From the NCBI RefSeq assembly GCF_005871085.1, contig NZ_VAUP01000031.1, positions 62,001-126,000 of the forward strand: a stretch of DNA of 64,000 nucleotides. The letters are read 5' to 3'. The stretch comes from Xanthobacter autotrophicus. Lineage in GTDB: Bacteria; Pseudomonadota; Alphaproteobacteria; Rhizobiales; Xanthobacteraceae. Below the pieces are notes generated by a model. The model was given only the letters and a program-made list of their open reading frames with translations. It was not told the origin of the DNA and ran no database searches. Below are positions 1 to 64,000 of this stretch, piece by piece; the first letter of the stretch is position 1, and every line of letters begins with the position of its first letter. The position numbers and the translations under genes were made by a program.

Positions 1-132
1 GGCGAGATGGCGCAGGCCCGCATGGCCATAGCCGTTGATGAGCGGACCCGTGAGGGTCTGCCGTGCGAGGCCCGCCAGAAAGCGGATGGGGCCCATCAAG
101 TCGGACTGGGTTTGATACGCCTGATACATCAT
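1..132 (-). CDS. Intracellular polyhydroxybutyrate depolymerase, N-terminal 44 residues (cut by window edge)
   Basis: Reading the minus strand from the ATG at 132-130 gives an open frame to the window edge that begins MMYQAYQTQSDLMGPIRF and continues to GYGHAGLRHLA. This opening (MxYQ.YQ..SD...P.R), with a leucine/arginine-rich segment and a terminal H-x-A-A-x-Y-type region just beginning, is what I recall of the N-terminus of intracellular PHB depolymerases (PhaZ type), which hydrolyse stored poly-3-hydroxybutyrate in the cytoplasm. The catalytic lipase box lies outside the window, so the assignment rests on the first 44 residues only. The second ATG (129) is an equally possible start, and no strong Shine-Dalgarno is visible. 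Context (patatin, acetoacetate decarboxylase and 3-hydroxybutyryl-CoA dehydrogenase nearby) fits C4 storage metabolism. Confidence 0.6.
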   Translation of the reverse strand, partial: MMYQAYQTQSDLMGPIRFLAGLARQTLTGPLINGYGHAGLRHLA

Positions 133-656
133 GGCTGCCCGTGCCGCTGCGACCGCCGGCTATGTACCGGAGAGACTGACCTGAATATCATCTGCAGCAT
201 GACGCTGAAAGGTCCTTCTGTTCCCCGTCTGCCGACGCCCTCATGGACGCCGGAGCCATTCTGTTTAAGTTATTGCCGCAGGGCCTGCTTTCCGCTTTGC
301 AGCAAGCCTGAACGGATGTACCTGTTACGGTGAATTGTGAAGCGGTGCGTGGTGCAATGCAACATGCTTCCACGCAAGGAGCGCCGGAGCCGGAGCCGTT
401 CACGTCGAAATCGGTCTGAATGGGTTGATCCGTCTGCGATTCGACACGAGACTGCGGACCTTGCCCGGTCTTGCGGAAGCGCGGACGCCGCGGAGACAAC
501 ACGACCACGGATCAGGTATCCAGAACAGGCGCAGGGGGCGGGCAGCAAGACAAAGCATCCAGTTGAGGCCCCCGGCTGACGCATCCAAGTCCGATACTCA
601 AGTCAAGCACCTAAGTCTAATATCCGAGGCGCAGGACAGGCAGACGAGCATCCAGC
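133..656. other. Intergenic region, no convincing gene
   Basis: This 524-bp stretch separates the divergent PHB depolymerase and GST genes and must hold both promoters. Short open frames occur on both strands but none has recognisable domains, codon bias like the neighbours, or a ribosome binding site. The stretch around 260-370 is less GC-rich than the surroundings. No tRNA, terminator with U-tract or clear operator was seen. Confidence 0.5.
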
Positions 657-1307
657 ATGGCGACACTGACTATCTCCAGCAAGAACTATTCCTCCTGGTC
701 CCTGCGCGGCTGGCTTCTGTGCAAGATGGCTGGCCTGTCCTTCGAGGAGGAGCGGGTGCCCCTCGATGATCCGGACATGAAGGCCGAGTTGCTGCTGTTG
801 TCCCCCTCCTTCCTTGTGCCGCGTCTGGTGCATGAGGACGTGACCGTGTGGGACACCCTCGCCATCGCCGCCTTTCTCAACGAAGTCTTCCCGCAGGCCG
901 GCCTGCTGCCGGCGGACCGGGCGGTGCGGGCGCACTGCCTGTCCATCTCGGGCGAGATGCATTCGGGCTTCGCCAACATGCGCTCGGCCCTGCCCATGAA
1001 CATCAAGGCCCATTATCCGGGCTTCAAGGTGTGGGCCGGGGCGCAGGCGGACATCGAGCGCATCGTCGCCATCTGGCGCGGTTGCCTCACCGCTCACGGC
1101 GGACCCTTCCTCATGGGTGCGGCGCCGACGCTGGCGGACGCCATGTACGCCCCGGTCTGCTCGCGTTTCACGTCCTATGACGTGAAGCTCGATCCCGAGT
1201 GCGACGCCTACCGCGCCCGCATCATGGCTCTGCCCCTGATGCAGGAATGGATCGCCGGCGCGCAGGAAGAGCCCGAGGAGCTGGAAGAGCTCGGCGCCGA
1301 GTTCTGA
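657..1307 (+). CDS. Glutathione S-transferase family protein
   Basis: A 216-residue cytosolic protein. The N-terminal thioredoxin-like half starts with the short beta-strand TLTISSKNYSSWSLRGWLL; the Ser pair after KNY is where the catalytic Ser of bacterial GSTs is expected. It continues through a cis-Pro-like VPRLVH (about residues 59-64). The alpha-helical C-terminal half includes the helix-capping segment GAAPTLADAMYAPV (about 155-168), typical of GST C-terminal domains. Length matches the family. The glutathione-linked substrate cannot be told from sequence. The following TauE/SafE gene starts 8 bp after its stop, so the two are probably co-transcribed. The C-terminus is unusually acidic (EEPEELEELGAEF). 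Confidence 0.85.
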   Translation: MATLTISSKNYSSWSLRGWLLCKMAGLSFEEERVPLDDPDMKAELLLLSPSFLVPRLVHEDVTVWDTLAIAAFLNEVFPQAGLLPADRAVRAHCLSISGEMHSGFANMRSALPMNIKAHYPGFKVWAGAQADIERIVAIWRGCLTAHGGPFLMGAAPTLADAMYAPVCSRFTSYDVKLDPECDAYRARIMALPLMQEWIAGAQEEPEELEELGAEF

Positions 1308-1315
1308 TCGCCGCG

Positions 1316-2092
1316 ATGCTGGCATCCGCCGCCGCGCTACCCATGGGCGTGCTGACGGCGGGCTTTGCCGTGCTCGTGCTGGCCGGCATGGTGAAGGGGC
1401 TCATCGGCATGGGCCTGCCCACGGTGGGCATCGGGCTGCTGAGCCTGTTCCTCACCCCCGCCGAGGCGGCGGCCGTGCTGATCCTGCCGGCCACCGTCAC
1501 CAATCTCTGGCAATATTTCACCGGGCCGAACGTGGCCGGCACGGCCCGGCGCTTCGGCGTCATGATGGGCGCCGTGGTGCTGGGCACGCTCATCGGCGGG
1601 CTGCTGCTGGGCGGCCTCACCTCCCCGGCGGCGGTGCCCATGCTGGGGGCGACCCTGTTGCTCTACGGCGCCCTCGGCCTCAGCGCCATTCCGCTGCGCC
1701 TGCCGGCGCGGCTTGAGCCGTGGCTGTCGCCGCTCATGGGGCTGCTCACCGGGCTGGTCACCGGCACCACCGGCGTGGCGGTGATGCCCTCCGCCCCCTA
1801 TCTCCAGGCGCTGGGCCTCAATCGGGACGACCTGGTGCAGGCCCTCGGCCTCACTTTCACCGTCTCCACCTTCGCGCTCGCCGCGGTGCTCGCGAGCCCC
1901 GGGGAGGGCGGCGCGGTGCTGACCGATCCCATGGTGGCGCTGGCCTCGGTGGCGGCGCTTGCGCCCGCCTTCCTCGGCATGGAGCTGGGCCGGCGGATCC
2001 GCCTCGCGGTCTCGCCGCTGGTGTTCCGCCGGGTCTTCTTCGCCGGCCTCGCCCTGCTCGGCGCCTACATGCTGGCGCGCGGGTTCCGGTAG
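1316..2092 (+). CDS. TauE/SafE-family membrane permease (putative sulfite/organosulfur exporter)
   Basis: A 258-residue, very hydrophobic protein with about eight predicted transmembrane segments. The first helix carries the family-typical GMVKGLIGMGLPTVGIGLL (about residues 20-38). The second half repeats the pattern around GLLTGLVTGTTGVAVMPSAPYLQALG, as expected for the internal duplication of TauE/SafE (DUF81) transporters. Family members export sulfite, sulfoacetate or similar anions, but the substrate is not predictable here. The frame is open further upstream, but that part overlaps the GST gene and is Arg-rich shadow coding; the ATG at 1316, just after the GST stop, is chosen. The ATG at 1343 is an alternative. 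Close spacing suggests an operon with the GST gene. Confidence 0.85.
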   Translation: MLASAAALPMGVLTAGFAVLVLAGMVKGLIGMGLPTVGIGLLSLFLTPAEAAAVLILPATVTNLWQYFTGPNVAGTARRFGVMMGAVVLGTLIGGLLLGGLTSPAAVPMLGATLLLYGALGLSAIPLRLPARLEPWLSPLMGLLTGLVTGTTGVAVMPSAPYLQALGLNRDDLVQALGLTFTVSTFALAAVLASPGEGGAVLTDPMVALASVAALAPAFLGMELGRRIRLAVSPLVFRRVFFAGLALLGAYMLARGFR

Positions 2093-2114
2093 GTCGGGCT
2101 GCCGGTGCCCCCGC

Positions 2115-3266
2115 TCATTCGGAGAGGCGGTGGATGTCGTGCACCACGATGCCGATGGTATCGTCCGGCTTCTTCAGCCAGTCGCCCCGACGCAGGGTCT
2201 TCACCGTGTCTTCGTAGCCGGTCTGCCAGTGGTCGCGCATGGAGGTGGTGGAGAATTCATAGTCCTTGAATTCCCGCTCGTAGGTCTTTTCCTGGTAGAT
2301 CAGGTGGCAGATGTTGACCGGGCCGGAGGCGCTGTAGTCCTCGATCAGGGCGAGGTCGTCTTCCGTGCGCAGTTGCTCGGGAATGCGCTGGAGCGCGTCA
2401 TAGAGCTTCTGGCGCAGCTCCTGCACACGGCGGAATACATCGGTGGTGTAGCGGGTGCGGCTGGAATAGCCGATGTCCTTCTGCCGCTCGGAGACGTCGA
2501 ACATGTCGCGCGGCAGCGGCCCGCGGGCGCTGAACAGGTCCACCTGGAACACCAGCGCGCTGGGATGGTCCGGCTGGTCCAGCAGGAACTGGAGCGGCGT
2601 GTTGGAGACGACGCCGCCGTCCCAATAATATTCACCGTCGATCTTCACCGCCGGGAAGCCGGGGGGCAGCGCGCCCGAGGCCATCACATGCTCCGGCGCG
2701 ATGGTGTGTATCTTGTTGTCGAAATAGAGGAAGTTGCCGGTGCGCACATTCACCGCGCCGACCGAGAAGCGCTTCTCGCCGGAATTGATGCGGTCGAAGT
2801 CCACCAGCTTCAGCAGCGTGTCGCGCAGGGGCGCGGTGTCGTAGAAGGAGGTGGCCCCGGTCGCCCCCGCCGGCACCAGCCACGGATTGGGGAACCGCGG
2901 CTGGAAGAAGCCGGGCTGGCCCTGCAGGATGGTCCGGGCGGCGCTGAACTGGTTGCGCCACTGGCGGAAGATGTCCCCCTCCAGATTGAAGGGGATGATC
3001 CGCTGCGAGGTGATGGTCTCCCAGAACTCCCGCAGCTTGGCCACCCGGTCCGCCGGCGCGTTGCCGGCGATGATGGCCGAGTTGATGGCTCCGATGGACA
3101 CGCCCGAGATCCAGTTGGGATCGCAACCCACCTCGTGCAGCGCCTCGTAGACGCCGGCCTGGTAGGCGCCGAGCGCGCCGCCGCCCTGGAACACAAGGGC
3201 GATGCGCTTGTATTCGTTGATGGTGTCGCACAGGTCGGGGGGCAGGTGATTGGCGCGAAGTGTCAT
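2115..3266 (-). CDS. Patatin-like phospholipase (DUF3734-type)
   Basis: A 383-residue protein with a full patatin domain. It has the oxyanion loop GGGALG at residues 28-33, the nucleophile elbow GVSIG with Ser57, and the catalytic Asp in WDGG (D216), so the Ser-Asp dyad is intact. After the patatin domain (about 24-250) comes a C-terminal region of about 130 residues rich in charged residues, as in the DUF3734-containing subfamily. No signal peptide is seen, so the protein is cytoplasmic or membrane-peripheral. In alphaproteobacteria such patatins are often found beside hydroxybutyrate or PHB genes, and here PHB-depolymerase and acetoacetate-decarboxylase genes are close. The physiological lipid substrate is unknown. 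Confidence 0.9.
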   Translation of the reverse strand: MTLRANHLPPDLCDTINEYKRIALVFQGGGALGAYQAGVYEALHEVGCDPNWISGVSIGAINSAIIAGNAPADRVAKLREFWETITSQRIIPFNLEGDIFRQWRNQFSAARTILQGQPGFFQPRFPNPWLVPAGATGATSFYDTAPLRDTLLKLVDFDRINSGEKRFSVGAVNVRTGNFLYFDNKIHTIAPEHVMASGALPPGFPAVKIDGEYYWDGGVVSNTPLQFLLDQPDHPSALVFQVDLFSARGPLPRDMFDVSERQKDIGYSSRTRYTTDVFRRVQELRQKLYDALQRIPEQLRTEDDLALIEDYSASGPVNICHLIYQEKTYEREFKDYEFSTTSMRDHWQTGYEDTVKTLRRGDWLKKPDDTIGIVVHDIHRLSE

Positions 3267-3395
3267 GAACCTTGCCTCTCGCAGTCCGGCGGAACCCTCG
3301 TCGGGTTGAAGCGCGGCGCACCGCGCTGCCCGTTCCGCTGGATCATGTTCCGGTCAGATGAGCCTGAGCGGATCCGGCTCGCGTCTGTTTCGATG

Positions 3396-3432
3396 CGTCC
3401 TGCGCGAAACGGCGGCCGCTTCGCACAGGACG
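3396..3432 (-). terminator. Hairpin between acetoacetate decarboxylase and patatin genes
   Basis: Two 13-nt arms (3396-3408 and 3420-3432) pair with one mismatch around an 11-nt loop, directly downstream of the decarboxylase stop on the minus strand. There is no U-tract, so it may be a Rho-dependent or 3'-stabilising hairpin rather than a classical intrinsic terminator. Confidence 0.4.
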
Positions 3433-3454
3433 TTTAGCGCAAGATGTTCGGGCC

Positions 3455-4204
3455 TCAGCCCTCGTCGTCCTTGAGATAGTCGTAGATCACCTCGCCCATG
3501 CCGAGGGTCAGGTCCGCCTTGATGTGGAGGGCGGAGATCACCTCCAGCACCGGCAGCTGCGAGACGTTGCACAAGGCGTGGGGGAACAGGCCGAGGGCGC
3601 CCGGGCCGGTCCAGGCTTCCTTCAGGTTCACGTCTTCCAGATAGTAGCGCACCAGCTCACAGATGCGCGGCTTGGCGTCCACATCCGGGATGATCTTGAG
3701 CAGGAAGCTCGGGGTCAGGAGCGATGCAAGCACCTTCTCCTTGTCCACGGCCACATGCTTGTAGCCCATGGTCGCGGAGGCGCAGAGCACGCTGCCATAG
3801 TGCAGCGATCCCACCAGCGTGTCCTTCTCCACCGCCAGCTTGGGATTGGCGAATTTCTTGGGGAAGCCCCACAGCTCGCGGCCGCCGGCGATGGGGGACT
3901 CGTCGTCGAGATACATGGAGTGGACATAGCCGCCCTCCACGCCCTCGAACTTCACCGGAATGACCTGTCCGGTCTCGGTATAGTCGCCGAAACCGGTGGA
4001 ATCCGGCATGCGGATGAATTCGTACTTCACGATCGGCTCGATGATCTCGAGCGGCTCCGGCACCACCTTCTCAAGCGCGGCGCGATCGGTGCGGTAGGTG
4101 ATGATCATGAATTCACGATCGATGAAGCGGTATGGCCCTGGCGGATAGGAAGGGTTCACGAGCGGCATCGAATAGGCGGTGCGGCGAACGTCGGCGATCT
4201 TCAT
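3455..4204 (-). CDS. adc: Acetoacetate decarboxylase
   Basis: A 249-residue protein that matches acetoacetate decarboxylase end to end. The signature [13 protein letters not shown] is present; the first lysine of the FPKK pair (K116) is the Schiff-base lysine and its neighbour K117 lowers its pKa, as established for the clostridial enzyme. The reaction is acetoacetate to acetone plus CO2. The start at MKIADVRR is preferred over upstream in-frame starts because those add a short Arg/Ser-rich tail foreign to the family. Together with the PHB depolymerase at the window edge and the neighbouring patatin, it suggests a route for disposing of C4 units from PHB breakdown; that link is inference. Confidence 0.92.
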
Positions 4205-4507
4205 CGGCGTTTCTCTCGTGCTCCGTGGCCCGCTTCGCATCCGCGAACGGTTGCCGTCACGTTAAAGCGGGTGGGTGCGCGTGAAAAGCGCTTCAATCAG
4301 CGCGGGCGTGGAAAATCCAATGGCTTGAAGCCGCGTCCGAAGGCGATGGGGCCGCGACATAGCCGCCCGCCATGACCTCATCACGACATGCCCGCCCTGC
4401 ATCTGGGCTGCGAACCATCTTGCCCGCAACGCACGCCGGCCGCGGGGCTTCGCCCTTACGGCGCGGTCTTCGAACCCGTGTTGGGGGACGCAGCGGACGC
4501 GCGGGCT
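4205..4507. other. Intergenic region, nothing recognised
   Basis: About 300 bp between the decarboxylase start and the stop of the WD-repeat-like gene, both on the minus strand. It should contain the decarboxylase promoter. Open frames here are continuations of non-coding frames. No RNA gene or regulatory palindrome was recognised. Confidence 0.4.
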
Positions 4508-5500
4508 CTAAAAGGCGAGCAGGCCACCCTTGCCGCCCTGGGTGCCGAAGGCCACCGCCCCGCCGGAGGGGTGCCAGGCCATGGCGCTCACCGGGTCGGA
4601 ATCCGGCTTGCGCAGCAGGATCTCGGCGGCGTCGGCGATGCGCACCATCATCACCATGCCGTCCTCGTAGCCGATGCCCACCACCGGATCCTTGGGATGG
4701 GGCGCCACCACGGTGACGCGGGTGGTGGGGGAGGGGGCGAGCATGGACGGCTCCTTGCCCATGGGGCCGTCCTTGGCCTGGAACGGCCACAGGATGGCCT
4801 CGCCCGAGCCGGAGGTGGCGAGCCACTTGCCGTCCGCCGTGAAGGCGAAGGACTTCACCCGCGAGGGATAGCCGGACATGCGCATGTGCGCCCCGTCCAC
4901 CACCCGCCAGCCGTGAAGCGCCGGCTCCTGCATGGTGGTGACCAGGAAGCGGCCGTCCGGCGAGAAGGTGACGCCGAGGTGGGAACCCTTCCAGCCGAAC
5001 AGCTCCGGCTTGGCGGCGGCGGCATTGGGAAACCAAAGGGTGACGCCGCCATAATGGGCCACCGCGAGGCGCAGGCCCTTGGGCGCGAAGGCGAGGCCAC
5101 CCACGGTGGAGGGCACATCGAGGCTTTTCGGCTCGCCCTTCGTCGGCAGCACATGGGCGGTCTTGCCGGCGGACCATGCGACCACGCCATCCGGTCCCAG
5201 CGCCACCCGATCGATCCAGCGGCCCTTCTGGCCGGCGAGGACACGGGTGGAGCCGTCCGAACGGGTCTCCATCACCTGCCCGTCGTCGCCGCCGGTGACG
5301 AGGCGCTTGCCGTCGGAAGCGGCATCTAGCACCGCGCCGCCGTGGACCTGAATCACCTTCGGCTCGGGGCCCACCAGATGCACCACGCCCTCCGTGCCCA
5401 CGAAGGCAGCCGCCGCATCGAGGAAGGCGAGGGCGAAGATCCCGGTATCGAAGGCGAGGGGCTGCACCTTGCTGGTGAGGCTGGACGGGGCGGTGGACAT
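4508..5500 (-). CDS. WD40-repeat-like beta-propeller protein
   Basis: A 330-residue soluble protein made of about seven degenerate repeats of 40-45 residues. Recurrent elements are a small-residue strand, a GxDDGxV/GSGEAI-like turn and W/F-containing strands, for example VTGGDDGQVM, VTFSPDGRFL, FTADGKWLATSGSGEAILWPF and AWHPSGGAVAFGTQGGKGGLL. These are WD40/propeller blades. There is no signal peptide or membrane segment. The start at MSTAPSSLTSK is chosen because the upstream in-frame extension is Arg/Ser-rich and lies in the divergent promoter region shared with the cation-efflux gene. Such propellers normally mediate protein-protein contacts; the partner is unknown. Confidence 0.8.
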   Translation of the reverse strand: MSTAPSSLTSKVQPLAFDTGIFALAFLDAAAAFVGTEGVVHLVGPEPKVIQVHGGAVLDAASDGKRLVTGGDDGQVMETRSDGSTRVLAGQKGRWIDRVALGPDGVVAWSAGKTAHVLPTKGEPKSLDVPSTVGGLAFAPKGLRLAVAHYGGVTLWFPNAAAAKPELFGWKGSHLGVTFSPDGRFLVTTMQEPALHGWRVVDGAHMRMSGYPSRVKSFAFTADGKWLATSGSGEAILWPFQAKDGPMGKEPSMLAPSPTTRVTVVAPHPKDPVVGIGYEDGMVMMVRIADAAEILLRKPDSDPVSAMAWHPSGGAVAFGTQGGKGGLLAF

Positions 5501-5748
5501 GAAGGCGGCGTTCCCGGTTGCGGCGTCGACGCGCCTCATAAGGCACCGAACGTGCCCGACCGCAAGGATGGATGCAGGAGCCGGAGAGCGTCGCGCGGCA
5601 GGTCCGGACGGACGAGCCGCAAGAGAACGTGTCAAGCCGGAGGGGTCGGCCGCGTCCATCCACGGCTCTTTGCCGCGCCGGCTCCATGACCTATATCCGG
5701 ACGACGACACCCCGCGAGAGCACGCGCCAGCGGTTTCAGGGACCATCC

Positions 5749-6675
5749 ATGCAGACGGAACAGGGCGTTCTTCGCGCATCCATCGCGGTCACCTTGCTCA
5801 TCTCGGCGTTCGGCATCACCTTCGGCATCCTGTCCGGCTCCTTCTCCATCGCCTTCGACGGCATCTATGCCCTGGTGGATGCCAGCATGAGCGCGCTGGC
5901 GCTGATCGTCGCCAACCTCATCGCCTCCTACACGTCGAGCCGGGCCGCGGCCGGGCCGCTCAAGGCGCGATTCTCCACCGGCTTCTGGCACCTGGAGCCC
6001 ATCGTGCTGGGGCTGAACGGGGTGCTGCTGGTGGCTGTGTCCGTCTACGCCTTGGTCAACGCCATCGGCAGCCTGCTGATGGGCGGGCATGCGCTCGAGT
6101 TCGACTTCGCCATCATCTACGCAGTGGTCACGCTCATTGCCTGCACGGTGATGGCAGTGCTGGAGACCAAGGCCAATCGCACCATCAGATCCGACTTCGT
6201 GGGCCTTGATGCCAAGGCGTGGATGATGTCGGGCGGCATCACCGCAGCCCTGCTGGCGGCCTTCTGCGGCGGCTACCTGGTGCAGGGCACGACGCTCGAA
6301 TGGATCTCGCCCTATATCGATCCCGCCGTGCTTGCCCTGGTGTGCGCCGTGATCATTCCCCTGCCGGTCTCCAACATCCGGCAGGCGCTCACCGACATCC
6401 TTCTGGTGGCGCCGGACGACCTAACCGCCCATGTGCATGAGGTGGCGAAGGGCGTGCTGAAGGAGTACGGCTTCCTGTCCTACCGAGCCTACATCGCCAA
6501 GGTGGGGCGCGCCAAGCAGGTGGAGCTGTATTTCATCGTGCCCACCGGCCTGCCGCCGCGCCGGGTGGAGGAATGGGACGCCGTCCGCGACCGCATCGGC
6601 GACGCCATCGGCTATGAGAGCCCCGACCGCTGGCTCACCATCGCCTTCACGGCGGACCCGGCCTGGGCGGACTAA
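5749..6675 (+). CDS. Cation diffusion facilitator family transporter
   Basis: A 308-residue inner-membrane protein with about six hydrophobic segments in the first 200 residues and a soluble C-terminal domain of about 90 residues. The second helix has FDGIYALVDASMSALAL (family metal-site D-x3-D style), followed by the cytoplasmic loop KARFSTGFWHLEP, which resembles the KYPFG[YF]xRxE motif of CDF proteins. The tail VHEVAKGVLKEYGF...YFIVPTG resembles the ferredoxin-like CDF cytoplasmic domain. CDF proteins export Zn, Co, Fe or Mn in exchange for protons; the metal cannot be assigned. The start MQTEQGVLRAS is favoured over an in-frame ATG at 5686 because the extension is not family-like. Confidence 0.82.
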   Translation: MQTEQGVLRASIAVTLLISAFGITFGILSGSFSIAFDGIYALVDASMSALALIVANLIASYTSSRAAAGPLKARFSTGFWHLEPIVLGLNGVLLVAVSVYALVNAIGSLLMGGHALEFDFAIIYAVVTLIACTVMAVLETKANRTIRSDFVGLDAKAWMMSGGITAALLAAFCGGYLVQGTTLEWISPYIDPAVLALVCAVIIPLPVSNIRQALTDILLVAPDDLTAHVHEVAKGVLKEYGFLSYRAYIAKVGRAKQVELYFIVPTGLPPRRVEEWDAVRDRIGDAIGYESPDRWLTIAFTADPAWAD

Positions 6676-6711
6676 GGAGCGGACGCTCCTGCCCTGTCCC
6701 GGATCGCCGCC

Positions 6712-9216
6712 ATGCCTTATGAGCAGGCGCAAGCCATGTTCGACACGCCCCTGCCCATCGACGCCGTTCTCGGCGACCTCACAGCGACCCTCGCCACCGC
6801 GACCTGCGCGGTGCTGGTGGCGCCGCCGGGCGCGGGCAAGACCACGCGGGTGCCCCTCGCGCTGCTGGATGCGCCGTGGGTGAAGGGCGGCCGCATCCTG
6901 GTGCTGGAGCCGCGCCGCCTCGCCGCCCGCGCCGCCGCCCGCCGTATGGCGCAGAGCCTCGGCGAGCGGGTGGGGGACCAGGTGGGCTACCGCACCCGCC
7001 TCGCCTCGGAAGTGTCCGGCCGCACCCGCATCGAGGTGATCACCGAAGGCATCTTCACCCGCATGGTGCTGGAGGACCCGGAGCTTTCCGGCGTCGCCGC
7101 CGTGCTGTTCGATGAATTCCACGAGCGCAGCCTCGATGCCGACCTCGGCCTCGCCTTGGCCCTCGACGCCCAGAGGGGCCTGCGCGAGGATCTGCGGCTT
7201 CTCGCCATGTCGGCGACGCTGGACGGCGCCCGCGTCGCCGCCCTCATGGGCAGCACGGACGCCCCCGCGCCGGTGATCGAGAGCGAGGGGCGGGCCTTTC
7301 CGGTGGAAACGACCTATCTCGGCCGCGACCCGCGCAGTCCCCTCGAACCGCAGATGGCGGAGGCCATCCGCCGGGCGCTCGCCCGCGAGAGCGGCTCCAT
7401 CCTCGCCTTCCTGCCTGGCGCGGCGGAGATCCGGCGCACCGAAACCCTTTTGCTGGAGCAGGTCCGCGACCCGTCCGTGGATGTGGTCGCCCTGTTCGGG
7501 GCGCTGGAGGCGGCCGAGCAGGATCGCGCCGTGCTGCCCGCGCCCAGGGGCCGGCGCAAGGTGGTGCTCGCCACTTCCATCGCCGAGACCTCGCTCACCA
7601 TCGAGGGGGTGCGGGTGGTGGTGGATTGCGGCCTCGCCCGGGTGCCACGCTTCGAGCCCGACGTGGGGCTGACGCGGCTCGAAACCGTGCGGGTCTCCCG
7701 CGCCGCCGCCGACCAGCGGCGCGGCCGCGCCGGACGCACCGAGCCGGGCGTGTGCTATCGCCTGTGGGGGGAGGGCGAGACGGGAAGCCTCGCCGCCTTC
7801 GCCACCCCCGAAATCCTCGCCGCCGACCTCACCGGCCTGGTACTGGACCTCGCCCGCGTCGGTGTGCGCGAGCCCGCATCCCTGCCCTTCCTCGATCCGC
7901 CGCCGGCCCCGGCGGTGAGCGAGGCCAAGGCGTTGCTGCGCCTGCTCGGCGCCCTCGATACCGACGATACGGTGACGGCGCTGGGCCGCCGCATGGCGCG
8001 CCTGCCCTTGCCGCCGCGCCTCGCCCATCTGGTGGTGGTGGGCGCCGACCGGGGCGTGGCGCGGGAAGCGGCGGAGATCGCCGCTTTGCTCACCGAGCGC
8101 GGCCTGGGCGGCGATGGCGTGGACCTCCTCCACCGCCTCGAAGGCTTCCGTCGCGACCGCTCCCGCCGGGCCGAGGATGCCCGCCGCCTCGCCACCCGCT
8201 GGGCCGAGATGGCGCAGCGCGGCGGCGAAAAGGCCGATGGTCCGCGCCCGTCGCCGGCGGCGCTGCTCGCCTTCGCCTTTCCGGACCGGGTGGCGAAGGC
8301 CCGCGGCGACGGGACCCGCTTCCTCCTCGCCAATGGCCGGGGTGCGGTGATGGATCCCGCCGTGGCCCTTGCGCGGGCGCCCTTCCTCGCCGTGGCGGAG
8401 GTGGGCGGACGGGCCGAGGCCGCGCGCATCTCGCTGGCCGCCGCTTTGTCGCCGGATGAGGTGGAGACCCAGTTCGCCGGCGATATCACCGCCGGCACCG
8501 AGATCGCCTTTGACGCCGAGGCCGCCGCCGTGCGGGCGCGGGAAGTTCGGCGGCTGCGGGCCATCGTGCTGGCCGCCCAGCCGCGCCCGGTGCCGGCGAA
8601 CGAGGCCACCGCGCGGGTGCTGGCAGAGGGTATCGCGGCGCTCGGCCTCCACCGCCTGCCGCTGAGCGCTGCCACGGCCCAATGGCGCGAGCGCGTCGCC
8701 TTCCTGCGCGCGGCCGAGGGCGAGGAATGGCCGGACCTGTCGGATGCGACCCTTGCCGCCACCGCCGCCGACTGGCTGGCCCCGTTCCTTTCCGGCAAGA
8801 CCGCGCTGGCCGAGATTTCACCGGGCGATGTGGGCAACGCCTTCCACGCGCTCCTGCCCTATGGGCTTTCGGCACGGCTGGAGGCCGAGGCACCCACCCA
8901 TTTCGCCGCCCCCACCGGCTCGCGCCTGCCCATCGACTATGGCGCAGAGGGCGGGCCGCAGGTGAGCGTGCGGGTGCAGGAATTGTTCGGCCTCACCCAG
9001 CATCCGGCCATCGCCGGCGGCCGGGTTCCCCTGACTCTGGCCCTTTTGTCCCCCGCCCACCGGCCGATCCAGGTGACCAAGGACCTGCCGCAATTCTGGC
9101 GCGGCTCGTGGCGGGAGGTGCGGGCCGACATGCGCGGGCGCTATCCCAGGCATTCCTGGCCCGAGGACCCCGCCGAAGCGCCCCCCACCACCCGGGCCAA
9201 GCCAAGGGGCACGTAG
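6712..9216 (+). CDS. hrpB: ATP-dependent helicase HrpB
   Basis: An 834-residue DEAH/RHA-type superfamily-2 helicase. It has Walker A APPGAGKTT (K43), motif Ia LEPRRLAARA, motif II DEFH (134-137), motif III SATLDG, motif VI QRRGRAGR-like DQRRGRAGRTEPG, then the HA2 region and the long C-terminal HrpB-specific domain with LPIDY and PIQVTKDLPQFWRGSW near the end. Length and C-terminal signature fit HrpB rather than HrpA. The role in alphaproteobacteria is poorly known; RNA or RNP remodelling is presumed from family membership. It starts 36 bp after the cation-efflux gene on the same strand, so co-transcription is possible. Confidence 0.93.
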   Translation: MPYEQAQAMFDTPLPIDAVLGDLTATLATATCAVLVAPPGAGKTTRVPLALLDAPWVKGGRILVLEPRRLAARAAARRMAQSLGERVGDQVGYRTRLASEVSGRTRIEVITEGIFTRMVLEDPELSGVAAVLFDEFHERSLDADLGLALALDAQRGLREDLRLLAMSATLDGARVAALMGSTDAPAPVIESEGRAFPVETTYLGRDPRSPLEPQMAEAIRRALARESGSILAFLPGAAEIRRTETLLLEQVRDPSVDVVALFGALEAAEQDRAVLPAPRGRRKVVLATSIAETSLTIEGVRVVVDCGLARVPRFEPDVGLTRLETVRVSRAAADQRRGRAGRTEPGVCYRLWGEGETGSLAAFATPEILAADLTGLVLDLARVGVREPASLPFLDPPPAPAVSEAKALLRLLGALDTDDTVTALGRRMARLPLPPRLAHLVVVGADRGVAREAAEIAALLTERGLGGDGVDLLHRLEGFRRDRSRRAEDARRLATRWAEMAQRGGEKADGPRPSPAALLAFAFPDRVAKARGDGTRFLLANGRGAVMDPAVALARAPFLAVAEVGGRAEAARISLAAALSPDEVETQFAGDITAGTEIAFDAEAAAVRAREVRRLRAIVLAAQPRPVPANEATARVLAEGIAALGLHRLPLSAATAQWRERVAFLRAAEGEEWPDLSDATLAATAADWLAPFLSGKTALAEISPGDVGNAFHALLPYGLSARLEAEAPTHFAAPTGSRLPIDYGAEGGPQVSVRVQELFGLTQHPAIAGGRVPLTLALLSPAHRPIQVTKDLPQFWRGSWREVRADMRGRYPRHSWPEDPAEAPPTTRAKPRGT

Positions 9217-9269
9217 AAGCGGGAACGTAGCGCAGGGACGTAGGCGGAGGGACGTAGGGACGGGGCCCC

Positions 9270-9668
9270 TCAGCCCTCGTCCTTTGGGATCGGGCGGGGG
9301 CGACCTTCCTCGTCGATGGCGACGAAGGTGAAGACAGCTTCCGTCACCTTGGTGGTCTGCTCGCTGGCGCGGGCGCGGCGCCAGGCCTCCACCTCGATGC
9401 GCATGGAGGTGCGGCCCAGCTTGGCGACGCGGGCGAACAGGCTCACCTCGTCACCCACCGCCACCGGCGACAGGAAGCTCATGGCCTCCACCGCCACCGT
9501 TGCCGCGCGCCCGCGCGAGCGCCGCGCCGCCACGTTGCCGGCCGCAAGGTCCATCTGCGACATCAGCCAACCGCCAAAAATATCGCCGTTGGGATTGGTG
9601 TCCGCCGGCATGGCGATGGTCCGGATCACGGGGATCTCGTCCGGCATATGGGCCTCTTTATCGAGCAT
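9270..9668 (-). CDS. Acyl-CoA thioesterase, YciA/hot-dog family
   Basis: A 132-residue single hot-dog-fold protein. The N-terminal TIAMPADTNPNGDIFGGWLMSQMD holds the N/D-x3-G-DIFGG active-site motif of YciA-type acyl-CoA thioesterases (the Asp of NGDIFGG is the expected catalytic acid). The central VAVEAMSFLSPVAVGDEV strand and C-terminal VFTFVAIDEEGRPRPIP follow family order. It hydrolyses acyl-CoA to free CoA plus acid; chain-length preference is unknown. An internal ATG (MPDEIPV, 21 bp downstream) is an equally plausible start. It is convergent with hrpB. Confidence 0.9.
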   Translation of the reverse strand: MLDKEAHMPDEIPVIRTIAMPADTNPNGDIFGGWLMSQMDLAAGNVAARRSRGRAATVAVEAMSFLSPVAVGDEVSLFARVAKLGRTSMRIEVEAWRRARASEQTTKVTEAVFTFVAIDEEGRPRPIPKDEG

Positions 9669-10016
9669 CGTTTCTCCATGCGCCTGAGGCGCGTTCCATC
9701 ATGCCAAGCGCCTGAGGCGCTGTTGCCCTTTTGCGCGCGGTCGCGCTGGCTACGACTTTTGTCCATAGCAAAAATCTGACCGGCTTCCGCAAAATTTGAT
9801 CCATCTCAGAGAATCGAGCCGGGGGTAGTGGTTATCTCTCTCTTGTCCATGTCTTTTCGGGGCAGACAGGGCATGGATGACCGGCTCCGCCTTGCTGTGT
9901 GGGCGGAGCCGGTATCTCTTTCAGCCGTCTATCCGGCGGTCGATGCGGTGCTGTCGGGGCTTAAAGCTCCGGCAGCCCGCTCAAAAAACGGTCCGGCCGC
10001 CCAACCGGAGACCGTT
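9669..10016. other. Intergenic region with two copies of a GC palindrome
   Basis: Between divergently transcribed genes. Two copies of the 13-bp palindrome GCGCCTGAGGCGC lie at 9680-9692 and 9708-9720, 28 bp apart. After them comes an AT-richer stretch (about 9750-9810) that is the likely promoter area. An in-frame extension of the downstream hydrolase (from 9828) is considered untranslated because it precedes a complete signal peptide. Confidence 0.5.
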
Positions 10017-11132
10017 ATGCCGTATTCGCGCACTCCCTTTACCCTCAGCTCCGTTCGTGCCGCCGCGCTCGCTGCCGCCGCGCTCTATGTCGCAGGTCTC
10101 GGCGCCGGAGTGACGCAGGCCTGCACCCGCGCGGTCTATCTCGGCTCCGATGGCGTGGTCATCACCGGCCGGTCCATGGACTGGGCCGAGGACATGCACA
10201 CCAACCTCTGGGCTTTCCCGGCGGGCATGGCGCGTACTGGCGCCGCCGGCGCGAACACCCCGAAATGGGTGGCCAAATACGGCAGCCTCATCGCTTCCGG
10301 CTATGACGTGGGCACCGCCGACGGCATGAACGAGAAGGGCCTGGTCGCCAACCTGCTCTATCTGGCCGAATCCGAATACGCCAAGCCCGATGGCCGCCCC
10401 GCCCTCTCCATCAGCCTGTGGGCGCAATATGTGCTCGATAATTTCGCCACCGTGAGCGAGGCGGTGGCGGCCCTGTCCGCCGAACCGTTCGTGGTGGTGA
10501 CCGCGAACCTGCCCAATGGTGATGGCGCGCAGCTGCACCTCGCCATTTCCGACCCCTCGGGCGACAGCGCCATCTTCGAGTATCTGGGCGGCAAGCTGGT
10601 GGTCCACCATGGCCGCCAATATCAGGTGATGACCAATTCGCCGTCCTTCGACCAGCAGCTGGCGCTCAACAGCTACTGGGAGCAGATCGGCGGCACGGTG
10701 TTCCTGCCGGGCACCAACCGTGCGGCCGACCGCTTCGCCCGCGCCAGCTTCTTCATCAAGGCCATTCCCACGAAGGCTTCCCCGGCCATCCTCACCGCCG
10801 TTCCGGACGGTACCTATGCCAATCAGGCGGTGGCGAGCGTTGCCAGCGTGATGCGCTCGGTGAGCGTGCCGCTGGGCCTCACCACGCCCGGCGAGCCAAA
10901 CATCGCCTCCACCCTGTGGCGGACGGTGAGCGACCAGAAGGACCGCGTCTATTTCTATGATTCCGCCACCAGCCCCAACAGCTTCTGGGTGCCCCTCGAC
11001 AGCCTCGATCTGAAGGCCGGAGCGCCGGTGAAGAAGCTGACCCTGACCGGCGGCAAGGTCTATTCGGGCAATGCTGCGGCGCGCTTCGAGCCGGCCGCGC
11101 CCTTCGCCTTCCTGCCGGTGGATGTGAAATAG
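10017..11132 (+). CDS. Secreted linear-amide C-N hydrolase (choloylglycine hydrolase / penicillin V acylase family)
   Basis: A 371-residue Ntn-hydrolase. Residues 1-35 form a signal peptide (Arg-containing n-region, hydrophobic core LAAAALYVAGLGAG, cleavage after QA) and expose Cys36 as the N-terminal nucleophile (A|CTRAVY). Typical following motifs are GRSMDW (D of the Ntn site), TADGMNEKGL and the Asn/Arg-bearing TNSPSFDQQLALNSYW. Family members cleave amide bonds of bile-salt conjugates, penicillin V or acyl-homoserine lactones. In a soil/plant bacterium an N-acyl amide or AHL substrate is more likely than bile salts, but that is inference. The ATG at 10017 is chosen because it begins the signal peptide. 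Confidence 0.88.
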   Translation: MPYSRTPFTLSSVRAAALAAAALYVAGLGAGVTQACTRAVYLGSDGVVITGRSMDWAEDMHTNLWAFPAGMARTGAAGANTPKWVAKYGSLIASGYDVGTADGMNEKGLVANLLYLAESEYAKPDGRPALSISLWAQYVLDNFATVSEAVAALSAEPFVVVTANLPNGDGAQLHLAISDPSGDSAIFEYLGGKLVVHHGRQYQVMTNSPSFDQQLALNSYWEQIGGTVFLPGTNRAADRFARASFFIKAIPTKASPAILTAVPDGTYANQAVASVASVMRSVSVPLGLTTPGEPNIASTLWRTVSDQKDRVYFYDSATSPNSFWVPLDSLDLKAGAPVKKLTLTGGKVYSGNAAARFEPAAPFAFLPVDVK

Positions 11133-11268
11133 CGCGCCAGGGTTGCATGACGTTTGCCTGACGGCGGCAGGGCGGCCACGGCTGCCCCGCGCAACATGCT
11201 GCAATGCACGATAATTTCCGATCCGCACCCTCGCCTTGCGCCGGATCGCCGCGCGTCCTGCTCGCCTC

Positions 11269-11282
11269 TTGATTGGCATCAA
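11269..11282 (+). promoter_or_regulatory. FNR/FixK-type anaerobox upstream of hemA
   Basis: The sequence TTGAT-TGGC-ATCAA is a perfect FNR/FixK palindrome (consensus TTGAT-N4-ATCAA), centred about 100 bp upstream of the hemA ATG. At this base composition a perfect match is expected far less than once in 64 kb. Oxygen-responsive control of hemA by FNR/FixK/Aadr proteins is established in several photosynthetic and rhizobial alphaproteobacteria. Confidence 0.8.
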
Positions 11283-11374
11283 TACAAGGAGCAAGGTGCC
11301 AGGATAACCTTATAACAATGAGGAACGGCTCCGCCGGAGCCGCACCCAGTCGCTCAGTCGCCGCAGGGTTCGGA

Positions 11375-12664
11375 ATGAACTACGACAGCTTTTTCGCCGA
11401 CGCCATCGACGCCCTGCGCAAGGAGCGCCGTTACCGTACCTTCGCCGAGATCGAGCGTGACGCGCGCCATTTCCCGCGCGCCGTCTGGCATTCCCCCGGC
11501 GGCCCGCGCGACATCGTGGTGTGGTGCTCCAACGACTATCTGGGCATGGGCAGCCATCCTGATGTGGTCGCCGCCATGTGCGAAGCCGCGAAGGCGCGCG
11601 GCGCCGGCGCCGGCGGCACCCGCAACATCTCGGGCAACAGCCACGAGATCGTGATGCTGGAGCGCGAGCTGGCCGACCTGCACGGCAAGGAATCCGGCCT
11701 CGTCTTCACGTCGGGCTACATCTCCAACGCCACCGGCATCTCCACCATCGTCAAGCTGATCCCCGACTGCGTGGTGATCTCCGACGAGCTGAACCACAAT
11801 TCCATGATCGAGGGCGTCCGCCACGGCGGCCGGCAGAAGGCCATCTTCCGCCACAACGACCTTGATCATCTGGAAGAGCTGCTGAAGGCGGCCGGCGACC
11901 GGCCGAAGCTGGTGGTGTTCGAGAGCGTCTATTCCATGGACGGCGACATCGCCCCCATCGGCGCCATCTGCGAGCTGGCCGAGCGCTACGGCGCCATGAC
12001 CTATCTCGATGAAGTTCATGCCGTGGGCATGTATGGCGAGCGCGGCGGCGGCGTCGCCGAGCGCGACGGCGTCATGGACCGCGTGGACGTGATCGAGGGC
12101 ACGCTGGGCAAGGCCTTCGGCGTGGTCGGCGGCTATATCACCGGCAAGCGCCTGATCATCGACGCGGTGCGCTCCTACGCGCCCGGCTTCATCTTCACCA
12201 CCGCGCTGCCCCCGGCGGTCGCGGCGGCGGCAGCAGCCTCGGTGCGGCACCTGAAGAACTCCCAGGCGGAACGCGACGGCCAGCGCGCCCAGGTGGCCAA
12301 GGTCAAGCGCGCGCTCGCTGCCGCCGGCTTGCCGCAGATGGACACGCCCACCCACATCGTCCCGGTGATGGTGGGTGATGCCAAGGCCTGCAAGATGGCG
12401 AGCGACCTGCTGCTCGCCGAGTACGGCATCTATATCCAGCCCATCAATTACCCCACCGTGCCCCGCGGCACGGAGCGGCTGCGCATCACCCCCACCCCGT
12501 TCCACGACGACGCGCTCATCGCCCATCTGGCCAAGGCGCTCACCGATGTGTGGGAGCGGCTGGAACTGCCCTATGCCGACCATGTGGCTGAGCGCGCCTC
12601 CGCCTCGTCCCGCCGCACGGCGCTGGGCCCCGCGCCCATCCCGCTGCCGGTGGCCGGCGGCTGA
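11375..12664 (+). CDS. hemA: 5-aminolevulinate synthase
   Basis: A 429-residue PLP enzyme of the alpha-oxoamine synthase family, the C4 (Shemin) route entry to tetrapyrroles: succinyl-CoA + glycine gives 5-aminolevulinate + CoA + CO2. It has the N-terminal [10 protein letters not shown] (51-59), glycine-rich [16 protein letters not shown]-contacting [23 protein letters not shown] (D212) and the Schiff-base lysine K246 in [12 protein letters not shown]. Length and the short non-catalytic C-terminus match alphaproteobacterial ALAS rather than KBL or Bio[13 protein letters not shown] is the family start; the frame is open further upstream but that stretch contains the regulatory region. Haem supply fits the high demand of respiratory and hydrogenase cytochromes. 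A perfect anaerobox upstream implies oxygen-responsive expression. Confidence 0.96.
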
Positions 12665-12686
12665 GGCGATTGGCCTTGCACTGAAG

Positions 12687-12715
12687 AAAAAGCCCCGGCT
12701 GGTCCGGGGCTTTTT
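12687..12715. terminator. Bidirectional intrinsic terminator between hemA and the phosphoesterase gene
   Basis: A 12-bp stem (12687-12698 with 12704-12715) capped by a 5-nt loop; GC core agccccgg, A-run on the left and T-run (TTTTTC) on the right. It can therefore terminate hemA on the plus strand and the phosphoesterase operon on the minus strand. Confidence 0.9.
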
Positions 12716-12735
12716 CTTTTTCGGGGTCGGACGCC

Positions 12736-13560
12736 TCACCCCGGCGTGCCGATGGCCTTGCCGTCCGCTCCGAAGAAGGGGTGCGGGCCGTCATAGGCGC
12801 CGATGAAGCTGCGATGGGTCACGACCCGGCCGTCCGTGAACAGGTGCAGGGACAGGCTCGGCGGCTCCATGTGGAAGGTGGGCGGCGCTTGCGGATCGAG
12901 GGCGAGGCTCACGGAATGGGCGGGGGCCGGCCCGATGGTGGCGGCGACGCCGGCGAAGCTGGTGGTCACCGCCCGGTGGACATGGCCGCAGGTGAAGCCC
13001 AGCACCTGGGGCCAGTGCCCGAACACCTCTTCCAGCCCCGCCGCATCTGACAGGTTCTGCACATCCATGTGCCGGATGCCGGTGAGGAACGGCGGATGGT
13101 GGGCGCAGACGAAGGCCGGCCGCTCGGGTGCTGCGCCCAGCGTGCGGTCGAGGAAGGCGAGGCCCTCTTCCCCCAGCGCGCCATGGGGGCGGCCGTAGAC
13201 GGTGGAATCCAGCATCACCAGCCGTAGCGGGAAGTCCTCCACCACATAGTTCACCCGTTCGCCGTCGCAGCGCGCCGCGATCTCCGGGAAAGCGGCGAGG
13301 AGGCCGGCGGACGAATCGTGGTTGCCCGGAATGGGGAATAGCGGCATGGGCAGCGCCGCCGTGATCGCCCGGAAGCGGGCATATTCGGTCGCATCGTCGA
13401 AATCCGTCAGGTCGCCGGTGACAATCACCACATCGGGCCGAGGCGCCAGGGCGAGGATGTGGGCAACCGCGGCTTCCAGATAAAGCGCCGTGTCCACCAC
13501 CCCATAGGCGAGGGTGCCGGGGCGGCGGATGTGGGTGTCGGTGAGCTGGGCGATGAGCAT
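12736..13560 (-). CDS. Calcineurin-like metallophosphoesterase (CpdA/GpdQ-like)
   Basis: A 274-residue cytoplasmic class-III-nucleotidyl-cyclase-type phosphodiesterase. All dimetal motifs are present in order: DTH (8-10), GD (47-48), GNHD (about 79-82), the H of CAHHPP and GHVHR. The family includes cAMP phosphodiesterase (CpdA) and glycerophosphodiesterase/phosphonate-ester hydrolases (GpdQ, PhnP-like). It is the last gene of an ABC-transporter operon and is 38 bp from the ATPase gene. The likeliest job, by inference, is hydrolysing the phosphodiester or phosphate ester that the transporter brings in; a cAMP role cannot be excluded. Confidence 0.88.
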   Translation of the reverse strand: MLIAQLTDTHIRRPGTLAYGVVDTALYLEAAVAHILALAPRPDVVIVTGDLTDFDDATEYARFRAITAALPMPLFPIPGNHDSSAGLLAAFPEIAARCDGERVNYVVEDFPLRLVMLDSTVYGRPHGALGEEGLAFLDRTLGAAPERPAFVCAHHPPFLTGIRHMDVQNLSDAAGLEEVFGHWPQVLGFTCGHVHRAVTTSFAGVAATIGPAPAHSVSLALDPQAPPTFHMEPPSLSLHLFTDGRVVTHRSFIGAYDGPHPFFGADGKAIGTPG

Positions 13561-13598
13561 GGGGCAGATTCAGATGAGGCAGGACCGGGTTAAGCCCA

Positions 13599-14657
13599 TC
13601 AGGCGAGGCTGATTCGGGCGGGATCGAGGATAAGCCCGACAGCGGCGCCGGGAACCAGCAGCCCATCGGCGGGCGCCTCCACCAGGATGCGCGCTCCGGC
13701 CGGGTCCTTGAGGGTGACCTTCTGGCGGGCGCCCTGGAATTCCACCTGCACCACCTCGAACACGAGGGGGGTGTCCGCCGGGCTCGCGAGCCGCGCTGCC
13801 TCGGGGCGGAACAGCAGCCGCACCGCTCCGGGTCCGCTCGGGGCGGCGGGCGGGACAAGATCCTGCGGCAGCGGTACGACGCCCGCCGCCGTCTCGAAGC
13901 GGCCGTTCTTCAGCGTGCCCGTGAGGCGATTGGTGACGCCGACGAAATCGGCCACGAAATCGTCGGCGGGGCGGAAATACACATCGCGCGGGGTGCCCAC
14001 CTGGGCGATGGCACCGTTGCGCATCACTACGATGCGGTCGCCCAGGGCCAGCGCCTCGGCCTGGTCGTGGGTGACATAGATGGCGGTGATGGCGAGGCGC
14101 TTCAGCAGCGCGTCGATCTCGCCGCGCAGGTGCTCGCGCAGGGCGGCATCCAGCGCCGTGAGCGGCTCGTCCAGCAGGATCACGCGGGGCTCCACGGCGA
14201 GCGCGCGGGCCAGCGCCACCCGCTGGCGCTGGCCGCCGGAGAGCTGGTCGATGCGCCGCTGGGCCAGCGCGCCGATGCGCATCATCTCCAGCACGCCGGC
14301 GGCCTGCGCGCGCCGCGCCGCCTGCGCCATGCCGCGCACGCGCAGGCCGTAGGCCACATTGTCGATGACGCTCATGTTGGGGAACAGGGCATAGGACTGG
14401 AACACCATGCCCACGTTGCGCTTCTCGATCGGCAGGGCGGTCACGTCCGCGCCGTCGAAGCGGATATGCCCGCCCGCATCGGGGGCCTCCAGCCCGGCGA
14501 TGAGGCGCAGCAGGGTGGTCTTGCCGCAGCCGGAAGGGCCGAGCAGCACCAGCGTCTCGCCCGCCCTCACATCGAGATCGAGGGGGGAGAGGGCGCGGGT
14601 GCCGTCGGCGAAGGTCTTGCCGCAGCTGGCGACCGTGATGGCGGCGCCCCGGTTCAT
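13599..14657 (-). CDS. ABC transporter ATP-binding protein (Fe3+/spermidine/2-aminoethylphosphonate-type)
   Basis: A 352-residue importer ATPase. It has Walker A GPSGCGKTT (40-48), Q-loop VFQSYALFPNM, signature LSGGQRQRV, Walker B VILLDEPLTALD, H-loop THDQAEA, then a C-terminal TOBE domain of about 110 residues with RPAD and LLFRPEAARL motifs. This architecture (PotA/FbpC/PhnT class) serves polyamine, ferric-iron and aminoethylphosphonate importers. The true start is the ATG at 14657: the same frame is open upstream, but that part overlaps the upstream permease. The four-base overlap with the permease stop indicates translational coupling. Confidence 0.93.
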   Translation of the reverse strand: MNRGAAITVASCGKTFADGTRALSPLDLDVRAGETLVLLGPSGCGKTTLLRLIAGLEAPDAGGHIRFDGADVTALPIEKRNVGMVFQSYALFPNMSVIDNVAYGLRVRGMAQAARRAQAAGVLEMMRIGALAQRRIDQLSGGQRQRVALARALAVEPRVILLDEPLTALDAALREHLRGEIDALLKRLAITAIYVTHDQAEALALGDRIVVMRNGAIAQVGTPRDVYFRPADDFVADFVGVTNRLTGTLKNGRFETAAGVVPLPQDLVPPAAPSGPGAVRLLFRPEAARLASPADTPLVFEVVQVEFQGARQKVTLKDPAGARILVEAPADGLLVPGAAVGLILDPARISLA

Positions 14658-15460
14658 CGCGCCGCGCCCTGCACGGTCCGGCCGAACAGCTGGAGGGCGA
14701 CGAGCAGGGGCACGATCATGACGAAGAATACCAGCGTGTAGGCGCTCGCGATTTCGAGGCGCATGGAGGCGTAGCTGTCGGCAAGGCCCACCGGCAGCGT
14801 CTTGGTAAGGGGGGTATGCAGCATCCAGGTGAGGTTGAACTCGCCGATGGAGAGGGTCACCACCATCAGCGCCCCGGCGAGGATGCCACCCCGCGCATTG
14901 GGCACCACCACATGGAAGAAGCGCTGCAGCGGCGAGGCGCCCAGCGAGGCGGCGCCCTCCTCCAGCGTGCGCACGTCCACGGCGGCGAGCACCGCCATCA
15001 CCGCGCGCAGCATGAAGGGCAGGGTGTAGAGCACGTGCCCGGTGAGGATGAAGAGCGGGCTCATGCGGAATTCGCGGATGCCGCCGTAGGCGAGGATCAG
15101 CGCCAGCGCCAGCGCGAGGCCGGGAATGGCGACGGGCAGCGTCACCACCTCCTCCACCAGCCGGGTGAGCCGCGACGGCCGGCGCGCGAGCGCCCATGCC
15201 GCCGGCACGCCGATGAGCAGGGTGACGCCGAGGGTGCCGAGCGCGATGGCGATGGAGAGAGCGATGGTGTCGGAATAAAGCGCCAGCACCTCGCCGATCC
15301 ACTTCAGCGTGAGGCCGGAGGAGACGCCGCGGAAGTAATTGACGGTGAAGCCGGCAAGGATCGAGGCGCCCGCCGGTACCATCAGGAAGGCGCAAGCCAG
15401 CAGCGTCACCGTCAGCTGGAAGGCGAAGGTGAGGCGGTGGGGTTTCATCGATACGCTCAT
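14654..15460 (-). CDS. ABC transporter permease (second subunit)
   Basis: A 268-residue inner-membrane permease with six predicted helices. The cytoplasmic coupling motif EEGAASLGASPLQRFFHVVVP, spread over about residues 166-186, matches the EAA-x3-G-x9-I-x-LP consensus. Short spacing on both sides (four bases to the first permease, four-base overlap with the ATPase gene) marks it as part of one operon. Similar heterodimeric permease pairs occur in 2-aminoethylphosphonate, iron and putrescine importers. Confidence 0.92.
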   Translation of the reverse strand: MSVSMKPHRLTFAFQLTVTLLACAFLMVPAGASILAGFTVNYFRGVSSGLTLKWIGEVLALYSDTIALSIAIALGTLGVTLLIGVPAAWALARRPSRLTRLVEEVVTLPVAIPGLALALALILAYGGIREFRMSPLFILTGHVLYTLPFMLRAVMAVLAAVDVRTLEEGAASLGASPLQRFFHVVVPNARGGILAGALMVVTLSIGEFNLTWMLHTPLTKTLPVGLADSYASMRLEIASAYTLVFFVMIVPLLVALQLFGRTVQGAAR

Positions 15461-15464
15461 GGCC

Positions 15465-16283
15465 TCACCCCGCCGCCGCGACGCCGGAGCCGGCGAAATT
15501 GCGCGTCAGCGCCAGCACCATCCAGGTGATGAGGCCAAGAGCGATGGAGAGGGCGGCGGCCGTGGCGAAATTCGCGTTGAGGGTGAACTCCGTATAGATG
15601 GTCATGGCCAGCACATCGATGCGTGTGGCGAGCGTGAAAGCGGTGCCGAAGGCGCCCATAGCGGTGGCGAACGCGATGGCGCCGGAGGCCATGAGCGCCG
15701 GGGCGATGCCCGGCAGCGTTACGTCCCGCATCACCTGCGCCCGGCTTGCACCCAGCGAGCGGGCGGCCTCCTCCAGCGCCGGGTCCAGCTTCTCCACCGC
15801 CGCCATCAGGGTGACCAGCACCCGCGGCAGGGAGAAATAGACATAGCCCGCGAACAGGCCGGCCATGGAATAGGCGAATACCCAGCGCCCCATCCCGAGC
15901 CCCATGGAGAGGCTGGAGAGCAGCCCCTGCCGCCCCGCCAGCAGGATCACCATGAAGCCCACCACCACGCCCGGAAAGGCCAGTGGCAGGGTGAGCAGGG
16001 ACACCAGCAGCGGCCGGCCGACGAAGCGGTTGCGGGCAAGGAACAGCGCGACCACCGTGCCGATGGCCAGCGTCGCCGCCGTCACTGCGGCGGAGAGCGC
16101 CAGGGTGGCGAGAAGGGTCGCCAGATGGCGCGGATTGGTGAGGATGGCGAGATATTCCGCAAGGCCGTTGGGGCCTGATCCGGCCACGCCGACCAGCCGC
16201 ACCATGGGCAGCAGGAAGAACGCCGCCACGAACAGGAACAGCGGCAGAAGGAACAGGCGGGCGAGGCGGTCGGCGCTGTGCAT
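15465..16283 (-). CDS. ABC transporter permease (first subunit)
   Basis: A 272-residue permease starting MHSADRLARLF with about six hydrophobic helices. The coupling loop (EEAARSLGASRAQVMRDVTLP; about residues 178-198) is an excellent EAA motif. The upstream open frame is low-complexity Arg/Pro-rich sequence from the intergenic palindromic repeat and is not part of the gene. It is the partner of the second permease immediately downstream. Confidence 0.92.
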   Translation of the reverse strand: MHSADRLARLFLLPLFLFVAAFFLLPMVRLVGVAGSGPNGLAEYLAILTNPRHLATLLATLALSAAVTAATLAIGTVVALFLARNRFVGRPLLVSLLTLPLAFPGVVVGFMVILLAGRQGLLSSLSMGLGMGRWVFAYSMAGLFAGYVYFSLPRVLVTLMAAVEKLDPALEEAARSLGASRAQVMRDVTLPGIAPALMASGAIAFATAMGAFGTAFTLATRIDVLAMTIYTEFTLNANFATAAALSIALGLITWMVLALTRNFAGSGVAAAG

Positions 16284-16340
16284 GGGGTGGGACCGGGTTG
16301 GAGATCGCCGGGGTGATGGCGGTGCAAGGACAGGCGCACT

Positions 16341-16462
16341 CCCTCTCCCGCGTGCGGGGGAGGGCCGGGGAGGGGGAGGGCGCCGGTGGTTTTCCCGCTG
16401 TCGGGCGTGCAAATGTCTAGCGTGCTGCCCCCTCCCAACCCTCCCCTGCACGCGGGAGAGGG
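16341..16462. repeat. Paired palindromic repeat, family A (copy 1)
   Basis: Two inverted copies of a GC-rich unit, 16341-16376 (starting CCCTCTCCCGCGTGCGGGGG) and 16428-16462 (ending GCACGCGGGAGAGGG), are separated by about 50 bp. Each unit contains a CCCTCTCCCGC...GCGGGGGAGGG hairpin. The same unit recurs at 33329-33444, 46254-46389, 55124-55147 and 58902-58934. Here it sits between the first permease and the binding-protein gene of the ABC operon. Confidence 0.85.
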
Positions 16463-16484
16463 CTTTGCAGCGGCTCGGAACCCC

Positions 16485-17513
16485 TCACTTCACCGCGTTC
16501 AGATAGGCTTCCGAGAAGGCCTTCTGGGCGGCTTCCATCTTGGCGTAGTCCACCGGCTTGGCGCGGGCGTAGTCGGCGGCGGGAAGGAAGCGGCTGGCCA
16601 CCTCCGGCGGCAGCTTGATGTCGCGGGCCGGTCGCAGATAGGCCTTCGCCCACATGGTCTGGCCCTTGTCGGAGAGCACGTAGTCCAGCACCTTCTTCGC
16701 CGCCTCCGGGTGGGGCGCGCCCTTCACCATGGTCATCACATAGGGCACCACCACGCTGCCCTCGCAGGGGATGACGAATTCGAAGTGGCCCATGTCCGAG
16801 TAGCGGGCGCGGTAGGCGTTGAAGTCGTAGTCGAACAGGATCGGGATCTCGCCGGAGACCACGCGCGCATAGGAGGTCTGCTTCGGCACGATGGGCTGGT
16901 TGGCCTGGAGCTTCTTGAAGTATTCGATGCCGGGCTTGAAGTCGTCCAGCGTGCCGCCCATGGCGCCGTTCACCGCCACCGCGCCTACATAGCCCACGAA
17001 GGCGCTGGTGGGGTCGAGATAGCCCACGAGGCCCTTGTATTCGGGTTTCAGCAGGTCGGCCCAGCAGGCCGGCACCGGCGCGCCGCCCAGCGCATCCTTG
17101 TTCACGAACAGGCCCAGCGTGCCGGAATGGATGGTGAACCAGTTGCCGTCCTTGTCCTTCAGCCCCGCCGGGATCTCGGCGAAGCCCTTGGGCTCGTAGG
17201 GCTGGGTCACGCCCGCGTCCTTGGCCTTGATGCCGAAGGTGACGCCCAGATAGGCCACGTCCGCCACCGGGCTCGCCTTCTCGGCGATGATCTGGGTGAG
17301 GGACTGGCCGGAATTCTTGTTGTCCTGCGGCACCTCGATGCCGGTGTCGGCCTTGATGGCCTTCAGCATGGCGCCCCAGTCGGCCCATTCGGGCGGGCAA
17401 TTGTAGCAGATGGCGTCCGCCGCCGCGGCCGGGCGGCCGGCGAGGGGGAGCGCCGTGAAGGCGAGCGCGGCGACGGCGCCGGCTTTGAGAAGGCGGGGAA
17501 GGGTGGGGCGCAT
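16485..17513 (-). CDS. ABC transporter periplasmic solute-binding protein
   Basis: A 342-residue exported protein with a signal peptide (Arg-rich start, hydrophobic core VAALAFTALPLAG, AAA cleavage near residue 32) followed by a type-II periplasmic binding fold. Features include an early CYNCPPEWADW segment, FTIHSGTLGLFVNKDAL and a C-terminal ADYARAKPVDYAKM helix region. By length and fold it belongs with ferric-iron/aminoethylphosphonate/spermidine binding proteins served by PotA-class ATPases. The ligand is not predictable. It follows the LacI-type regulator and leads the transporter genes. Confidence 0.88.
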   Translation of the reverse strand: MRPTLPRLLKAGAVAALAFTALPLAGRPAAAADAICYNCPPEWADWGAMLKAIKADTGIEVPQDNKNSGQSLTQIIAEKASPVADVAYLGVTFGIKAKDAGVTQPYEPKGFAEIPAGLKDKDGNWFTIHSGTLGLFVNKDALGGAPVPACWADLLKPEYKGLVGYLDPTSAFVGYVGAVAVNGAMGGTLDDFKPGIEYFKKLQANQPIVPKQTSYARVVSGEIPILFDYDFNAYRARYSDMGHFEFVIPCEGSVVVPYVMTMVKGAPHPEAAKKVLDYVLSDKGQTMWAKAYLRPARDIKLPPEVASRFLPAADYARAKPVDYAKMEAAQKAFSEAYLNAVK

Positions 17514-17580
17514 GGCTGGCCTCGGAAGAAGGGAAGGGCTTGCCGGACTACCGCCGGATAGCGGCCTCCGGCTCTAAACT

Positions 17581-18645
17581 CTAGGGAGGAGAAGACGTTA
17601 TCCGATCACCTTGCGATGCAGGCTGGTCGGCGCGTGCTGTTGGAGCGAGCGTTCCGCCGGGGCGGAGCGTGAAGGGCAGGTGTTCGACACGGGGGGCGGC
17701 GCCTTCGTTGATCATGGCGAAGAGCAGCGCCACGGCGCGCTCCCCCATGAGCCGGGTGGGCGTGTCCACCGTGGCAAGGGTGGGATGGACGGCCCCGCCC
17801 AGGGCGATGCCGTCGAAGCCGGCGACGGAGACGTCGTCCGGCACGCGGAACCCCAGCGTGCGCAGGGCACCGACCACCGAGAGGGCGAGCAGGTCGTTGG
17901 AGCAGAGCGCTGCCGTTGGGGGCGCTCCGGCGCGAAAGAGGCCCGCGAGGGCCTCGGCATGGCTCGGCGCATCGCCGAGATAGTCGAGCTCGAGGGGGAC
18001 CTCGGGCTCAAGGCCCGCCTTTTCCATGGCGGCGCGGTAGCCTTCGTGGCGGCGGCGGGCGCGGTCGGAGGTGGCGAAACGCCCCGCGAGATAGGCGATG
18101 CGCCGATGCCCGGCCGCGATCATGGTCTCGGTCAGGGCGAAGGTGGCGGCCGCATTGTCCACGCACACGGCGGCCCGGCCGGGGTGGGGCGGCTCGTTGT
18201 GAACCAGGACGTAGGGGATGTCCTCCGCGTCCAGCAGGTCCAGGGTGGCGTTCTCGGCGGCATCGGCGACGGTGAGGATGAGGCCGGCCACGTTCTGGGC
18301 TACCAGCGTTTCCACCAGCTCGGCCTCGGCGCCGGGCTCATAGTCGGTGGCGGTGAGCAGCAGCGTGTGCTGCCGCTCCCGCGCCGCCGACTGCATGCCG
18401 GCGACCGAGGCGGCAAACACCGGATTGGTGAGGCTGGGAATGACAACGCCCAGGGTTCTGGTGCGCAGCGTCTTCAGCGCGCGGCCGATCTCGCTCGGGC
18501 GGAACCCCAGCTCGGCGACGGCGGCGCGGACGCGGGCATCCACGGCGGCGCTGGTGGGGGCCGAGCGGTTGATGACCCGGCTGACGGTGGCGATGGAGCA
18601 ACCGGCGCGCTCAGCAACTGTGCGAATGGTGACGATGCGTGGCAT
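17581..18645 (-). CDS. LacI-family transcriptional regulator of the ABC/phosphoesterase operon
   Basis: A 354-residue repressor-type regulator. The N-terminal helix-turn-helix and hinge are intact (TIRTVAERAGCSIATVSRVIN, about residues 6-26; hinge helix about 45-60). A periplasmic-binding-protein-like effector domain (about 62-335) follows, with FVIPSLTNPVF-like, GYRAAM, CSNDLLALSVVGAL and SVAGFDG elements. It is first in the operon and 67 bp upstream of the binding-protein gene on the same strand. A LacI-type palindrome lies 42 bp upstream of its start, so it probably controls itself and the transporter in response to the imported solute or a derivative. Confidence 0.9.
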   Translation of the reverse strand: MPRIVTIRTVAERAGCSIATVSRVINRSAPTSAAVDARVRAAVAELGFRPSEIGRALKTLRTRTLGVVIPSLTNPVFAASVAGMQSAARERQHTLLLTATDYEPGAEAELVETLVAQNVAGLILTVADAAENATLDLLDAEDIPYVLVHNEPPHPGRAAVCVDNAAATFALTETMIAAGHRRIAYLAGRFATSDRARRRHEGYRAAMEKAGLEPEVPLELDYLGDAPSHAEALAGLFRAGAPPTAALCSNDLLALSVVGALRTLGFRVPDDVSVAGFDGIALGGAVHPTLATVDTPTRLMGERAVALLFAMINEGAAPRVEHLPFTLRPGGTLAPTARADQPASQGDRITSSPP

Positions 18646-18686
18646 CGCGCGATCCTGAAGCCGGGGACCGGAGGTCGTCCAGTCCG

Positions 18687-18700
18687 TGAAATCGTTTTCA
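18687..18700. promoter_or_regulatory. LacI/GalR-type operator upstream of the regulator gene
   Basis: TGAAATCGTTTTCA is a 14-bp palindrome centred on CG with a single mismatched pair, the classic layout of LacI-family operators. It lies 42-55 bp upstream of the regulator start in an otherwise GC-rich region, in the position expected of an autoregulatory operator controlling the whole operon. Confidence 0.7.
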
Positions 18701-18854
18701 GGACCTTATTCGACAATGCACGACAGCCATATGACCGGCGGCGGGCCCCTCGAGCGGGAACGAGACGGTATCAAGGTATTGAATTTCGGCGGGGTGCGAA
18801 GGGGGCGGCCTTGCCCGGCACTTCTGGCTGATCTTGCCGCCCGCGCGAACGCAA

Positions 18855-18884
18855 ACAGCGGGCGTGCTGGAGCACGCCCGCTGT
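18855..18884 (-). terminator. Intrinsic terminator-like hairpin after the proline-rich exported protein gene
   Basis: A perfect 14-bp inverted repeat (18855-18868 and 18871-18884) with a 2-nt spacer, about 50 bp past the stop of the minus-strand gene at 18933. It is followed on the minus strand by a short TTT. It is also placed to insulate the LacI operon promoter from readthrough. Confidence 0.7.
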
Positions 18885-18932
18885 GGGGAAGGGAGGATCA
18901 AGGGCGGCGAGACTCCCTTCCTTCGCGGAGCC

Positions 18933-19640
18933 TCACCTGGGCGGGAGGCGATCTGGGGGGCCGCGCCGACCGCTGGGCGGTGGCGGGGCAAAGCCGGGGG
19001 GTGGCGGCGGCAGCAGTGCCGGCTCGATCTGGGTCAGCCGCTGAAGCTGGTCGGCGGACAGGCGCGCCTTCAGGGCTTCCACCGCCTGCCTCAGCCGTGT
19101 ACCGGCCTTGCCGGCCTCCTCGTCGCGCACCGCAAGCGCGGTGACGAGGGCGAAGGGGGCCGGGGCGCCGGGCACCGCTGCCGGAGCACCGGGCGGCGGG
19201 AAGGGCGCGCCCGGAGGCGGCGGGGGCGGAGGAAGAGCGGCCTGGAAGGCGTCGGTGAAGTCGCGCCAGGCATCCATCTGGTTCGGCCGGACGCCGATGG
19301 CGGTTTCGGCGGCGGCGAGGATCTGGGCGAGCCCCAGCGGTCCGCCGGGGGGCGGGCCACCGCGCGCCGGGCCGGGATGAGGCCCAGGGGCGCCGGGCTC
19401 TTCGCTGGACCCGGGTGGCGGAACGTCACGGGAGGGGTTCCAGGAGAGCTCCGGCGGCAGCGGCTGGCCTTCCATGGCAAGGGCTGCGACCCGCACCGGG
19501 CCGCTCGACATGGTCTGCGGCAGCCGGTCCTGCGTCTTCGAGGAGGCGGGGCCGGACAGGGATGCGACGACAGCGCATCCCGCCGCAAGGGCGAGGGCGG
19601 CGCCCGTCAGGAGCTTGGTGCGCAGAGGCTTGAAGGACAT
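18933..19640 (-). CDS. Exported proline-rich protein, possible periplasmic stress/sensor accessory
   Basis: A 235-residue protein starting MSFKPLRTKLL with a signal peptide (core LTGAALALAAGCAVV; a lipobox-like AAGC leaves open a lipoprotein). The mature part has two proline-rich stretches (runs of P near residues 138-145 and 216-225) flanking an alpha-helical segment in which ALKARLSADQLQRLTQI resembles the LTxxQ-type repeats of Spy/CpxP-like periplasmic proteins. It is divergent from a two-component system with a 200-bp shared intergenic region. By analogy with cpxP-cpxRA it may be a target or modulator of that system; this is inference. Confidence 0.65.
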   Translation of the reverse strand: MSFKPLRTKLLTGAALALAAGCAVVASLSGPASSKTQDRLPQTMSSGPVRVAALAMEGQPLPPELSWNPSRDVPPPGSSEEPGAPGPHPGPARGGPPPGGPLGLAQILAAAETAIGVRPNQMDAWRDFTDAFQAALPPPPPPPGAPFPPPGAPAAVPGAPAPFALVTALAVRDEEAGKAGTRLRQAVEALKARLSADQLQRLTQIEPALLPPPPPGFAPPPPSGRRGPPDRLPPR

Positions 19641-19840
19641 GGGGTGCCTGCTGTCTTTCTTCAGGTTGACTGCAGTTTCACCCCCTCCCGTTGCTGGCGA
19701 AGGTCGGGACATGTCCCAAGGTGTCGGCGCGGATCGAATTTGTATCGAAATATTGCTCAATGCCCCTGGGCAATGCTTCGATGCAATGGAGGGAGCGGCG
19801 GCGGCGCGTCTCCGCTAGACTCGCCGGAAAGGAGACGCCG

Positions 19841-20566
19841 GTGCAGTCTGAAGGCGCAACGCATATACTCGTCGTCGACGACGATCTCGAAATCCGTAAA
19901 TTGCTGGGGCGCTACCTGACGGCCCAGGGCTTCCGCGTCACCACCGCCGGCGACGGCCGGGAGATGGAGGAGAAGCTCGCCACCCAGCGCATCGACTTCG
20001 TGGTGCTGGATCTGATGCTGCCGGATGCTTCCGGCCTCGATCTGTGCCGCGCCCTGCGCAACCGTTCGCGGATCCCCGTCATCCTGCTCACGGCGCTGAA
20101 GGAGGATGTGGACCGCATCATCGGGCTGGAGATCGGCGCCGACGATTATCTCGGCAAGCCGTTCAATCCGCGCGAGCTGGTGGCGCGCATCCGCGCCGTG
20201 CTGCGGCGCACCGGTGGGGCCGAGCCGGAACCGGTGGCGGCCACGGCGTTCCGCTTCGGTCGCTTCCGTGCCGAGCCGGAACTGCGGCGCGTCACCGACG
20301 CCGACGGGGTGGAGATCCCGCTCACCGGTGCTGAGTTTGACCTGCTGATGGCCTTCCTGGAGCGGCCGGGCCGCATCCTCTCCCGCGAGCAACTGCTGGA
20401 CATCACCCGCGGTCGCGAGGCCGGGCCCTTCGATCGCTCGGTGGATGTGCTGGTGAGCCGCCTGCGCCGCAAGCTCGGCGACCAGGGCGCGTTCCAGATC
20501 CTGAAGACCCTGCGCAACGGCGGCTATCAACTGGCGGTGCGGGTGGACCGGGAGGAAGCCTCGTGA
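19841..20566 (+). CDS. OmpR-family response regulator
   Basis: A 241-residue two-domain regulator. The receiver domain (about 7-120) has the acidic pair DDD at 13-15, phospho-acceptor D57 (VVLDLMLPD), T86-type Thr in LLTAL and KPFNP lysine. The winged-helix DNA-binding domain (about 140-235) ends in DVLVSRLRRKL and NGGYQL. The start is the GTG at 19841 because a strong AAAGGAG Shine-Dalgarno lies 7 nt before it; upstream ATGs lack one and add a basic non-family tail. It overlaps the kinase gene by four bases (GTGA), so the pair is translationally coupled. Confidence 0.93.
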   Translation: MQSEGATHILVVDDDLEIRKLLGRYLTAQGFRVTTAGDGREMEEKLATQRIDFVVLDLMLPDASGLDLCRALRNRSRIPVILLTALKEDVDRIIGLEIGADDYLGKPFNPRELVARIRAVLRRTGGAEPEPVAATAFRFGRFRAEPELRRVTDADGVEIPLTGAEFDLLMAFLERPGRILSREQLLDITRGREAGPFDRSVDVLVSRLRRKLGDQGAFQILKTLRNGGYQLAVRVDREEAS

Positions 20567-21852
20567 GGACCCTGCGCGCGCAGGTTACCGCGCTGCTGGC
20601 GGTGGCGGTGCTGGTGGTGATCGCCCTTGCCAACAGCGCGTCCTTCTTCCTGACCCATCCCGAATGGCCGCCCTTCGAAGAGGGCGACAAGGCCCAGGAC
20701 ATCATCCTTCTCGCCGATCTGGCGGCGGCGGTGCCGTCGGGGGCCCGTTTGCCGGGGGAGCGGGCGAGGATCCAGGCCGTGCCGCCCGATGGCGAGATCG
20801 ATGCCGAGGCGACCCACCGGCTCGGAGACTCCATGGCCCGGTTCGGCCGTAATGCTCCCGTGCGGGTCTACCGGCCCGCCTTCGGGGAGCCGTCCCTGAC
20901 CGCCGTGCGTCTCGCGGACGGGCGCTGGCTGGTGCTGGAGCGGCGGTTTGGTCCCATGCGCCCGCCGGATGGCCCGCCGGGCGGCACCTTCGGCTTCGCC
21001 ACCTGGCTCGCCTTCATGGTGGCGGGGGTAACGCTGGTGGTGGTGGTCGCGGTCCGGCGGCTGACCAAGCCCTTGTCCCTCATCGAGGAGGCGGCCCGGG
21101 GCATTGGTCCCGATGGGGAACTGCCGGTACTGCCCGAGGAGGGGCCGGCCGAGGTGCGCGCGGCGGCCGCCGCCATCAACCGCCTCTCGGCCCGGCTCAA
21201 GTCGGCCATCGACAGCCGCATGCGCATCGTGGCCGGCGCCGCCCACGACCTGCGCACCCCGCTCACCCGCATGCGGCTGCGCGCCGAGTTCATCACCGAC
21301 GACGAGGAGCGGGCGCACTGGCTCTCGGACCTGGAGGAACTCGACCGCATCGCCGACAGCGCCATCCGGCTGGTGCGCGAGGAGGTGGAGGGCGGCCCGG
21401 AGGAAGAGGTCCGCTTCGACGATCTGGTGGAGGGCGTGGTGGCGGAAGTGGCCGAGGCGCGGCGCCCGGTCCATCTGGCGGGGGCGTCACCGGTGGCGGT
21501 GCGGGGGCGTCCGCTTTCGCTGCGGCGGGCGGTGCGCAACCTGGTGGTGAACGCCGCGACTCATGGCGGCGGGGCGCGGGTTGCCGTCAGCGCCGAGGCG
21601 GGGCGGGCGGTGCTGATCATCGAGGATGATGGCCCCGGCATTCCCGAGGCGCTGATGGGGCAGGTGTTTGAGCCCTTCTTCAGGGTGGACCCGGCGCGTC
21701 AGGTCAGCATCCCCGGGGCCGGTCTGGGCCTTGCCATCGCCAACGAGATCGTCACGCGCCACGGCGGCCGCCTCACCCTCGCCAACCGGCCGGGCGGTGG
21801 CCTGTTGCAGCGGGTGGAATTTCCGGGGATCGCGGTGGAGGGGGGAGCGTGA
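20563..21852 (+). CDS. Sensor histidine kinase, partner of the OmpR-family regulator
   Basis: A 429-residue inner-membrane kinase. It has TM1 (about 9-31), a periplasmic sensor loop of about 110 residues, TM2 (about 145-165), HAMP (about 165-217), dimerisation helix with phospho-acceptor H228 in AGAAHDLRTPL, N box NLVVNAATHGG, G1 EDDGPGIP, F box FEPFFR and G2 GAGLGLAI. All catalytic elements are intact. The small proline-containing periplasmic domain resembles EnvZ/CpxA-sized sensors; the stimulus is unknown. The GTG start has a GGAGGAA ribosome-binding site inside the regulator's 3' end. Confidence 0.93.
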   Translation: MRTLRAQVTALLAVAVLVVIALANSASFFLTHPEWPPFEEGDKAQDIILLADLAAAVPSGARLPGERARIQAVPPDGEIDAEATHRLGDSMARFGRNAPVRVYRPAFGEPSLTAVRLADGRWLVLERRFGPMRPPDGPPGGTFGFATWLAFMVAGVTLVVVVAVRRLTKPLSLIEEAARGIGPDGELPVLPEEGPAEVRAAAAAINRLSARLKSAIDSRMRIVAGAAHDLRTPLTRMRLRAEFITDDEERAHWLSDLEELDRIADSAIRLVREEVEGGPEEEVRFDDLVEGVVAEVAEARRPVHLAGASPVAVRGRPLSLRRAVRNLVVNAATHGGGARVAVSAEAGRAVLIIEDDGPGIPEALMGQVFEPFFRVDPARQVSIPGAGLGLAIANEIVTRHGGRLTLANRPGGGLLQRVEFPGIAVEGGA

Positions 21853-21970
21853 CCGGACAGGCCGCGCGGAGGCCAGAGCGATCGTTCGCAGGCCGTGCCT
21901 GCACATCGGGGTTTTCGCGTAATCGGGGTTTTTCGCGCAGAGGCCAGGGCGGCTGGAGCCGCCCCATAGC

Positions 21971-22000
21971 GATCAGGGCGGCCGATGGGCCGCCCTGATC
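21971..22000. terminator. Convergent hairpin between the histidine kinase and hbd
   Basis: A perfect 13-bp inverted repeat (21971-21983 and 21988-22000) with a 4-nt loop, lying directly behind the hbd stop and about 120 bp behind the kinase stop. No U-tract is present on either strand, so termination efficiency is uncertain. Confidence 0.6.
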
Positions 22001-22004
22001 GGGC

Positions 22005-22886
22005 TCAGCGGGTTGGGACGGGCTTCTCGCCGCGATAGTCGTAGAAACCGCGCTGGGTCTTGCGACCGAGCCAGCCAGCCTCGACGTATTTTACCAGCAG
22101 CGGGCAGGGGCGGTACTTGGAATCCGCCAAGCCCTCGTGCAGCACCTGCATGACTGCGAGGCAGGTATCGAGGCCGATGAAGTCGGCCAGTTGCAACGGA
22201 CCCATGGGATGGTTCGCGCCGAGCTTCATGGCCCGGTCGATGGAATCCACGCTGCCGACGCCCTCGTAGAGGGTGTAGATGGCCTCGTTGATCATGGGCA
22301 GCAGGATGCGGTTGACGATGAAGGCCGGGAAGTCCTCGGCCACCGCATAGGTCTTGTGCAGGCGGGTGACGAACTGCTTCGAGCTTTCGAAGGTGTCGTC
22401 GTCGGTGGCGATGCCACGCACCAGCTCCACCAGTTCCATCAGCGGCACCGGATTCATGAAGTGAATGCCGATGAAGCGCTCGGGGCGGTCGGTGGCGGCG
22501 GCCAGCCGGGTGATGGAGATGGACGAGGTGTTGGAGGCGAGCAGCGCGTCGGGCCGCAGCACCTGGCATAGGCCGGTGAAGATCTTGCGCTTCACCTCTT
22601 CCTTCTCGGTGGCCGATTCGATGACGAGGTCGCAGTCGGCCAGGTCCTCGGTGCGCTCGGCCATGGCGATGCGGGCGAGGGCCACCTGCCGGGCGTCCTC
22701 GGTCACGGTGCCCTTGGAGACCTGCTTGGCCATGTTGCCATTGATGGTGGCAAGGCCCGAGCGGATGCGGTCGGGGTCCGCGTCATGGATGAATACGTCA
22801 TAGCCGGCGAGGGCGCAGACGTGCGCGATGCCGTTGCCCATCTGGCCTGCGCCGATGACCCCGACCTTCTTGATCTCGAGCGGCAT
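22005..22886 (-). CDS. 3-hydroxybutyryl-CoA dehydrogenase
   Basis: A 293-residue NAD-dependent dehydrogenase that interconverts 3-hydroxybutyryl-CoA and acetoacetyl-CoA. It has a Rossmann N-terminus with VGVIGAGQMGNGIAHV (GxGxxG at 12-17), the D at the end of strand 2 (VFIHDAD), SNTSSISIT, the catalytic-His region RFIGIHFMNPVPLMELVE (E/H dyad), and the C-terminal six-helix domain with NRILLPMINEAIY and GANHPMGPLQLADFIGLD. The short length without a hydratase domain makes it the FadB2/HbdA/PaaH type. Clustering with etfBA matches the arrangement in many alphaproteobacteria; it serves fatty-acid, PHB or aromatic catabolism. Confidence 0.95.
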   Translation of the reverse strand: MPLEIKKVGVIGAGQMGNGIAHVCALAGYDVFIHDADPDRIRSGLATINGNMAKQVSKGTVTEDARQVALARIAMAERTEDLADCDLVIESATEKEEVKRKIFTGLCQVLRPDALLASNTSSISITRLAAATDRPERFIGIHFMNPVPLMELVELVRGIATDDDTFESSKQFVTRLHKTYAVAEDFPAFIVNRILLPMINEAIYTLYEGVGSVDSIDRAMKLGANHPMGPLQLADFIGLDTCLAVMQVLHEGLADSKYRPCPLLVKYVEAGWLGRKTQRGFYDYRGEKPVPTR

Positions 22887-22940
22887 GGTTCTCTCGTTTC
22901 ACCTTGATGCCGGGGGGAGGAGCCGGCGCCCCTGATGGCA

Positions 22941-22963
22941 GCGGCCGGGGCGTGCCCGGCCGC
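22941..22963. terminator. GC hairpin in the hbd-etfA intergenic region
   Basis: Nine-bp arms (22941-22949 and 22955-22963) flank a 5-nt loop, about 55 bp upstream of hbd and downstream of etfA. It could be a second terminator of etfBA or part of the hbd leader; no U-tract is seen on the minus strand. Confidence 0.4.
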
Positions 22964-22999
22964 CTGTTTCTAGTGCATTTTCGATCTGCGTTGAATGGG

Positions 23000-23027
23000 G
23001 GCCAAGGCGCTTGAAAACGCTTTGGCC
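23000..23027 (-). terminator. Hairpin immediately downstream of etfA
   Basis: Ten-bp arms (23000-23009 and 23018-23027, one G-T pair) start right at the etfA stop codon; the loop contains TTTTC on the minus strand. It probably separates etfBA from hbd transcriptionally or stabilises the etfBA 3' end. Confidence 0.5.
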
Positions 23028-23972
23028 TTATCCTTTCGCCTTGGCGAGTTCCGCCTTCAGCTCGGGGATGACGGTGTTGATGTCGCCAACCAGCCCGTAG
23101 TCGGCCACCTGGAAGATCGGGGCCTCCTCGTCCTTGTTGACGGCGACGATGACCTTGGAGTCCTTCATGCCGGCCAGATGCTGGATGGCGCCGGAAATGC
23201 CGAGCGCGATGTACAGCTCGGGGGCCACCACCTTGCCGGTCTGGCCCACCTGCCAGTCGTTGGGGGCGTAGCCGGCGTCCACGGCGGCGCGCGAGGCGCC
23301 CACCGCGGCGCCCAGCACGTCCGCCAGCGGCTCGATCAATTCGGCGAACTTCTCCCGCGAGCCCAGGGCGCGGCCGCCGGAGACGATGATCTTCGCCGCC
23401 GTCAGTTCCGGACGATCTGAGGCCGCGATAGTCTCCTCCACGAAGGTGGAGACGCCGGGATCAGCCACCGCCGGGATGGCTTCCACGGTCGCCGAGCCGC
23501 CTTCGCCGATGGCGCCGAAGGACGCGGTGCGCACCGTGATCACCTTCTTCGCGTCGGAGGACTTCACGGTCTGGATGGCGTTGCCCGCATAGATCGGCCG
23601 CTCGAAGGTGTCGGGGGCCACCACCTTGGTGATGTCCGACACCTGCATCACGTCCAGCAGGGCTGCCACGCGCGGCAACACGTTCTTGGCCACGGCGGTG
23701 GAGGGGCCGACGATGGCGTCATAGCCGGGGGCCAGCGCCACGATGAGCGCGGCGAGCGGCTCGGCGAGGCGATGGGCATAGAGCGCGTCGTCCGCCAGCA
23801 ATACCTTCTCGACGCCCGAAAGCTTGGCGGCGGCGTCGGCGACGCCCTTGGCATTCTGGCCGGCCACCAGGATGTGCACCGGGCCGCCGAGGGCGGCGGC
23901 GGCGGAAAGCGCCTTGGCGGTGACGCCGTTGAGAGCCGAATTGTCGTGTTCGGCGAGCAGCAAAGTTGCCAT
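23028..23972 (-). CDS. etfA: Electron transfer flavoprotein alpha subunit
   Basis: A 314-residue FAD-binding ETF-alpha. The N-terminal ETF domain starts [11 protein letters not shown]. The C-terminal FAD domain contains the signature [16 protein letters not shown], then [42 protein letters not shown] and [17 protein letters not shown], spread over about residues 195-300. It accepts electrons from acyl-CoA and related dehydrogenases and passes them to ETF:quinone oxidoreductase. Sequence and the pairing with hbd suit the beta-oxidation-type ETF rather than the FixAB form linked to nitrogenase. The start overlaps the etfB stop by one base. Confidence 0.95.
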
Positions 23973-24721
23973 CAGATCACCCCCGCCTCATCCTTGAGCT
24001 TCGCCACCAGCTCGGCCACCGAACCCACCTTCACGCCCGCCTTGCGGCCCGCGGGTTCCGCGGTGGAGAGCACGGTGAGGCGCGGGGCGACGTCCACGCC
24101 GTAATCGGCGGGCGTCTTCTCGGCGATGGGCTTCTTCTTCGCCTTCATGATGTTGGGGAGCGAGGCGTAGCGCGGCTCGTTGAGGCGCAGGTCCGTCGTG
24201 ACGATAGCCGGGCCGTTGAGCTTCACGGTCTGCAGGCCGCCGTCGATCTCGCGGGTGACGGCGACGCCGCCGTCCTCGACCACGACCTTGGAGGCGAAGG
24301 TGCCCTGGGGCCAGCCCAGCAGGGCGGCGAGCATCTGGCCGGTCTGGTTGCAGTCGTCGTCGATGGCCTGCTTGCCAAGGATGACGAGGCCGGGGGCTTC
24401 CTCGCCGACCACGCCCTTGAGGATCTTGGCCACCGCGAGCGGTTCCACCACGCCGTCGACCTTCACCAGGATGCCGCGGTCGGCACCCATGGCCAGCGCC
24501 GTGCGCAGGGTCTCGGAGGCCTGGGCCGGGCCGATGGAGACGGCGATCACCTCGGTGGCCTTGCCGGCTTCCTTCAGGCGGAGCGCCTCTTCAACCGCGA
24601 TCTCGTCGAACGGGTTCATGGACATCTTGACGTTGGCGAGCTCCACGCCCGACCCGTCCGATTTCACCCGGACCTTTACGTTGTAATCCACCACCCGCTT
24701 AACGGGCACCAGGATCTTCAT
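23972..24721 (-). CDS. etfB: Electron transfer flavoprotein beta subunit
   Basis: A 249-residue ETF-beta starting [19 protein letters not shown]. It has the AMP-binding loop and signature [12 protein letters not shown]-like [44 protein letters not shown] spread over about residues 160-205. It forms the heterodimer with EtfA. The 5' in-frame extension before MKILVPVK is promoter-region sequence and is excluded. The gene order etfB-etfA with a one-base overlap implies a bicistronic message. Confidence 0.95.
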
Positions 24722-24901
24722 AGAGGCGTGCTCCCCGTTCCCGAAATATTGACCGGCGGTCGAAAAGTCGCGCCGATCATCCAGTCTTCCGCGTCGTCCC
24801 TGCATTGCAGCATTTTGTGCGGGCCGGCAACGTAGGAGGGGCCAGAAAGTGTGTCAACGCTCGCGCTTTCAAGGTCTGCTAAAGTTGGACATGTCGGTCT
24901 C

Positions 24902-25633
24902 TCACGGCTCGTTCTTGCGCGGCGCCGGACGGCTCGGCACTCCGGAGGGATCGGGATCCAGCAGCGCCACCCCGGGCCGGCGCATCACCGTCACCAGCAG
25001 CGCGCCAGCGAGGAAGCCGCCCACATGGGCCCACCAGGCGGTGTCGTGGTCGTCGCTCGCGAGGATCTGCCAGACCTGGAGCATGAACCACGCGCCGATG
25101 GCCCAATAGGCCGGCACGCGCAGCGGGATCTTCATGAGCACCAGCGCCCACAGGCGGATGTTGGGGTGCAGGACCAGATAGGCCGCGATCACCCCCGCCA
25201 CCGCGCCGGAGGCTCCCACCAGTGGCGCTTCCGAGGCGGGGTCGGCGACCACATGCACCGTCGCCGCCGCAACACCGCACAGAAGGTAGAAGGCGAGGAA
25301 GCGGGCATGGCCGAGTGCGTCCTCCACATTGTCGCCGAACACGAACAGGAAGGCCATGTTGCCGATCAGGTGCAGCCAGCCGCCATGCAGGAACATGTAG
25401 GTGACGAGGCTGAAGGGCGCGGGCATGCGCGCATAGCCTTCCGGCAGCACCGCCTCGCCCGTCACCACCGCCGGTATGGTGCCGAAGGAGAGGGTGCCGG
25501 CCTCGCTCACCGGCCCGAAGGCCCCGTGCTGGAGCGCCAGGAATACGAACAGGTTGAGCGCCAGCAGCGCCCAGGTGACGTAGGCGTGCCGCACATGCTC
25601 CAGCGGGTTGGCGTCGGCAATGGGGACGAACAT
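24902..25633 (-). CDS. Rhomboid-family intramembrane serine protease
   Basis: A 243-residue six- or seven-helix membrane protease. The active-site serine S142 lies in GASGAVAGV and the catalytic histidine H203 in WAHVGGFLAG; the conserved loop-1 segment FLHGGWLHLIGNMAFLFVFGDNVED (about 81-105) supplies HxxxN-type residues. The soluble tail of about 25 residues is polar. Substrates of alphaproteobacterial rhomboids are largely unknown. The start MFVPIADANP is chosen because the upstream frame lacks family similarity and the ATG is followed at once by the first amphipathic segment. Confidence 0.93.
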   Translation of the reverse strand: MFVPIADANPLEHVRHAYVTWALLALNLFVFLALQHGAFGPVSEAGTLSFGTIPAVVTGEAVLPEGYARMPAPFSLVTYMFLHGGWLHLIGNMAFLFVFGDNVEDALGHARFLAFYLLCGVAAATVHVVADPASEAPLVGASGAVAGVIAAYLVLHPNIRLWALVLMKIPLRVPAYWAIGAWFMLQVWQILASDDHDTAWWAHVGGFLAGALLVTVMRRPGVALLDPDPSGVPSRPAPRKNEP

Positions 25634-25825
25634 GGCCAAGGGTCTTCCCCGGGCGCCCGGTGCGCACCCGTGGCTTGAAGCGTAAAGCATTTTGGAGCGT
25701 AGGTGGCAGCGGGACGCGCGAAGAAAATGCACAGGGGCGACAATGCCGCGCAGCCGGACCGCCGGTATCCGGTGGCTGGCCTCACCAGTTGGTCGGGTAC
25801 GACGCTTTTCCGGCGTGCTTTGCCG

Positions 25826-26407
25826 TCAGGTGCGGCTTGCCCCGGGTACCCAGAGCACGTCGGCAGCGCCGCGGGCATTGGCATAGCGGCCGGCCACGAA
25901 CAGCAGGTCCGACAGGCGGTTCACATATTGGATGGCGGGTCCGCCCACCTCTTCATCCGGCTGGTGCGACAGCTCCACCATGATTCGCTCGGCGCGCCGG
26001 CAGACGGTGCGGGCGAAATGCAGGTAGGCCGACGCCGGCGTTCCCGCCGGCAGGATGAAGGAGGTGAGGGGCGACAGCTCGGCGTTGAGGGTGTCGATAT
26101 CGGCTTCCAGCCGGCTCACCTGCGTCGGAACGATCCGCAGCGCGGTGCCGGGCGCCTCACCAGCTGTGGGCGGCACGCACAGGTCGGCGCCGAGATCGAA
26201 CAGGTCATTCTGGGCCCGCGCCAGCATGGCGTCGAGCGCCGCTTCCCCGGCAAGATGCAGGCGGGCGATGCCGATGGCGGCATTGGTCTCGTCCACCGCG
26301 CCGTAGGCGTCCACCCTGAGGTCGTACTTGGGTACCCGCATGCCGGTGCCTAGCCCGGTGGTTCCATCGTCGCCGGTGCGAGTGTAGATCTTGTTCAGCT
26401 TCACCAT
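25826..26407 (-). CDS. ATP:cob(I)alamin adenosyltransferase, PduO type
   Basis: A 193-residue protein that forms adenosylcobalamin from cob(I)alamin and ATP. The N-terminal ATP-binding KIYTRTGDDGTTGLG (6-20), the AYGAVDETNAAIG segment, FDLGADLCVP and the C-terminal CRRAERIMVEL...YVNRLSDLLFVAGRYAN are all characteristic of PduO-type (CobAT/PF01923) enzymes. Adenosylcobalamin is needed for methylmalonyl-CoA mutase and related mutases in this metabolic type. It is followed 67 bp upstream (minus-strand order) by the small membrane-protein gene, suggesting one operon. Confidence 0.95.
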   Translation of the reverse strand: MVKLNKIYTRTGDDGTTGLGTGMRVPKYDLRVDAYGAVDETNAAIGIARLHLAGEAALDAMLARAQNDLFDLGADLCVPPTAGEAPGTALRIVPTQVSRLEADIDTLNAELSPLTSFILPAGTPASAYLHFARTVCRRAERIMVELSHQPDEEVGGPAIQYVNRLSDLLFVAGRYANARGAADVLWVPGASRT

Positions 26408-26474
26408 TGGTTGCGACCTCCCTTACTGTTCCCGATCCGTTTGCCGGATTGCGGCTCCAGAATACAATCCCGGA

Positions 26475-26669
26475 TTACCGCCCCATAGCGAAGATGGTGA
26501 TCATCACCAGGACGAGGGCGCCGAACTGGAACAACACGCGCAGCTGCATCAGCCGCTGGGAGCGCTGGGGCGAGCCGCCCGAGGCAAAGTTGAACAGGCC
26601 GAGGATCAGCACCCCCGCCACCAGGGCCAGGGCCAGCGGGATGAAGAGATAGATGGACCAGTGGAGCAT
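26475..26669 (-). CDS. Twin-transmembrane protein, HIG1-domain-like
   Basis: A 64-residue protein, MLHWSIYLFIPLALALVAG onward, with two hydrophobic helices (about 5-28 and 45-62) joined by a short basic loop containing SPQRSQRLMQLRVLFQ. This R-x2-x-L-M-x-x-RV-x-x-Q pattern is shared with small twin-TM/HIG1-type proteins found next to cobalamin adenosyltransferase and etf genes in alphaproteobacteria. HIG1 relatives associate with cytochrome oxidases; no function can be assigned here. Only the last 64 codons of a long open frame are real: the upstream part overlaps tspO in another frame. Confidence 0.8.
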   Translation of the reverse strand: MLHWSIYLFIPLALALVAGVLILGLFNFASGGSPQRSQRLMQLRVLFQFGALVLVMITIFAMGR

Positions 26670-26701
26670 GGGGCAGACCTCGGGGACGCGGTGGGGCCGC
26701 G

Positions 26702-27208
26702 TCAGTTGAGGAGGACGATAGCTGCATTCAAGGTGGAGGCGTAGCACACCCAGGCGAGATAGGGCACCAGCAGCCAGCCGGCGGCGCGGTCCAGCGGGAG
26801 GGCGGCGCGCAGGGTGAGCGCCAGCACGATGATGAGCGCGACAATGATCGCCAGCCCTGCCACCGGCGCGTGCAGCCCGAAGAACACGGGCGACCACACC
26901 GCATTCAGCGCCAGTTGGCCGAGGAACAGGCCGATGGCGCTGCGCCGCGCGGGAGAGGGGGCCACCTTGTCCCACAGCCGCCAAAGCGCCAGCGCCATCA
27001 GGATGTAGAGGATGGTCCAGGCGATGGGGAATGCGGCGTTGGGCGGCGTCCACGCGGGCTTGTTGAGCCCCTGGTACCAGGCGGGAATGGCGGGCGACGT
27101 GACGGCGCCGCCCACCGCGGCGACCACCCCCACCAGCGCGAGGCAGGCAAGCAGCCTCAGCCGCGCGACGGCGCAGGGGGAGAAGGACCTCGATTGGATC
27201 AGGGACAT
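26702..27208 (-). CDS. tspO: TspO/MBR family protein
   Basis: A 168-residue protein with five transmembrane helices. The family hallmarks are WYQGLNKPAWTPPNAAFPIAWTILYILMA (about 40-70), FLGQLALNAVWSPVFFG and the C-terminal LVPYLAWVCYASTLNAAIVLLN. TspO proteins bind porphyrins and cholesterol-like ligands in the outer or cytoplasmic membrane and in Rhodobacter tune tetrapyrrole gene expression with oxygen. The start MSLIQSRSFS is chosen because a GAAC repeat operator-like element lies just upstream and the longer form adds a basic extension. Confidence 0.92.
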   Translation of the reverse strand: MSLIQSRSFSPCAVARLRLLACLALVGVVAAVGGAVTSPAIPAWYQGLNKPAWTPPNAAFPIAWTILYILMALALWRLWDKVAPSPARRSAIGLFLGQLALNAVWSPVFFGLHAPVAGLAIIVALIIVLALTLRAALPLDRAAGWLLVPYLAWVCYASTLNAAIVLLN

Positions 27209-27226
27209 GGGACACCTTTGACGTTC

Positions 27227-27241
27227 GAACCTTATTCGAAC
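27227..27241. promoter_or_regulatory. LexA-box-like GAAC-N7-GAAC upstream of tspO
   Basis: GAAC-CTTATTC-GAAC lies 19-33 bp upstream of the tspO start codon and matches the alphaproteobacterial SOS box (direct repeat GAAC-N7-GAAC / GTTC-N7-GTTC). The overlapping inverted repeat GTTCGAA-N5-TTCGAAC (27223-27241) is an alternative reading. About one such match is expected by chance in a window of this size. Confidence 0.35.
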
Positions 27242-27309
27242 GCGGCGCGGGGGCGGATCGGTTCCTGAGAATCCCAACCTCCCGAGGATCCCAAGCCTGT
27301 GGCTATGGT

Positions 27310-27756
27310 TCAGGTCACGATGTGGCGGCCGATCTCCTCCACTGGCAGCATTACGAGGTCCTTGGCGATTTCCCCGTCCACCCGGCCCTTGACCTTGGCG
27401 CTCAGCGCACCGCGCAGGGTGCCGAGCGCGCGCGGCGGCGCGACCAGAAGGATGCGCTCCGGCGCCGTGCCGGCCTCCACCATCACCCCGATCCGGGCGG
27501 CCACGCGGCCAAGAAACGCGGCCTCGGCCTGGGCGTGAAGATCGGTCTCCTCCGTGGCGCTGCGCGCGGTGGTGGCGGATTCATGCACCCGCCCCGGCCG
27601 GTCGGTGCCGAGCGCGGCGGTGCTGGGATGGGGCTCATCATGGGTTTCGAGGACGCTGAGCCGCGGGACGAGGGCGGTGCCGGCATCGGCCAGAAGGATG
27701 GCCTTGGCGCCGTCGCAGACCACCACCAGGCGATGGGCCTTGTCGAGCTTCGTCAT
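27310..27756 (-). CDS. Host attachment (baeRF-like) family protein
   Basis: A 148-residue soluble protein, MTKLDKAHRLVVVCDGAKAILLAD onward, with the family pattern of an early V-x-DG-x-K/R strand, a central H-E-S-...-R-S...E-TD-x-H-x-x-A/E segment (about 60-75), FLGRVAARIG, and a C-terminal RILLVAPPRALGTLRGAL. It ends with PVEEIGRHIV. This matches the host-attachment protein family named from Agrobacterium AttH-type annotation; structurally the family relates to release-factor-like baeRF domains. The molecular function is not established. Confidence 0.75.
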   Translation of the reverse strand: MTKLDKAHRLVVVCDGAKAILLADAGTALVPRLSVLETHDEPHPSTAALGTDRPGRVHESATTARSATEETDLHAQAEAAFLGRVAARIGVMVEAGTAPERILLVAPPRALGTLRGALSAKVKGRVDGEIAKDLVMLPVEEIGRHIVT

Positions 27757-27996
27757 GTGCTGCCTCCCGTTGTGATTTTCCGGCGCCACCCTCGGCGGAA
27801 CCGGACGCGTCATGATCCTGGGCGCCTTGAGGCCCTGGCACCTTGACGGCGCCACCTTGACACGGCGCATCCTGCGACTTTGTGCCGACATGGGGGCGCT
27901 TGCCGCCATCAAAGGCGCGTGAGACCATTTTCGATACGGAAACCGGATGCCTGCGCGCACGTTCCACAGCATGGGTTCAGGAGGGGAGACCTCGCG

Positions 27997-28296
27997 ATGC
28001 CATTTCTCGTTCGTTTCCTGCTGCGGCACGCGGCGATCGGGGTCGGCGTGGCCGCCGTCTTCGTCGCGCTCCTCGCCGCCTTCGACGTGGCGCATCTGGG
28101 CACCCTGTTCGCCACGTCTTCCGACGGCCCCTTGGCGCTGGTCGTTCTCACCCTGGCCCTCGGCGTAACCTTCGGCAGCGTGCAGATGGGCTTTGCCGTG
28201 ATGCTCATGAGTGACAAGGACGAGCCGCCGCGCGGCCGTCGTATCCGCCTCACCCGCCTGGTGCCCCGGCTGGCGCGGGTGCATGCGGGCCGCTGA
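27997..28296 (+). CDS. Small inner-membrane protein of unknown function
   Basis: A 99-residue protein starting MPFLVRFLLRHAAIGVG with two long hydrophobic helices (about 10-33 and 45-73) and a basic C-terminus (RGRRIRLTRLVPRLARVHAGR). A good Shine-Dalgarno (GAGGGGAG) precedes the ATG. Similar short two-helix proteins are widespread in Hyphomicrobiales but have no assigned role. It is convergent with tex and followed by a shared terminator. Confidence 0.7.
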   Translation: MPFLVRFLLRHAAIGVGVAAVFVALLAAFDVAHLGTLFATSSDGPLALVVLTLALGVTFGSVQMGFAVMLMSDKDEPPRGRRIRLTRLVPRLARVHAGR

Positions 28297-28344
28297 GGTG
28301 GTGGCCTTCTGAACCGTACGGTCGTGAACCGTCGCGCCGTTTGA

Positions 28345-28369
28345 AAGGCCGGGCAGTGCCCGGCCTTTT
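28345..28369. terminator. Intrinsic terminator between the small membrane protein gene and tex
   Basis: The stem aaggccgggc / gcccggcctt (28345-28354 with 28358-28367) has a 3-nt loop and a TTTTC tail on the plus strand; TTTC also follows on the minus strand. It probably serves both convergent genes. Confidence 0.85.
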
Positions 28370-28380
28370 CGTTTGCGGGC

Positions 28381-30723
28381 CTACTGGCCCTTGCGCCGGA
28401 GGGCGTCGGCCAGCGCCGCGCCGAAGGCACCCGTCGCGGACTTGTCCTTCGGCGGCTGGCCCCGGCGGCCATCGTTCTGGCGCGGCTCGTTCGGGCGTTG
28501 ATCCTGCGCCCGTCCCGCCGGGGGCCGCCCGCCCGCATCGTCCTTGCGCATGGAGAGGGCGATGCGCTTGCGCTTCACATCCACCTCCACCACCCGCACC
28601 TTCACCACGTCGCCGGCCTTCACCACCTCGTGGGGGTCCTTCACGAACTTGTCGGCCAGCGCCGATACATGGACCAGCCCGTCCTGGTGCACGCCGATGT
28701 CCACGAAGGCGCCGAAGGCGGCCACATTGGTCACCGTGCCTTCCAGCACCATGCCGGGCTTGAGATCGCTCATCTCGTTCACCCCCTCGGCGAAGGTGGC
28801 GGTCTTGAACTGCGGGCGCGGGTCGCGGCCGGGCTTCTCCAGCTCGCTCAGAATGTCGCGCACGGTGGGCAGGCCGAAGCGCTCGTCCACGAAGGCACGC
28901 GGGTCCAGCGCCTTCAGCGCCGCCGTGTCGCCCATCAGCGCACGCACGTCCCGCCCACAGGCGGCAACGATCTTCTTGGCAAGGTCATAGGCTTCCGGGT
29001 GCACGGCGGAGGCATCGAGCGGCTCCGCCCCCTCGGCGATGCGCAGGAAGCCGGCCGACAGCTCGAACGTCCTCGGCCCGAGGCGTGCGACCTTCAGTAG
29101 TTCCTTGCGGGTCCTGAACGGCCCCACCGTGTTGCGATGGGCGACGATGGCCTCCGCCAGCGAGGCGCCGAGGCCCGACACCCGCGCGAGCAGCGAGGCC
29201 GAAGCGGTGTTGAGGTCCACGCCCACGGCGTTCACCGCATCCTCCACCACCGCGTCGAGGGCCTTGGCGAGGCGGGCCTGGTCCACGTCGTGCTGGTACT
29301 GGCCCACCCCGATGGCCTTGGGCTCGATCTTCACCAGTTCGGCCAGCGGGTCCTGCAGGCGGCGGGCGATGGAGACGGCGCCGCGGATCGACACGTCGAT
29401 GTCCGGCATTTCGGCCGCGGCTGTGGCGGAGGCGGAATAGACCGAGGCGCCGGCCTCGCTCACCACCACCTTGATGGGGTGCGGCGGCGGCAGCATGCCC
29501 AGGAGATCCGCCACCAGCTTGTCGGTCTCCCGGCTCGCGGTGCCATTGCCGATGGCGATCAGCTCCACCTTGTGCTGTCGGATGAGGTGGGCCAGCGCCG
29601 CGCTCGCCCCCTGCACGTCGTTGCGCGGCTGGAAGGGATAGACGGTGGAGGTGGCAATCAGCTTGCCGGTGCCGTCCACCACCGCCACCTTCACGCCGGT
29701 GCGGATGCCGGGGTCGAGCCCCATGGTGGCGCGCGAACCGGCGGGGGCGGCGAGCAGCAGGTCCTTGAGGTTGCGGGCGAACACGCGGATGGCCTCCTCT
29801 TCCGCCCGCTCGCGCATCTCGCCCATCAGCTCCACGGTGAGGTGAAGCGAGAGCTTCACCCGCCACGCCCAGCGGGCCACCTCCAGCAGGAAGCCGTCCG
29901 CCGGCGCGCCGTTGGCGAGGGGAATGTCGAAGGCTTCCGCAACGATGCGCTCGGTGGGCTTCACCGGGGTGGTGGCGTCCTCGTCCACCACCAGGTCGAT
30001 GGTCAGCATCTCCTCGTTGCGACCACGCAGCATGGCCAGCACGCGATGGCTGGGGGCGGTGGCCCATTTTTCCGAATGGTCGAAATAGTCGCGGAACTTG
30101 GCGCCGGCCTCCTCCTTGCCTTCGGCCACCCTGGCCTTGAGCACGGCATTGGCCTTGAGGTGCGCGCGCAGGCGGCCCACCAGCTCCGCATTCTCCGCGA
30201 AGGTCTCAACCAGAATGTCTCGCGCCCCGTCCAGAGCGGCCTTGATGTCCGCCACCTGCTCGTTGAGGAAGCTGGCGGCGCGCTCTGCGGGGGCGATGGA
30301 ACGGTCGGCAAGGAGGGCCTCGGCCAGCGGCCCCAGCCCCTTCTCGCGGGCGATCTCCGCCTTGGTGCGGCGCTTGGGCTTGTAGGGGAGGTAGAGGTCC
30401 TCCAGCTCCGCCTTGGTTGTGGCGGCGTCGATCTTGCCGCGCAGCTCGTCGGAAAGCTTGCCCTGCCCGTCGATGGAGGACAGCACCGCGGCCCGCCGCG
30501 CCTCCAGCTCGCGCAGATAGGACAGGCGCTCTTCCAGGGTGCGCAGCTGGGTGTCGTCGAGGCCGCCCGTGACCTCCTTGCGGTAGCGGGCGATGAAGGG
30601 AACCGTGGCGCCTTCGTCGATGAGGGACACGGCCGCGCTGACCTGCGCCGGGCGGGCGCTGATCTCGGCGGCGATGATGCGGGCGATGGTCTCGCTCATT
30701 CCCTGCGGTGCGGCGGCAGCCAT
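28381..30723 (-). CDS. tex: Transcriptional accessory / RNA-binding protein Tex
   Basis: A 780-residue Tex protein. The N-terminal HTH-like region starts about residue 8 ([12 protein letters not shown]...[27 protein letters not shown]). A YqgF-type RNase-fold domain follows ([17 protein letters not shown], about 335-351). Tandem helix-hairpin-helix motifs come next ([20 protein letters not shown]). An S1 RNA-binding domain spans about 655-725 ([21 protein letters not shown]). The C-terminus is a low-complexity basic tail. Tex binds nucleic acids and affects transcript quality and expression of specific genes; it acts in the cytoplasm. Length agrees with the family. Confidence 0.95.
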
Positions 30724-30764
30724 GGGCTCTCCTTCGGAATCGGGGCACGCCCCTAGAGCGCGAT

Positions 30765-30802
30765 CCGCTTAGACGCAAACGGGTCCGTTTGCGTCTAAGC
30801 GG
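30765..30802. repeat. Perfect 18-bp palindrome upstream of tex
   Basis: Two perfect 18-bp arms (30765-30782, CCGCTTAGACGCAAACGG, and 30785-30802) with a 2-nt spacer form a cruciform or hairpin-capable element about 45 bp upstream of the tex start codon. Partial complementarity continues outside (agagcgcgat / atcgccctct). A second, shorter inverted repeat, 8-bp arms at 30844-30851 and 30856-30863, lies between it and ybaB. Confidence 0.8.
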
Positions 30803-30944
30803 TGAATCGCCCTCTAAACTATTGATAGAGACGGATTCAGCTATTCGACGCTATGGCGTCGAACAGCATCCGGCTCTAGCGGACCAACGGGGCGCTGTCA
30901 CGATGCGGTAACCAGGCCCCACCGCCCGCGGTGGAAAAGCAGCC

Positions 30945-31265
30945 TCAGAACAGGTTCAGGCCCGGCGGCAGGGCAAGGCCCCCAGTGAGGCTCTTCATCT
31001 TCTCCTGCATCACCCGCTCGGCCTTGACGCGGGCATCGCCCAGGGCGGCGACCAGGAGGTCTTCCAGGATCTCCACCTCGTCCGGCTTCGCCAACGAGGG
31101 ATCGATGCGCACGGCCTTGCACTCGCCCTTGGCGGTAACGCGCACGGTGACGAGGCCGCCGCCGGAGGCGCCTTCCACCTCCACCTGCTCCAGCTCCGCT
31201 TGCATCTGCTGCATGCGCTCCTGAAGCTCCTTGGCCTGCTTCATCATCCCCATCAGGTCGCGCAT
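30945..31265 (-). CDS. Nucleoid-associated protein, YbaB/EbfC family
   Basis: A 106-residue protein beginning [19 protein letters not shown]. The long N-terminal helix, the central [22 protein letters not shown] strands and the C-terminal [24 protein letters not shown] helix with the glycine-rich end are diagnostic of YbaB/EbfC DNA-binding dimers. It lies directly downstream of dnaX, the conserved bacterial arrangement. The usual third gene, recR, does not follow here. Confidence 0.95.
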
Positions 31266-31321
31266 GGCTTCATCTCTCCCGTCATGGCGCGCGGCCGCGT
31301 CAGGCGCCGCGCGAAAATGCT

Positions 31322-33187
31322 TTAATATTCCAGTTCGTCGTCGGCGCCGGGGCCAGCATAAAGGTCCTCTTCCGAGGGGGCGAGGACCTCGGTGTCGATG
31401 GGTGCTTCCTCGCGGGTGCGCACGTCCACCACCTCGGCACCGGGGAAGCGGGCGAGCACGGCGGCCACCAGCGGATGGGCCTTGATGCCCTCCTCCCGCT
31501 CGGCCTTCACCGCCGCATTCTCCTCCGCCAGGGTCGGTCCGCCCGGCTGCGAGGAAATGGAGACCAGCCAGCGCCGGCCGGTCCATTCCGAGAGCTTGCG
31601 GGAGAGATCCTGGATGACGCTGGCGGGGGAGCCCGGCACCAGCGCCACCTCGATGCGGCCCTCCTCCACATGCACCGGACGCAGCGAGGTCTCGACCGCG
31701 TGCTTCAGGGCCAGGTCGCGCTTGGCGGCGACATACTGTGCCACGTCGGCAAGGCTGGCGAGGCGGGGACCCGCCGCCAGCGCCGCCACGGCCGCCACCG
31801 GCGCGGCTTGCATCTGCGGCCGGGCCTCGACGGGACGGGGGGCGATGGACAGCCGCGCACCACCGCCACCACCGCCGCCTCCACCGCCACCGCCCGAGGG
31901 GGCGGAGGGCGGGGCGTCGGTAACCGGCTGGTCCTTCAGGCGCCGCAGGGCTTCGTCGGGGGTTGGCAGATCGGTGGCGTAGCCGAGGCGCACCAGCGCC
32001 ATTTCCGCCGCCTGGGCGGGCTTGGGGGCCTGCTGCACCTCGCCGATGCCCTTGGTGAGCATCTGCCACGCCCGCGCCAGCACCCGCATGGACAGGCCCT
32101 GCGCCATCTCCAGCCCGCGCACCCGCTCGGCCTCCACCAGCGCTGCATCCTGCGCCGCGTCGGGCATGATCTTGAGGCGGGTGACGAGGTGGGTGAATTC
32201 GGCCAGATCCGTGAGGATCACCGCCGGGTCGGCGCCGGCATCATACTGGTCGCGGAATTCGGCCAGCGCCCGGGCCATCTCGCCCTTCATCAGCGCCTCG
32301 AACAGGTCGATGACGCGGCCCTTGTCGGCAAGGCCGAGCAGCCGCCGCACCTCTTCCGCCCCCACCGTGCCGCCGCCATGGGCAATGGCCTGGTCGAGCA
32401 GGGACAGGCTGTCGCGCACCGAGCCTTCCGCCGCGCGCGCCACGATGGCCAGCGCCTCCGGCTCGATGGTGACGCCTTCCTTGGCGCAGATGCCGGCAAG
32501 GTGCGCCGCCAGCTCGCCCGCCTCCACGCGGCGCAGGTCGAAGCGCTGGCAGCGCGACAGCACGGTGACCGGCACCTTGCGGATCTCGGTGGTGGCGAAG
32601 ATGAACTTCACATGCTCCGGCGGCTCTTCCAGCGTCTTCAAGAGCCCGTTGAAGGCTGCTGTGGAGAGCATGTGCACTTCGTCGATGATGTAGACCTTGT
32701 AGCGCGCCATCACCGGGCGGTAGCGGGCGCTCTCGATGATCTCGCGGATGTCGTTGATGGAGGTGTTGGACGCCGCGTCCATCTCCATCACGTCCACATG
32801 GCGGGATTCGATGATATCGCGGCACTGCTTGCCCATCACCGACAGGTCGAGGCTCGGCCCGCCCGCGCCGCCGTCCATGGGCTCGTAGTTCAGCGCGCGG
32901 GCGAGGATGCGCGCGGTGGTGGTCTTGCCCACGCCGCGCACGCCGGTGAGGATATAGGCCTGCGCGATGCGCCCGGAGGAGAAGGCATTCCTCAGGGTGC
33001 GGACCATGGCCTCCTGGCCGATGAGGTCGGTGAAATTCTGCGGACGGTATTTGCGGGCCAGCACCCGGTAGGCGGCGGGGGCCGGCGCGGGGACGGGCGC
33101 CGCATCCGGGCGCGCGGCGTAGGGCGGGGCGCCCAGGTCTAGGCCCGGCCCGTCATCGTCCTGGTGCGCGTGGGTGTCCTCGCTCAT
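31322..33187 (-). CDS. dnaX: DNA polymerase III subunits gamma/tau
   Basis: A 621-residue clamp-loader ATPase. After a 40-residue acidic/proline extension comes [20 protein letters not shown]. Walker A is GVRGVGKTT (K88). A Zn-binding region follows (C-x-n, shortened), then [32 protein letters not shown] and sensor-1/SRC ILSRCQRF-like [11 protein letters not shown]. The gamma domains are followed by a poly-glycine linker (about 430-445) and a tau-specific C-terminus that contacts the polymerase. No obvious slippery A-run for programmed frameshifting is visible. Genes order dnaX-ybaB on the minus strand, 56 bp apart. Confidence 0.96.
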
Positions 33188-33328
33188 GAAGCTGCCTTTG
33201 GGGATGTGCAGGGGATGCCGACCCTACGATGCACCTGCCCCATACATAGCATCGCGGCCGCCCGCGTCGATGGGCGGGCCGGCAAAACTGCCGTCCGCCC
33301 GCCGCGCTTAAGCGCTCGCTGGGCTGAA

Positions 33329-33444
33329 CCCTCTCCCGCTTGCGGGGGAGGGCAGGGTGGGGGCCCGCTGCATGGGGCTGGATCAATCGGTTCTGGGGGA
33401 GAGGCCTGCCCCCTCCCCAACCCTCCCCCGCAAGCGGGAGAGGG
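33329..33444. repeat. Paired palindromic repeat, family A (copy 2)
   Basis: Inverted units at 33329-33364 (CCCTCTCCCGCTTGCGGGGG start) and 33409-33444 (CCGCAAGCGGGAGAGGG end), 44 bp apart. They lie between dnaX and the small exported protein gene and are near-identical to the copies at 16341, 46254, 55124 and 58902. Confidence 0.85.
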
Positions 33445-33468
33445 AGCCAGCGCCCGACTTGTCAGCAC

Positions 33469-33732
33469 TCACTTGGCCTTGGGGGCCTCGACCTTCGGGG
33501 CGTCGGCCTTCGGGGCGTCGGCCTTGGGCGCTTCCGCGGCGGGGACGCGGATGCAGACGTAGCGGCGATAGCCCTCGGCCACGGCTTCCTTGTGCTTGGC
33601 ATCGAGCCGGGCGGGCACGTTCTTGGCGATGGCGGCCTTGCAGGCCTCCTCGGTGGGATAGGAATTATCGCGGTTCACCACCGCTTCCGGCTTGACGAGG
33701 GCGCTGAGGACGAGGACGACGACGACCCACAT
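33469..33732 (-). CDS. Small exported or membrane-anchored protein with Lys-Ala-Pro repeats
   Basis: An 87-residue protein starting MWVVVVLVLSALVKPEAV. It has an N-terminal hydrophobic segment (2-12) acting as signal or anchor, a middle region with two cysteines (SYPTEEACKAAI and RRYVCIRVP) that could form a disulfide, and a C-terminal tail made of KADAP/KVEAP repeats. The start is fixed by a strong AAGGAGG ribosome-binding site; the longer frame is not supported. Function unknown; comparable short proteins in Hyphomicrobiales are annotated hypothetical. Confidence 0.7.
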   Translation of the reverse strand: MWVVVVLVLSALVKPEAVVNRDNSYPTEEACKAAIAKNVPARLDAKHKEAVAEGYRRYVCIRVPAAEAPKADAPKADAPKVEAPKAK

Positions 33733-33914
33733 GGGAGCCTCCTTGGAACGGTGGCTTGTCTTATCCCCAAATCCGATCCGGATTGCGACCGGGGCGCGGC
33801 AATTCACAGGGCGAGGGCGGGGCGCGCCCAACGCCCAAGCCGCAACGCCAAAGGCCCCCCGCGCACCTGGACGGCGCTGCGGGCGGGACCTTGCGATGCC
33901 ATGATCGATAAGGT

Positions 33915-34009
33915 GGGAGGCTGGACGAAGACCCGAGTCGGGCTCGTTGGGGCTGCTTCCTTCCGGACCTGACCCGGTTGGCGAGTGGCTCGTCCACCGC
34001 CAACCTCCC
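33915..34009 (-). ncRNA. ffs: Signal recognition particle RNA (small bacterial 4.5S type)
   Basis: The minus strand carries the universally conserved SRP RNA domain IV: GGGTCAGGTCCGGAAGGAAG followed by CAGCC. It is framed by a rod of complementary arms: GGGAGG at the 5' end (34009-34004) pairs with CCTCCC at the 3' end (33920-33915), with GGTTGGCG/CGCCAACC-type internal pairing. The roughly 95-nt length suits the small bacterial SRP RNA lacking the Alu domain. It binds Ffh and targets membrane proteins. Exact ends are approximate by a few bases. Position next to dnaX is conserved in alphaproteobacteria. Confidence 0.93.
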
Positions 34010-34092
34010 GAGCGCTATATGGCAGGGGTGGGGGAGGGATGCAAGGGGGTGGGGGAGCCCGGACAACGCATCGCAATTTGGGCCAAGCTCCA

Positions 34093-34938
34093 TCAAGCTC
34101 CAATATGCTGAATGCACCCTAAAGAATTATCGCTCAACTTGCATCCTAACAAAATAGCATAGCCATTATCGTAGAAGGGCGGAGGAAATAACGCCCTGAC
34201 ATCGTGGATTATGCCCTTGCCCAGCCAAGAAATCGCGTCTGATAAACTATATCTAACGATTCCTTTTATATATTTCGAATAGTCAATTTCACGGGACCCA
34301 TTAGACCCCTTATCTCTAAATAACAACCCGTGCTGCGCGTGAGGACGAAGAAAGACAGACGGAACAGCGATCCTCAAATCAACCAGTTCTGTATGATCGC
34401 CTCTTATTGTGCCCTTCCTCGGGGATAAATTCATATTTTCATCAACGGCGACGCATAATATATATCCAAATTTCCCTTCTTTAGGCGATCTTTGTTCAAA
34501 ATGAATGAATTGAGAAGCCTTGCCGAAGCTGTGGCATTGATAAACAGAAAACCATATAGCAACCCATATATTATCAACTAAATCGATCCAAGATGTTTTT
34601 ATTCCATAATGCTGTAGTAGTGGCTCGACTGCATATGGAGGAATATTATCAAATATGCTTGCAGATTCATTAAATGTAGAAATTATCTTATTTAGTTTTT
34701 CATGTTTTTTGTCTTCCTTCTTTCTATCTTTTATGTCTCTATATAGTGACGGCTTTAGGGATCCATGCAATTTACTCTGACCTCTGTAAAACACTCGCTC
34801 GTAAGGTTCAGCTATGTGCTTCAAGTATCCCGCAGCCTGTATAAGTGCATGGGGATTTTGCACGTGATAAACCCATTCGCCACTGTCGTCTTCAACATAC
34901 TCGGCGCCTTTTATGGTAAGTTTGCCAAATCTGGACAT
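34093..34938 (-). CDS. FRG-domain protein, AT-rich, probably horizontally acquired
   Basis: A 281-residue protein starting MSRFGKLTIKGAEYV. The FRG domain (named for its Phe-Arg-Gly triad) is clear: VFYRGQSKLHGSLKPSLYR (about 62-80), then LLQHYGIKTSWIDLVDN (about 117-133) and RPHAQHGLLFRD (about 222-233). FRG proteins are of unknown biochemical activity; they are frequent on mobile islands and in putative anti-phage loci. The gene is strongly AT-rich, uses AAT/ATA/TTA codons that neighbours avoid, and is the only such gene in the window. No partner toxin, nuclease or integrase adjoins it. The ATG at 34938 is preferred to a GTG 39 bp upstream. Neither has a strong Shine-Dalgarno. Confidence 0.8.
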   Translation of the reverse strand: MSRFGKLTIKGAEYVEDDSGEWVYHVQNPHALIQAAGYLKHIAEPYERVFYRGQSKLHGSLKPSLYRDIKDRKKEDKKHEKLNKIISTFNESASIFDNIPPYAVEPLLQHYGIKTSWIDLVDNIWVAIWFSVYQCHSFGKASQFIHFEQRSPKEGKFGYILCVAVDENMNLSPRKGTIRGDHTELVDLRIAVPSVFLRPHAQHGLLFRDKGSNGSREIDYSKYIKGIVRYSLSDAISWLGKGIIHDVRALFPPPFYDNGYAILLGCKLSDNSLGCIQHIGA

Positions 34939-35004
34939 CTTAATCGCTATTAGGTTGAGGTGGCGCACAAACTGCACCCCGAGATATTGAGCTTAGCCAT
35001 GAAA

Positions 35005-35017
35005 GTCGAGGCCCGAC
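35005..35017. promoter_or_regulatory. Candidate activator (HupR/HoxA) upstream site for hupS
   Basis: GTCG-AGGCC-CGAC is a short inverted repeat centred about 130 bp upstream of the predicted hupS transcription start, the distance expected for an NtrC-type enhancer. It differs from the TTG-N5-CAA core reported for Rhodobacter HupR but keeps the N5 spacing. Weak evidence by itself. Confidence 0.3.
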
Positions 35018-35116
35018 AACCCCCTTTCCACCTCGCCCCCCAACCGCTCACCCCCCATCCACCCCCTCCGCCCCGCCACCGCACCCAACCCCCTGAAATC
35101 CCTCACATCCCCCCTC

Positions 35117-35131
35117 TGGCACACCCCTTGC
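35117..35131 (+). promoter_or_regulatory. Sigma-54 (-24/-12) promoter of hupSLC
   Basis: TGGCAC-ACCCC-TTGC matches the RpoN consensus TGGCAC-N5-TTGC exactly, with GG and GC separated by the required 10 bp. Transcription would start near 35142, about 60 bp before the hupS ATG. Sigma-54-dependent hup promoters driven by HupR/HoxA or NifA are established in rhizobia and Rhodobacter, and an NtrC-type activator gene is part of this cluster. Confidence 0.85.
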
Positions 35132-35201
35132 TGAAACGGTTCCAATCCCCCGGCCTCGACGCCGGAGGGGAGGACAAGGTCAGCCAAGGGGGGACGCCTT
35201 T

Positions 35202-36314
35202 ATGGCCCTCGAGACGTTCTATGAAGTCATGCGGCGGCAGGGCATCACCCGCCGCTCGTTCCTGAAATACTGCTCGCTCACGGCGGCGGCGCTGGGCCTC
35301 GGGCCGGAGTTCGCGCCGCAGATTGCGGAAGCCATGGAGACCAAGCCGCGCACCCCGGTGCTGTGGCTGCACGGGCTGGAATGCACCTGCTGCTCGGAAA
35401 GCTTCATCCGCTCGGCCCATCCTTTGGCCAAGGATGTGGTACTCAGCATGATCTCGCTGGATTATGACGACACCCTCATGGCCTCCGCCGGCCATCAGGC
35501 GGAAGCGATCCTCGATGAGGTGATGGAGAAGTACAAGGGCAACTACATCCTCGCGGTGGAAGGCAACCCGCCGCTGAACGAGGATGGCATGTATTGCATC
35601 ATCGGCGGCAAGCCTTTCGTGGACCAGCTGAAGAAGGTCGCCAAGGACGCGAAGGCCATCATCTCCTGGGGCTCCTGCGCCTCCTATGGCTGCGTGCAGG
35701 CGGCGCGGCCGAACCCCACCCGCGCCACCCCGGTGCATGAGGTGATCTTCGACAAGCCCATCATCAAGGTGCCGGGCTGCCCGCCCATCGCCGAGGTGAT
35801 GACCGGCGTCATCACCTACATGCTCACCTTCGACCGCCTGCCCGACCTCGACCGGCAGGGGCGACCCAAGATGTTCTATTCCCAGCGCATCCACGACAAG
35901 TGCTACCGCCGTCCCCACTTCGACGCCGGCCAGTATGTGGAGAGCTTCGACGACGAGGGCGCGCGCAAGGGCTATTGCCTCTACAAGGTGGGCTGCAAGG
36001 GCCCCACCACCTACAACGCCTGCTCCACCGTGCGCTGGAACGACGGCGTCTCCTTCCCCATCCAGGCGGGCCACGGCTGCATCGGCTGCTCGGAAGACGG
36101 CTTCTGGGACAAGGGCTCGTGGTACGCGCGCCTCGCCGATCTCAAGGGTTCGGGCTTCGGCGTTGAGGCCAATGCCGACCAGGTGGGCCTCATTGCCGCC
36201 GGCGCGGTGGGCGCGGGGGTCGCGGTGCATGCGGCCGTGAGCGCGCTGAAGCGTGCCCAGCACAAGAATACGGACAACGGCGCCGACAATAGCGCGACGG
36301 GAGGCGAGAAGTGA
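35202..36314 (+). CDS. hupS: Uptake [NiFe]-hydrogenase small subunit, oxygen-tolerant type
   Basis: A 370-residue precursor of the electron-transfer subunit. The twin-arginine signal ITRRSFLKY (R17-R18) directs Tat export of the folded HupSL dimer. The proximal cluster ligands are C61, C63 and C64 (ECTCC), C159 and C164 (WGSCASYGC) and C193 (PGC): six cysteines, the [4Fe-3S] arrangement of oxygen-tolerant group 1 enzymes such as E. coli Hyd-1. Medial and distal cluster motifs ([26 protein letters not shown]) follow. A C-terminal helix ([19 protein letters not shown]) anchors the protein to the membrane next to HupC. A 5'-UTR hairpin (35147-35170) precedes the start. It overlaps hupL by four bases (GTGA). 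Confidence 0.97.
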
Positions 36315-38125
36315 CCATCCAGACGCCGAATGGCTTTTCCCTCGACACCTCCGGCAAGCGCATCGTGGTCGATCCGGTCACCCGCATCGAAGGCCACATG
36401 CGCTGCGAGGTGAATGTCGACTCCAACAACATCATCCGCAACGCGGTCTCCACCGGCACCATGTGGCGCGGGCTGGAAGTCATCCTGAAGGGCCGCGACC
36501 CCCGCGACGCCTGGGCCTTCGTGGAGCGCATCTGCGGCGTGTGCACCGGCTGCCACGCGCTGACCTCCGTGCGCGCGGTGGAAGACGCGCTCAACATCAA
36601 GATCCCCAACAACGCCTTCCTGATCCGCGAGATCATGGCCAAGGTGCTGCAGTGGCATGACCACGTCGTCCATTTCTACCACCTGCATGCGCTGGACTGG
36701 GTGAACCCGGTCAACGCCCTGAAGGCGGACCCGAAGGCGACGAGCGTCCTGCAGCAGTCCATCTCGGCGCATTCCAAGTCCTCGCCAGGCTATTTCCGCG
36801 ACGTGCAGAACCGGCTGAAGAAGTTCGTGGAGAGCGGACAGCTCGGCATCTTCAAGAACGGCTATTGGGACAACCCGGCCTATCTCCTGCCCCCCGAGGC
36901 GGACCTTCTGGCGGTGACGCACTATCTGGAAGCGCTCGACTTCCAGAAGGAGATCGTGAAGGTCCACACCATCTTCGGCGGCAAGAACCCGCACCCGAAT
37001 TATCTCGTGGGCGGCGTGCCCTGCGCCATCAACATGAACGGCGACATGGCCGCCGGCGCCCCGCTCAACATGGAGCGGCTGAACTTCGTGAAGCTGAAGC
37101 TTCAGGAAGCCTTCGAATTCTCCCAGAACGTCTATGTGCCGGACGTGATCGCCATCGCCTCCTTCTACAAGGGCTGGCTCTATGGCGGCGGGCTTTCCGG
37201 CCAGAATGTCATGGATTATGGCGACTACGAAGCCATCCAGGGCCAGAAGAAGACCGACCGCCTGCCCGGCGGCGTCATCCTCAACGGCAACTGGAACGAG
37301 GTCCACCCCATCGATCCGCGCAACCCGGATGAGGTGCAGGAATTCGTGGCCCATTCCTGGTACACCTACGGCGATGCGAACAAGGACAAGGGCCTGCATC
37401 CGTGGGACGGCATCACCGATCCCCAGTATGTGCTCGGCCCCAATGCCAAGGGCACCCGCACCAATATCGAGGCGGTGGACGAGAACGCCAAGTATTCGTG
37501 GATCAAGGCACCGCGCTGGAAGGGCAATGCGGTGGAGGTGGGTCCGCTCGCCCGCTACATCCTCGCCTATGCCCAGGGCGTCGACTATGTGAAGGGGCAG
37601 GTGGACGAGGCGCTGGGCCAGTTCAACACCCTGGCCGGCACCCAGCTGACCGCCAAGCAGGCGCTGCCCACCACCATCGGCCGCACGCTGGCCCGCGCGC
37701 TGGAGGCGCATTACTGCGCCAAGATGATGCTGGACGATTTCGACCACCTCATCGCCAACATCAAGGCCGGCGACACCTCCACCGCCAACATGGAGAAGTG
37801 GGACCCGTCCACCTGGCCGAAGGAGGCCAAGGGCGTGGGCACGGTGGCCGCGCCCCGCGGCGGCCTCGGCCACTGGATCAAGATCAAGGACGGGCGGATC
37901 GAGAACTACCAGTGCGTGGTGCCCACCACCTGGAACGGCGGGCCACGCGATCCCAAGGGCAATATCGGCGCGTTCGAGGCCTCCCTCATGAACACGCCCA
38001 TGCAGCGCCCCGAGGAGCCGGTGGAGATCCTGCGCACGCTGCACTCGTTCGATCCGTGCCTGGCCTGCTCCACGCACGTCATGTCCGAAGGCGGCGAGGA
38101 ACTCGCCCGCGTCACCGTCCGCTGA
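36311..38125 (+). CDS. hupL: Uptake [NiFe]-hydrogenase large subunit
   Basis: A 604-residue catalytic subunit that oxidises H2 at the NiFe(CN)2CO site. The four metal ligands are C75 and C78 (RICGVC) and C583 and C586 (DPCLAC). The C-terminus DPCLACSTH is followed by a 15-residue tail beginning VMSEGG that is removed after H589 by the protease HupD once nickel is inserted. Conserved DPVTRIEGH (21-29) is present. The GTG start overlaps the hupS stop, giving stoichiometric coupling. The protein is exported piggyback on HupS via Tat. Confidence 0.97.
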
Positions 38126-38137
38126 GGGAGGGATGCC

Positions 38138-38890
38138 ATGAGCGATACCTCACTTTCCGGCGCCGCCCCTCCGGCGGCCTCCGCGACCCCGGTCGCGCAG
38201 GCGATCAAGGGTGGAAGGAAGCTGACCACCGTCTATGTGTATGAGGCGCCGGTGCGCCTCTGGCACTGGGTGAATGCGCTGTCCATCGTGGTGCTGTGCA
38301 TCACCGGCTACTTCATCGGCTCGCCGTTCCCGACCCTGTCGGGGGAGGCGAGCGCCCATTACCTCATGGGCACCATCCGCTTCGTGCATTTCGCGGCGGG
38401 CTACATCCTCGCCGTGGGCTTCCTCGGGCGGATCATCTGGGCCTTCTTCGGCAACAAGTATTCCCGCGAGCTGTTCACCTTCCCGTTCTGGCGGAAGAGC
38501 TTCTGGCGGGGCTTCTTCGTGGAGATCAAGTGGTATGCGTTCCTGAAGCCGCGTCCGCTGAAGTTCGTGGGCCACAATCCGCTGGCCCAGGTCTTCATGT
38601 TCTTCGTGATGGTGCTGGGGCTGGCCTTCATGATCGTCACCGGGTTTGCCCTCTATTCGGAAGGCACCGGGCCGGGATCGTGGCAAGACAAGCTGTTCGG
38701 CTGGGTGCTGCCGCTGCTGGGCGGCTCCATGCAGGTGCACACGCTGCATCACCTGGGCATGTGGGTGATCATCCTGTTCGTGATCATTCACGTCTATTCG
38801 GTGATCCGCGAGGACATCATGTCTCGCCAGACCATGGTCTCGGCCATCACCAACGGTCACCGCACCTTCCGGGACGACGATCCGGAGTGA
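38138..38890 (+). CDS. hupC: Hydrogenase b-type cytochrome subunit
   Basis: A 250-residue membrane protein with four transmembrane helices that anchors HupSL and passes electrons to the quinone pool. Haem-ligand histidines lie in YEAPVRLWHWVNALS (about 30-44), RFVHFAAGYILAVGF and HTLHHLGMWVIILFVIIHVYSVIRED (about 204-229). The first 25 residues are a Ser/Ala/Pro-rich extension. It is 12 bp from hupL with a GAGGGAGG ribosome-binding site and is followed by a strong terminator. Confidence 0.95.
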   Translation: MSDTSLSGAAPPAASATPVAQAIKGGRKLTTVYVYEAPVRLWHWVNALSIVVLCITGYFIGSPFPTLSGEASAHYLMGTIRFVHFAAGYILAVGFLGRIIWAFFGNKYSRELFTFPFWRKSFWRGFFVEIKWYAFLKPRPLKFVGHNPLAQVFMFFVMVLGLAFMIVTGFALYSEGTGPGSWQDKLFGWVLPLLGGSMQVHTLHHLGMWVIILFVIIHVYSVIREDIMSRQTMVSAITNGHRTFRDDDPE

Positions 38891-38937
38891 AGGCGCGGGT
38901 GGACGGCCGGGCCTGACGGCGGCTGAATGGACGACAG

Positions 38938-38967
38938 AAAGGGCGCGGCGCCGGCCGCGCCCTTTTT
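38938..38967 (+). terminator. Strong intrinsic terminator after hupC
   Basis: The stem aaagggcgcggc / gccgcgcccttt (38938-38949 with 38954-38965) has a 4-nt loop and a TTTTT tail, about 50 bp after the hupC stop. It separates hupSLC from the maturation genes on the same strand. Confidence 0.88.
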
Positions 38968-39164
38968 CGTTGATCCGTCCCTTTTCGCTCCGCGGAGGGC
39001 GCGAAAAGGCATGGAATTGCCTCCCACCATCCGGAAGCCGGGAACTATGATTCCAATTTATGGATAAACTGGACATAGTCATTCCATATGTCACTATCCG
39101 GCCATGTATGAGGTATGCAGCCGCCACGATCCGAATCAACGCTTTGTCTGGCTTTGCGAACGGC

Positions 39165-39179
39165 TGGCATGCTCCTTGA
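39165..39179 (+). promoter_or_regulatory. Imperfect sigma-54-like promoter upstream of hupD
   Basis: TGGCAT-GCTCC-TTGA keeps the GG-N10-G spacing of -24/-12 promoters but has A in place of the invariant -12 C. It lies 69-83 bp upstream of the hupD start, behind the hupC terminator, where a second promoter is needed. The mismatch lowers confidence. Confidence 0.35.
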
Positions 39180-39247
39180 ATTGGAGAAGCTCGAAAATCA
39201 GGCGGCGGTAGACCGTCGTGGGAGGCCAGCCAGGAGGGATGCGTCGC

Positions 39248-39874
39248 ATGGACGACGATCGGCAACTTGCGCGCATTCTGGTGCTCGGCATCGGCAACAT
39301 CCTGTGGGCCGACGAGGGCTTCGGCGTCCGCGTGCTGGAAGCGCTCGACGCCTCCCACGTCTTCCCCGAGGCGGTCACCCTGCTGGATGGCGGCACCCAG
39401 GGCCTCTATCTGCTCCCCTATCTGGAGGAGGCGGACGGCGTGGTCATCGTGGATGCGGTGGATTACGGCCTTGTCCCCGGCACCCTCCACATCCTCGCCG
39501 ATGGCGAGGTGCCCGCTGTGCTCGCCGCTCGCAAGGTGAGCCTGCACCAGACCGGCTTTCAGGAGATCCTCGGCCTGCTCGCCCTGCGCGGCAAGACGCC
39601 GGCGCGCATCGTGCTGGTGGGCGTGCAGCCTGAGCTGCTGGACGATTACGGCGGCGGCCTCACCGCCACCATCGCCGCGCAGGTGGAGCCGGCGGCGCGC
39701 AAGGTGCTCGACATCCTGAAGGATGAGTTCGGCGTGGTGCCCACGCCCCGTGCAGGAGAGGGCAGCCTCGTCACCGCCGCCGTCGGCCGACAGTCCTATG
39801 AGAGCGAGCGCCCGAGCGCTGAGGCGGCCTGCCGCATCGGTGATCCCCGCGTCCTCGCCACCCCCCGGAGCTGA
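39248..39874 (+). CDS. hupD: Hydrogenase maturation protease
   Basis: A 208-residue endopeptidase that clips the HupL C-terminus after nickel insertion. Nickel-sensing ligands known from HybD are conserved: E23 (ADEGFG), D69 (VIVDAVD) and H100 (SLHQTGF). The strand GIGNILWADEG and the DGGTQGLYLLPYL region match the M52 family. The ATG at 39248 is chosen because AGGAGGG ends about 10 nt upstream; the ATG at 39239 would be too close. About 30 residues beyond the core are variable and acidic/Ser-rich. Confidence 0.95.
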   Translation: MDDDRQLARILVLGIGNILWADEGFGVRVLEALDASHVFPEAVTLLDGGTQGLYLLPYLEEADGVVIVDAVDYGLVPGTLHILADGEVPAVLAARKVSLHQTGFQEILGLLALRGKTPARIVLVGVQPELLDDYGGGLTATIAAQVEPAARKVLDILKDEFGVVPTPRAGEGSLVTAAVGRQSYESERPSAEAACRIGDPRVLATPRS

Positions 39875-39877
39875 GCC

Positions 39878-40210
39878 ATGTGCCTCGGCCTGCCTATGCG
39901 CATCGAGGAGGTGGACGGCACCTTTGCCCAGTGCCGCGCCGAGGGCGCGCGGGAGCGGGTGGACCTTGCCCTGGTGCCTGAGGCGCGCGCCGGCGACCAT
40001 GTGCTGGTGTTCCAGGGCACCGCCCGCCGCCTGCTGGACGCTGATGAGGCGCGCCTCATCAGCGATGCGCTCGCTGGTGTCGCCGCCATCATGGCGGGGG
40101 AGGCGGACGCCGCAGCCATCGACCGCGCCTTCGCAGATCTCGCCGATCGCGAGCCCACTTTGCCGCCCCATCTCGCCGCGGCCTATGCCGCCGGCCGAAA
40201 GGAAGCCTGA
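39878..40210 (+). CDS. hupF: HypC-family hydrogenase chaperone HupF
   Basis: A 110-residue HypC/HupF-type protein starting MCLGLPMRI; Cys2 is the conserved N-terminal cysteine that contacts the large-subunit precursor. It is longer than HypC and has a C-terminal extension (about 75-110). In R. leguminosarum HupF is dedicated to HupL stabilisation under oxygen. It sits 3 bp behind hupD and overlaps hupG by one base. A true HypC is encoded separately at 46435. Confidence 0.92.
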   Translation: MCLGLPMRIEEVDGTFAQCRAEGARERVDLALVPEARAGDHVLVFQGTARRLLDADEARLISDALAGVAAIMAGEADAAAIDRAFADLADREPTLPPHLAAAYAAGRKEA

Positions 40211-40620
40211 TGTCCGAGGCCGCGATCCCCGATGCCAATCTCCATCCCCTGGTGCGCCGGCTCGTGTCCGAGCGCGCCTGGCCCTATCTGGAAGCGCCCG
40301 AGGACACGGCGCGGCTTGATGCGCGCGACCATTTCCTGTTCCTGCCGGCCCACGGCAAGGCGCATCTGGAAAGCCCGGATATCGCCGTGGTGCTGCCGGA
40401 GCTGGTGAAGGCGCTGGGCGGCGAGGCGGTCCTCGGCGTCGCAGTGGCTGGGCCGAAGACGGAGGCCGCCCTGCGCGACGCCCTCAGCCTCGCGCTGCCG
40501 GCCATCGTGGTGGTGCGCGGCGGGCTACCCGTGGGCGCCATCTCCCGCATGCGCGATTGGGACGAATATCTCGAACGCCTCGGCGCGCTGCTGAAGACCC
40601 CATCCGTCGCCACCCACTGA
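40210..40620 (+). CDS. hupG: Hydrogenase assembly protein HupG (HyaE family)
   Basis: A 136-residue thioredoxin-fold protein with DHFLFLPAHGKAHLESPDIAVVLPEL (about 39-64) and VVRGGLPVGAISRMRDWDEYLERL (about 100-124), as in HyaE/HoxO. The redox CxxC of thioredoxins is absent, as in the family. HyaE/HoxO/HupG proteins act as small-subunit chaperones, probably in complex with HupH/HoxQ before Tat export. The start codon overlaps the hupF stop. Confidence 0.92.
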   Translation: MSEAAIPDANLHPLVRRLVSERAWPYLEAPEDTARLDARDHFLFLPAHGKAHLESPDIAVVLPELVKALGGEAVLGVAVAGPKTEAALRDALSLALPAIVVVRGGLPVGAISRMRDWDEYLERLGALLKTPSVATH

Positions 40621-40649
40621 GGCTGAGACCCACAGAAGGCACGCCCCGA

Positions 40650-41504
40650 ATGTCCTCTTCCCCCTTCGCCACACAGCCCCCCGTCGGCTTCGGCCCCGGC
40701 AGCCAGTCCGGCAGCGACGAGGAGGGCCTCGCCTATCTGCCTTTGCCCTCCGGCATGCGCATCTTCGAGGCCCATCTGCCGGAAGTGGCAGACCCCGACC
40801 GCCTCGCCCCGGCTTTGAGCGTGCTGGAACAGGTGATCGCGGCGCTCCAGAGCTGGCAGCCGGGGACGAGCCACGTCATCCCGCTGACCCATCTCGACCG
40901 GGACAATATCGCTCTGGTGGATGAGGCCATGGGCGAGGGAGAAGTCGCCATCAAGGTGGCGGCTTTTGGCGATGCCCGCGCCATGGAAATCCAGGAAGCG
41001 ACTTTTGCCGGGGTGTGGCGCCTGCGCGGTGCCGCCGGCACCGACCGCATCGAGGTGGCGGCCTTCCCGCGCGGCGCGCTGGTGCGAGCCTTCGGCGCCG
41101 GTGCGGGCATTGATCTTGAGGGGCTGGACACGCCGGCGCCCGGCATCTTCAACGCCCCGGCCCTGCTGGTGGAGATCGACCACCGCGCCCGCGCCCGCCA
41201 GCCGGGGGAGCTGCCCCACGTCATCAACCTGTCGCTGCTGCCCCACACGCCGGAAGACCTCGCCATGCTGGATGCGCGGCTGGGACAGGGGGCGACCACC
41301 GTGCTCTCGCGCGGCTACGGCAATTGCCGTATCGACGCCTGCGCCACGCGGAACGTCTGGCGGGTGCGCTTCTACAATTCGCAGGACATGCTCATCCTCG
41401 ACACCATTGAGGTGATCGAGGTTCCGGAAGTGGCCTGCGCCGCCCGCGAGGACATCGCCGACAGCGCTGAGCGCCTCACCGACGTGCTGGCGGCGATCCG
41501 ATGA
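40650..41504 (+). CDS. hupH: Hydrogenase expression/assembly protein HupH
   Basis: A 284-residue member of the HupH/HyaF/HoxQ family that assists small-subunit maturation. Diagnostic stretches are LPSGMRIFEAHLPE, GEGEVAIKVAAFGDARAMEIQEATFAGVWRL (about 91-121), and the C-terminal TTVLSRGYGNCRIDACATRNVWRVRFYNSQDMLILDTIEVIEVPEVACAAREDI (about 212-265). The ATG at 40650 gives the usual family start; the frame also runs upstream into hupG. It overlaps the next gene by four bases. Confidence 0.95.
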   Translation: MSSSPFATQPPVGFGPGSQSGSDEEGLAYLPLPSGMRIFEAHLPEVADPDRLAPALSVLEQVIAALQSWQPGTSHVIPLTHLDRDNIALVDEAMGEGEVAIKVAAFGDARAMEIQEATFAGVWRLRGAAGTDRIEVAAFPRGALVRAFGAGAGIDLEGLDTPAPGIFNAPALLVEIDHRARARQPGELPHVINLSLLPHTPEDLAMLDARLGQGATTVLSRGYGNCRIDACATRNVWRVRFYNSQDMLILDTIEVIEVPEVACAAREDIADSAERLTDVLAAIR

Positions 41505-42412
41505 GCGCCATGTCTGCTGCTCCTGCTTCCCACGCCTTCTTCGAAGGCTCCTATCTCGGTGACCGGGCGCGCCTTGCCCCCACCGCGCGCCTCGAATGCA
41601 AGGTGTGCTGGCACGTCTATGACCCCGCCGAGGGTTGCGAGACGTGGCAGATCCCGGCCGGCACGCCGTTCACCGCGCTGCCCGAGCACTGGCGCTGCCC
41701 GGTCTGCGACGGCGCCCGCGACCAGTTCATGGTGCTGGATGGCGGCACGCCGGACCTGCCCGCCATCGCTCCCCCCGTGGCGGTGGATCCCCATCTGGAC
41801 GCCCAGCTCAAGGACATGCCGGGGCGGTTCGAGGCGGTGTTCCGCGAGATCCATTCCGCCAAGATGAAGGGCGTGCCCTTCGTGAACGAGAGTCTGGGGG
41901 TGAAGGCCGTGGGCTTCCGCGCCCATGAGGGCCGCGCGCTCGGCGTGCTGGTGACGCCGTGGTTCATGAATCTGGTGCTGCTACCGGGCGCGCAGGACGA
42001 CTGGAGCGGCCTGAGAACCGGTGACAAGGAGCTGATCGCCTTCCCGTCCGGCACTTACGAATTCCTCGCCGCCAACCGGCCGGAGACGGGGCCCTACAAG
42101 GCCTGCTCCCTGTTCTCGCCCATGTTCGATTTCTCCTCCATGCTGCAGGCGGTGGAGACGGCGGCGGCGGTGCTGCCGGCCCTGTTCGATGCTGCCAACC
42201 GGGAGGAGGGCACCCGCTCCGGCGAGATCCGCCGCCGCGCGGAAGAGGAGGCGGCGACGCTTGCCCAGGCCGAAGCGGCCGCGCTTGCTTCCGAGGAACC
42301 CGCACCCCGGCCCGCCGGTCCGCCGCCCGAAATGTCCCGCCGCGCGGTGATCCTCGGCCCGCGCGCGGCGCAGAGTGTGGCCCCGGAAGGCCCGCAGGAC
42401 GGCGCGGCATGA
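41501..42412 (+). CDS. Fusion of rubredoxin (HupI) and hydrogenase assembly chaperone (HupJ)
   Basis: A 303-residue two-domain protein. Residues about 28-80 are a complete rubredoxin: C33 and C36 (LECKVCWHVYDP), C66 and C69 (WRCPVCDGARDQF). Residues about 95-235 are a HupJ/HybE/HoxT-type [NiFe]-hydrogenase assembly domain (RFEAVFREIHSAKMKGVPFVNESLGVKAVGFR, LVTPWFMNLVLLPG). An Ala/Glu/Pro-rich tail of about 70 residues follows, containing PPPEMSRRAVILG. In R. leguminosarum and Cupriavidus the rubredoxin and HupJ/HoxT proteins are encoded by separate adjacent genes. The fusion fits a combined role in protecting and delivering the small-subunit FeS cluster; that mechanism is inference. Confidence 0.9.
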   Translation: MSAMSAAPASHAFFEGSYLGDRARLAPTARLECKVCWHVYDPAEGCETWQIPAGTPFTALPEHWRCPVCDGARDQFMVLDGGTPDLPAIAPPVAVDPHLDAQLKDMPGRFEAVFREIHSAKMKGVPFVNESLGVKAVGFRAHEGRALGVLVTPWFMNLVLLPGAQDDWSGLRTGDKELIAFPSGTYEFLAANRPETGPYKACSLFSPMFDFSSMLQAVETAAAVLPALFDAANREEGTRSGEIRRRAEEEAATLAQAEAAALASEEPAPRPAGPPPEMSRRAVILGPRAAQSVAPEGPQDGAA

Positions 42413-43395
42413 TCCACGCGCCCGCCACGCTCCGCCGCCTCACCATCGCGCTCGACGGGCGCGCTGGGATGTGGCGCTTTGGGCGGGAGACCGGCCCGGA
42501 CCCGGCGCAGGCTCTGGTGGGCCGCACGCCGGAAGAGGCGGCGCGGCTCGCGCCCCTCGTCTTCAATCTGTGCGGCGCCGCCCATGGCTTTGCCGCCGCC
42601 ACCGCCCTCGGCCTGCCGGCGGCGGCTGATGGTGCCGCCATGGCCCGCGAGACCGTGCGCGATCACGCCCTCGCCATGCTCCACAGCTGGCCGCAGGCGC
42701 TGGGCGCGGCCCCCGACCGCGCCGCGCTGGGCCTGCTTGCCCGGCCGGACGGTGCGGACGCCTTCGCAACCGCTCTGGTGGGGGAGGGTGCCGAGCTTTC
42801 GGCCTTCTCGCCCGCCGAGCTGGACGCTTGGCTTGCCGAGGCGCAAACGCCCACCGCCCGCCTGCTGGCCCGCATCCGCCGCGAGGTCGATCCCGCCGAG
42901 GGGCGGGCGGGGCTGCCGGACTTGACGGCGCAGGACGTGGCGGCAGCGCTCGTTCCGACGCAGGTTTCAGACGCTGGTGGGTTGCGCGAGACCGGCGCCC
43001 TCGGCCGGGTGGCGCGCACGCCGCTGGTCGCCGCCCTCCTCGCCGGCGAGGGGCCGAGCCTGTTCGTGCGCCTGCTGGCCCGGCTGGTGGATTGCCTCGC
43101 GGCGCTGAAGCCGGCGCTCCTTTTGACAGACGATCTGCCGCCCGGCCTCGGCATCGCGCCCGCCGCGCGCGGGCTGCTGGGCCATGGGGCGCGGGTGGAG
43201 GCGGGGCGCGTCGCAGCCTACCGCATCCTCTCCCCCAGTGCCTGGAACCTTGCCCCCGGCGGCCTGCTGGAGCGCGCCTTCGCGGCGTTGACGCCCGGCC
43301 CCTTGGCACGGCGGCTGGCGCCGCTTCTGGTGTCGGCCATCAATCCGTGCGTGCCGGTTACCTTGTCCTTCGCGGAGGAGCCCGCCCATGCATGA
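42409..43395 (+). CDS. hupK: Hydrogenase maturation scaffold HupK
   Basis: A 328-residue protein related to the large subunit. It retains decayed versions of both metal motifs: NLCGAAH (about 53-59), in place of RICGVC, and INPCVPV (about 315-321), in place of DPCLAC. HupK/HoxV is considered a scaffold on which the Fe(CN)2CO group is handed to HupL. The sequence is Ala/Gly/Leu-rich. It overlaps hypA by eight bases. Confidence 0.9.
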   Translation: MIHAPATLRRLTIALDGRAGMWRFGRETGPDPAQALVGRTPEEAARLAPLVFNLCGAAHGFAAATALGLPAAADGAAMARETVRDHALAMLHSWPQALGAAPDRAALGLLARPDGADAFATALVGEGAELSAFSPAELDAWLAEAQTPTARLLARIRREVDPAEGRAGLPDLTAQDVAAALVPTQVSDAGGLRETGALGRVARTPLVAALLAGEGPSLFVRLLARLVDCLAALKPALLLTDDLPPGLGIAPAARGLLGHGARVEAGRVAAYRILSPSAWNLAPGGLLERAFAALTPGPLARRLAPLLVSAINPCVPVTLSFAEEPAHA

Positions 43396-43729
43396 GATGG
43401 CGGTGTGCGAGAGCCTGCTTTCCGCCATGGAGGAGGCGGCGCAGGCGCAGAATTTCTCCCGCGTCACTCGCGTGCGCCTCGCCATCGGCCGCTTCGCCGG
43501 CATCGAGGTGGAGGCGCTACGCTTCGGCTTCGATGTGGTGATGCGCGGCTCCCTCGCCGAGGGCGCCGAGCTGGTGGTGCTGGAAGAGGACGGCAGCGCC
43601 TGGTGCTTCGACTGCTGCGAGACGGTGGCGCTCTCCCACCGCCTCGCCTCCTGCCCGAAATGCGGCGGGGAACGCCTCGTGCCCAATGGCGGCACGGACA
43701 TGAAGATCAAGGACCTGGAGGTGTTGTGA
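43388..43729 (+). CDS. hypA: Hydrogenase nickel incorporation protein HypA
   Basis: A 113-residue nickel chaperone. The N-terminal nickel site MHEM (H2) and the zinc loop C73-x2-C76 and C89-x2-C92 (WCFDCCE, CPKCGG) are intact. HypA delivers nickel with HypB to the HupL precursor. It overlaps hypB by one base (TGATG). Confidence 0.95.
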
Positions 43730-44732
43730 TGTGCACGGTCTGCGGCTGTAGCGGCGACGGCGCCACCATTTCCGATGCCACGGGCGGGCATGCGCACGCC
43801 CATCCTCATGAGCACGGGCATGCCCACGGGCACGGCGAGGGCCATGCCCACGCTCTCGGCGAGGCCCACGTCCACACCCATGCGGACGGCACCACCCACA
43901 GCCACGGCCATGATCACGGGCACGGCCACGACCACGCCCACCCCGCCGGCGGCACCCTCGACTACGGCGCCGGCCCCGCCCGCGCCCATGCGCCGGGCCT
44001 GTCCCAGGCGCGCATGGTGGAGATCGAGACCTCCATCCTCGCCAAGAACGACGATTACGCCGCCCGCAACCGCGCCCGCTTCGAGGCCGCCGGCCTGCTC
44101 GCCCTGAACCTGCTCTCCGGCCCCGGCGCGGGCAAGACCACGCTGCTGGTGGAGACGCTGAAGGCGCTCGCCGGCCGCCTGCCCACTGCCGTCATCGAGG
44201 GCGACCAGCAGACCGACAACGACGCCGCGCGCATCCGCGCCGCCGGGGTGCCGGCGGTGCAGATCAACACCGGCAAGGGCTGCCACCTCGACGCCCACAT
44301 GGTGGGGCACGCGGTGGAAAAACTGCCGCTCCCGCCCGGCGGCGTGCTGTTCATCGAGAATGTGGGCAACCTCGTCTGCCCCGCGGCCTTCGACCTCGGC
44401 GAGACGAAGCGCGTCACCCTCATCTCGGTGGCGGAGGGCGACGACAAGCCGCTGAAATATCCCGACATCTTCGAGGGTGCCGACCTCGTCCTCATCACCA
44501 AGGCGGACCTCGCGCCGCATGTGGACGCGGACATGGCGCAGCTTGAGGCCAACATCCGCCGGGTGAATCCGCGCGCCGACATCCTGCGCGTTTCCGCGCG
44601 GGGCGAGGTGGGGCTGTCGCGCTGGATCTCCTGGCTGGACAAGGCCCGCGCGGAGCGCCTCGACGCGCTCGCCGCCGCCCGCGAGAGCGAGGCGCTGGCG
44701 CTTCGCGCGGCGATGGCGGTTGGGGGCGAGCG

Positions 44733-44736
<4 letters not shown>
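43729..44736 (+). CDS. hypB: Hydrogenase nickel incorporation GTPase HypB with His-rich nickel-storage segment
   Basis: A 335-residue SIMIBI GTPase. It has the N-terminal high-affinity nickel motif CTVCGC (C2, C5, C7), a histidine-rich stretch at 21-71 (21 His in 51 residues), Walker [10 protein letters not shown] (K136), [10 protein letters not shown], the metal-binding [10 protein letters not shown] loop and the [13 protein letters not shown] guanine motifs. The His-rich segment is like that of rhizobial HypB, which stores nickel. The downstream activator gene overlaps by four bases (GTGA). Confidence 0.96.
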
Positions 44737-46211
<1,475 letters not shown>

Positions 46212-46253
46212 GGGGGTGGGGATGCATCTGCTCTCGACAGTCACGGTGCAAAG

Positions 46254-46389
46254 CCCTCTCCCGCTTGCGGGGGAGGTTTGGGAGGGGGCAAGGCAGCATG
46301 GGTTGGAGCGCGGCGCGGCTCTTGTCCCGCTGTTCCGACCTGGCCCGGCAGGACCCCCTCCCCAGCCCTCCCCCGCAAGCGGGAGAGGG
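46254..46389. repeat. Paired palindromic repeat, family A (copy 3), inside the hup/hyp operon
   Basis: Inverted units at 46254-46288 and 46354-46389, about 65 bp apart, occupy most of the 223-bp gap between hupR and hypC. They share the CCCTCTCCCGCTTGCGGGGG / CCCGCAAGCGGGAGAGGG hairpin with the four other loci. This is the only sizeable gap between hupD and hupE. Confidence 0.85.
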
Positions 46390-46434
46390 AGTACGCCCCT
46401 TCCTCCCCATCCGCGATCTGAATAGGAGCCCCCC

Positions 46435-46749
46435 ATGTGCCTCGGCATTCCCGGTCAGATCGTCGCCGTCGCCGATGAGGACGCCATGCTGTGCGTGGTG
46501 GATGTCTCCGGCGTCCGCCGCGCCGTGGACGTGGTGTGCGTCGCCGAGCCCGGCGCGCCGCTCAGCGACCTCGTGGGCGCGTGGGTGCTGGTGCATGTGG
46601 GCTTCGCCATGAGCCGCATCGACGAGGAGGAGGCTGCCGCCACCCTCAAGGTACTCACCGAGATCGGCGAGGCGGCGGCGGAAATGGAAGCGCTGACAAA
46701 AGGCAGCGTCGATCTCGTCAGCGTCGATCTTCACCCCACCACCGCCTGA
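46435..46749 (+). CDS. hypC: Hydrogenase maturation factor HypC
   Basis: A 104-residue chaperone starting MCLGIPGQIVAV; Cys2 binds HypD and the large-subunit precursor during transfer of Fe(CN)2CO. The C-terminal helix DEEEAAATLKVLTEIGE is typical. It is 10 bp from hypD. It differs from HupF in the window (LGLPMR versus LGIPGQ) and is the general HypC of the pair. Confidence 0.93.
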   Translation: MCLGIPGQIVAVADEDAMLCVVDVSGVRRAVDVVCVAEPGAPLSDLVGAWVLVHVGFAMSRIDEEEAAATLKVLTEIGEAAAEMEALTKGSVDLVSVDLHPTTA

Positions 46750-46759
46750 GGAGACGGCC

Positions 46760-47884
46760 ATGCGCTACGTCGACGAATTCCGCGACCCCGCCCTCGCCTC
46801 GGTGCTGGTGAAGGAGATCGGCGCCATCTCCACCCGGCTGGAACGCGGGCGGGACCGGCCGTTCGCCATCATGGAAGTGTGCGGCGGGCACACCCACGCC
46901 ATCTTCCGCTATGGGCTGGAAGGCCTGCTGCCGGACCTTGTGGAATTCGTGCATGGGCCGGGCTGCCCGGTGTGCGTGCTGCCCATGGGCCGGGTGGACG
47001 ATTGCGTCGCCATCGCCGAGCGGGAAGAGGTGATCTTCGCCACCTTCGGCGACGCCATGCGCGTGCCGGGCTCCCGCAAGAGCCTGCTCCAGGCCAAGGC
47101 GGACGGGGCGGACGTGCGCATGGTCTATTCGCCCCTCGACGCCCTTGCGCTGGCGAAGCGCAATCCCGGGCGGCAGGTGGTGTTCTTCGGCCTCGGCTTC
47201 GAGACCACCATGCCCTCCACCGCACTCACCGTGCTGCGGGCGGCGCGGGAGGGGGTGGAGAACTTCTCCCTGTTCTGCAACCACATCACCATCATCCCCA
47301 CGCTCCGGGCTTTGCTGGAGCAGCCGGACCTTGGCATCGACGGCTTCATCGGGCCGGGGCATGTCTCCATGGTCATCGGCACGGCGCCCTACCGCTTCAT
47401 CGCCGAGGAGTTCCACAAGCCCCTCGTGGTGGCGGGCTTCGAGCCCATCGACCTGCTGCAATCCCTGCTCATGGTGCTGCGCCAGATCGAGGCCGGGACG
47501 GCGGCAATCGAGAACCAGTATGCCCGCGTGGTGCCGGAGCACGGCAATCCGCAGGCGCTGAAGGCAGTGGAGGAGGTATATGAGCCGCGCGAGACCTTCG
47601 AATGGCGCGGCCTCGGCTCCATCGCCGGCTCCGGGGTGCGGCTCAAGGCGCCCTATGCGGCGTTCGATGCGGAGAAGCGCTTCAGCGTGCCCGACGTGAA
47701 GGTGGCGGACCCCTCGTCCTGCCGCTGCGGCGAGGTGCTGACCGGCGCGGTGAAGCCGTGGGCATGCCCGGAATTCGGCACCGGCTGCACCCCCGAGACG
47801 CCGCTGGGCGCACTCATGGTGTCGTCGGAAGGTTCTTGCGCCGCCTATTACCAATATGGTGGCGTGCGGGGAGAAGCCGCATGA
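46760..47884 (+). CDS. hypD: Hydrogenase maturation protein HypD
   Basis: A 374-residue Fe-S protein that assembles the Fe(CN)2CO ligands with HypC and HypE. The conserved blocks are MEVCGGHTHAIFRYG (about 34-48), FVHGPGCPVCVLP (about 62-74), GFETTMPSTA, GFIGPGHVSMVIG and the C-terminal [4Fe-4S] cysteine set in SSCRCGEVL...WACPEFGTGCTPETPLGALMVSSEG. All are intact. The start is 10 bp after hypC; the stop overlaps hypE. Confidence 0.96.
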   Translation: MRYVDEFRDPALASVLVKEIGAISTRLERGRDRPFAIMEVCGGHTHAIFRYGLEGLLPDLVEFVHGPGCPVCVLPMGRVDDCVAIAEREEVIFATFGDAMRVPGSRKSLLQAKADGADVRMVYSPLDALALAKRNPGRQVVFFGLGFETTMPSTALTVLRAAREGVENFSLFCNHITIIPTLRALLEQPDLGIDGFIGPGHVSMVIGTAPYRFIAEEFHKPLVVAGFEPIDLLQSLLMVLRQIEAGTAAIENQYARVVPEHGNPQALKAVEEVYEPRETFEWRGLGSIAGSGVRLKAPYAAFDAEKRFSVPDVKVADPSSCRCGEVLTGAVKPWACPEFGTGCTPETPLGALMVSSEGSCAAYYQYGGVRGEAA

Positions 47885-48957
47885 ATATCCCCGTCCTCTC
47901 CCCCATTCCCGCCCCCACCCGCCGCCGGCCGCTGAGCCACAAGACGGTGACGCTCGCCCATGGCGGCGGCGGCAGCGCCATGCGCGACCTCATCGATGAC
48001 GTGTTCCTCGCCGCCTTCTCCGGCGACGGGCGCGCCGCGCCCGAGGACCAAGCCCGCTTCGACCTCGCCGCCCTGATGGCCCATGGCGACCGCCTCGCCT
48101 TCACCACCGACGGCTTCGTGGTGGACCCTTTGTTCTTTCCCGGCGGCGACATCGGCAAGCTCGCCGTCTGCGGCACGGTGAACGACCTTGCCGTGGGCGG
48201 GGCCAAGCCCGTGGCGCTCTCCTGCGCCGTCATCATCGAGGAGGGCCTGCCGGTGGAGACATTGCGGCAGGTGGCGGCCTCCATGGCGCAGACCGCGCGG
48301 GCGGCCGGGGTTGCCATCGCTACTGGTGACACCAAGGTGGTGGCGCGTGGGGCCTGCGACAAGCTCTTCATCACCACCACCGGCATCGGCGTGGTGCGGC
48401 GGGGGCTCGACGTGGGCATCGCCAGGGCGCGGCCCGGCGACGTGCTTCTGGTGAACGGCCTTCTGGGCGACCATGGCGCCGCCATCCTCAATGCGCGCGG
48501 CGACCTTGCCCTTGAGACCACCATCGAGAGCGACTGCGCGCCGCTGAACGGCCTCATCGAGACGCTGATCGAGGCCGCACCCGGCATCCGCATGATGCGC
48601 GACGCCACCCGCGGCGGCGTCGCGGCGGTGGTGAACGAACTGGCCGAGGCCAGCGCCGTGGGGGTGCGGCTTGCCGAACTCAGCTTGCCCATGCGGGCCG
48701 AGGTGATGGGCTTCTGCGAGATCCTGGGCCTCGACCCGCTCTATCTCGCCAACGAGGGCAAGATTCTCGCCGTTGTGCCGCCGCAGGAGGCCGACGCCGC
48801 GCTTGCGGCGCTGCGCTCCCATCCGCTGGGGCGGGAGGCAGCCGTCATCGGCGAGGTCACGGCCCAGCGGCCCGGACGGGTGGTCATGCAAACGCGCTTC
48901 GGGGGCGAGCGCATCGTCGATATGCTGGTCGGCGATCAGTTGCCCCGCATCTGCTGA
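47881..48957 (+). CDS. hypE: Carbamoyl-dehydratase HypE
   Basis: A 358-residue PurM-like ATPase that converts the carbamoylated C-terminal cysteine to thiocyanate, the source of the cyanide ligands. The protein ends with the diagnostic PRIC, where the terminal Cys358 is the modified residue. The ATP site GGGGSAMRDLI and DGFVVDPLFFPGGDIGKLAVCGTVNDLAVGGAKP (about 75-108) are conserved. HypF, which supplies the carbamoyl group, is not encoded in this window. Confidence 0.96.
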   Translation: MNIPVLSPIPAPTRRRPLSHKTVTLAHGGGGSAMRDLIDDVFLAAFSGDGRAAPEDQARFDLAALMAHGDRLAFTTDGFVVDPLFFPGGDIGKLAVCGTVNDLAVGGAKPVALSCAVIIEEGLPVETLRQVAASMAQTARAAGVAIATGDTKVVARGACDKLFITTTGIGVVRRGLDVGIARARPGDVLLVNGLLGDHGAAILNARGDLALETTIESDCAPLNGLIETLIEAAPGIRMMRDATRGGVAAVVNELAEASAVGVRLAELSLPMRAEVMGFCEILGLDPLYLANEGKILAVVPPQEADAALAALRSHPLGREAAVIGEVTAQRPGRVVMQTRFGGERIVDMLVGDQLPRIC

Positions 48958-48979
48958 AACCTTCATTGGGGAGAAAAAT

Positions 48980-49579
48980 ATGCGTCACACAGCCCGCACG
49001 GCCCTTGCCGTCGCAGCCTTCTCGGTCCTGCCGCAACTGGCCTTCGCCCATACGGGCGTGGGTGCCACCCACGGCTTCGACGCCGGCTTCGCCCACCCCA
49101 TGGGCGGCCTCGACCACCTGCTCGCCATGGTGACCGTGGGCATTTTCGCCTACCAGCTCGGCGGGCGCGCCATCTGGGCCGTGCCGGTCACCTTCATCGC
49201 CCTCATGGCGGTGGGCGGCGCGCTCGGCATCAGCGGCATCGATGTGCCCTTCGTGGAGTTGGGCATCGGCCTGTCGGTGGTGGTGCTCGGCGCGGCGGTG
49301 GCGCTCGGCGTGAAGGCCCCGCTGGCCATGGCCATGGGGCTGGTGGGCTTCTTCGCCATCTTCCACGGCCACGCCCACGGCGCCGAGATGCCCGAGGATG
49401 CCTCCGGCCTCGCCTATGGTGTCGGCTTCATGTTCGCGACGGCACTGCTGCATGTGGCCGGCCTTGGCCTCGGCATGGCCATCGGCCGCTTCGGCGAGAC
49501 CCATGGCACACGCTATGTGCGGGGCGCCGGCGCTGCCGTGGCGCTGGCCGGCATCGGCCTCGTCACCGGCATTCTGTGA
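48980..49579 (+). CDS. hupE: HupE/UreJ-family nickel permease
   Basis: A 199-residue inner-membrane protein: signal peptide with cleavage after AFA (residue 23), six hydrophobic helices and the nickel motif HPMGGLDHLLAMVTVG (39-54). A second His-rich loop, FHGHAHG (about 114-120), follows. HupE imports nickel for hydrogenase in R. leguminosarum. The ATG at 48980 is chosen because a GGGGAG Shine-Dalgarno and a complete signal peptide follow hypE by 22 bp. It is the last gene of the cluster. Confidence 0.94.
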   Translation: MRHTARTALAVAAFSVLPQLAFAHTGVGATHGFDAGFAHPMGGLDHLLAMVTVGIFAYQLGGRAIWAVPVTFIALMAVGGALGISGIDVPFVELGIGLSVVVLGAAVALGVKAPLAMAMGLVGFFAIFHGHAHGAEMPEDASGLAYGVGFMFATALLHVAGLGLGMAIGRFGETHGTRYVRGAGAAVALAGIGLVTGIL

Positions 49580-49588
49580 GAGTGCAGC

Positions 49589-49615
49589 CGGCCGGGCGCC
49601 ATCCGCGCCCGGCCG
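49589..49615 (+). terminator. Terminator-like hairpin after hupE
   Basis: A perfect 11-bp inverted repeat (49589-49599 and 49605-49615) with a 5-nt loop begins 9 bp after the hupE stop. The following sequence is only weakly T-rich (TGCTATA). It probably ends the hup/hyp transcript. Confidence 0.6.
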
Positions 49616-49713
49616 TGCTATAGGCACACCCCGCAAACCTGTTGAGTTGACGCATTTTCGTCCCGCGAACCGTGTTCCGCTTCGCTTGAAAATGCCGGGG
49701 AGGGGCCGGGCGG

Positions 49714-50709
49714 GTGCTGTACGACGCCGAGTATCTGACGCGGATCGAAAGCCTGATCCGCGTCCATCTTCCCGAATGGGGTCTGCCGCCCGACGCGGCC
49801 GTGAGCCTCATCTCCATTTCCGAGAATGCCACCTTCCGCATCACCGCCGGCGCGGCCGACCTGGTGCTGCGCGTCTACCGGCCGGGCTATCACACGCCGG
49901 AGGAGATCCGCTCCGAGCTGGCCTGGATCGAAGCGCTGCGGGCCGACGACGTGGTGCCCACTCCGCGCATCATCCCGACCCTGGACGGGCGCCGGCTCGC
50001 CGAGATCGACGATGGCGGCACGCCCCGCCGCATGGCCGCCTTCGCCTTCGTGCCCGGCGTCGAGCCGCAGGAGGGCGCAGACCTGCCGGCATGGTTCCGC
50101 CATCTCGGCGCCATTCATGCGCGCCTTCACGCCCATGCGCGGCGCTGGGCGCGGCCGGCGGGCTTCACCCGCAAGGTGTGGGATTTCGACAGCATGCTCG
50201 GCGCGCGCCCGCTGTGGGGCGATTTTCGCGCCGCGCTGGGCCTCGACGCGCCGGGCCGGGCGCTCTTGGAGCGCACCGCCGGGGCGCTGAAGGCGCGCCT
50301 CGGGCCGTTGTCACAGCCCGGCAGCTTCGGCCTGATCCATGCGGACCTGCGCCTTGCCAACCTGCTGGTGGAGGGGGACGGGCTGACGCTGATCGATTTC
50401 GACGATTGCGGCTTCTCGTGGTTCTTCTACGACTTCGCCGCCGCCGTCTCCTTCATCGAGCATTCGCCCCGCCTGCCGGAGCTGAAGGCGGCTTGGCTGG
50501 ACGGCTACCGTACCCGCGCGGGCCTGCCGGAGGGGGTGGAGGATGCGCTCGACGTGTTCGTGCTGCTGCGGCGGATGCTGCTCACCGCCTGGGTCGCCTC
50601 CCACGCCGAGACGCCCACCGCCCAGGCCATGGGGACCGCCTATACGCAGGGCACGCTGACACTGGCGGAGGGGTTCCTGGCGCGGCAGGGATCGGGCCTC
50701 AGTCGGTAG
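49714..50709 (+). CDS. APH-family phosphotransferase
   Basis: A 331-residue protein with a kinase-like fold of the aminoglycoside phosphotransferase/choline kinase/homoserine kinase family. It has the N-lobe (NATFRITAGAADLVLRVYRPGYHTPEEIRSEL; Lys replaced by R/V-type strand), catalytic loop HADLRLANLLVEG (H/D/N, about 210-222) and metal-binding DFDDCGFSWFFYDFAAA (about 227-243). The substrate is unknown. The GTG start gives the usual N-terminus. It is not part of the hydrogenase operon by function. Confidence 0.85.
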   Translation: MLYDAEYLTRIESLIRVHLPEWGLPPDAAVSLISISENATFRITAGAADLVLRVYRPGYHTPEEIRSELAWIEALRADDVVPTPRIIPTLDGRRLAEIDDGGTPRRMAAFAFVPGVEPQEGADLPAWFRHLGAIHARLHAHARRWARPAGFTRKVWDFDSMLGARPLWGDFRAALGLDAPGRALLERTAGALKARLGPLSQPGSFGLIHADLRLANLLVEGDGLTLIDFDDCGFSWFFYDFAAAVSFIEHSPRLPELKAAWLDGYRTRAGLPEGVEDALDVFVLLRRMLLTAWVASHAETPTAQAMGTAYTQGTLTLAEGFLARQGSGLSR

Positions 50710-50755
50710 GGCCTGAGCCGCCGCCTCGAAGATTGTGCGCACCGGGCGCCAAAGG

Positions 50756-50781
50756 AAAGGGCGACCCTGCGGCCGCCCTTT
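50756..50781. terminator. Convergent intrinsic terminator
   Basis: The arms AAAGGGCG (50756-50763) and CGCCCTTT (50774-50781) form an 8-bp stem extended by internal GC pairs. T-rich ends on both strands serve the phosphotransferase and rubrerythrin-like genes, which converge here. Confidence 0.7.
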
Positions 50782-50823
50782 CAGGTGCGTCGTCTCACGG
50801 TGCGGGCCGTGCCCGGCCGAGCA

Positions 50824-51300
50824 TCACTCGGCGGAAAGGCGCTTTCCGGCCTTGTGGGCCTCGATCCACTTGTGGATTTCCTGGACGTGCTCCGTTTCCT
50901 CTTCGTAGAATTCTTTCGCGAGGATGCGGATTTCAGGGTCGGTGGTCGTGTCGAAAATGGACTTGTAGTATTTCAGGCTTGCTTCTTCGGCATCGCGCGC
51001 AATCTCAAGAGCCTGCGTGCGCCCCATGAAGGGATCCGCCGCCCAGATTCCCGCCGTCTCCGGGCTTTCCAGATCCGGCCAATTATATTCTTCGGGCTTC
51101 ATTTCGGGCATGTCGCGGAATGCAGCGCGCGCGCGGGCATCAGCCAGATGCAGCCGTGAATAATCCGACAGCCGCCTGAAAAGAGCGGCGACCTCGGTAT
51201 TTCCGCAGCTCTGCATGACATCCGCAAGCTCCCCGAAACGAAGGGCGGCCTCCTCCTCGAGCTTTGCGGCATAAGACAGGAATTCACCAACGGTTTCCAA
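50824..51300 (-). CDS. Rubrerythrin/ferritin-like diiron protein
   Basis: A 158-residue four-helix-bundle protein. Candidate diiron ligands are the Glu in LEEEAALRFG, E/H in LSDYSRLHLADA, EEASLKYY and EEETEHVQEIHK, spaced as in rubrerythrin-type diiron sites. The rubredoxin domain of classical rubrerythrins is missing. A hydrogen-peroxide-reducing or iron-storing role is inferred. It lies directly downstream of the FeSII-like ferredoxin gene on the same strand (164 bp apart), which supports joint function in oxygen or peroxide protection. Confidence 0.82.
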   Translation of the reverse strand: METVGEFLSYAAKLEEEAALRFGELADVMQSCGNTEVAALFRRLSDYSRLHLADARARAAFRDMPEMKPEEYNWPDLESPETAGIWAADPFMGRTQALEIARDAEEASLKYYKSIFDTTTDPEIRILAKEFYEEETEHVQEIHKWIEAHKAGKRLSAE

Positions 51301-51464
51301 GGCATTACCCTTCCGAAAAAATCAAGAATATCAGATCTTCACCCAGAACACCGATCGGATTGCACAGCACTCCGATCGGGTCCGGCACTCATTGCGGAAG
51401 CGAGAACGCGTCACCCGATCCGCCGGCGATGCAAGCTGACCGGTGCATGCTCCAGAGGCGCAGG

Positions 51465-51830
51465 TCACGCCTCGGCGGGGCAATGCTCATAGTGAATGAT
51501 GACTTCTTCCTCGCGGGCGATGAACTGGCAGGCCAGCCGATAAGGCGGTGCGATATCGTTGACTTCCGCGTCCGCGATCTGCTCCTCGGTGATCTTGCCG
51601 AGTTCCTTGAGCTTGGTCTTTTCCCGCTCCGTCAGCGCAATCGCCATGCGCGGCTTGCCCTCGACATATTCGACCCGGATGAGGCAGGAACCGCACTCGC
51701 CCTCCTGGCATTCGAAGGGGATCTTCACGTCGTTGGCGCGGGCGACGGCGAGAATTGTCCCGGTGTCACCGGCAGTGGCGTAGGCGCGCTTGTCCTTGGT
51801 GGTCGTCGACCGAAAAGTGATGATGGGCAT
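51465..51830 (-). CDS. FeSII (Shethna protein II)-like 2Fe-2S ferredoxin
   Basis: A 121-residue plant-type [2Fe-2S] ferredoxin. Ligands are C41, C46 and C49 in the block VKIPFECQEGECGSCL, and C101 in PPYRLACQ. The block VKIPFECQ-x-G-x-CGSCL, the inserted charged helix (about 66-90) and PPxYRLACQ match my recollection of Azotobacter FeSII, which binds and shields nitrogenase from oxygen. The length (121) also matches. The protein is cytoplasmic. It is not a simple electron-transfer ferredoxin of the FdxE type; that distinction is from memory. Confidence 0.8.
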   Translation of the reverse strand: MPIITFRSTTTKDKRAYATAGDTGTILAVARANDVKIPFECQEGECGSCLIRVEYVEGKPRMAIALTEREKTKLKELGKITEEQIADAEVNDIAPPYRLACQFIAREEEVIIHYEHCPAEA

Positions 51831-51872
51831 TGTCTTTTTCCAATCGCCTGAAGTTCTATTTTCGTCAAAAAA

Positions 51873-51888
51873 TGCGAAACCCGTGCAT
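51873..51888 (-). promoter_or_regulatory. Sigma-54-like promoter candidate for the FeSII-like gene
   Basis: On the minus strand the sequence ATGCACGGGTTTCGCA keeps GCACG-N4-T-x-GCA spacing of a -24/-12 promoter with two consensus mismatches, including one of the two G bases at -24. It lies about 43-58 bp upstream of the start codon. No NifA TGT-N10-ACA upstream site was seen. Confidence 0.3.
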
Positions 51889-51993
51889 GAATACGCTTAG
51901 GCTATACTTCGAGCGATATAGTCGAAAAAGCCCGTAGACATCTCCGCAAGCGGCACGTCTTTTTCCACTTATTCCAAAGACAAGTTCAGTTTG

Positions 51994-52007
51994 TTGACAT
52001 GGGTCAT
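51994..52007. promoter_or_regulatory. FNR/FixK-like box upstream of the FeSII-like gene
   Basis: TTGAC-ATGG-GTCAT is a near-perfect FNR/FixK half-site pair (TTGAC-N4-GTCAA) with one mismatch. It lies about 165 bp upstream of the ferredoxin start in an AT-richer intergenic stretch. The distance makes direct activation uncertain. Confidence 0.4.
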
Positions 52008-52079
52008 TTCGGGGGAAATTTTCATCGGGGCGGCTGGATGCCGGCGGCCGCGCCTTGGCTTCCTACGCGGCCGGGCAAC

Positions 52080-52107
52080 AAAAAAGGGCGGCCCTGAGGC
52101 CGCCCTT
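52080..52107 (-). terminator. Intrinsic terminator of the rpsO-pnp transcript
   Basis: A 10-bp GC stem (52084-52093 with 52098-52107) and tetraloop; on the minus strand it is followed by a run of T (52085-52080). It follows the pnp stop by about 28 bp. Confidence 0.9.
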
Positions 52108-52135
52108 CCTGATTGTTCGCGAGTGCGCGGGCGGA

Positions 52136-54328
52136 TCACTCCGCGGCGCCAGCCTCGTCGCCGGTGGCGGCCGGGGCGGCGGCGCGAGCGGCGTCGCGCT
52201 CGGCCTTGGCCTTGGCTTCCAGGTCCTCGCCTGTGGCCTGATCCACCACCTTCATGGACAGGCGGGTCTTGCCGCGCTCGTCGAAGCCCATGAGCTTGAC
52301 CTTGACCTTGTCGCCTTCCTTGACCACGTCGGAGGGCTTGGCCACGCGCTCGTTGGCCATCTGCGACACGTGGACGAGGCCGTCCTTGGAGCCGAAGAAG
52401 TTCACGAAGGCGCCGAAGTCCACCACCTTCACCACGGTGCCTTCATAGATCTGGCCCACTTCCGGCTCGGAAGCGATGGACTTGATCCAGTTGATGGCGG
52501 CCTTGATGGCGTCGCCCGAGGCCGAGGCGATCTTGATGGTGCCGTCGTCCTCGATGTTGATCTTGGCGCCGGTCTTCTCGACGATCTCGCGGATCACCTT
52601 GCCGCCGGAGCCGATCACTTCGCGGATCTTGTCCACGGCGATCTTCATCACCTCGATGCGCGGGGCGTGCTCGCCCAGTTCCGCGCGGGCGGTGGTGAGG
52701 GCCTTGGCCATCTCGCCGAGGATGTGGACGCGGCCGTCCTTCGCCTGGGTGAGGGCGACCTTCATGATCTCCTCGGTGATGCCGGCGATCTTGATGTCCA
52801 TCTGGAGCGAGGTCACGCCCTGCTCGGTGCCGGCCACCTTGAAGTCCATGTCGCCGAGGTGATCCTCGTCGCCGAGGATGTCGGAGAGCACGGCGAACTT
52901 CTCACCCTCGAGGATGAGGCCCATGGCGATGCCCGCCACCGGACGGCGCAGCGGCACGCCCGCATCCATCAGCGCCAGCGAGGTGCCGCAGACGGTGGCC
53001 ATGGAGGACGAGCCGTTGGACTCGAGGATTTCCGACACCACGCGCAGGGTGTAGGGGAACTCGTGCTTGGCCGGCAGCATGGGGTGGATGGCGCGCCAGG
53101 CGAGCTTGCCGTGGCCGATCTCGCGGCGGCCCGGCGAGCCCATGCGGCCGGTCTCGCCCACGGAGAAGGGCGGGAAGTTGTAGTGCAGCAGGAAGTGCTC
53201 CTTGTAGGTGCCCTCCAGGCTGTCGATGAACTGCTCGTCCTCGCCGGTGCCGAGCGTGGCGACCACGAGGGCCTGCGTCTCGCCGCGGGTGAACAGGGCC
53301 GAGCCGTGGGCGCGGGGCAGGATGCCCACTTCCGACACGATGGGGCGGACGGTGTACACGTCGCGGCCGTCGATGCGGATGCCCTCGTCGAGGATGCTCC
53401 AGCGCACGATCTTGGCTTCGAGCGCCTTGAACACGTCGGAGACCACCTGGGCGGTGGGCACCTTGGTGCCGTCGAGGGCCAGTTCCTCGTAATACTTCTT
53501 CACCTTGGACTTGGCAGCGCCGACCGCCTCGTAGCGGGACTGCTTCTGCTTGATCTTGTAGGCGGCGCGCAGGTCGGCCTCGGCGATCTCGCGGACCTTG
53601 GACTCCACCTCGGAGACATCGGCCGGCTGGAAGTTGCGCGGCTCCTTGGCGGCCTTCTCGGCCAGCTTGATGATGGCCTCGATCACCGGCTGGAAGTGGC
53701 GGTGGCCGAACATCACGGCGCCGAGCATGATCTCCTCGGGCAGCTCTTTCGCTTCCGATTCCACCATGAGCACGGCGTCGCCCGTGCCGGCGACCACCAG
53801 CTCAAGCGCGCTTTCCTTCACCTCGTCCACGGTGGGGTTCAGCACGTACTCGTTGTCGACGAAGCCCACGCGCGCAGCGCCCACCGGACCCATGAAGGGC
53901 ACGCCCGAGAGGGTGAGGGCGGCGGAGGCGGCGACCATGGCGACCACGTCGGGGTCGTTCTCCAGGTCATGCGCCAGCACGGTGATGATCACCTGGGTTT
54001 CGCACTTGTAGCCATCGGGGAACAGCGGGCGGATCGGGCGGTCGATGAGGCGGGAGACCAGGGTCTCCTTCTCGGAGGGACGGCCCTCGCGCTTGAAATA
54101 GCCGCCGGGGATGCGGCCCGCGGCGTAGGTCTTTTCCTGGTAGTTCACGGTCAGGGGGAAGAAGTCCTGGCCGGGCTTGGGCTCGCGGGCGGAGACCACG
54201 GTGGCGAGTACCTTGGTGTCGCCGTAGGTGGCGAGCACCGAGCCGTCGGCTTGGCGGGCCATCTTGCCGGTCTCGAGAGTGAGGGTGCGACCACCCCAGT
54301 CCAGCTCTTCGCGATGGATATCGAACAT
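52136..54328 (-). CDS. pnp: Polyribonucleotide nucleotidyltransferase (PNPase)
   Basis: A 730-residue phosphorolytic 3'-5' exoribonuclease starting [21 protein letters not shown]. It contains two RNase PH domains (about 1-230 and 310-555), with [14 protein letters not shown] and [20 protein letters not shown] active-site blocks. These are followed by KH (about 560-615, [25 protein letters not shown]) and S1 (about 622-690, [20 protein letters not shown]) domains and an Ala-rich tail. It is part of the RNA degradosome. The gene order rpsO-pnp is conserved; the start is set by alignment to the family, not the earlier in-frame GTG/ATG. Confidence 0.97.
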
Positions 54329-54557
54329 GTGTGTTCTTTCTTGATTCAGGCGCGACGCAGGCAAGCCATGAGCAAGACGGCCGGACGCGCCGCGCGAAGC
54401 AGCTCCCTCAAGAGGAGGCTCCGACGGTTGCGTCCGGCGATCCTGCCATGACCTGTCCTTCGTGCGCGGACCCGCAGCCGGCCCCATGCCCGCTGCGTAA
54501 AGCACGCCTCTTCAAGGCGCGCACGGCGCCGGCCCTCCATGGACCGGGCCGCTGCTG

Positions 54558-54596
54558 AACCCGCCGGCGCAGGTTTTCCACCGGTGCCGGGCGGGT
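54558..54596 (-). terminator. Hairpin between rpsO and pnp, possible attenuator or RNase III site
   Basis: Arms at 54558-54568 and 54586-54596 pair with one bulge. The hairpin lies 14 bp beyond the rpsO stop on the minus strand. In E. coli a partial terminator and an RNase III processing site lie between rpsO and pnp; an equivalent role is inferred. Confidence 0.45.
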
Positions 54597-54609
54597 CTTT
54601 CTCACCGCG

Positions 54610-54879
54610 TCAGCGGCGGATGCCGAGGCGCTCGATGAGGGACTTGTAGCGCCCTTCGTCCTTGCGCTTCAGGTAGTCGAGAAGGCTGCGGCGCTGGGAG
54701 ACGAGCTTCAGCAGCCCGCGGCGCGAATGGTTGTCCTTGTGATGGGACTTGAAGTGACCGGTGAGGTTGGTGATCCGCTCGGTGAGGATCGCCACCTGCA
54801 CTTCCGGCGAACCCGTGTCGCCGTCCTTCGCGCCATAATCCTTGATCAGCGCCTGCTTGCGCTCTGCTGTGATCGACAT
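54610..54879 (-). CDS. rpsO: 30S ribosomal protein S15
   Basis: An 89-residue S15 with the canonical start [49 protein letters not shown] (about 22-58) and [12 protein letters not shown]...Y. It binds the central domain of 16S rRNA. Upstream of it on this strand the SBP gene separates it from truB, its usual neighbour. Confidence 0.98.
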
Positions 54880-55239
54880 CGGTCCATCCTTTCAAACGAG
54901 AGTGGGATGGAAGCCCCTGGGATGAGCCACCGGGTAGCCGGATGGCCGTTGAGGCTTCCGCTCGGCCGGGCCGGGATGTCGTCCAGCACGGTCGAGGCAA
55001 AACGCGGACGGCGGCGCCTTTCGGCACCGTCCGCGCGGCGGACTATATCCAATTTTCCCCGTGAAACCAGAGGAATGTTCACCCCGGCTGGAGTGGGGCG
55101 ATTTGGCATCAGCACCGAAAAATCCCTCCCCCGCAAGCGGGAGAGGGTTCCACGGCTGCGCCCGGTCGAGGCAGCAGGCCTGACCGGAGATGCGGCGACC
55201 TCGGCCTTGCGGTGCTGCCGGGTCCAACGGGAGAAGGTG
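54880..55239. other. Intergenic region upstream of rpsO
   Basis: 360 bp between the solute-binding protein stop and rpsO start. It must contain the rpsO-pnp promoter and leader. One half-copy of repeat family A lies at 55124-55147. No gene was recognised. Confidence 0.5.
55124..55147. repeat. Single palindromic repeat, family A (copy 4)
   Basis: One hairpin unit, CCCTCCCCCGCAAGCGGGAG AGGG, identical to the right-hand unit at 33421-33444. No inverted partner is seen here. Confidence 0.8.
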
Positions 55240-56835
55240 CTACTGCATGCCGATGGTGGTCAGGTCCTGGAACCAGTGCTGGGCCTGCACGAAGCTCTTC
55301 ACCTTGGGCGAGAGCGCGTGTGGGTTGGTGTCGTGCACCACCCACACCAGCACCGCGTCGTCCACCACGGTCTGGTGCACCTGCGCCAGCAGCTCGTCCT
55401 GCTTCTGTGTGTCGAAGGTGTGCTTGGCCTCGTCGATCAGGGCATCCACCTTGGGGTTGGCGTAGAAGCCCCAGTTGACGCCCACCGGCGCCACCTGCCG
55501 TGAATCAAAGAAACGGATGAGGGCGTAGAGCGGGTCCGAGGTCACATAGGCGATGTTGTTGGCGGTGATGCCCGCATTCATCGGGTCCTTCGCGCCCTTG
55601 CGCCAGGCGGTATAAAGCGCTTCCAGCTCCACCACCTTGAACTCCACGTCCACGCCGATCTCCTTGAAGCTCGCCTGCAGGAACTCGTTCATGGGCAAAG
55701 AGAGCATCTGGCCGGTGCCGCCGGCGGCGATGATGAAAGTGGCCTTCAGCGGCTTCTCGGGAGAATAGCCGGCTTCCTTCACCAGCTTCTTCGCCGCCTC
55801 AGGATCATACTTCAGGTCGAAGTCCGGCTTGCCGAACCACGGGCTGGACACGTCCACCTGGCCCTTGGCGGGCTTGGCGAGGCCGTTCATCAGCTCCACC
55901 ACGCCGTCGCGGTCCACCGCGAGGTTGAGGGCCTTGCGCAGGCGCACGTCGGTCCAGGGCGAGCCGGGCAGCACCGAGAGATGGTAGTTCCAGACGTGCG
56001 GGGTGACGTTGGTGACGATCTTCATGCCCGCCGACTTGAGCTGGGGCACGGCATCGGGCGCCGGGGTCTCGATCAGGTCCACCTGGCCGGCGAGCAGCGC
56101 ATTGGTGCGGGTCAGCGCCTCCGGCATGGGGATGAGGATCATGCGGTCGGTCTTGGGCAGGCGGGCCTTGTCCCAATAGTCGGGGTTCTTCACCAGCTCC
56201 AGCCGCTCGCGGGGCACCAGCTTGTCCTGCTTGAACGGCCCGGTGCCGGACGGGCTCTGGGCGAACTTGTCCCAGTCGCGGCCGAGCTTCTCATACTGGG
56301 CGGGGCTGGAGACCAGGAACCACAGCATCTGGTAGGGGAAGAAGCTGTCCACGTCCTTGGTGGTGATCTCCACGGTCGTGTCGTCGATCTTCTTCCAGGC
56401 GGCGACACCGGGCAGGCGGGTCTTCACCTGGGCGGCCTGGCGCTTGTCGTAGTGGGGCGCCTTCTCGTCCAGCACCTTGTCGAGGTTCCAGACCACCGCG
56501 TCGGCGTTGAAATCGCTGCCGTCGTGGAACTTCACGCCCTTGCGCAGGGTGAAGATCCACTTCTTCTGGTCGGTGGGGTCCACCTTCCATTCGGTGGCAA
56601 GGCCCGGCACCAGCTTGCCGGGGCGGTCGGCCACGTTCATCTCCCACGCCACCAGCGGGTCATACAGGGTGTAGCCGGTGAATTGATAGGCACCTGCCCC
56701 ACGATCAGGCTGTCCCGTGGTCTGGGGAATGTCGGCCATGGAGATGCCGTAGCGAACCACGCTTTCGGCCCGGGCCGGGGCCGCCAGTGCAACGGCGGCG
56801 AAAAAAGCAGCGGCTAGGCGATATCGAAGCGCCAT
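55240..56835 (-). CDS. Family-5 (dipeptide/oligopeptide/nickel-type) ABC solute-binding protein, orphan
   Basis: A 531-residue exported protein with signal peptide ([23 protein letters not shown], cleavage near residue 23). The mature domain carries the SBP-5 signature region ([30 protein letters not shown], about 94-123), [16 protein letters not shown] and the C-terminal [10 protein letters not shown]. Cognate permease and ATPase genes are not adjacent. It lies between truB and rpsO, inside the otherwise conserved nusA-pnp operon. The start is the ATG before the signal peptide; a longer frame is not credible. Confidence 0.9.
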
Positions 56836-56980
56836 GAAAACGTCCTTCCGTGGAGAGCCCCCACGGAACCAACGCAAGACGCATGCCGCATTGTATGCAA
56901 TGCGCAGGATACGCTCAGCTCAGCGCTCGGTGTAAAGTTCGCCCTTTCGGTGCGCGCAGTCCTGTCCGACGTTTACGGAT

Positions 56981-57092
56981 CGTCATGGCGGGCTTAACCC
57001 GGCCATCCATGTGGTTGGGCCGGGCACAAGGCTCCGGTCGGAGCGACCGGCGGCACAGCGTGGATGCCCGGCACAAGGCCGGGCATAACGGG
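56981..57092. repeat. Composite inverted repeat, family B
   Basis: Two imperfect inverted arms (56981-57012 and 57059-57092; shared core atcCaCG/CGtGGAT and GGGC/GCCC) flank a small hairpin (57034-57040 with 57044-57050). Within the right arm is the hairpin ATGCCCGGC/GCCGGGCAT (57064-57072 with 57078-57086). It is typical of the intergenic palindromes common in Hyphomicrobiales. It separates truB from the orphan binding protein gene. Confidence 0.75.
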
Positions 57093-57127
57093 GGAGAGAT
57101 GCCCCTTTTTGAATTGCCAAACAGGCT

Positions 57128-58228
57128 TCAGCGCTTGCCGCGACGCTGGGGCTTCTTGTCCTTCTGGCCCCAGTTGAAGACGCGGTGGGGGAAGATCTCG
57201 CCCGCGTCCACGTCGCCGATGGCGATGAGGGCGCCCTGGCAGGTGATGGCGGCATGGCCCTGCACGATGGGCGCATCGCGCCCGCGCAGGATCACGCTCT
57301 GGCCGCAGCGCAGGCGGTGGGCGTCGGGCGGAGTCACGGCGATCTGAGGGATCTCCTCCAGCGCCAGCGCCACCGGGTCGAGGGCGTCCATCAGGGCTTC
57401 CTCGCTGGTCTCGGCGCGCTCGCGCATCTCGTCGAGGGGCACCAGGTCCTCTTCCAGGAACGGGCCGACGCAGGCCCGGCGCAGGGCCGAGACGTGGCCG
57501 CGCGCATCCAGCATGCGGCCGAGGTCGCGGGCGATGGCGCGCACATAGGTGCCCTTGCCGCATTCGGCTTCCAGCACCGCGTGGTCGGCGTCGGGTCGCT
57601 CCACCAGCTCGATGCGGAAGATGGTGACCGGGCGGGGCTGGAGCACCACCTCCTCGCCCTCGCGCGCGAGGTCATAGGCGCGCTCGCCGCCGATCTTGAG
57701 GGCCGAATAGGCCGGCGGCACCTGCATGATCTCGCCCCGGAAGGCGGCCAGCGCGGCGACGATGTCCGCGTCGGTGGGGCGGTGGTCGGAGGTGACCACG
57801 GCCTTGCCCTCGCTGTCGTCGGTGTCGGTCTCGACGCCGAAGCGCACGGTGAAGCGGTAGGTCTTGCGGCCGTCCATCACGTACGGAACGGTCTTGGTGG
57901 CCTCGCCGAAGGCGATGGGCAGGCAGCCGGAGGCCAGCGGGTCGAGAGTGCCGGCATGGCCGGCCTTGCGGGCGCCGAAGATGCGCTTCACCACCGCCAC
58001 TGCCTGGGTGGAGGTCATGCCCGTGGGCTTGTCCAGCAGCACCCAGCCGTCCAGGTCGCGCTTGGGCGCGCGGGGGCGATTGTCCTGCTCGCGAGAGGCC
58101 CGGGGGGGTTCGGCACCGTCCGGCAGCGTCTGCGCGGCGGTCGCATCGGCAGCCACGGGCGCGGGCGGGAGCTCAGCCTCGGCGGCGAGGATCGGAGCGG
58201 CGGCGTCGGCAGCAAAGGGGGCGGTCAT
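57128..58228 (-). CDS. truB: tRNA pseudouridine(55) synthase
   Basis: A 366-residue enzyme that forms pseudouridine-55 in the T-loop. The catalytic Asp is D96 in [44 protein letters not shown] and [21 protein letters not shown] are conserved. An N-terminal extension of about 55 residues rich in Ala/Pro is unusual for the family; an internal start is not obvious. It overlaps rbfA by four bases (ATGA), so translation is coupled. Confidence 0.95.
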
Positions 58229-58680
58229 TCGGCGTCGGTCTCTTTGTCGGTGTCGGTGGTGGCGTCCGAAGACGTGTCATCCGAGGCGGTGTCATCGAGG
58301 TCGCGCACCACCTTGGGCGAGCGCAGCAGGGCGTCCATGCGGGCGCCCTCGTCGAACGAGGTATCCTCGCGGAAGCGCAGTTCGGGCACGGATTTCAGCT
58401 CCATGCGGCGGCCGACCTCCAGGCGCAGGTAGCGGGCATTGGCCGCCAGCGCCTTGATCACCGGGGTGACGTCCTTGCCGCCGAGGGGCATGACGTAGCA
58501 GGTGGCGATCTTGAGGTCCGGCGACATGCGCACCTCGGGCACCGTGATGATGTGCGCGGTGAGCACCGGATCGGTGATGGCGCCGCGCTGGAGCACGTCG
58601 GCGAGCGCGTGGCGGACAAGCTCGCCCACGCGCAGCATGCGCTGGGAGGGGCCGCCCCCCGTGCGGGTATCAGGTTTCAT
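58225..58680 (-). CDS. rbfA: 30S ribosome-binding factor RbfA
   Basis: A 151-residue KH-like protein required for 16S rRNA 5' processing and cold growth. Conserved parts are [21 protein letters not shown] (about 14-34), [18 protein letters not shown] and [20 protein letters not shown] (about 103-122). The acidic C-terminus ([19 protein letters not shown]) is typical of alphaproteobacteria. The start [10 protein letters not shown] is at the family position. Confidence 0.95.
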
Positions 58681-58901
58681 GGGTCTAGAATGCCTTTGCG
58701 GGTGCCGGGCCGGGGCCAGGGCACCTTCTCCTTCAAAAGGGAGCGGACGGGTTTGGACCGTGCCGCTCCGGTTGGTTCTCTGTGCCCCCGACGCCTGTCG
58801 TCCCCTCTCTCGCGTGCGGATTCCGCGCGCGGAAGAAGGGCGGACGGTGGCGGTGGCGCCGCCGGCACCGTCGTCAAACGGTCCTGCCGGCGGATGCGCC
58901 T

Positions 58902-58934
58902 CCCCCCAAACCCGCCCCCGCAAGCGGGAGAGGG
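58902..58934. repeat. Single palindromic repeat, family A (copy 5), between rbfA and infB
   Basis: The unit CCCCCGCAAGCGGGAGAGGG (with a leading C-rich run) occupies the infB-rbfA gap. A degenerate partial partner (CCCCTCTCTCGCGTGCGG near 58802-58820) may be the left arm. It lies within the transcribed operon, so it probably forms a stable hairpin in the mRNA. Confidence 0.75.
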
Positions 58935-58979
58935 CTCAAGCCCGTGACGGGAGAGGGGGTCGGCGACCTGTCGCCCGCC

Positions 58980-61900
58980 TCACAGCGAGCGCTGGATCAC
59001 CTCGACGCGATAGCACTCGATCACGTCGCCCGCGCGCATGTCCTGGTAGTTCTCGAACGACATGCCGCAATCCTGGCCCGCGTGCACCACGTTGACCGCA
59101 TCCTTGAAGCGGTTGAGCGTGGCAAGCTTGCCTTCGTGGATCACCACATTGTCGCGGATGAGGCGGACATGCTGGCCGCGTTCCACGTTGCCGTCGGTGA
59201 CGGTGCAGCCGGCCACCTTGCCCACCTTGGAGACCGCGAAGATCTCCTTGATGAGGGCGTTGCCCAGCATGGTCTCGCGGTTGATGGGCGCGAGCAGGCC
59301 GCTCATGGCCTTCTTCACGTCATCCACGAGGTCGTAGATGATGTTGTAGTAGCGGATCTCGATGCCCGCCCGCTCGGCCGCGTCGCGCGCTTCCTTGTTG
59401 GCGCGCACGTTGAAGGCGATGATCGCGGCGCCGGAGGTTTCCGCCAGCGTCACGTCGCTTTCGTTGATGCCGCCCGCTCCGGAATGGATGATGCGGGCCT
59501 GCACCTCGTCGTTGCCGACCTTCTCCAGGGCGCCGATGATGGCTTCCACGGAGCCGGACACGTCGCCCTTGATGATGAGGGGGAATTCCTTCCGCCCCGT
59601 GGCCTTCACCTGGCTCATCATCTGCTCGAGCGAGCCGCGCACGGTGGCGGACCGGGCCGCCGCCTTCTCGCGCTTCTGGCGCTGGCGGTAGTCGGTGATC
59701 TCGCGGGCGCGGGCTTCGTTCTCCACCACGGCGAGGCGGTCGCCCGCCTCCGGGGTGCCGTTGAAGCCCAGCACTTCCACCGGCAGGGACGGGCCGGCGG
59801 TGTCCACGTTGGCACCGGTGTCGGAGATGAGGGCACGCACGCGACCCCATTCGGCGCCGGCCACCACGATGTCGCCGACCTTCAGCGTGCCGCGCTGCAC
59901 CAGCACGGTGGCCACCGGGCCGCGACCGCGGTCGAGCTTGGCTTCCACCACGGTGCCTTCGGCCGCACGGTCCGGATTGGCACGCAGGTCCAGCAGCTCC
60001 GACTGGAGCGCGATGGCCTCGAGCAGCTTGTCGAGGTTGAGGTGCTCCTTGGCGGAGACCTCCACTTCGAGCGTATCGCCGCCCATGGTTTCCACCTGCA
60101 CTTCATACTGAAGCAGCTCGGAGCGCACGCGCTCGGGCTTGGCGCCGGGCTTGTCGATCTTGTTGATGGCCACGATCAGCGGCACCTTGGCAGCGCGCGC
60201 ATGATGGATGGCCTCCACCGTCTGTGGCATCACGCCGTCGTCGGCCGCCACCACCAGCACCACGATATCCGTCACCTTGGCGCCGCGGGCGCGCATGGCG
60301 GTGAAGGCGGCGTGGCCAGGGGTGTCGATGAAGGTGATCTTGCTGCCCGAGGGCGAGGTCACCTGGTAGGCGCCGATGTGCTGGGTGATGCCGCCGGCCT
60401 CGCCGGAGACCACGTTGGCCTTGCGGATGGCATCCAGCAGCGAGGTCTTGCCGTGGTCGACGTGGCCCATGATGGTCACGACGGCGGGACGCGGCACCAG
60501 GCTCTCCGGGGAGTCGGGCGTGTCGAACAGGCCTTCTTCCACGTCGGATTCCGAGACGCGGCGCACGGTGTGGCCCAGTTCCTCGGCGATCAGCTCGGCG
60601 GTGTCGGCGTCGATCACGTCGGTGATCTTCACCATCTGGCCCTGCTTCATGAGCATGCGGATCACGTCCACGGCCCGCTCCGACATGCGGTTGGCGAGTT
60701 CCTGGATGGTGATGGTCTCGGGCAGGATCACCTCGCGGAGGATCTTTTCCTTGCTCTCCTGCGCCCGATGGCCGGTCATGCGCTGGGTGCGGCGGCGGAA
60801 CGAGGCGAGCGAGCGCTGGCGCTCGTCGTCGCCCGAGAGGGCGGTGACGAGGGTCAGGCGGCCACGCTGCTTTTCCTGGCCGGCGGGGGCGCGGGGCACC
60901 TTCACCGGGGGCGCGACGCGCGCACCGGGGCCGCGACGGGCGGCACGGCGTTCCTCGTCCTCGGATTCGGCGGTGCCGGCCGGACGCGGGGTCAGCGGCC
61001 GCGCGGTGGTGGCGGCAGCGCCCGCTCCGGCGTTGCCGCCGGTGGTCGTGCCGGCGCCAGCCGGACGGTTGCCCTGCTCCTCGCCGCCGAAGCGCTTGCG
61101 CGCTTCCTGCTCGGCGCGGCGCTTGCTTTCGTCTTCCTGGGCGCGGCGGGATTCTTCCTCGCGCTTGCGGGCTTCGGCGGCCTCGCGCTCGGCACGCTCG
61201 ACGCGCTCGCGCTCGGCGCGGCGACGCGCCTCTTCCTCGGCGGCGCGGCGCTCTTCCGCCATGCGCCGCTCTTCCACTTCGCGGACGCGGGCGTCGGCGA
61301 GGGCGCTGGCGCGGGCGTTGCGCTCTTCCTCGGTCAGGGTACGCAGCACCACGCCGGAACCGCCGGGACGCTGCTGGGCGCCGGGACGGCCGGGAGGGCC
61401 GCCGGCACCGGGGCGGCGATCGGCGCCGGGACCGCCGGAGCGCGGCGGCTGGCCGGGACGGCCGGGAGGGCCACCGGCGCCGGGACGCTGGGAGCCCTGC
61501 GAGCCGGGACGGCTGGACGCACCGGCGGCGGTGCGCGGACCGTCGCTGCGGCCGCCCGTGGACTGGCCGGGACGCGATGCAGCCGGCTTAGCCTCGGACG
61601 CAGCCGGAGCTGCGGAGCGGGGCGCAGAGGTCTGGGGTGCGCTGGCGGGAGCCGCGGCCTTGGGCGCGGGGGCCTGAGGTGTGGGGGTCTGCGCCGCAGC
61701 CTGAACGGGCTCGGCCGGTGCCGCCTTGGGCGCAACCGGAGCCGGCTCGGCGACCGCCGGGGCGGGTACCTCGGCAACGGGAGCCGGAGCCGCAGGGGCC
61801 TCCACGGCCGGAGCAGCCGGAGCCTTCGCCTCGACGGGCGCGGGCGCCGCAGCCTGGGGCGCGGGGGCTTCCGCAGCCGGGGCCGGCGCCACGGGGGCGC

Positions 61901-62243
61901 TCACCGGTGCGGCTGCAGCCGGGGCCTTCGCCTCAACCGGAGCCGGGGCGGGCGCGACAGGCGCGGGAGCAGACGCCGCGGACGGAGCAGCGGCGGGCGC
62001 AGCCGGGCGCGGCGCGGCCGGTGCCGCTGCCGGAGCGGCCGGTGCCGCCTGCCCGGTACCCTGGCCGGCTGCTTCGCCGGGGGCGATGACGCGGCGCTTC
62101 ACCTTCTCCACCACAACCGCCTTGGAGCGGCCGTGGCTGAAGCTCTGGCGCACCATGCCCTGCTCCACCGGGCGCTTCAGCGTGAGCGTCTTGCCGGTGG
62201 CGGGATGCAGCGTCTTGTCGCCTGGGGTCTTCGTATCGTTCAT
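58980..62243 (-). CDS. infB: Translation initiation factor IF-2
   Basis: A 1087-residue IF-2 starting [12 protein letters not shown]. It has an exceptionally long Ala/Pro-rich, then Arg/Glu-rich low-complexity N-terminal half (about 1-480). The IF-2 N-terminal subdomain and the GTPase domain (G1 [36 protein letters not shown]) follow at about 580-750. Beta-barrel and C-terminal fMet-tRNA domains end with the motif [19 protein letters not shown]. It positions initiator tRNA on the 30S subunit. It overlaps the YlxR-type gene by four bases. Confidence 0.97.
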
Positions 62244-62968
62244 TCCGTATCCGTTCCTTGCATCCGATCGGGGACATGCGCGTGACCCTCGCCCTGCCCA
62301 GTCTCCTCGGTGCCGGACGTACCCGTCCGCCAGCGCAGGAGCTTGTGGCAGCGCTCGAGAAACCCTTCCGTCGTCGGATGCGCGAGCAGCGCCGCATGTA
62401 CCACATTTGACCGCCCCAACGCCAAGTCCAATTCGATGCCGGTAAAGCAATCGACGCTGGAGACCTGGCGGGCGCCGGCGTTTTCGACCTGGCGCGTGAG
62501 GGCTTTGAGCTTGCGCACCCCGTCCGGGCGTGCGTCCTGGGCGTGCAGGAGAACCCGCACGTCTCCGGAGGCGAGAGCCGCCTCGACCTTGGTTGTACCC
62601 GTCACCACCTTCCCGGCCTTGTTGGCCAGGGAAAGAGCGCTGCGGGCGTCCTTGTCCAGTAAAGTATCGATGAGATCTGCAAGGTCGGGCGCCGTGGTGC
62701 CCTTGCCCTTGAAGGCGCGGCCGAAGACCTTGCGCTTCAGCGCGGTCTCAAGGTCGGCGCGGGTGGCGCTGATCCAGGCGCCACGTCCAGGCAGCCTACG
62801 GCCGATGTCCGGGACGATCGCGCCATCCGGCCCCACCACGAAGCGCAGCATGTCCGCGACCGGGGTGACCCGCCGGGTGGCAAGGCACAGGCGCGACAGA
62901 GGCGCCCGCGCCGCCGCAAGGCTGCGCAGTCCCTCGTCCGTCTCGTCCTCGACCAGCATAGCGGGCAC
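62240..62968 (-). CDS. YlxR-type RNA-binding protein (DUF448) with L7Ae-like domain
   Basis: A 242-residue protein. Residues about 18-95 carry the YlxR signature ([42 protein letters not shown]), and 100-200 an L7Ae/L30e-like fold ([19 protein letters not shown]...). The domain pair is standard in alphaproteobacteria. It binds RNA and in some species modulates RNase P or transcription. The GTG at 62968 is chosen because a GGGAG lies about 10 nt upstream; an ATG 9 bp further in is too far from it. It is between nusA and infB. Confidence 0.88.
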
Positions 62969-62986
62969 CGTGGGTCATCTCCCGTC

Positions 62987-64000
62987 TCAGGCTTCAGCGG
63001 CGGCGGCGTCATCGCCATCCGCAGCAGGTTCGTCCGCCTCGATCCAGCCGGCGGCGACGCGGGCCTGCATGACCAGGGCCTCCGCGTCCTCGCGGGACAG
63101 TTCGAAGCCGTCCAGGGCGCCGGCATGGCGGATGGTCTCGCCGTCCTTGCGCTCGGTCCAGCCGACGAGGTCATCGGTGGCGCAGCCAGCGAGGTCCTCG
63201 ACGTTCTTGATATCGTTCTCGCCGAACGCCACCAGCATCTTGGAGGTGACACCGGGCACGCTCTTCAGGTCGTCTTCCACGCCCAGCTCGGTGCGGCGGG
63301 CGTCGAGGGCGGCCTCCACCTCGGCGAGGTGCTTCAGGGCGCGGTCCTGCAGCTCGGTGGCGGTGTCCTCGTCGAAGCCCTCGATGGAGGCCAGCTCCGC
63401 AATGGACACGTAGGCAATCTCTTCCACCGAGGTGAAGCCCTCGGAGGTGAGCAACTGGCCCATCATCTCGTCGAGATCGAGGGCCTCGGAGAACATCTTG
63501 GTGCGCTCGGCAAATTCCTTCTGCCGGCGCTCGCTCTCTTCCTGCTCGGTCATGATGTCGATGTCCCAGCCGGTGAGCTGGGTGGCGAGGCGCACATTCT
63601 GGCCGCGACGGCCGATGGCCAGCGACAGCTGGGCGTCGGGCACCACCACCTCGATGCGCTCGCGGTCTTCGTCGAGCACCACTTTCACCACCTCGGCGGG
63701 GGCGAGGGCGTTGACGATGAAGGTGGCGATGTCCGGGTTCCAGGGGATGATGTCGATCTTCTCGCCCTGCAGCTCGTTCACCACCGCCTGCACGCGCGAG
63801 CCGCGCATGCCGACGCAGGCGCCCACGGGGTCCACCGACTGGTCGCGGGAGATGACCGCGATCTTGGCACGGGAGCCGGGATCGCGCGCCACCGCCTTGA
63901 TCTCGACGATGCCGTCGTAGATCTCGGGCACTTCCTGCGCGAACAGCTTGGCCATGAACTGGGGATGGGTGCGCGACAGGAAGATCTGCGGCCCGCGCGG
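62987..64000 (-). CDS. nusA: Transcription termination/antitermination protein NusA (C-terminal part; window-cut)
   Basis: A 3'-terminal fragment of 337 residues, open through the right edge. It begins inside the NusA core with [33 protein letters not shown] (S1/KH junction). It then has two KH domains ([27 protein letters not shown], about 60-87; [20 protein letters not shown]) and two acidic C-terminal repeats of the alphaproteobacterial form. The S1 and N-terminal parts lie outside the window. It begins the operon nusA-ylxR-infB-rbfA-truB. Confidence 0.96.

Follow-up and report, generated by a model that had tools for sequence, protein, structure and literature searches.

Two adjacent minus-strand genes of Xanthobacter autotrophicus, one encoding a [2Fe-2S] ferredoxin and the other a rubrerythrin-like diiron-family protein, raise the question of whether they form a module that protects nitrogenase from oxygen. 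They lie in a stretch of 64,000 nucleotides, here called the window. The ferredoxin gene (51465–51830, 121 aa; assigned from its translation, PDB match, the Pfam Fer2 model, tree position and residues) comes first, followed by a gap of 164 bases (51301–51464) and then by the diiron-family gene (50824–51300, 158 aa, TTG start, without a rubredoxin domain; assigned from its translation, PF02915 and PDB 2oh3). Both ORFs of the pair described in an earlier note on this DNA are found at these coordinates, and the ferredoxin translation does contain the two blocks, VKIPFECQEGECGSCL and PPYRLACQ, that had pointed to FeSII (Shethna protein II) of Azotobacter. As outlined in one report, activated Azotobacter FeSII assembles two MoFe and two Fe proteins into a complex that is inactive and protected; the mechanism of its activation had not been understood, and an oxidation-induced change is reported there (PMC12585515). 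Another account describes FeSII protection as shown only in two Azotobacter species (PMC11301756).

Judging by its genes, the host fixes nitrogen. Its genome encodes three nifH above cut-off, one of which is followed by nifD, nifK, nifE and nifN, also above cut-off; the nif genes on which the earlier proposal depended are therefore present, and their lack is ruled out. Two of the nifH genes share contig C32 (11363–12184 and 52880–53701; loci L214 and L216), where they are separated by 41 kb, point in opposite directions and encode identical protein sequences; FixA-, FixB- and FixC-like genes follow one copy and nifDKEN the other, and each copy stands behind a 12/12 sigma-54 site and two UAS motifs. 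The third nifH, on contig C16, stands behind an 11/12 sigma-54 site. Past the ferredoxin–diiron pair, the window holds an ORF on the opposite strand and then an uptake [NiFe]-hydrogenase cluster (35117–49579, plus strand) with small and large subunits, a b-type cytochrome, HybE-like, HypB, HypD and HypE proteins and an NtrC-type regulator. Ahead of this cluster, at 35117, lies the only sigma-54-type site in the window that scores at least 11/12. The hydrogenase small subunit contains CTCCSE and an additional Cys, which we take to be a mark of oxygen-tolerant hydrogenases. A planctomycete nif cluster with FeSII next to hydrogenase genes has been described elsewhere (PMC12628686).

On sequence grounds, the window ferredoxin is an orthologue of FeSII. 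Its top match in a phmmer search of the PDB is 9iey (4.4e-28; labelled only ‘Ferredoxin’ and nearly identical to FeSII), and Azotobacter vinelandii FeSII (5ffi) is matched at 2.3e-27, whereas the first ordinary ferredoxin, 1frd, appears at 0.0017 and the other ordinary ones score no better. A maximum-likelihood tree of 46 rows, midpoint-rooted and containing one very long outlier branch (G868), unites the window protein with Azotobacter FeSII in a 29-row clade supported at 99/99, within which its position next to Azotobacter and the f220 genomes has weak support (93/73). The PDB ranking, checked for housekeeping and dehydrogenase-linked ferredoxins, has FeSII entries on top and, together with the tree, rules out a housekeeping ferredoxin. 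The cluster cysteines C41, C46, C49 and C101 are present with the C-X4-C-X2-C ... C spacing. Moreover, K14-R15 occupies the site of K14-K15 of Azotobacter FeSII, two residues needed for nitrogenase binding (Lou 1999 as reported in PMC3045800), and K36 is also kept. K-R is read at this site in the window, X. autotrophicus AM5, L009 and G917, and K-K in the Azotobacter-like genome G899 and two PDB rows; among the rows compared, a basic pair was found only in the window, AM5, L009, G899 and the two PDB rows, and the f28 and fused proteins have a hydrophobic residue followed by Thr. His55, reported to modulate the affinity of FeSII (PMC3045800), is replaced by Tyr; residue 55 also varies within the FeSII clade, and His55 was not treated as required. 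An AlphaFold model built from four sequences reached a mean pLDDT of 41, too low for reading an adrenodoxin-type dimer, the N-loop or the lid helix from it. Overall, the protein resembles A. vinelandii FeSII (5ffi, 9cu0–9cu2) in its clade, length (within one residue), four cysteines, basic positions 14–15, K36 and nif-bearing host, but differs in being 41% identical, in having Y for H55 and in its diiron-family partner, which was not found in the 16 kb fetched around FeSII of G899. The FeSII equivalence proposed in the earlier note is supported by the PDB matches, the clade and the basic pair.

The second protein belongs to the ferritin-like family. The Pfam Rubrerythrin model (PF02915) matches it at 37.7 bits against a cut-off of 22.8 and is the sole Pfam model above cut-off; no rubredoxin domain was found in its 158 residues. 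The best PDB match (7.5e-23, residues 3–148) is 2oh3, a COG1633 protein of Magnetospirillum magnetotacticum titled as an uncharacterized protein. The full rubrerythrin diiron ligand set includes ExxH in helix B. In comparison with the TM1526 protein (1vjx), E15/E17, H51, E105, E135 and H138 are kept, the helix-B Glu is replaced by S48 and helix B reads SxxHxxD. A carboxylate at H51+3 is conserved (D54 in the window, D/E54 across rows), as in 2oh3, which also has S for the helix-B Glu and shows the same ligand-column pattern as the window protein; unlike 2oh3, however, the window protein belongs to an FeSII-linked group. The AlphaFold model (three sequences, pLDDT 77) has 2oh3 as its first fold match at TM 0.40 and rmsd 18.6, values at which helix packing and the metal site cannot be judged. 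A rubrerythrin proper is excluded by the missing canonical ligand and the absent rubredoxin domain. Having no rubredoxin domain of its own, the protein would have to receive electrons from elsewhere, and FeSII is the natural candidate for this role. Anabaena heterocyst RbrA, described as a peroxidase of diazotrophic cells, has a diiron centre that is reported to be reduced by FNR without the rubredoxin part (PMC6616624). The window protein shares family PF02915 with this rubrerythrin but lacks the rubredoxin domain and has one canonical ligand replaced; the reduction of RbrA by FNR may offer a loose precedent for a non-rubredoxin donor.

The association of the two genes extends well beyond Xanthobacter. 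Relatives were searched with the window ferredoxin (P0001) in the order and genus samples and with a fused protein in the class and phylum samples. Of the 297 order genomes, 15 contain a close match to the window diiron protein (P0002-like, E<1e-50), namely all 14 FeSII-clade genomes and G296, an 83% complete genome whose contig ends 114 bases from the start of the diiron gene. Weak diiron matches (27–43% identity) were not counted as partners; nifH is present in 1 of 15, 2 of 15 and 0 of 3 genomes with such relatives in the order, class and phylum samples, respectively. In a single-protein contig scan, 80 loci were taken from 178 relatives, and of these only the first three, L008–L010, are close; the other 77, weak matches (29–49% identity) from actinobacteria including Rhodococcus and Nocardia, were set aside. 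When the order and class samples are combined, 17 of 19 FeSII-clade genomes carry FeSII and the diiron gene either fused or side by side, the two exceptions being class genomes in which they stand about 5 kb apart (G339) or on different contigs (G347). In the five genomes of f28 (family codes are those of the tool), the two are neighbours, and the pair is divergent from nifH in 4 of 5 loci, those whose stretch includes nifH. Furthermore, FeSII and a diiron domain form a single ORF in 11 genomes of five families (four in f31, three in f32, two in f94 and one each in f42 and f64; eight from the order and three from the class sample), and Fer2 and Rubrerythrin both exceed their Pfam cut-offs in 4 of 4 fusions tested. 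The diiron part of the fusion is a second, diverged copy joined to FeSII by a linker. The diiron domains of the fusions group together at 100/100, and the FeSII domains of the same proteins do so weakly (83/59), which makes a single fusion event likely. A window-type diiron copy directly follows the fusion in f32, f42, f94 and f64. These fusions strengthen the earlier guess that the neighbour of the ferredoxin is part of the same protection module. Outside the class, a diiron gene was not found near FeSII in the stretches fetched; on a plasmid of Methylococcus sp. EFPC2, for example, nifHDK, FeSII and nifEN follow one another, and a search of the 24 kb for a diiron gene found none.

Several of these loci are linked to nif genes or to nif-type promoter motifs. 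In G238, nifA directly precedes the fusion and the diiron gene, with nifB nearby, and nifB is nearby in G538 as well. Motif scans of the 400 bases upstream of FeSII covered 30 of the 44 FeSII rows, leaving aside 10 of the second clade described below and four others. A -24/-12 site scoring at least 10/12 precedes FeSII in 12 of the 30 loci (L009, five of f28, three of f32, G238, G338 and G538) and TGT-N10-ACA in 9, against backgrounds of 0.031 and 0.063 per 400 bases that were measured over the same loci and so include the sites themselves; both motif types occur in 8 loci. The UAS of f28 may serve nifH alone. Within the same 400 bases, neither a sigma-54 site nor TGT-N10-ACA was found in the window, AM5, G917 or the four f31 loci; in the window itself, no -24/-12 site with GG and GC in place reaches 8/12, the best score being 7.

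Diiron relatives also occur near nif genes on their own. In G780, the order is nifV, one ORF, FixA-, FixB-, FixC- and FixX-like genes, the diiron gene and nifA; in G139, FixC-like, FixX-like, the diiron gene and nifA; and in G339, FixB-, FixC- and FixX-like genes and the diiron gene. The Fix matches are below NCBIfam cut-offs, and nifV and nifA are above them. Diiron relatives (L228, 9077–9541; L218, 7849–8322; L211, 13489–13926) thus follow a FixX-like gene in three lineages and precede nifA in two, and the FixX-adjacent relative is itself a candidate for a nif-linked gene. The diiron relatives of G331 and G347 have housekeeping neighbours, with nifN about 5 kb off in G347.

Given the fusions, the pairing and the linkage to nif genes, the diiron protein is a likely partner of FeSII, and we consider it probable, at roughly 0.6, that the pair is a nitrogenase oxygen-protection module with electron exchange between the diiron protein and FeSII. 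The two Xanthobacter proteins would be in physical contact, and FeSII would take the place of the rubredoxin domain as electron donor to a metal-binding diiron protein. The latter would react with O2 or H2O2 and draw electrons from FeSII, and the same transfer would both remove the oxidant and put FeSII in its oxidised, nitrogenase-binding state. Oxidised FeSII would then associate with the MoFe and Fe proteins and keep them in a complex that is inactive and resistant to oxygen, a shielding step that we infer here from homology and the conserved residues, the mechanism having been shown in Azotobacter. A more specific version, which we propose tentatively and at somewhat less than even odds, is that the diiron protein senses the oxidant and in turn oxidises FeSII directly, an enzymatic switch that would turn on the nitrogenase shield; sensor and shield would then be fused in several families, some of them behind NifA/sigma-54 sites. 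Against the module reading count the missing helix-B Glu, ligands lost from the fused domain of f32, the want of a nif-type promoter in the three Xanthobacter loci read, the presence of the pair in 3 of the 14 Xanthobacter genomes, the separated genes of G339 and G347, the lack of a diiron neighbour in the stretches fetched outside the class, Y for H55 and the fact that weak diiron relatives are mostly in genomes without nifH.

Both proteins could instead serve nitrogen fixation without exchanging electrons: FeSII would shield nitrogenase, the diiron protein would handle iron or peroxide, for example in cofactor assembly, and fusion or pairing would only fix their ratio and place. Such a division of labour would suit the diiron genes that stand beside FixX-like genes and nifA without an adjacent FeSII. 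It would also suit family f32 (L147, L148 and L143), in which E105, E135 and H138 are gone from the diiron domain of the fusion; this is apparently a pseudo-enzyme domain that might have a structural role, and an intact separate copy lies directly downstream. Against it stand the retention of such an intact copy next to the fusion in f32, f42, f94 and f64 and the presence of a diiron domain in one chain with FeSII in five families, and we regard this alternative as doubtful.

The protection-module reading also depends on the ferredoxin being a shield and not an electron carrier. A ferredoxin implicated in oxygen protection of Mo-nitrogenase, FdxD of Rhodobacter capsulatus (PMC10936413, as described there), resembles the window protein, by its description, in being a [2Fe-2S] ferredoxin associated with nitrogen fixation. 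A second nif-linked ferredoxin clade (f13, f15, f44 and f49; 11 rows, 100/99), perhaps FdxD-like, is separate in the tree, and the window protein falls outside it. Ferredoxins of this clade (L103, L106, L108–L110 and L155–L160) lie 2 to 5 kb from nifH in 5 of 6 longer stretches, and no diiron partner was found in those stretches. If the window ferredoxin were a carrier, FdxD-like or for another enzyme, the pair could be a general peroxide defence. The window protein is 42.7% identical to a second-clade protein and 40.7% to Azotobacter FeSII, and the Xanthobacter pair lies outside the nif cluster, lacks a nif promoter and is patchy in the genus, all of which would fit a carrier. Plain pairwise identity does not separate FeSII from the second clade, however, whereas the tree does, placing the ferredoxin with FeSII, and K14-R15 and K36 agree with Azotobacter FeSII.

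The genomic company of FeSII speaks against a carrier as well. In the order sample, FeSII homologues (threshold 1e-8) occur in 25 of 297 genomes and nifH in 46, and all 25 are within the 46 (Fisher p 5e-24, ignoring relatedness). Among further FeSII genomes, nifH is present in 5/5 of the class sample (289 genomes), 8/10 of the phylum sample (398 genomes) and 1/2 of the genus sample (14 genomes; G917 has it and G915 does not). Over all samples, 39 of 42 FeSII-homologue genomes have nifH and 41 carry nifH, a nifK-model match or both. The three without nifH are G915, which has nifK above cut-off and in which the absence is probably an assembly gap; G632, with an NifN-like match to the nifK model below cut-off; and G868, whose FeSII match is weak (3e-9, 28% identity) and which has neither nifH nor nifK. 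A lineage figure of 6 of about 14 reflects our own grouping of lineages and is not counted as evidence. We therefore regard a carrier as improbable.

Within Xanthobacter, the pair is found in 3 of 14 genomes and sits outside the nif cluster. By contrast, nif genes are found in 14/14 (nifH in nine and a nifK-model match in the other five, with G923 having only an NifN-like one), which makes FeSII a patchy extra among Xanthobacter diazotrophs. The nearest named relative, X. autotrophicus AM5, has a ferredoxin 98% and a diiron protein 94% identical to those of the window, with aligned flanking DNA at 87–96%. Both genes are intact and in the same place in AM5 and G917, and ‘Rhizobiales bacterium 32-66-11’ has the pair in a different place. 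Between G917 (L238) and the window, DNA identity is 78% in the diiron gene, 90% in the FeSII gene and 89–94% in the aligned flanks, and the promoter region does not align. The start region of the diiron gene is conserved in AM5 and G917; its start codon is TTG in the window and G917 and GTG in AM5 and L009. By eye, the palindrome CCGATCGG occurs twice in the gap between the two window genes; these repeats are absent from the shorter gap of AM5. A scan of 51301–51464 found no terminator-like site. Upstream of the pair stands an ORF read by eye as pnp (52136–54505, minus strand), and between them lies a terminator-like hairpin (52084–52107), listed on the plus strand and followed, by eye, by a T run on the minus strand as well; the region has 1 such site against 1.7 in shuffles, no more than expected by chance. 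If real, the hairpin would give the pair its own transcript. Motif scans of the region upstream of the pair (51831–52083) gave no sigma-70-type site on the minus strand, and no TGT-N10-ACA was found within 400 bases of the ferredoxin start. The 3/14 distribution and the missing nif-type promoter might suggest that the pair is decaying or neutral in Xanthobacter, left over from a nif-linked module still functioning elsewhere, but with the frames of both genes intact in all three carriers and the key residues kept, this is very improbable.

No description of a link between FeSII and a rubrerythrin or other diiron protein was found in the literature, which is weak evidence of absence given thin coverage of subscription papers. 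The FeSII of Xanthobacter adds a member to a known family; the pairing and fusion of FeSII with a diiron protein have, within the reach of that search, not been described. Conserved in alphaproteobacterial diazotrophs, this pairing and fusion provide a testable candidate for the trigger of FeSII oxidation. They also enlarge the set of FeSII proteins to test, which would be useful for efforts toward a nitrogenase working in air.
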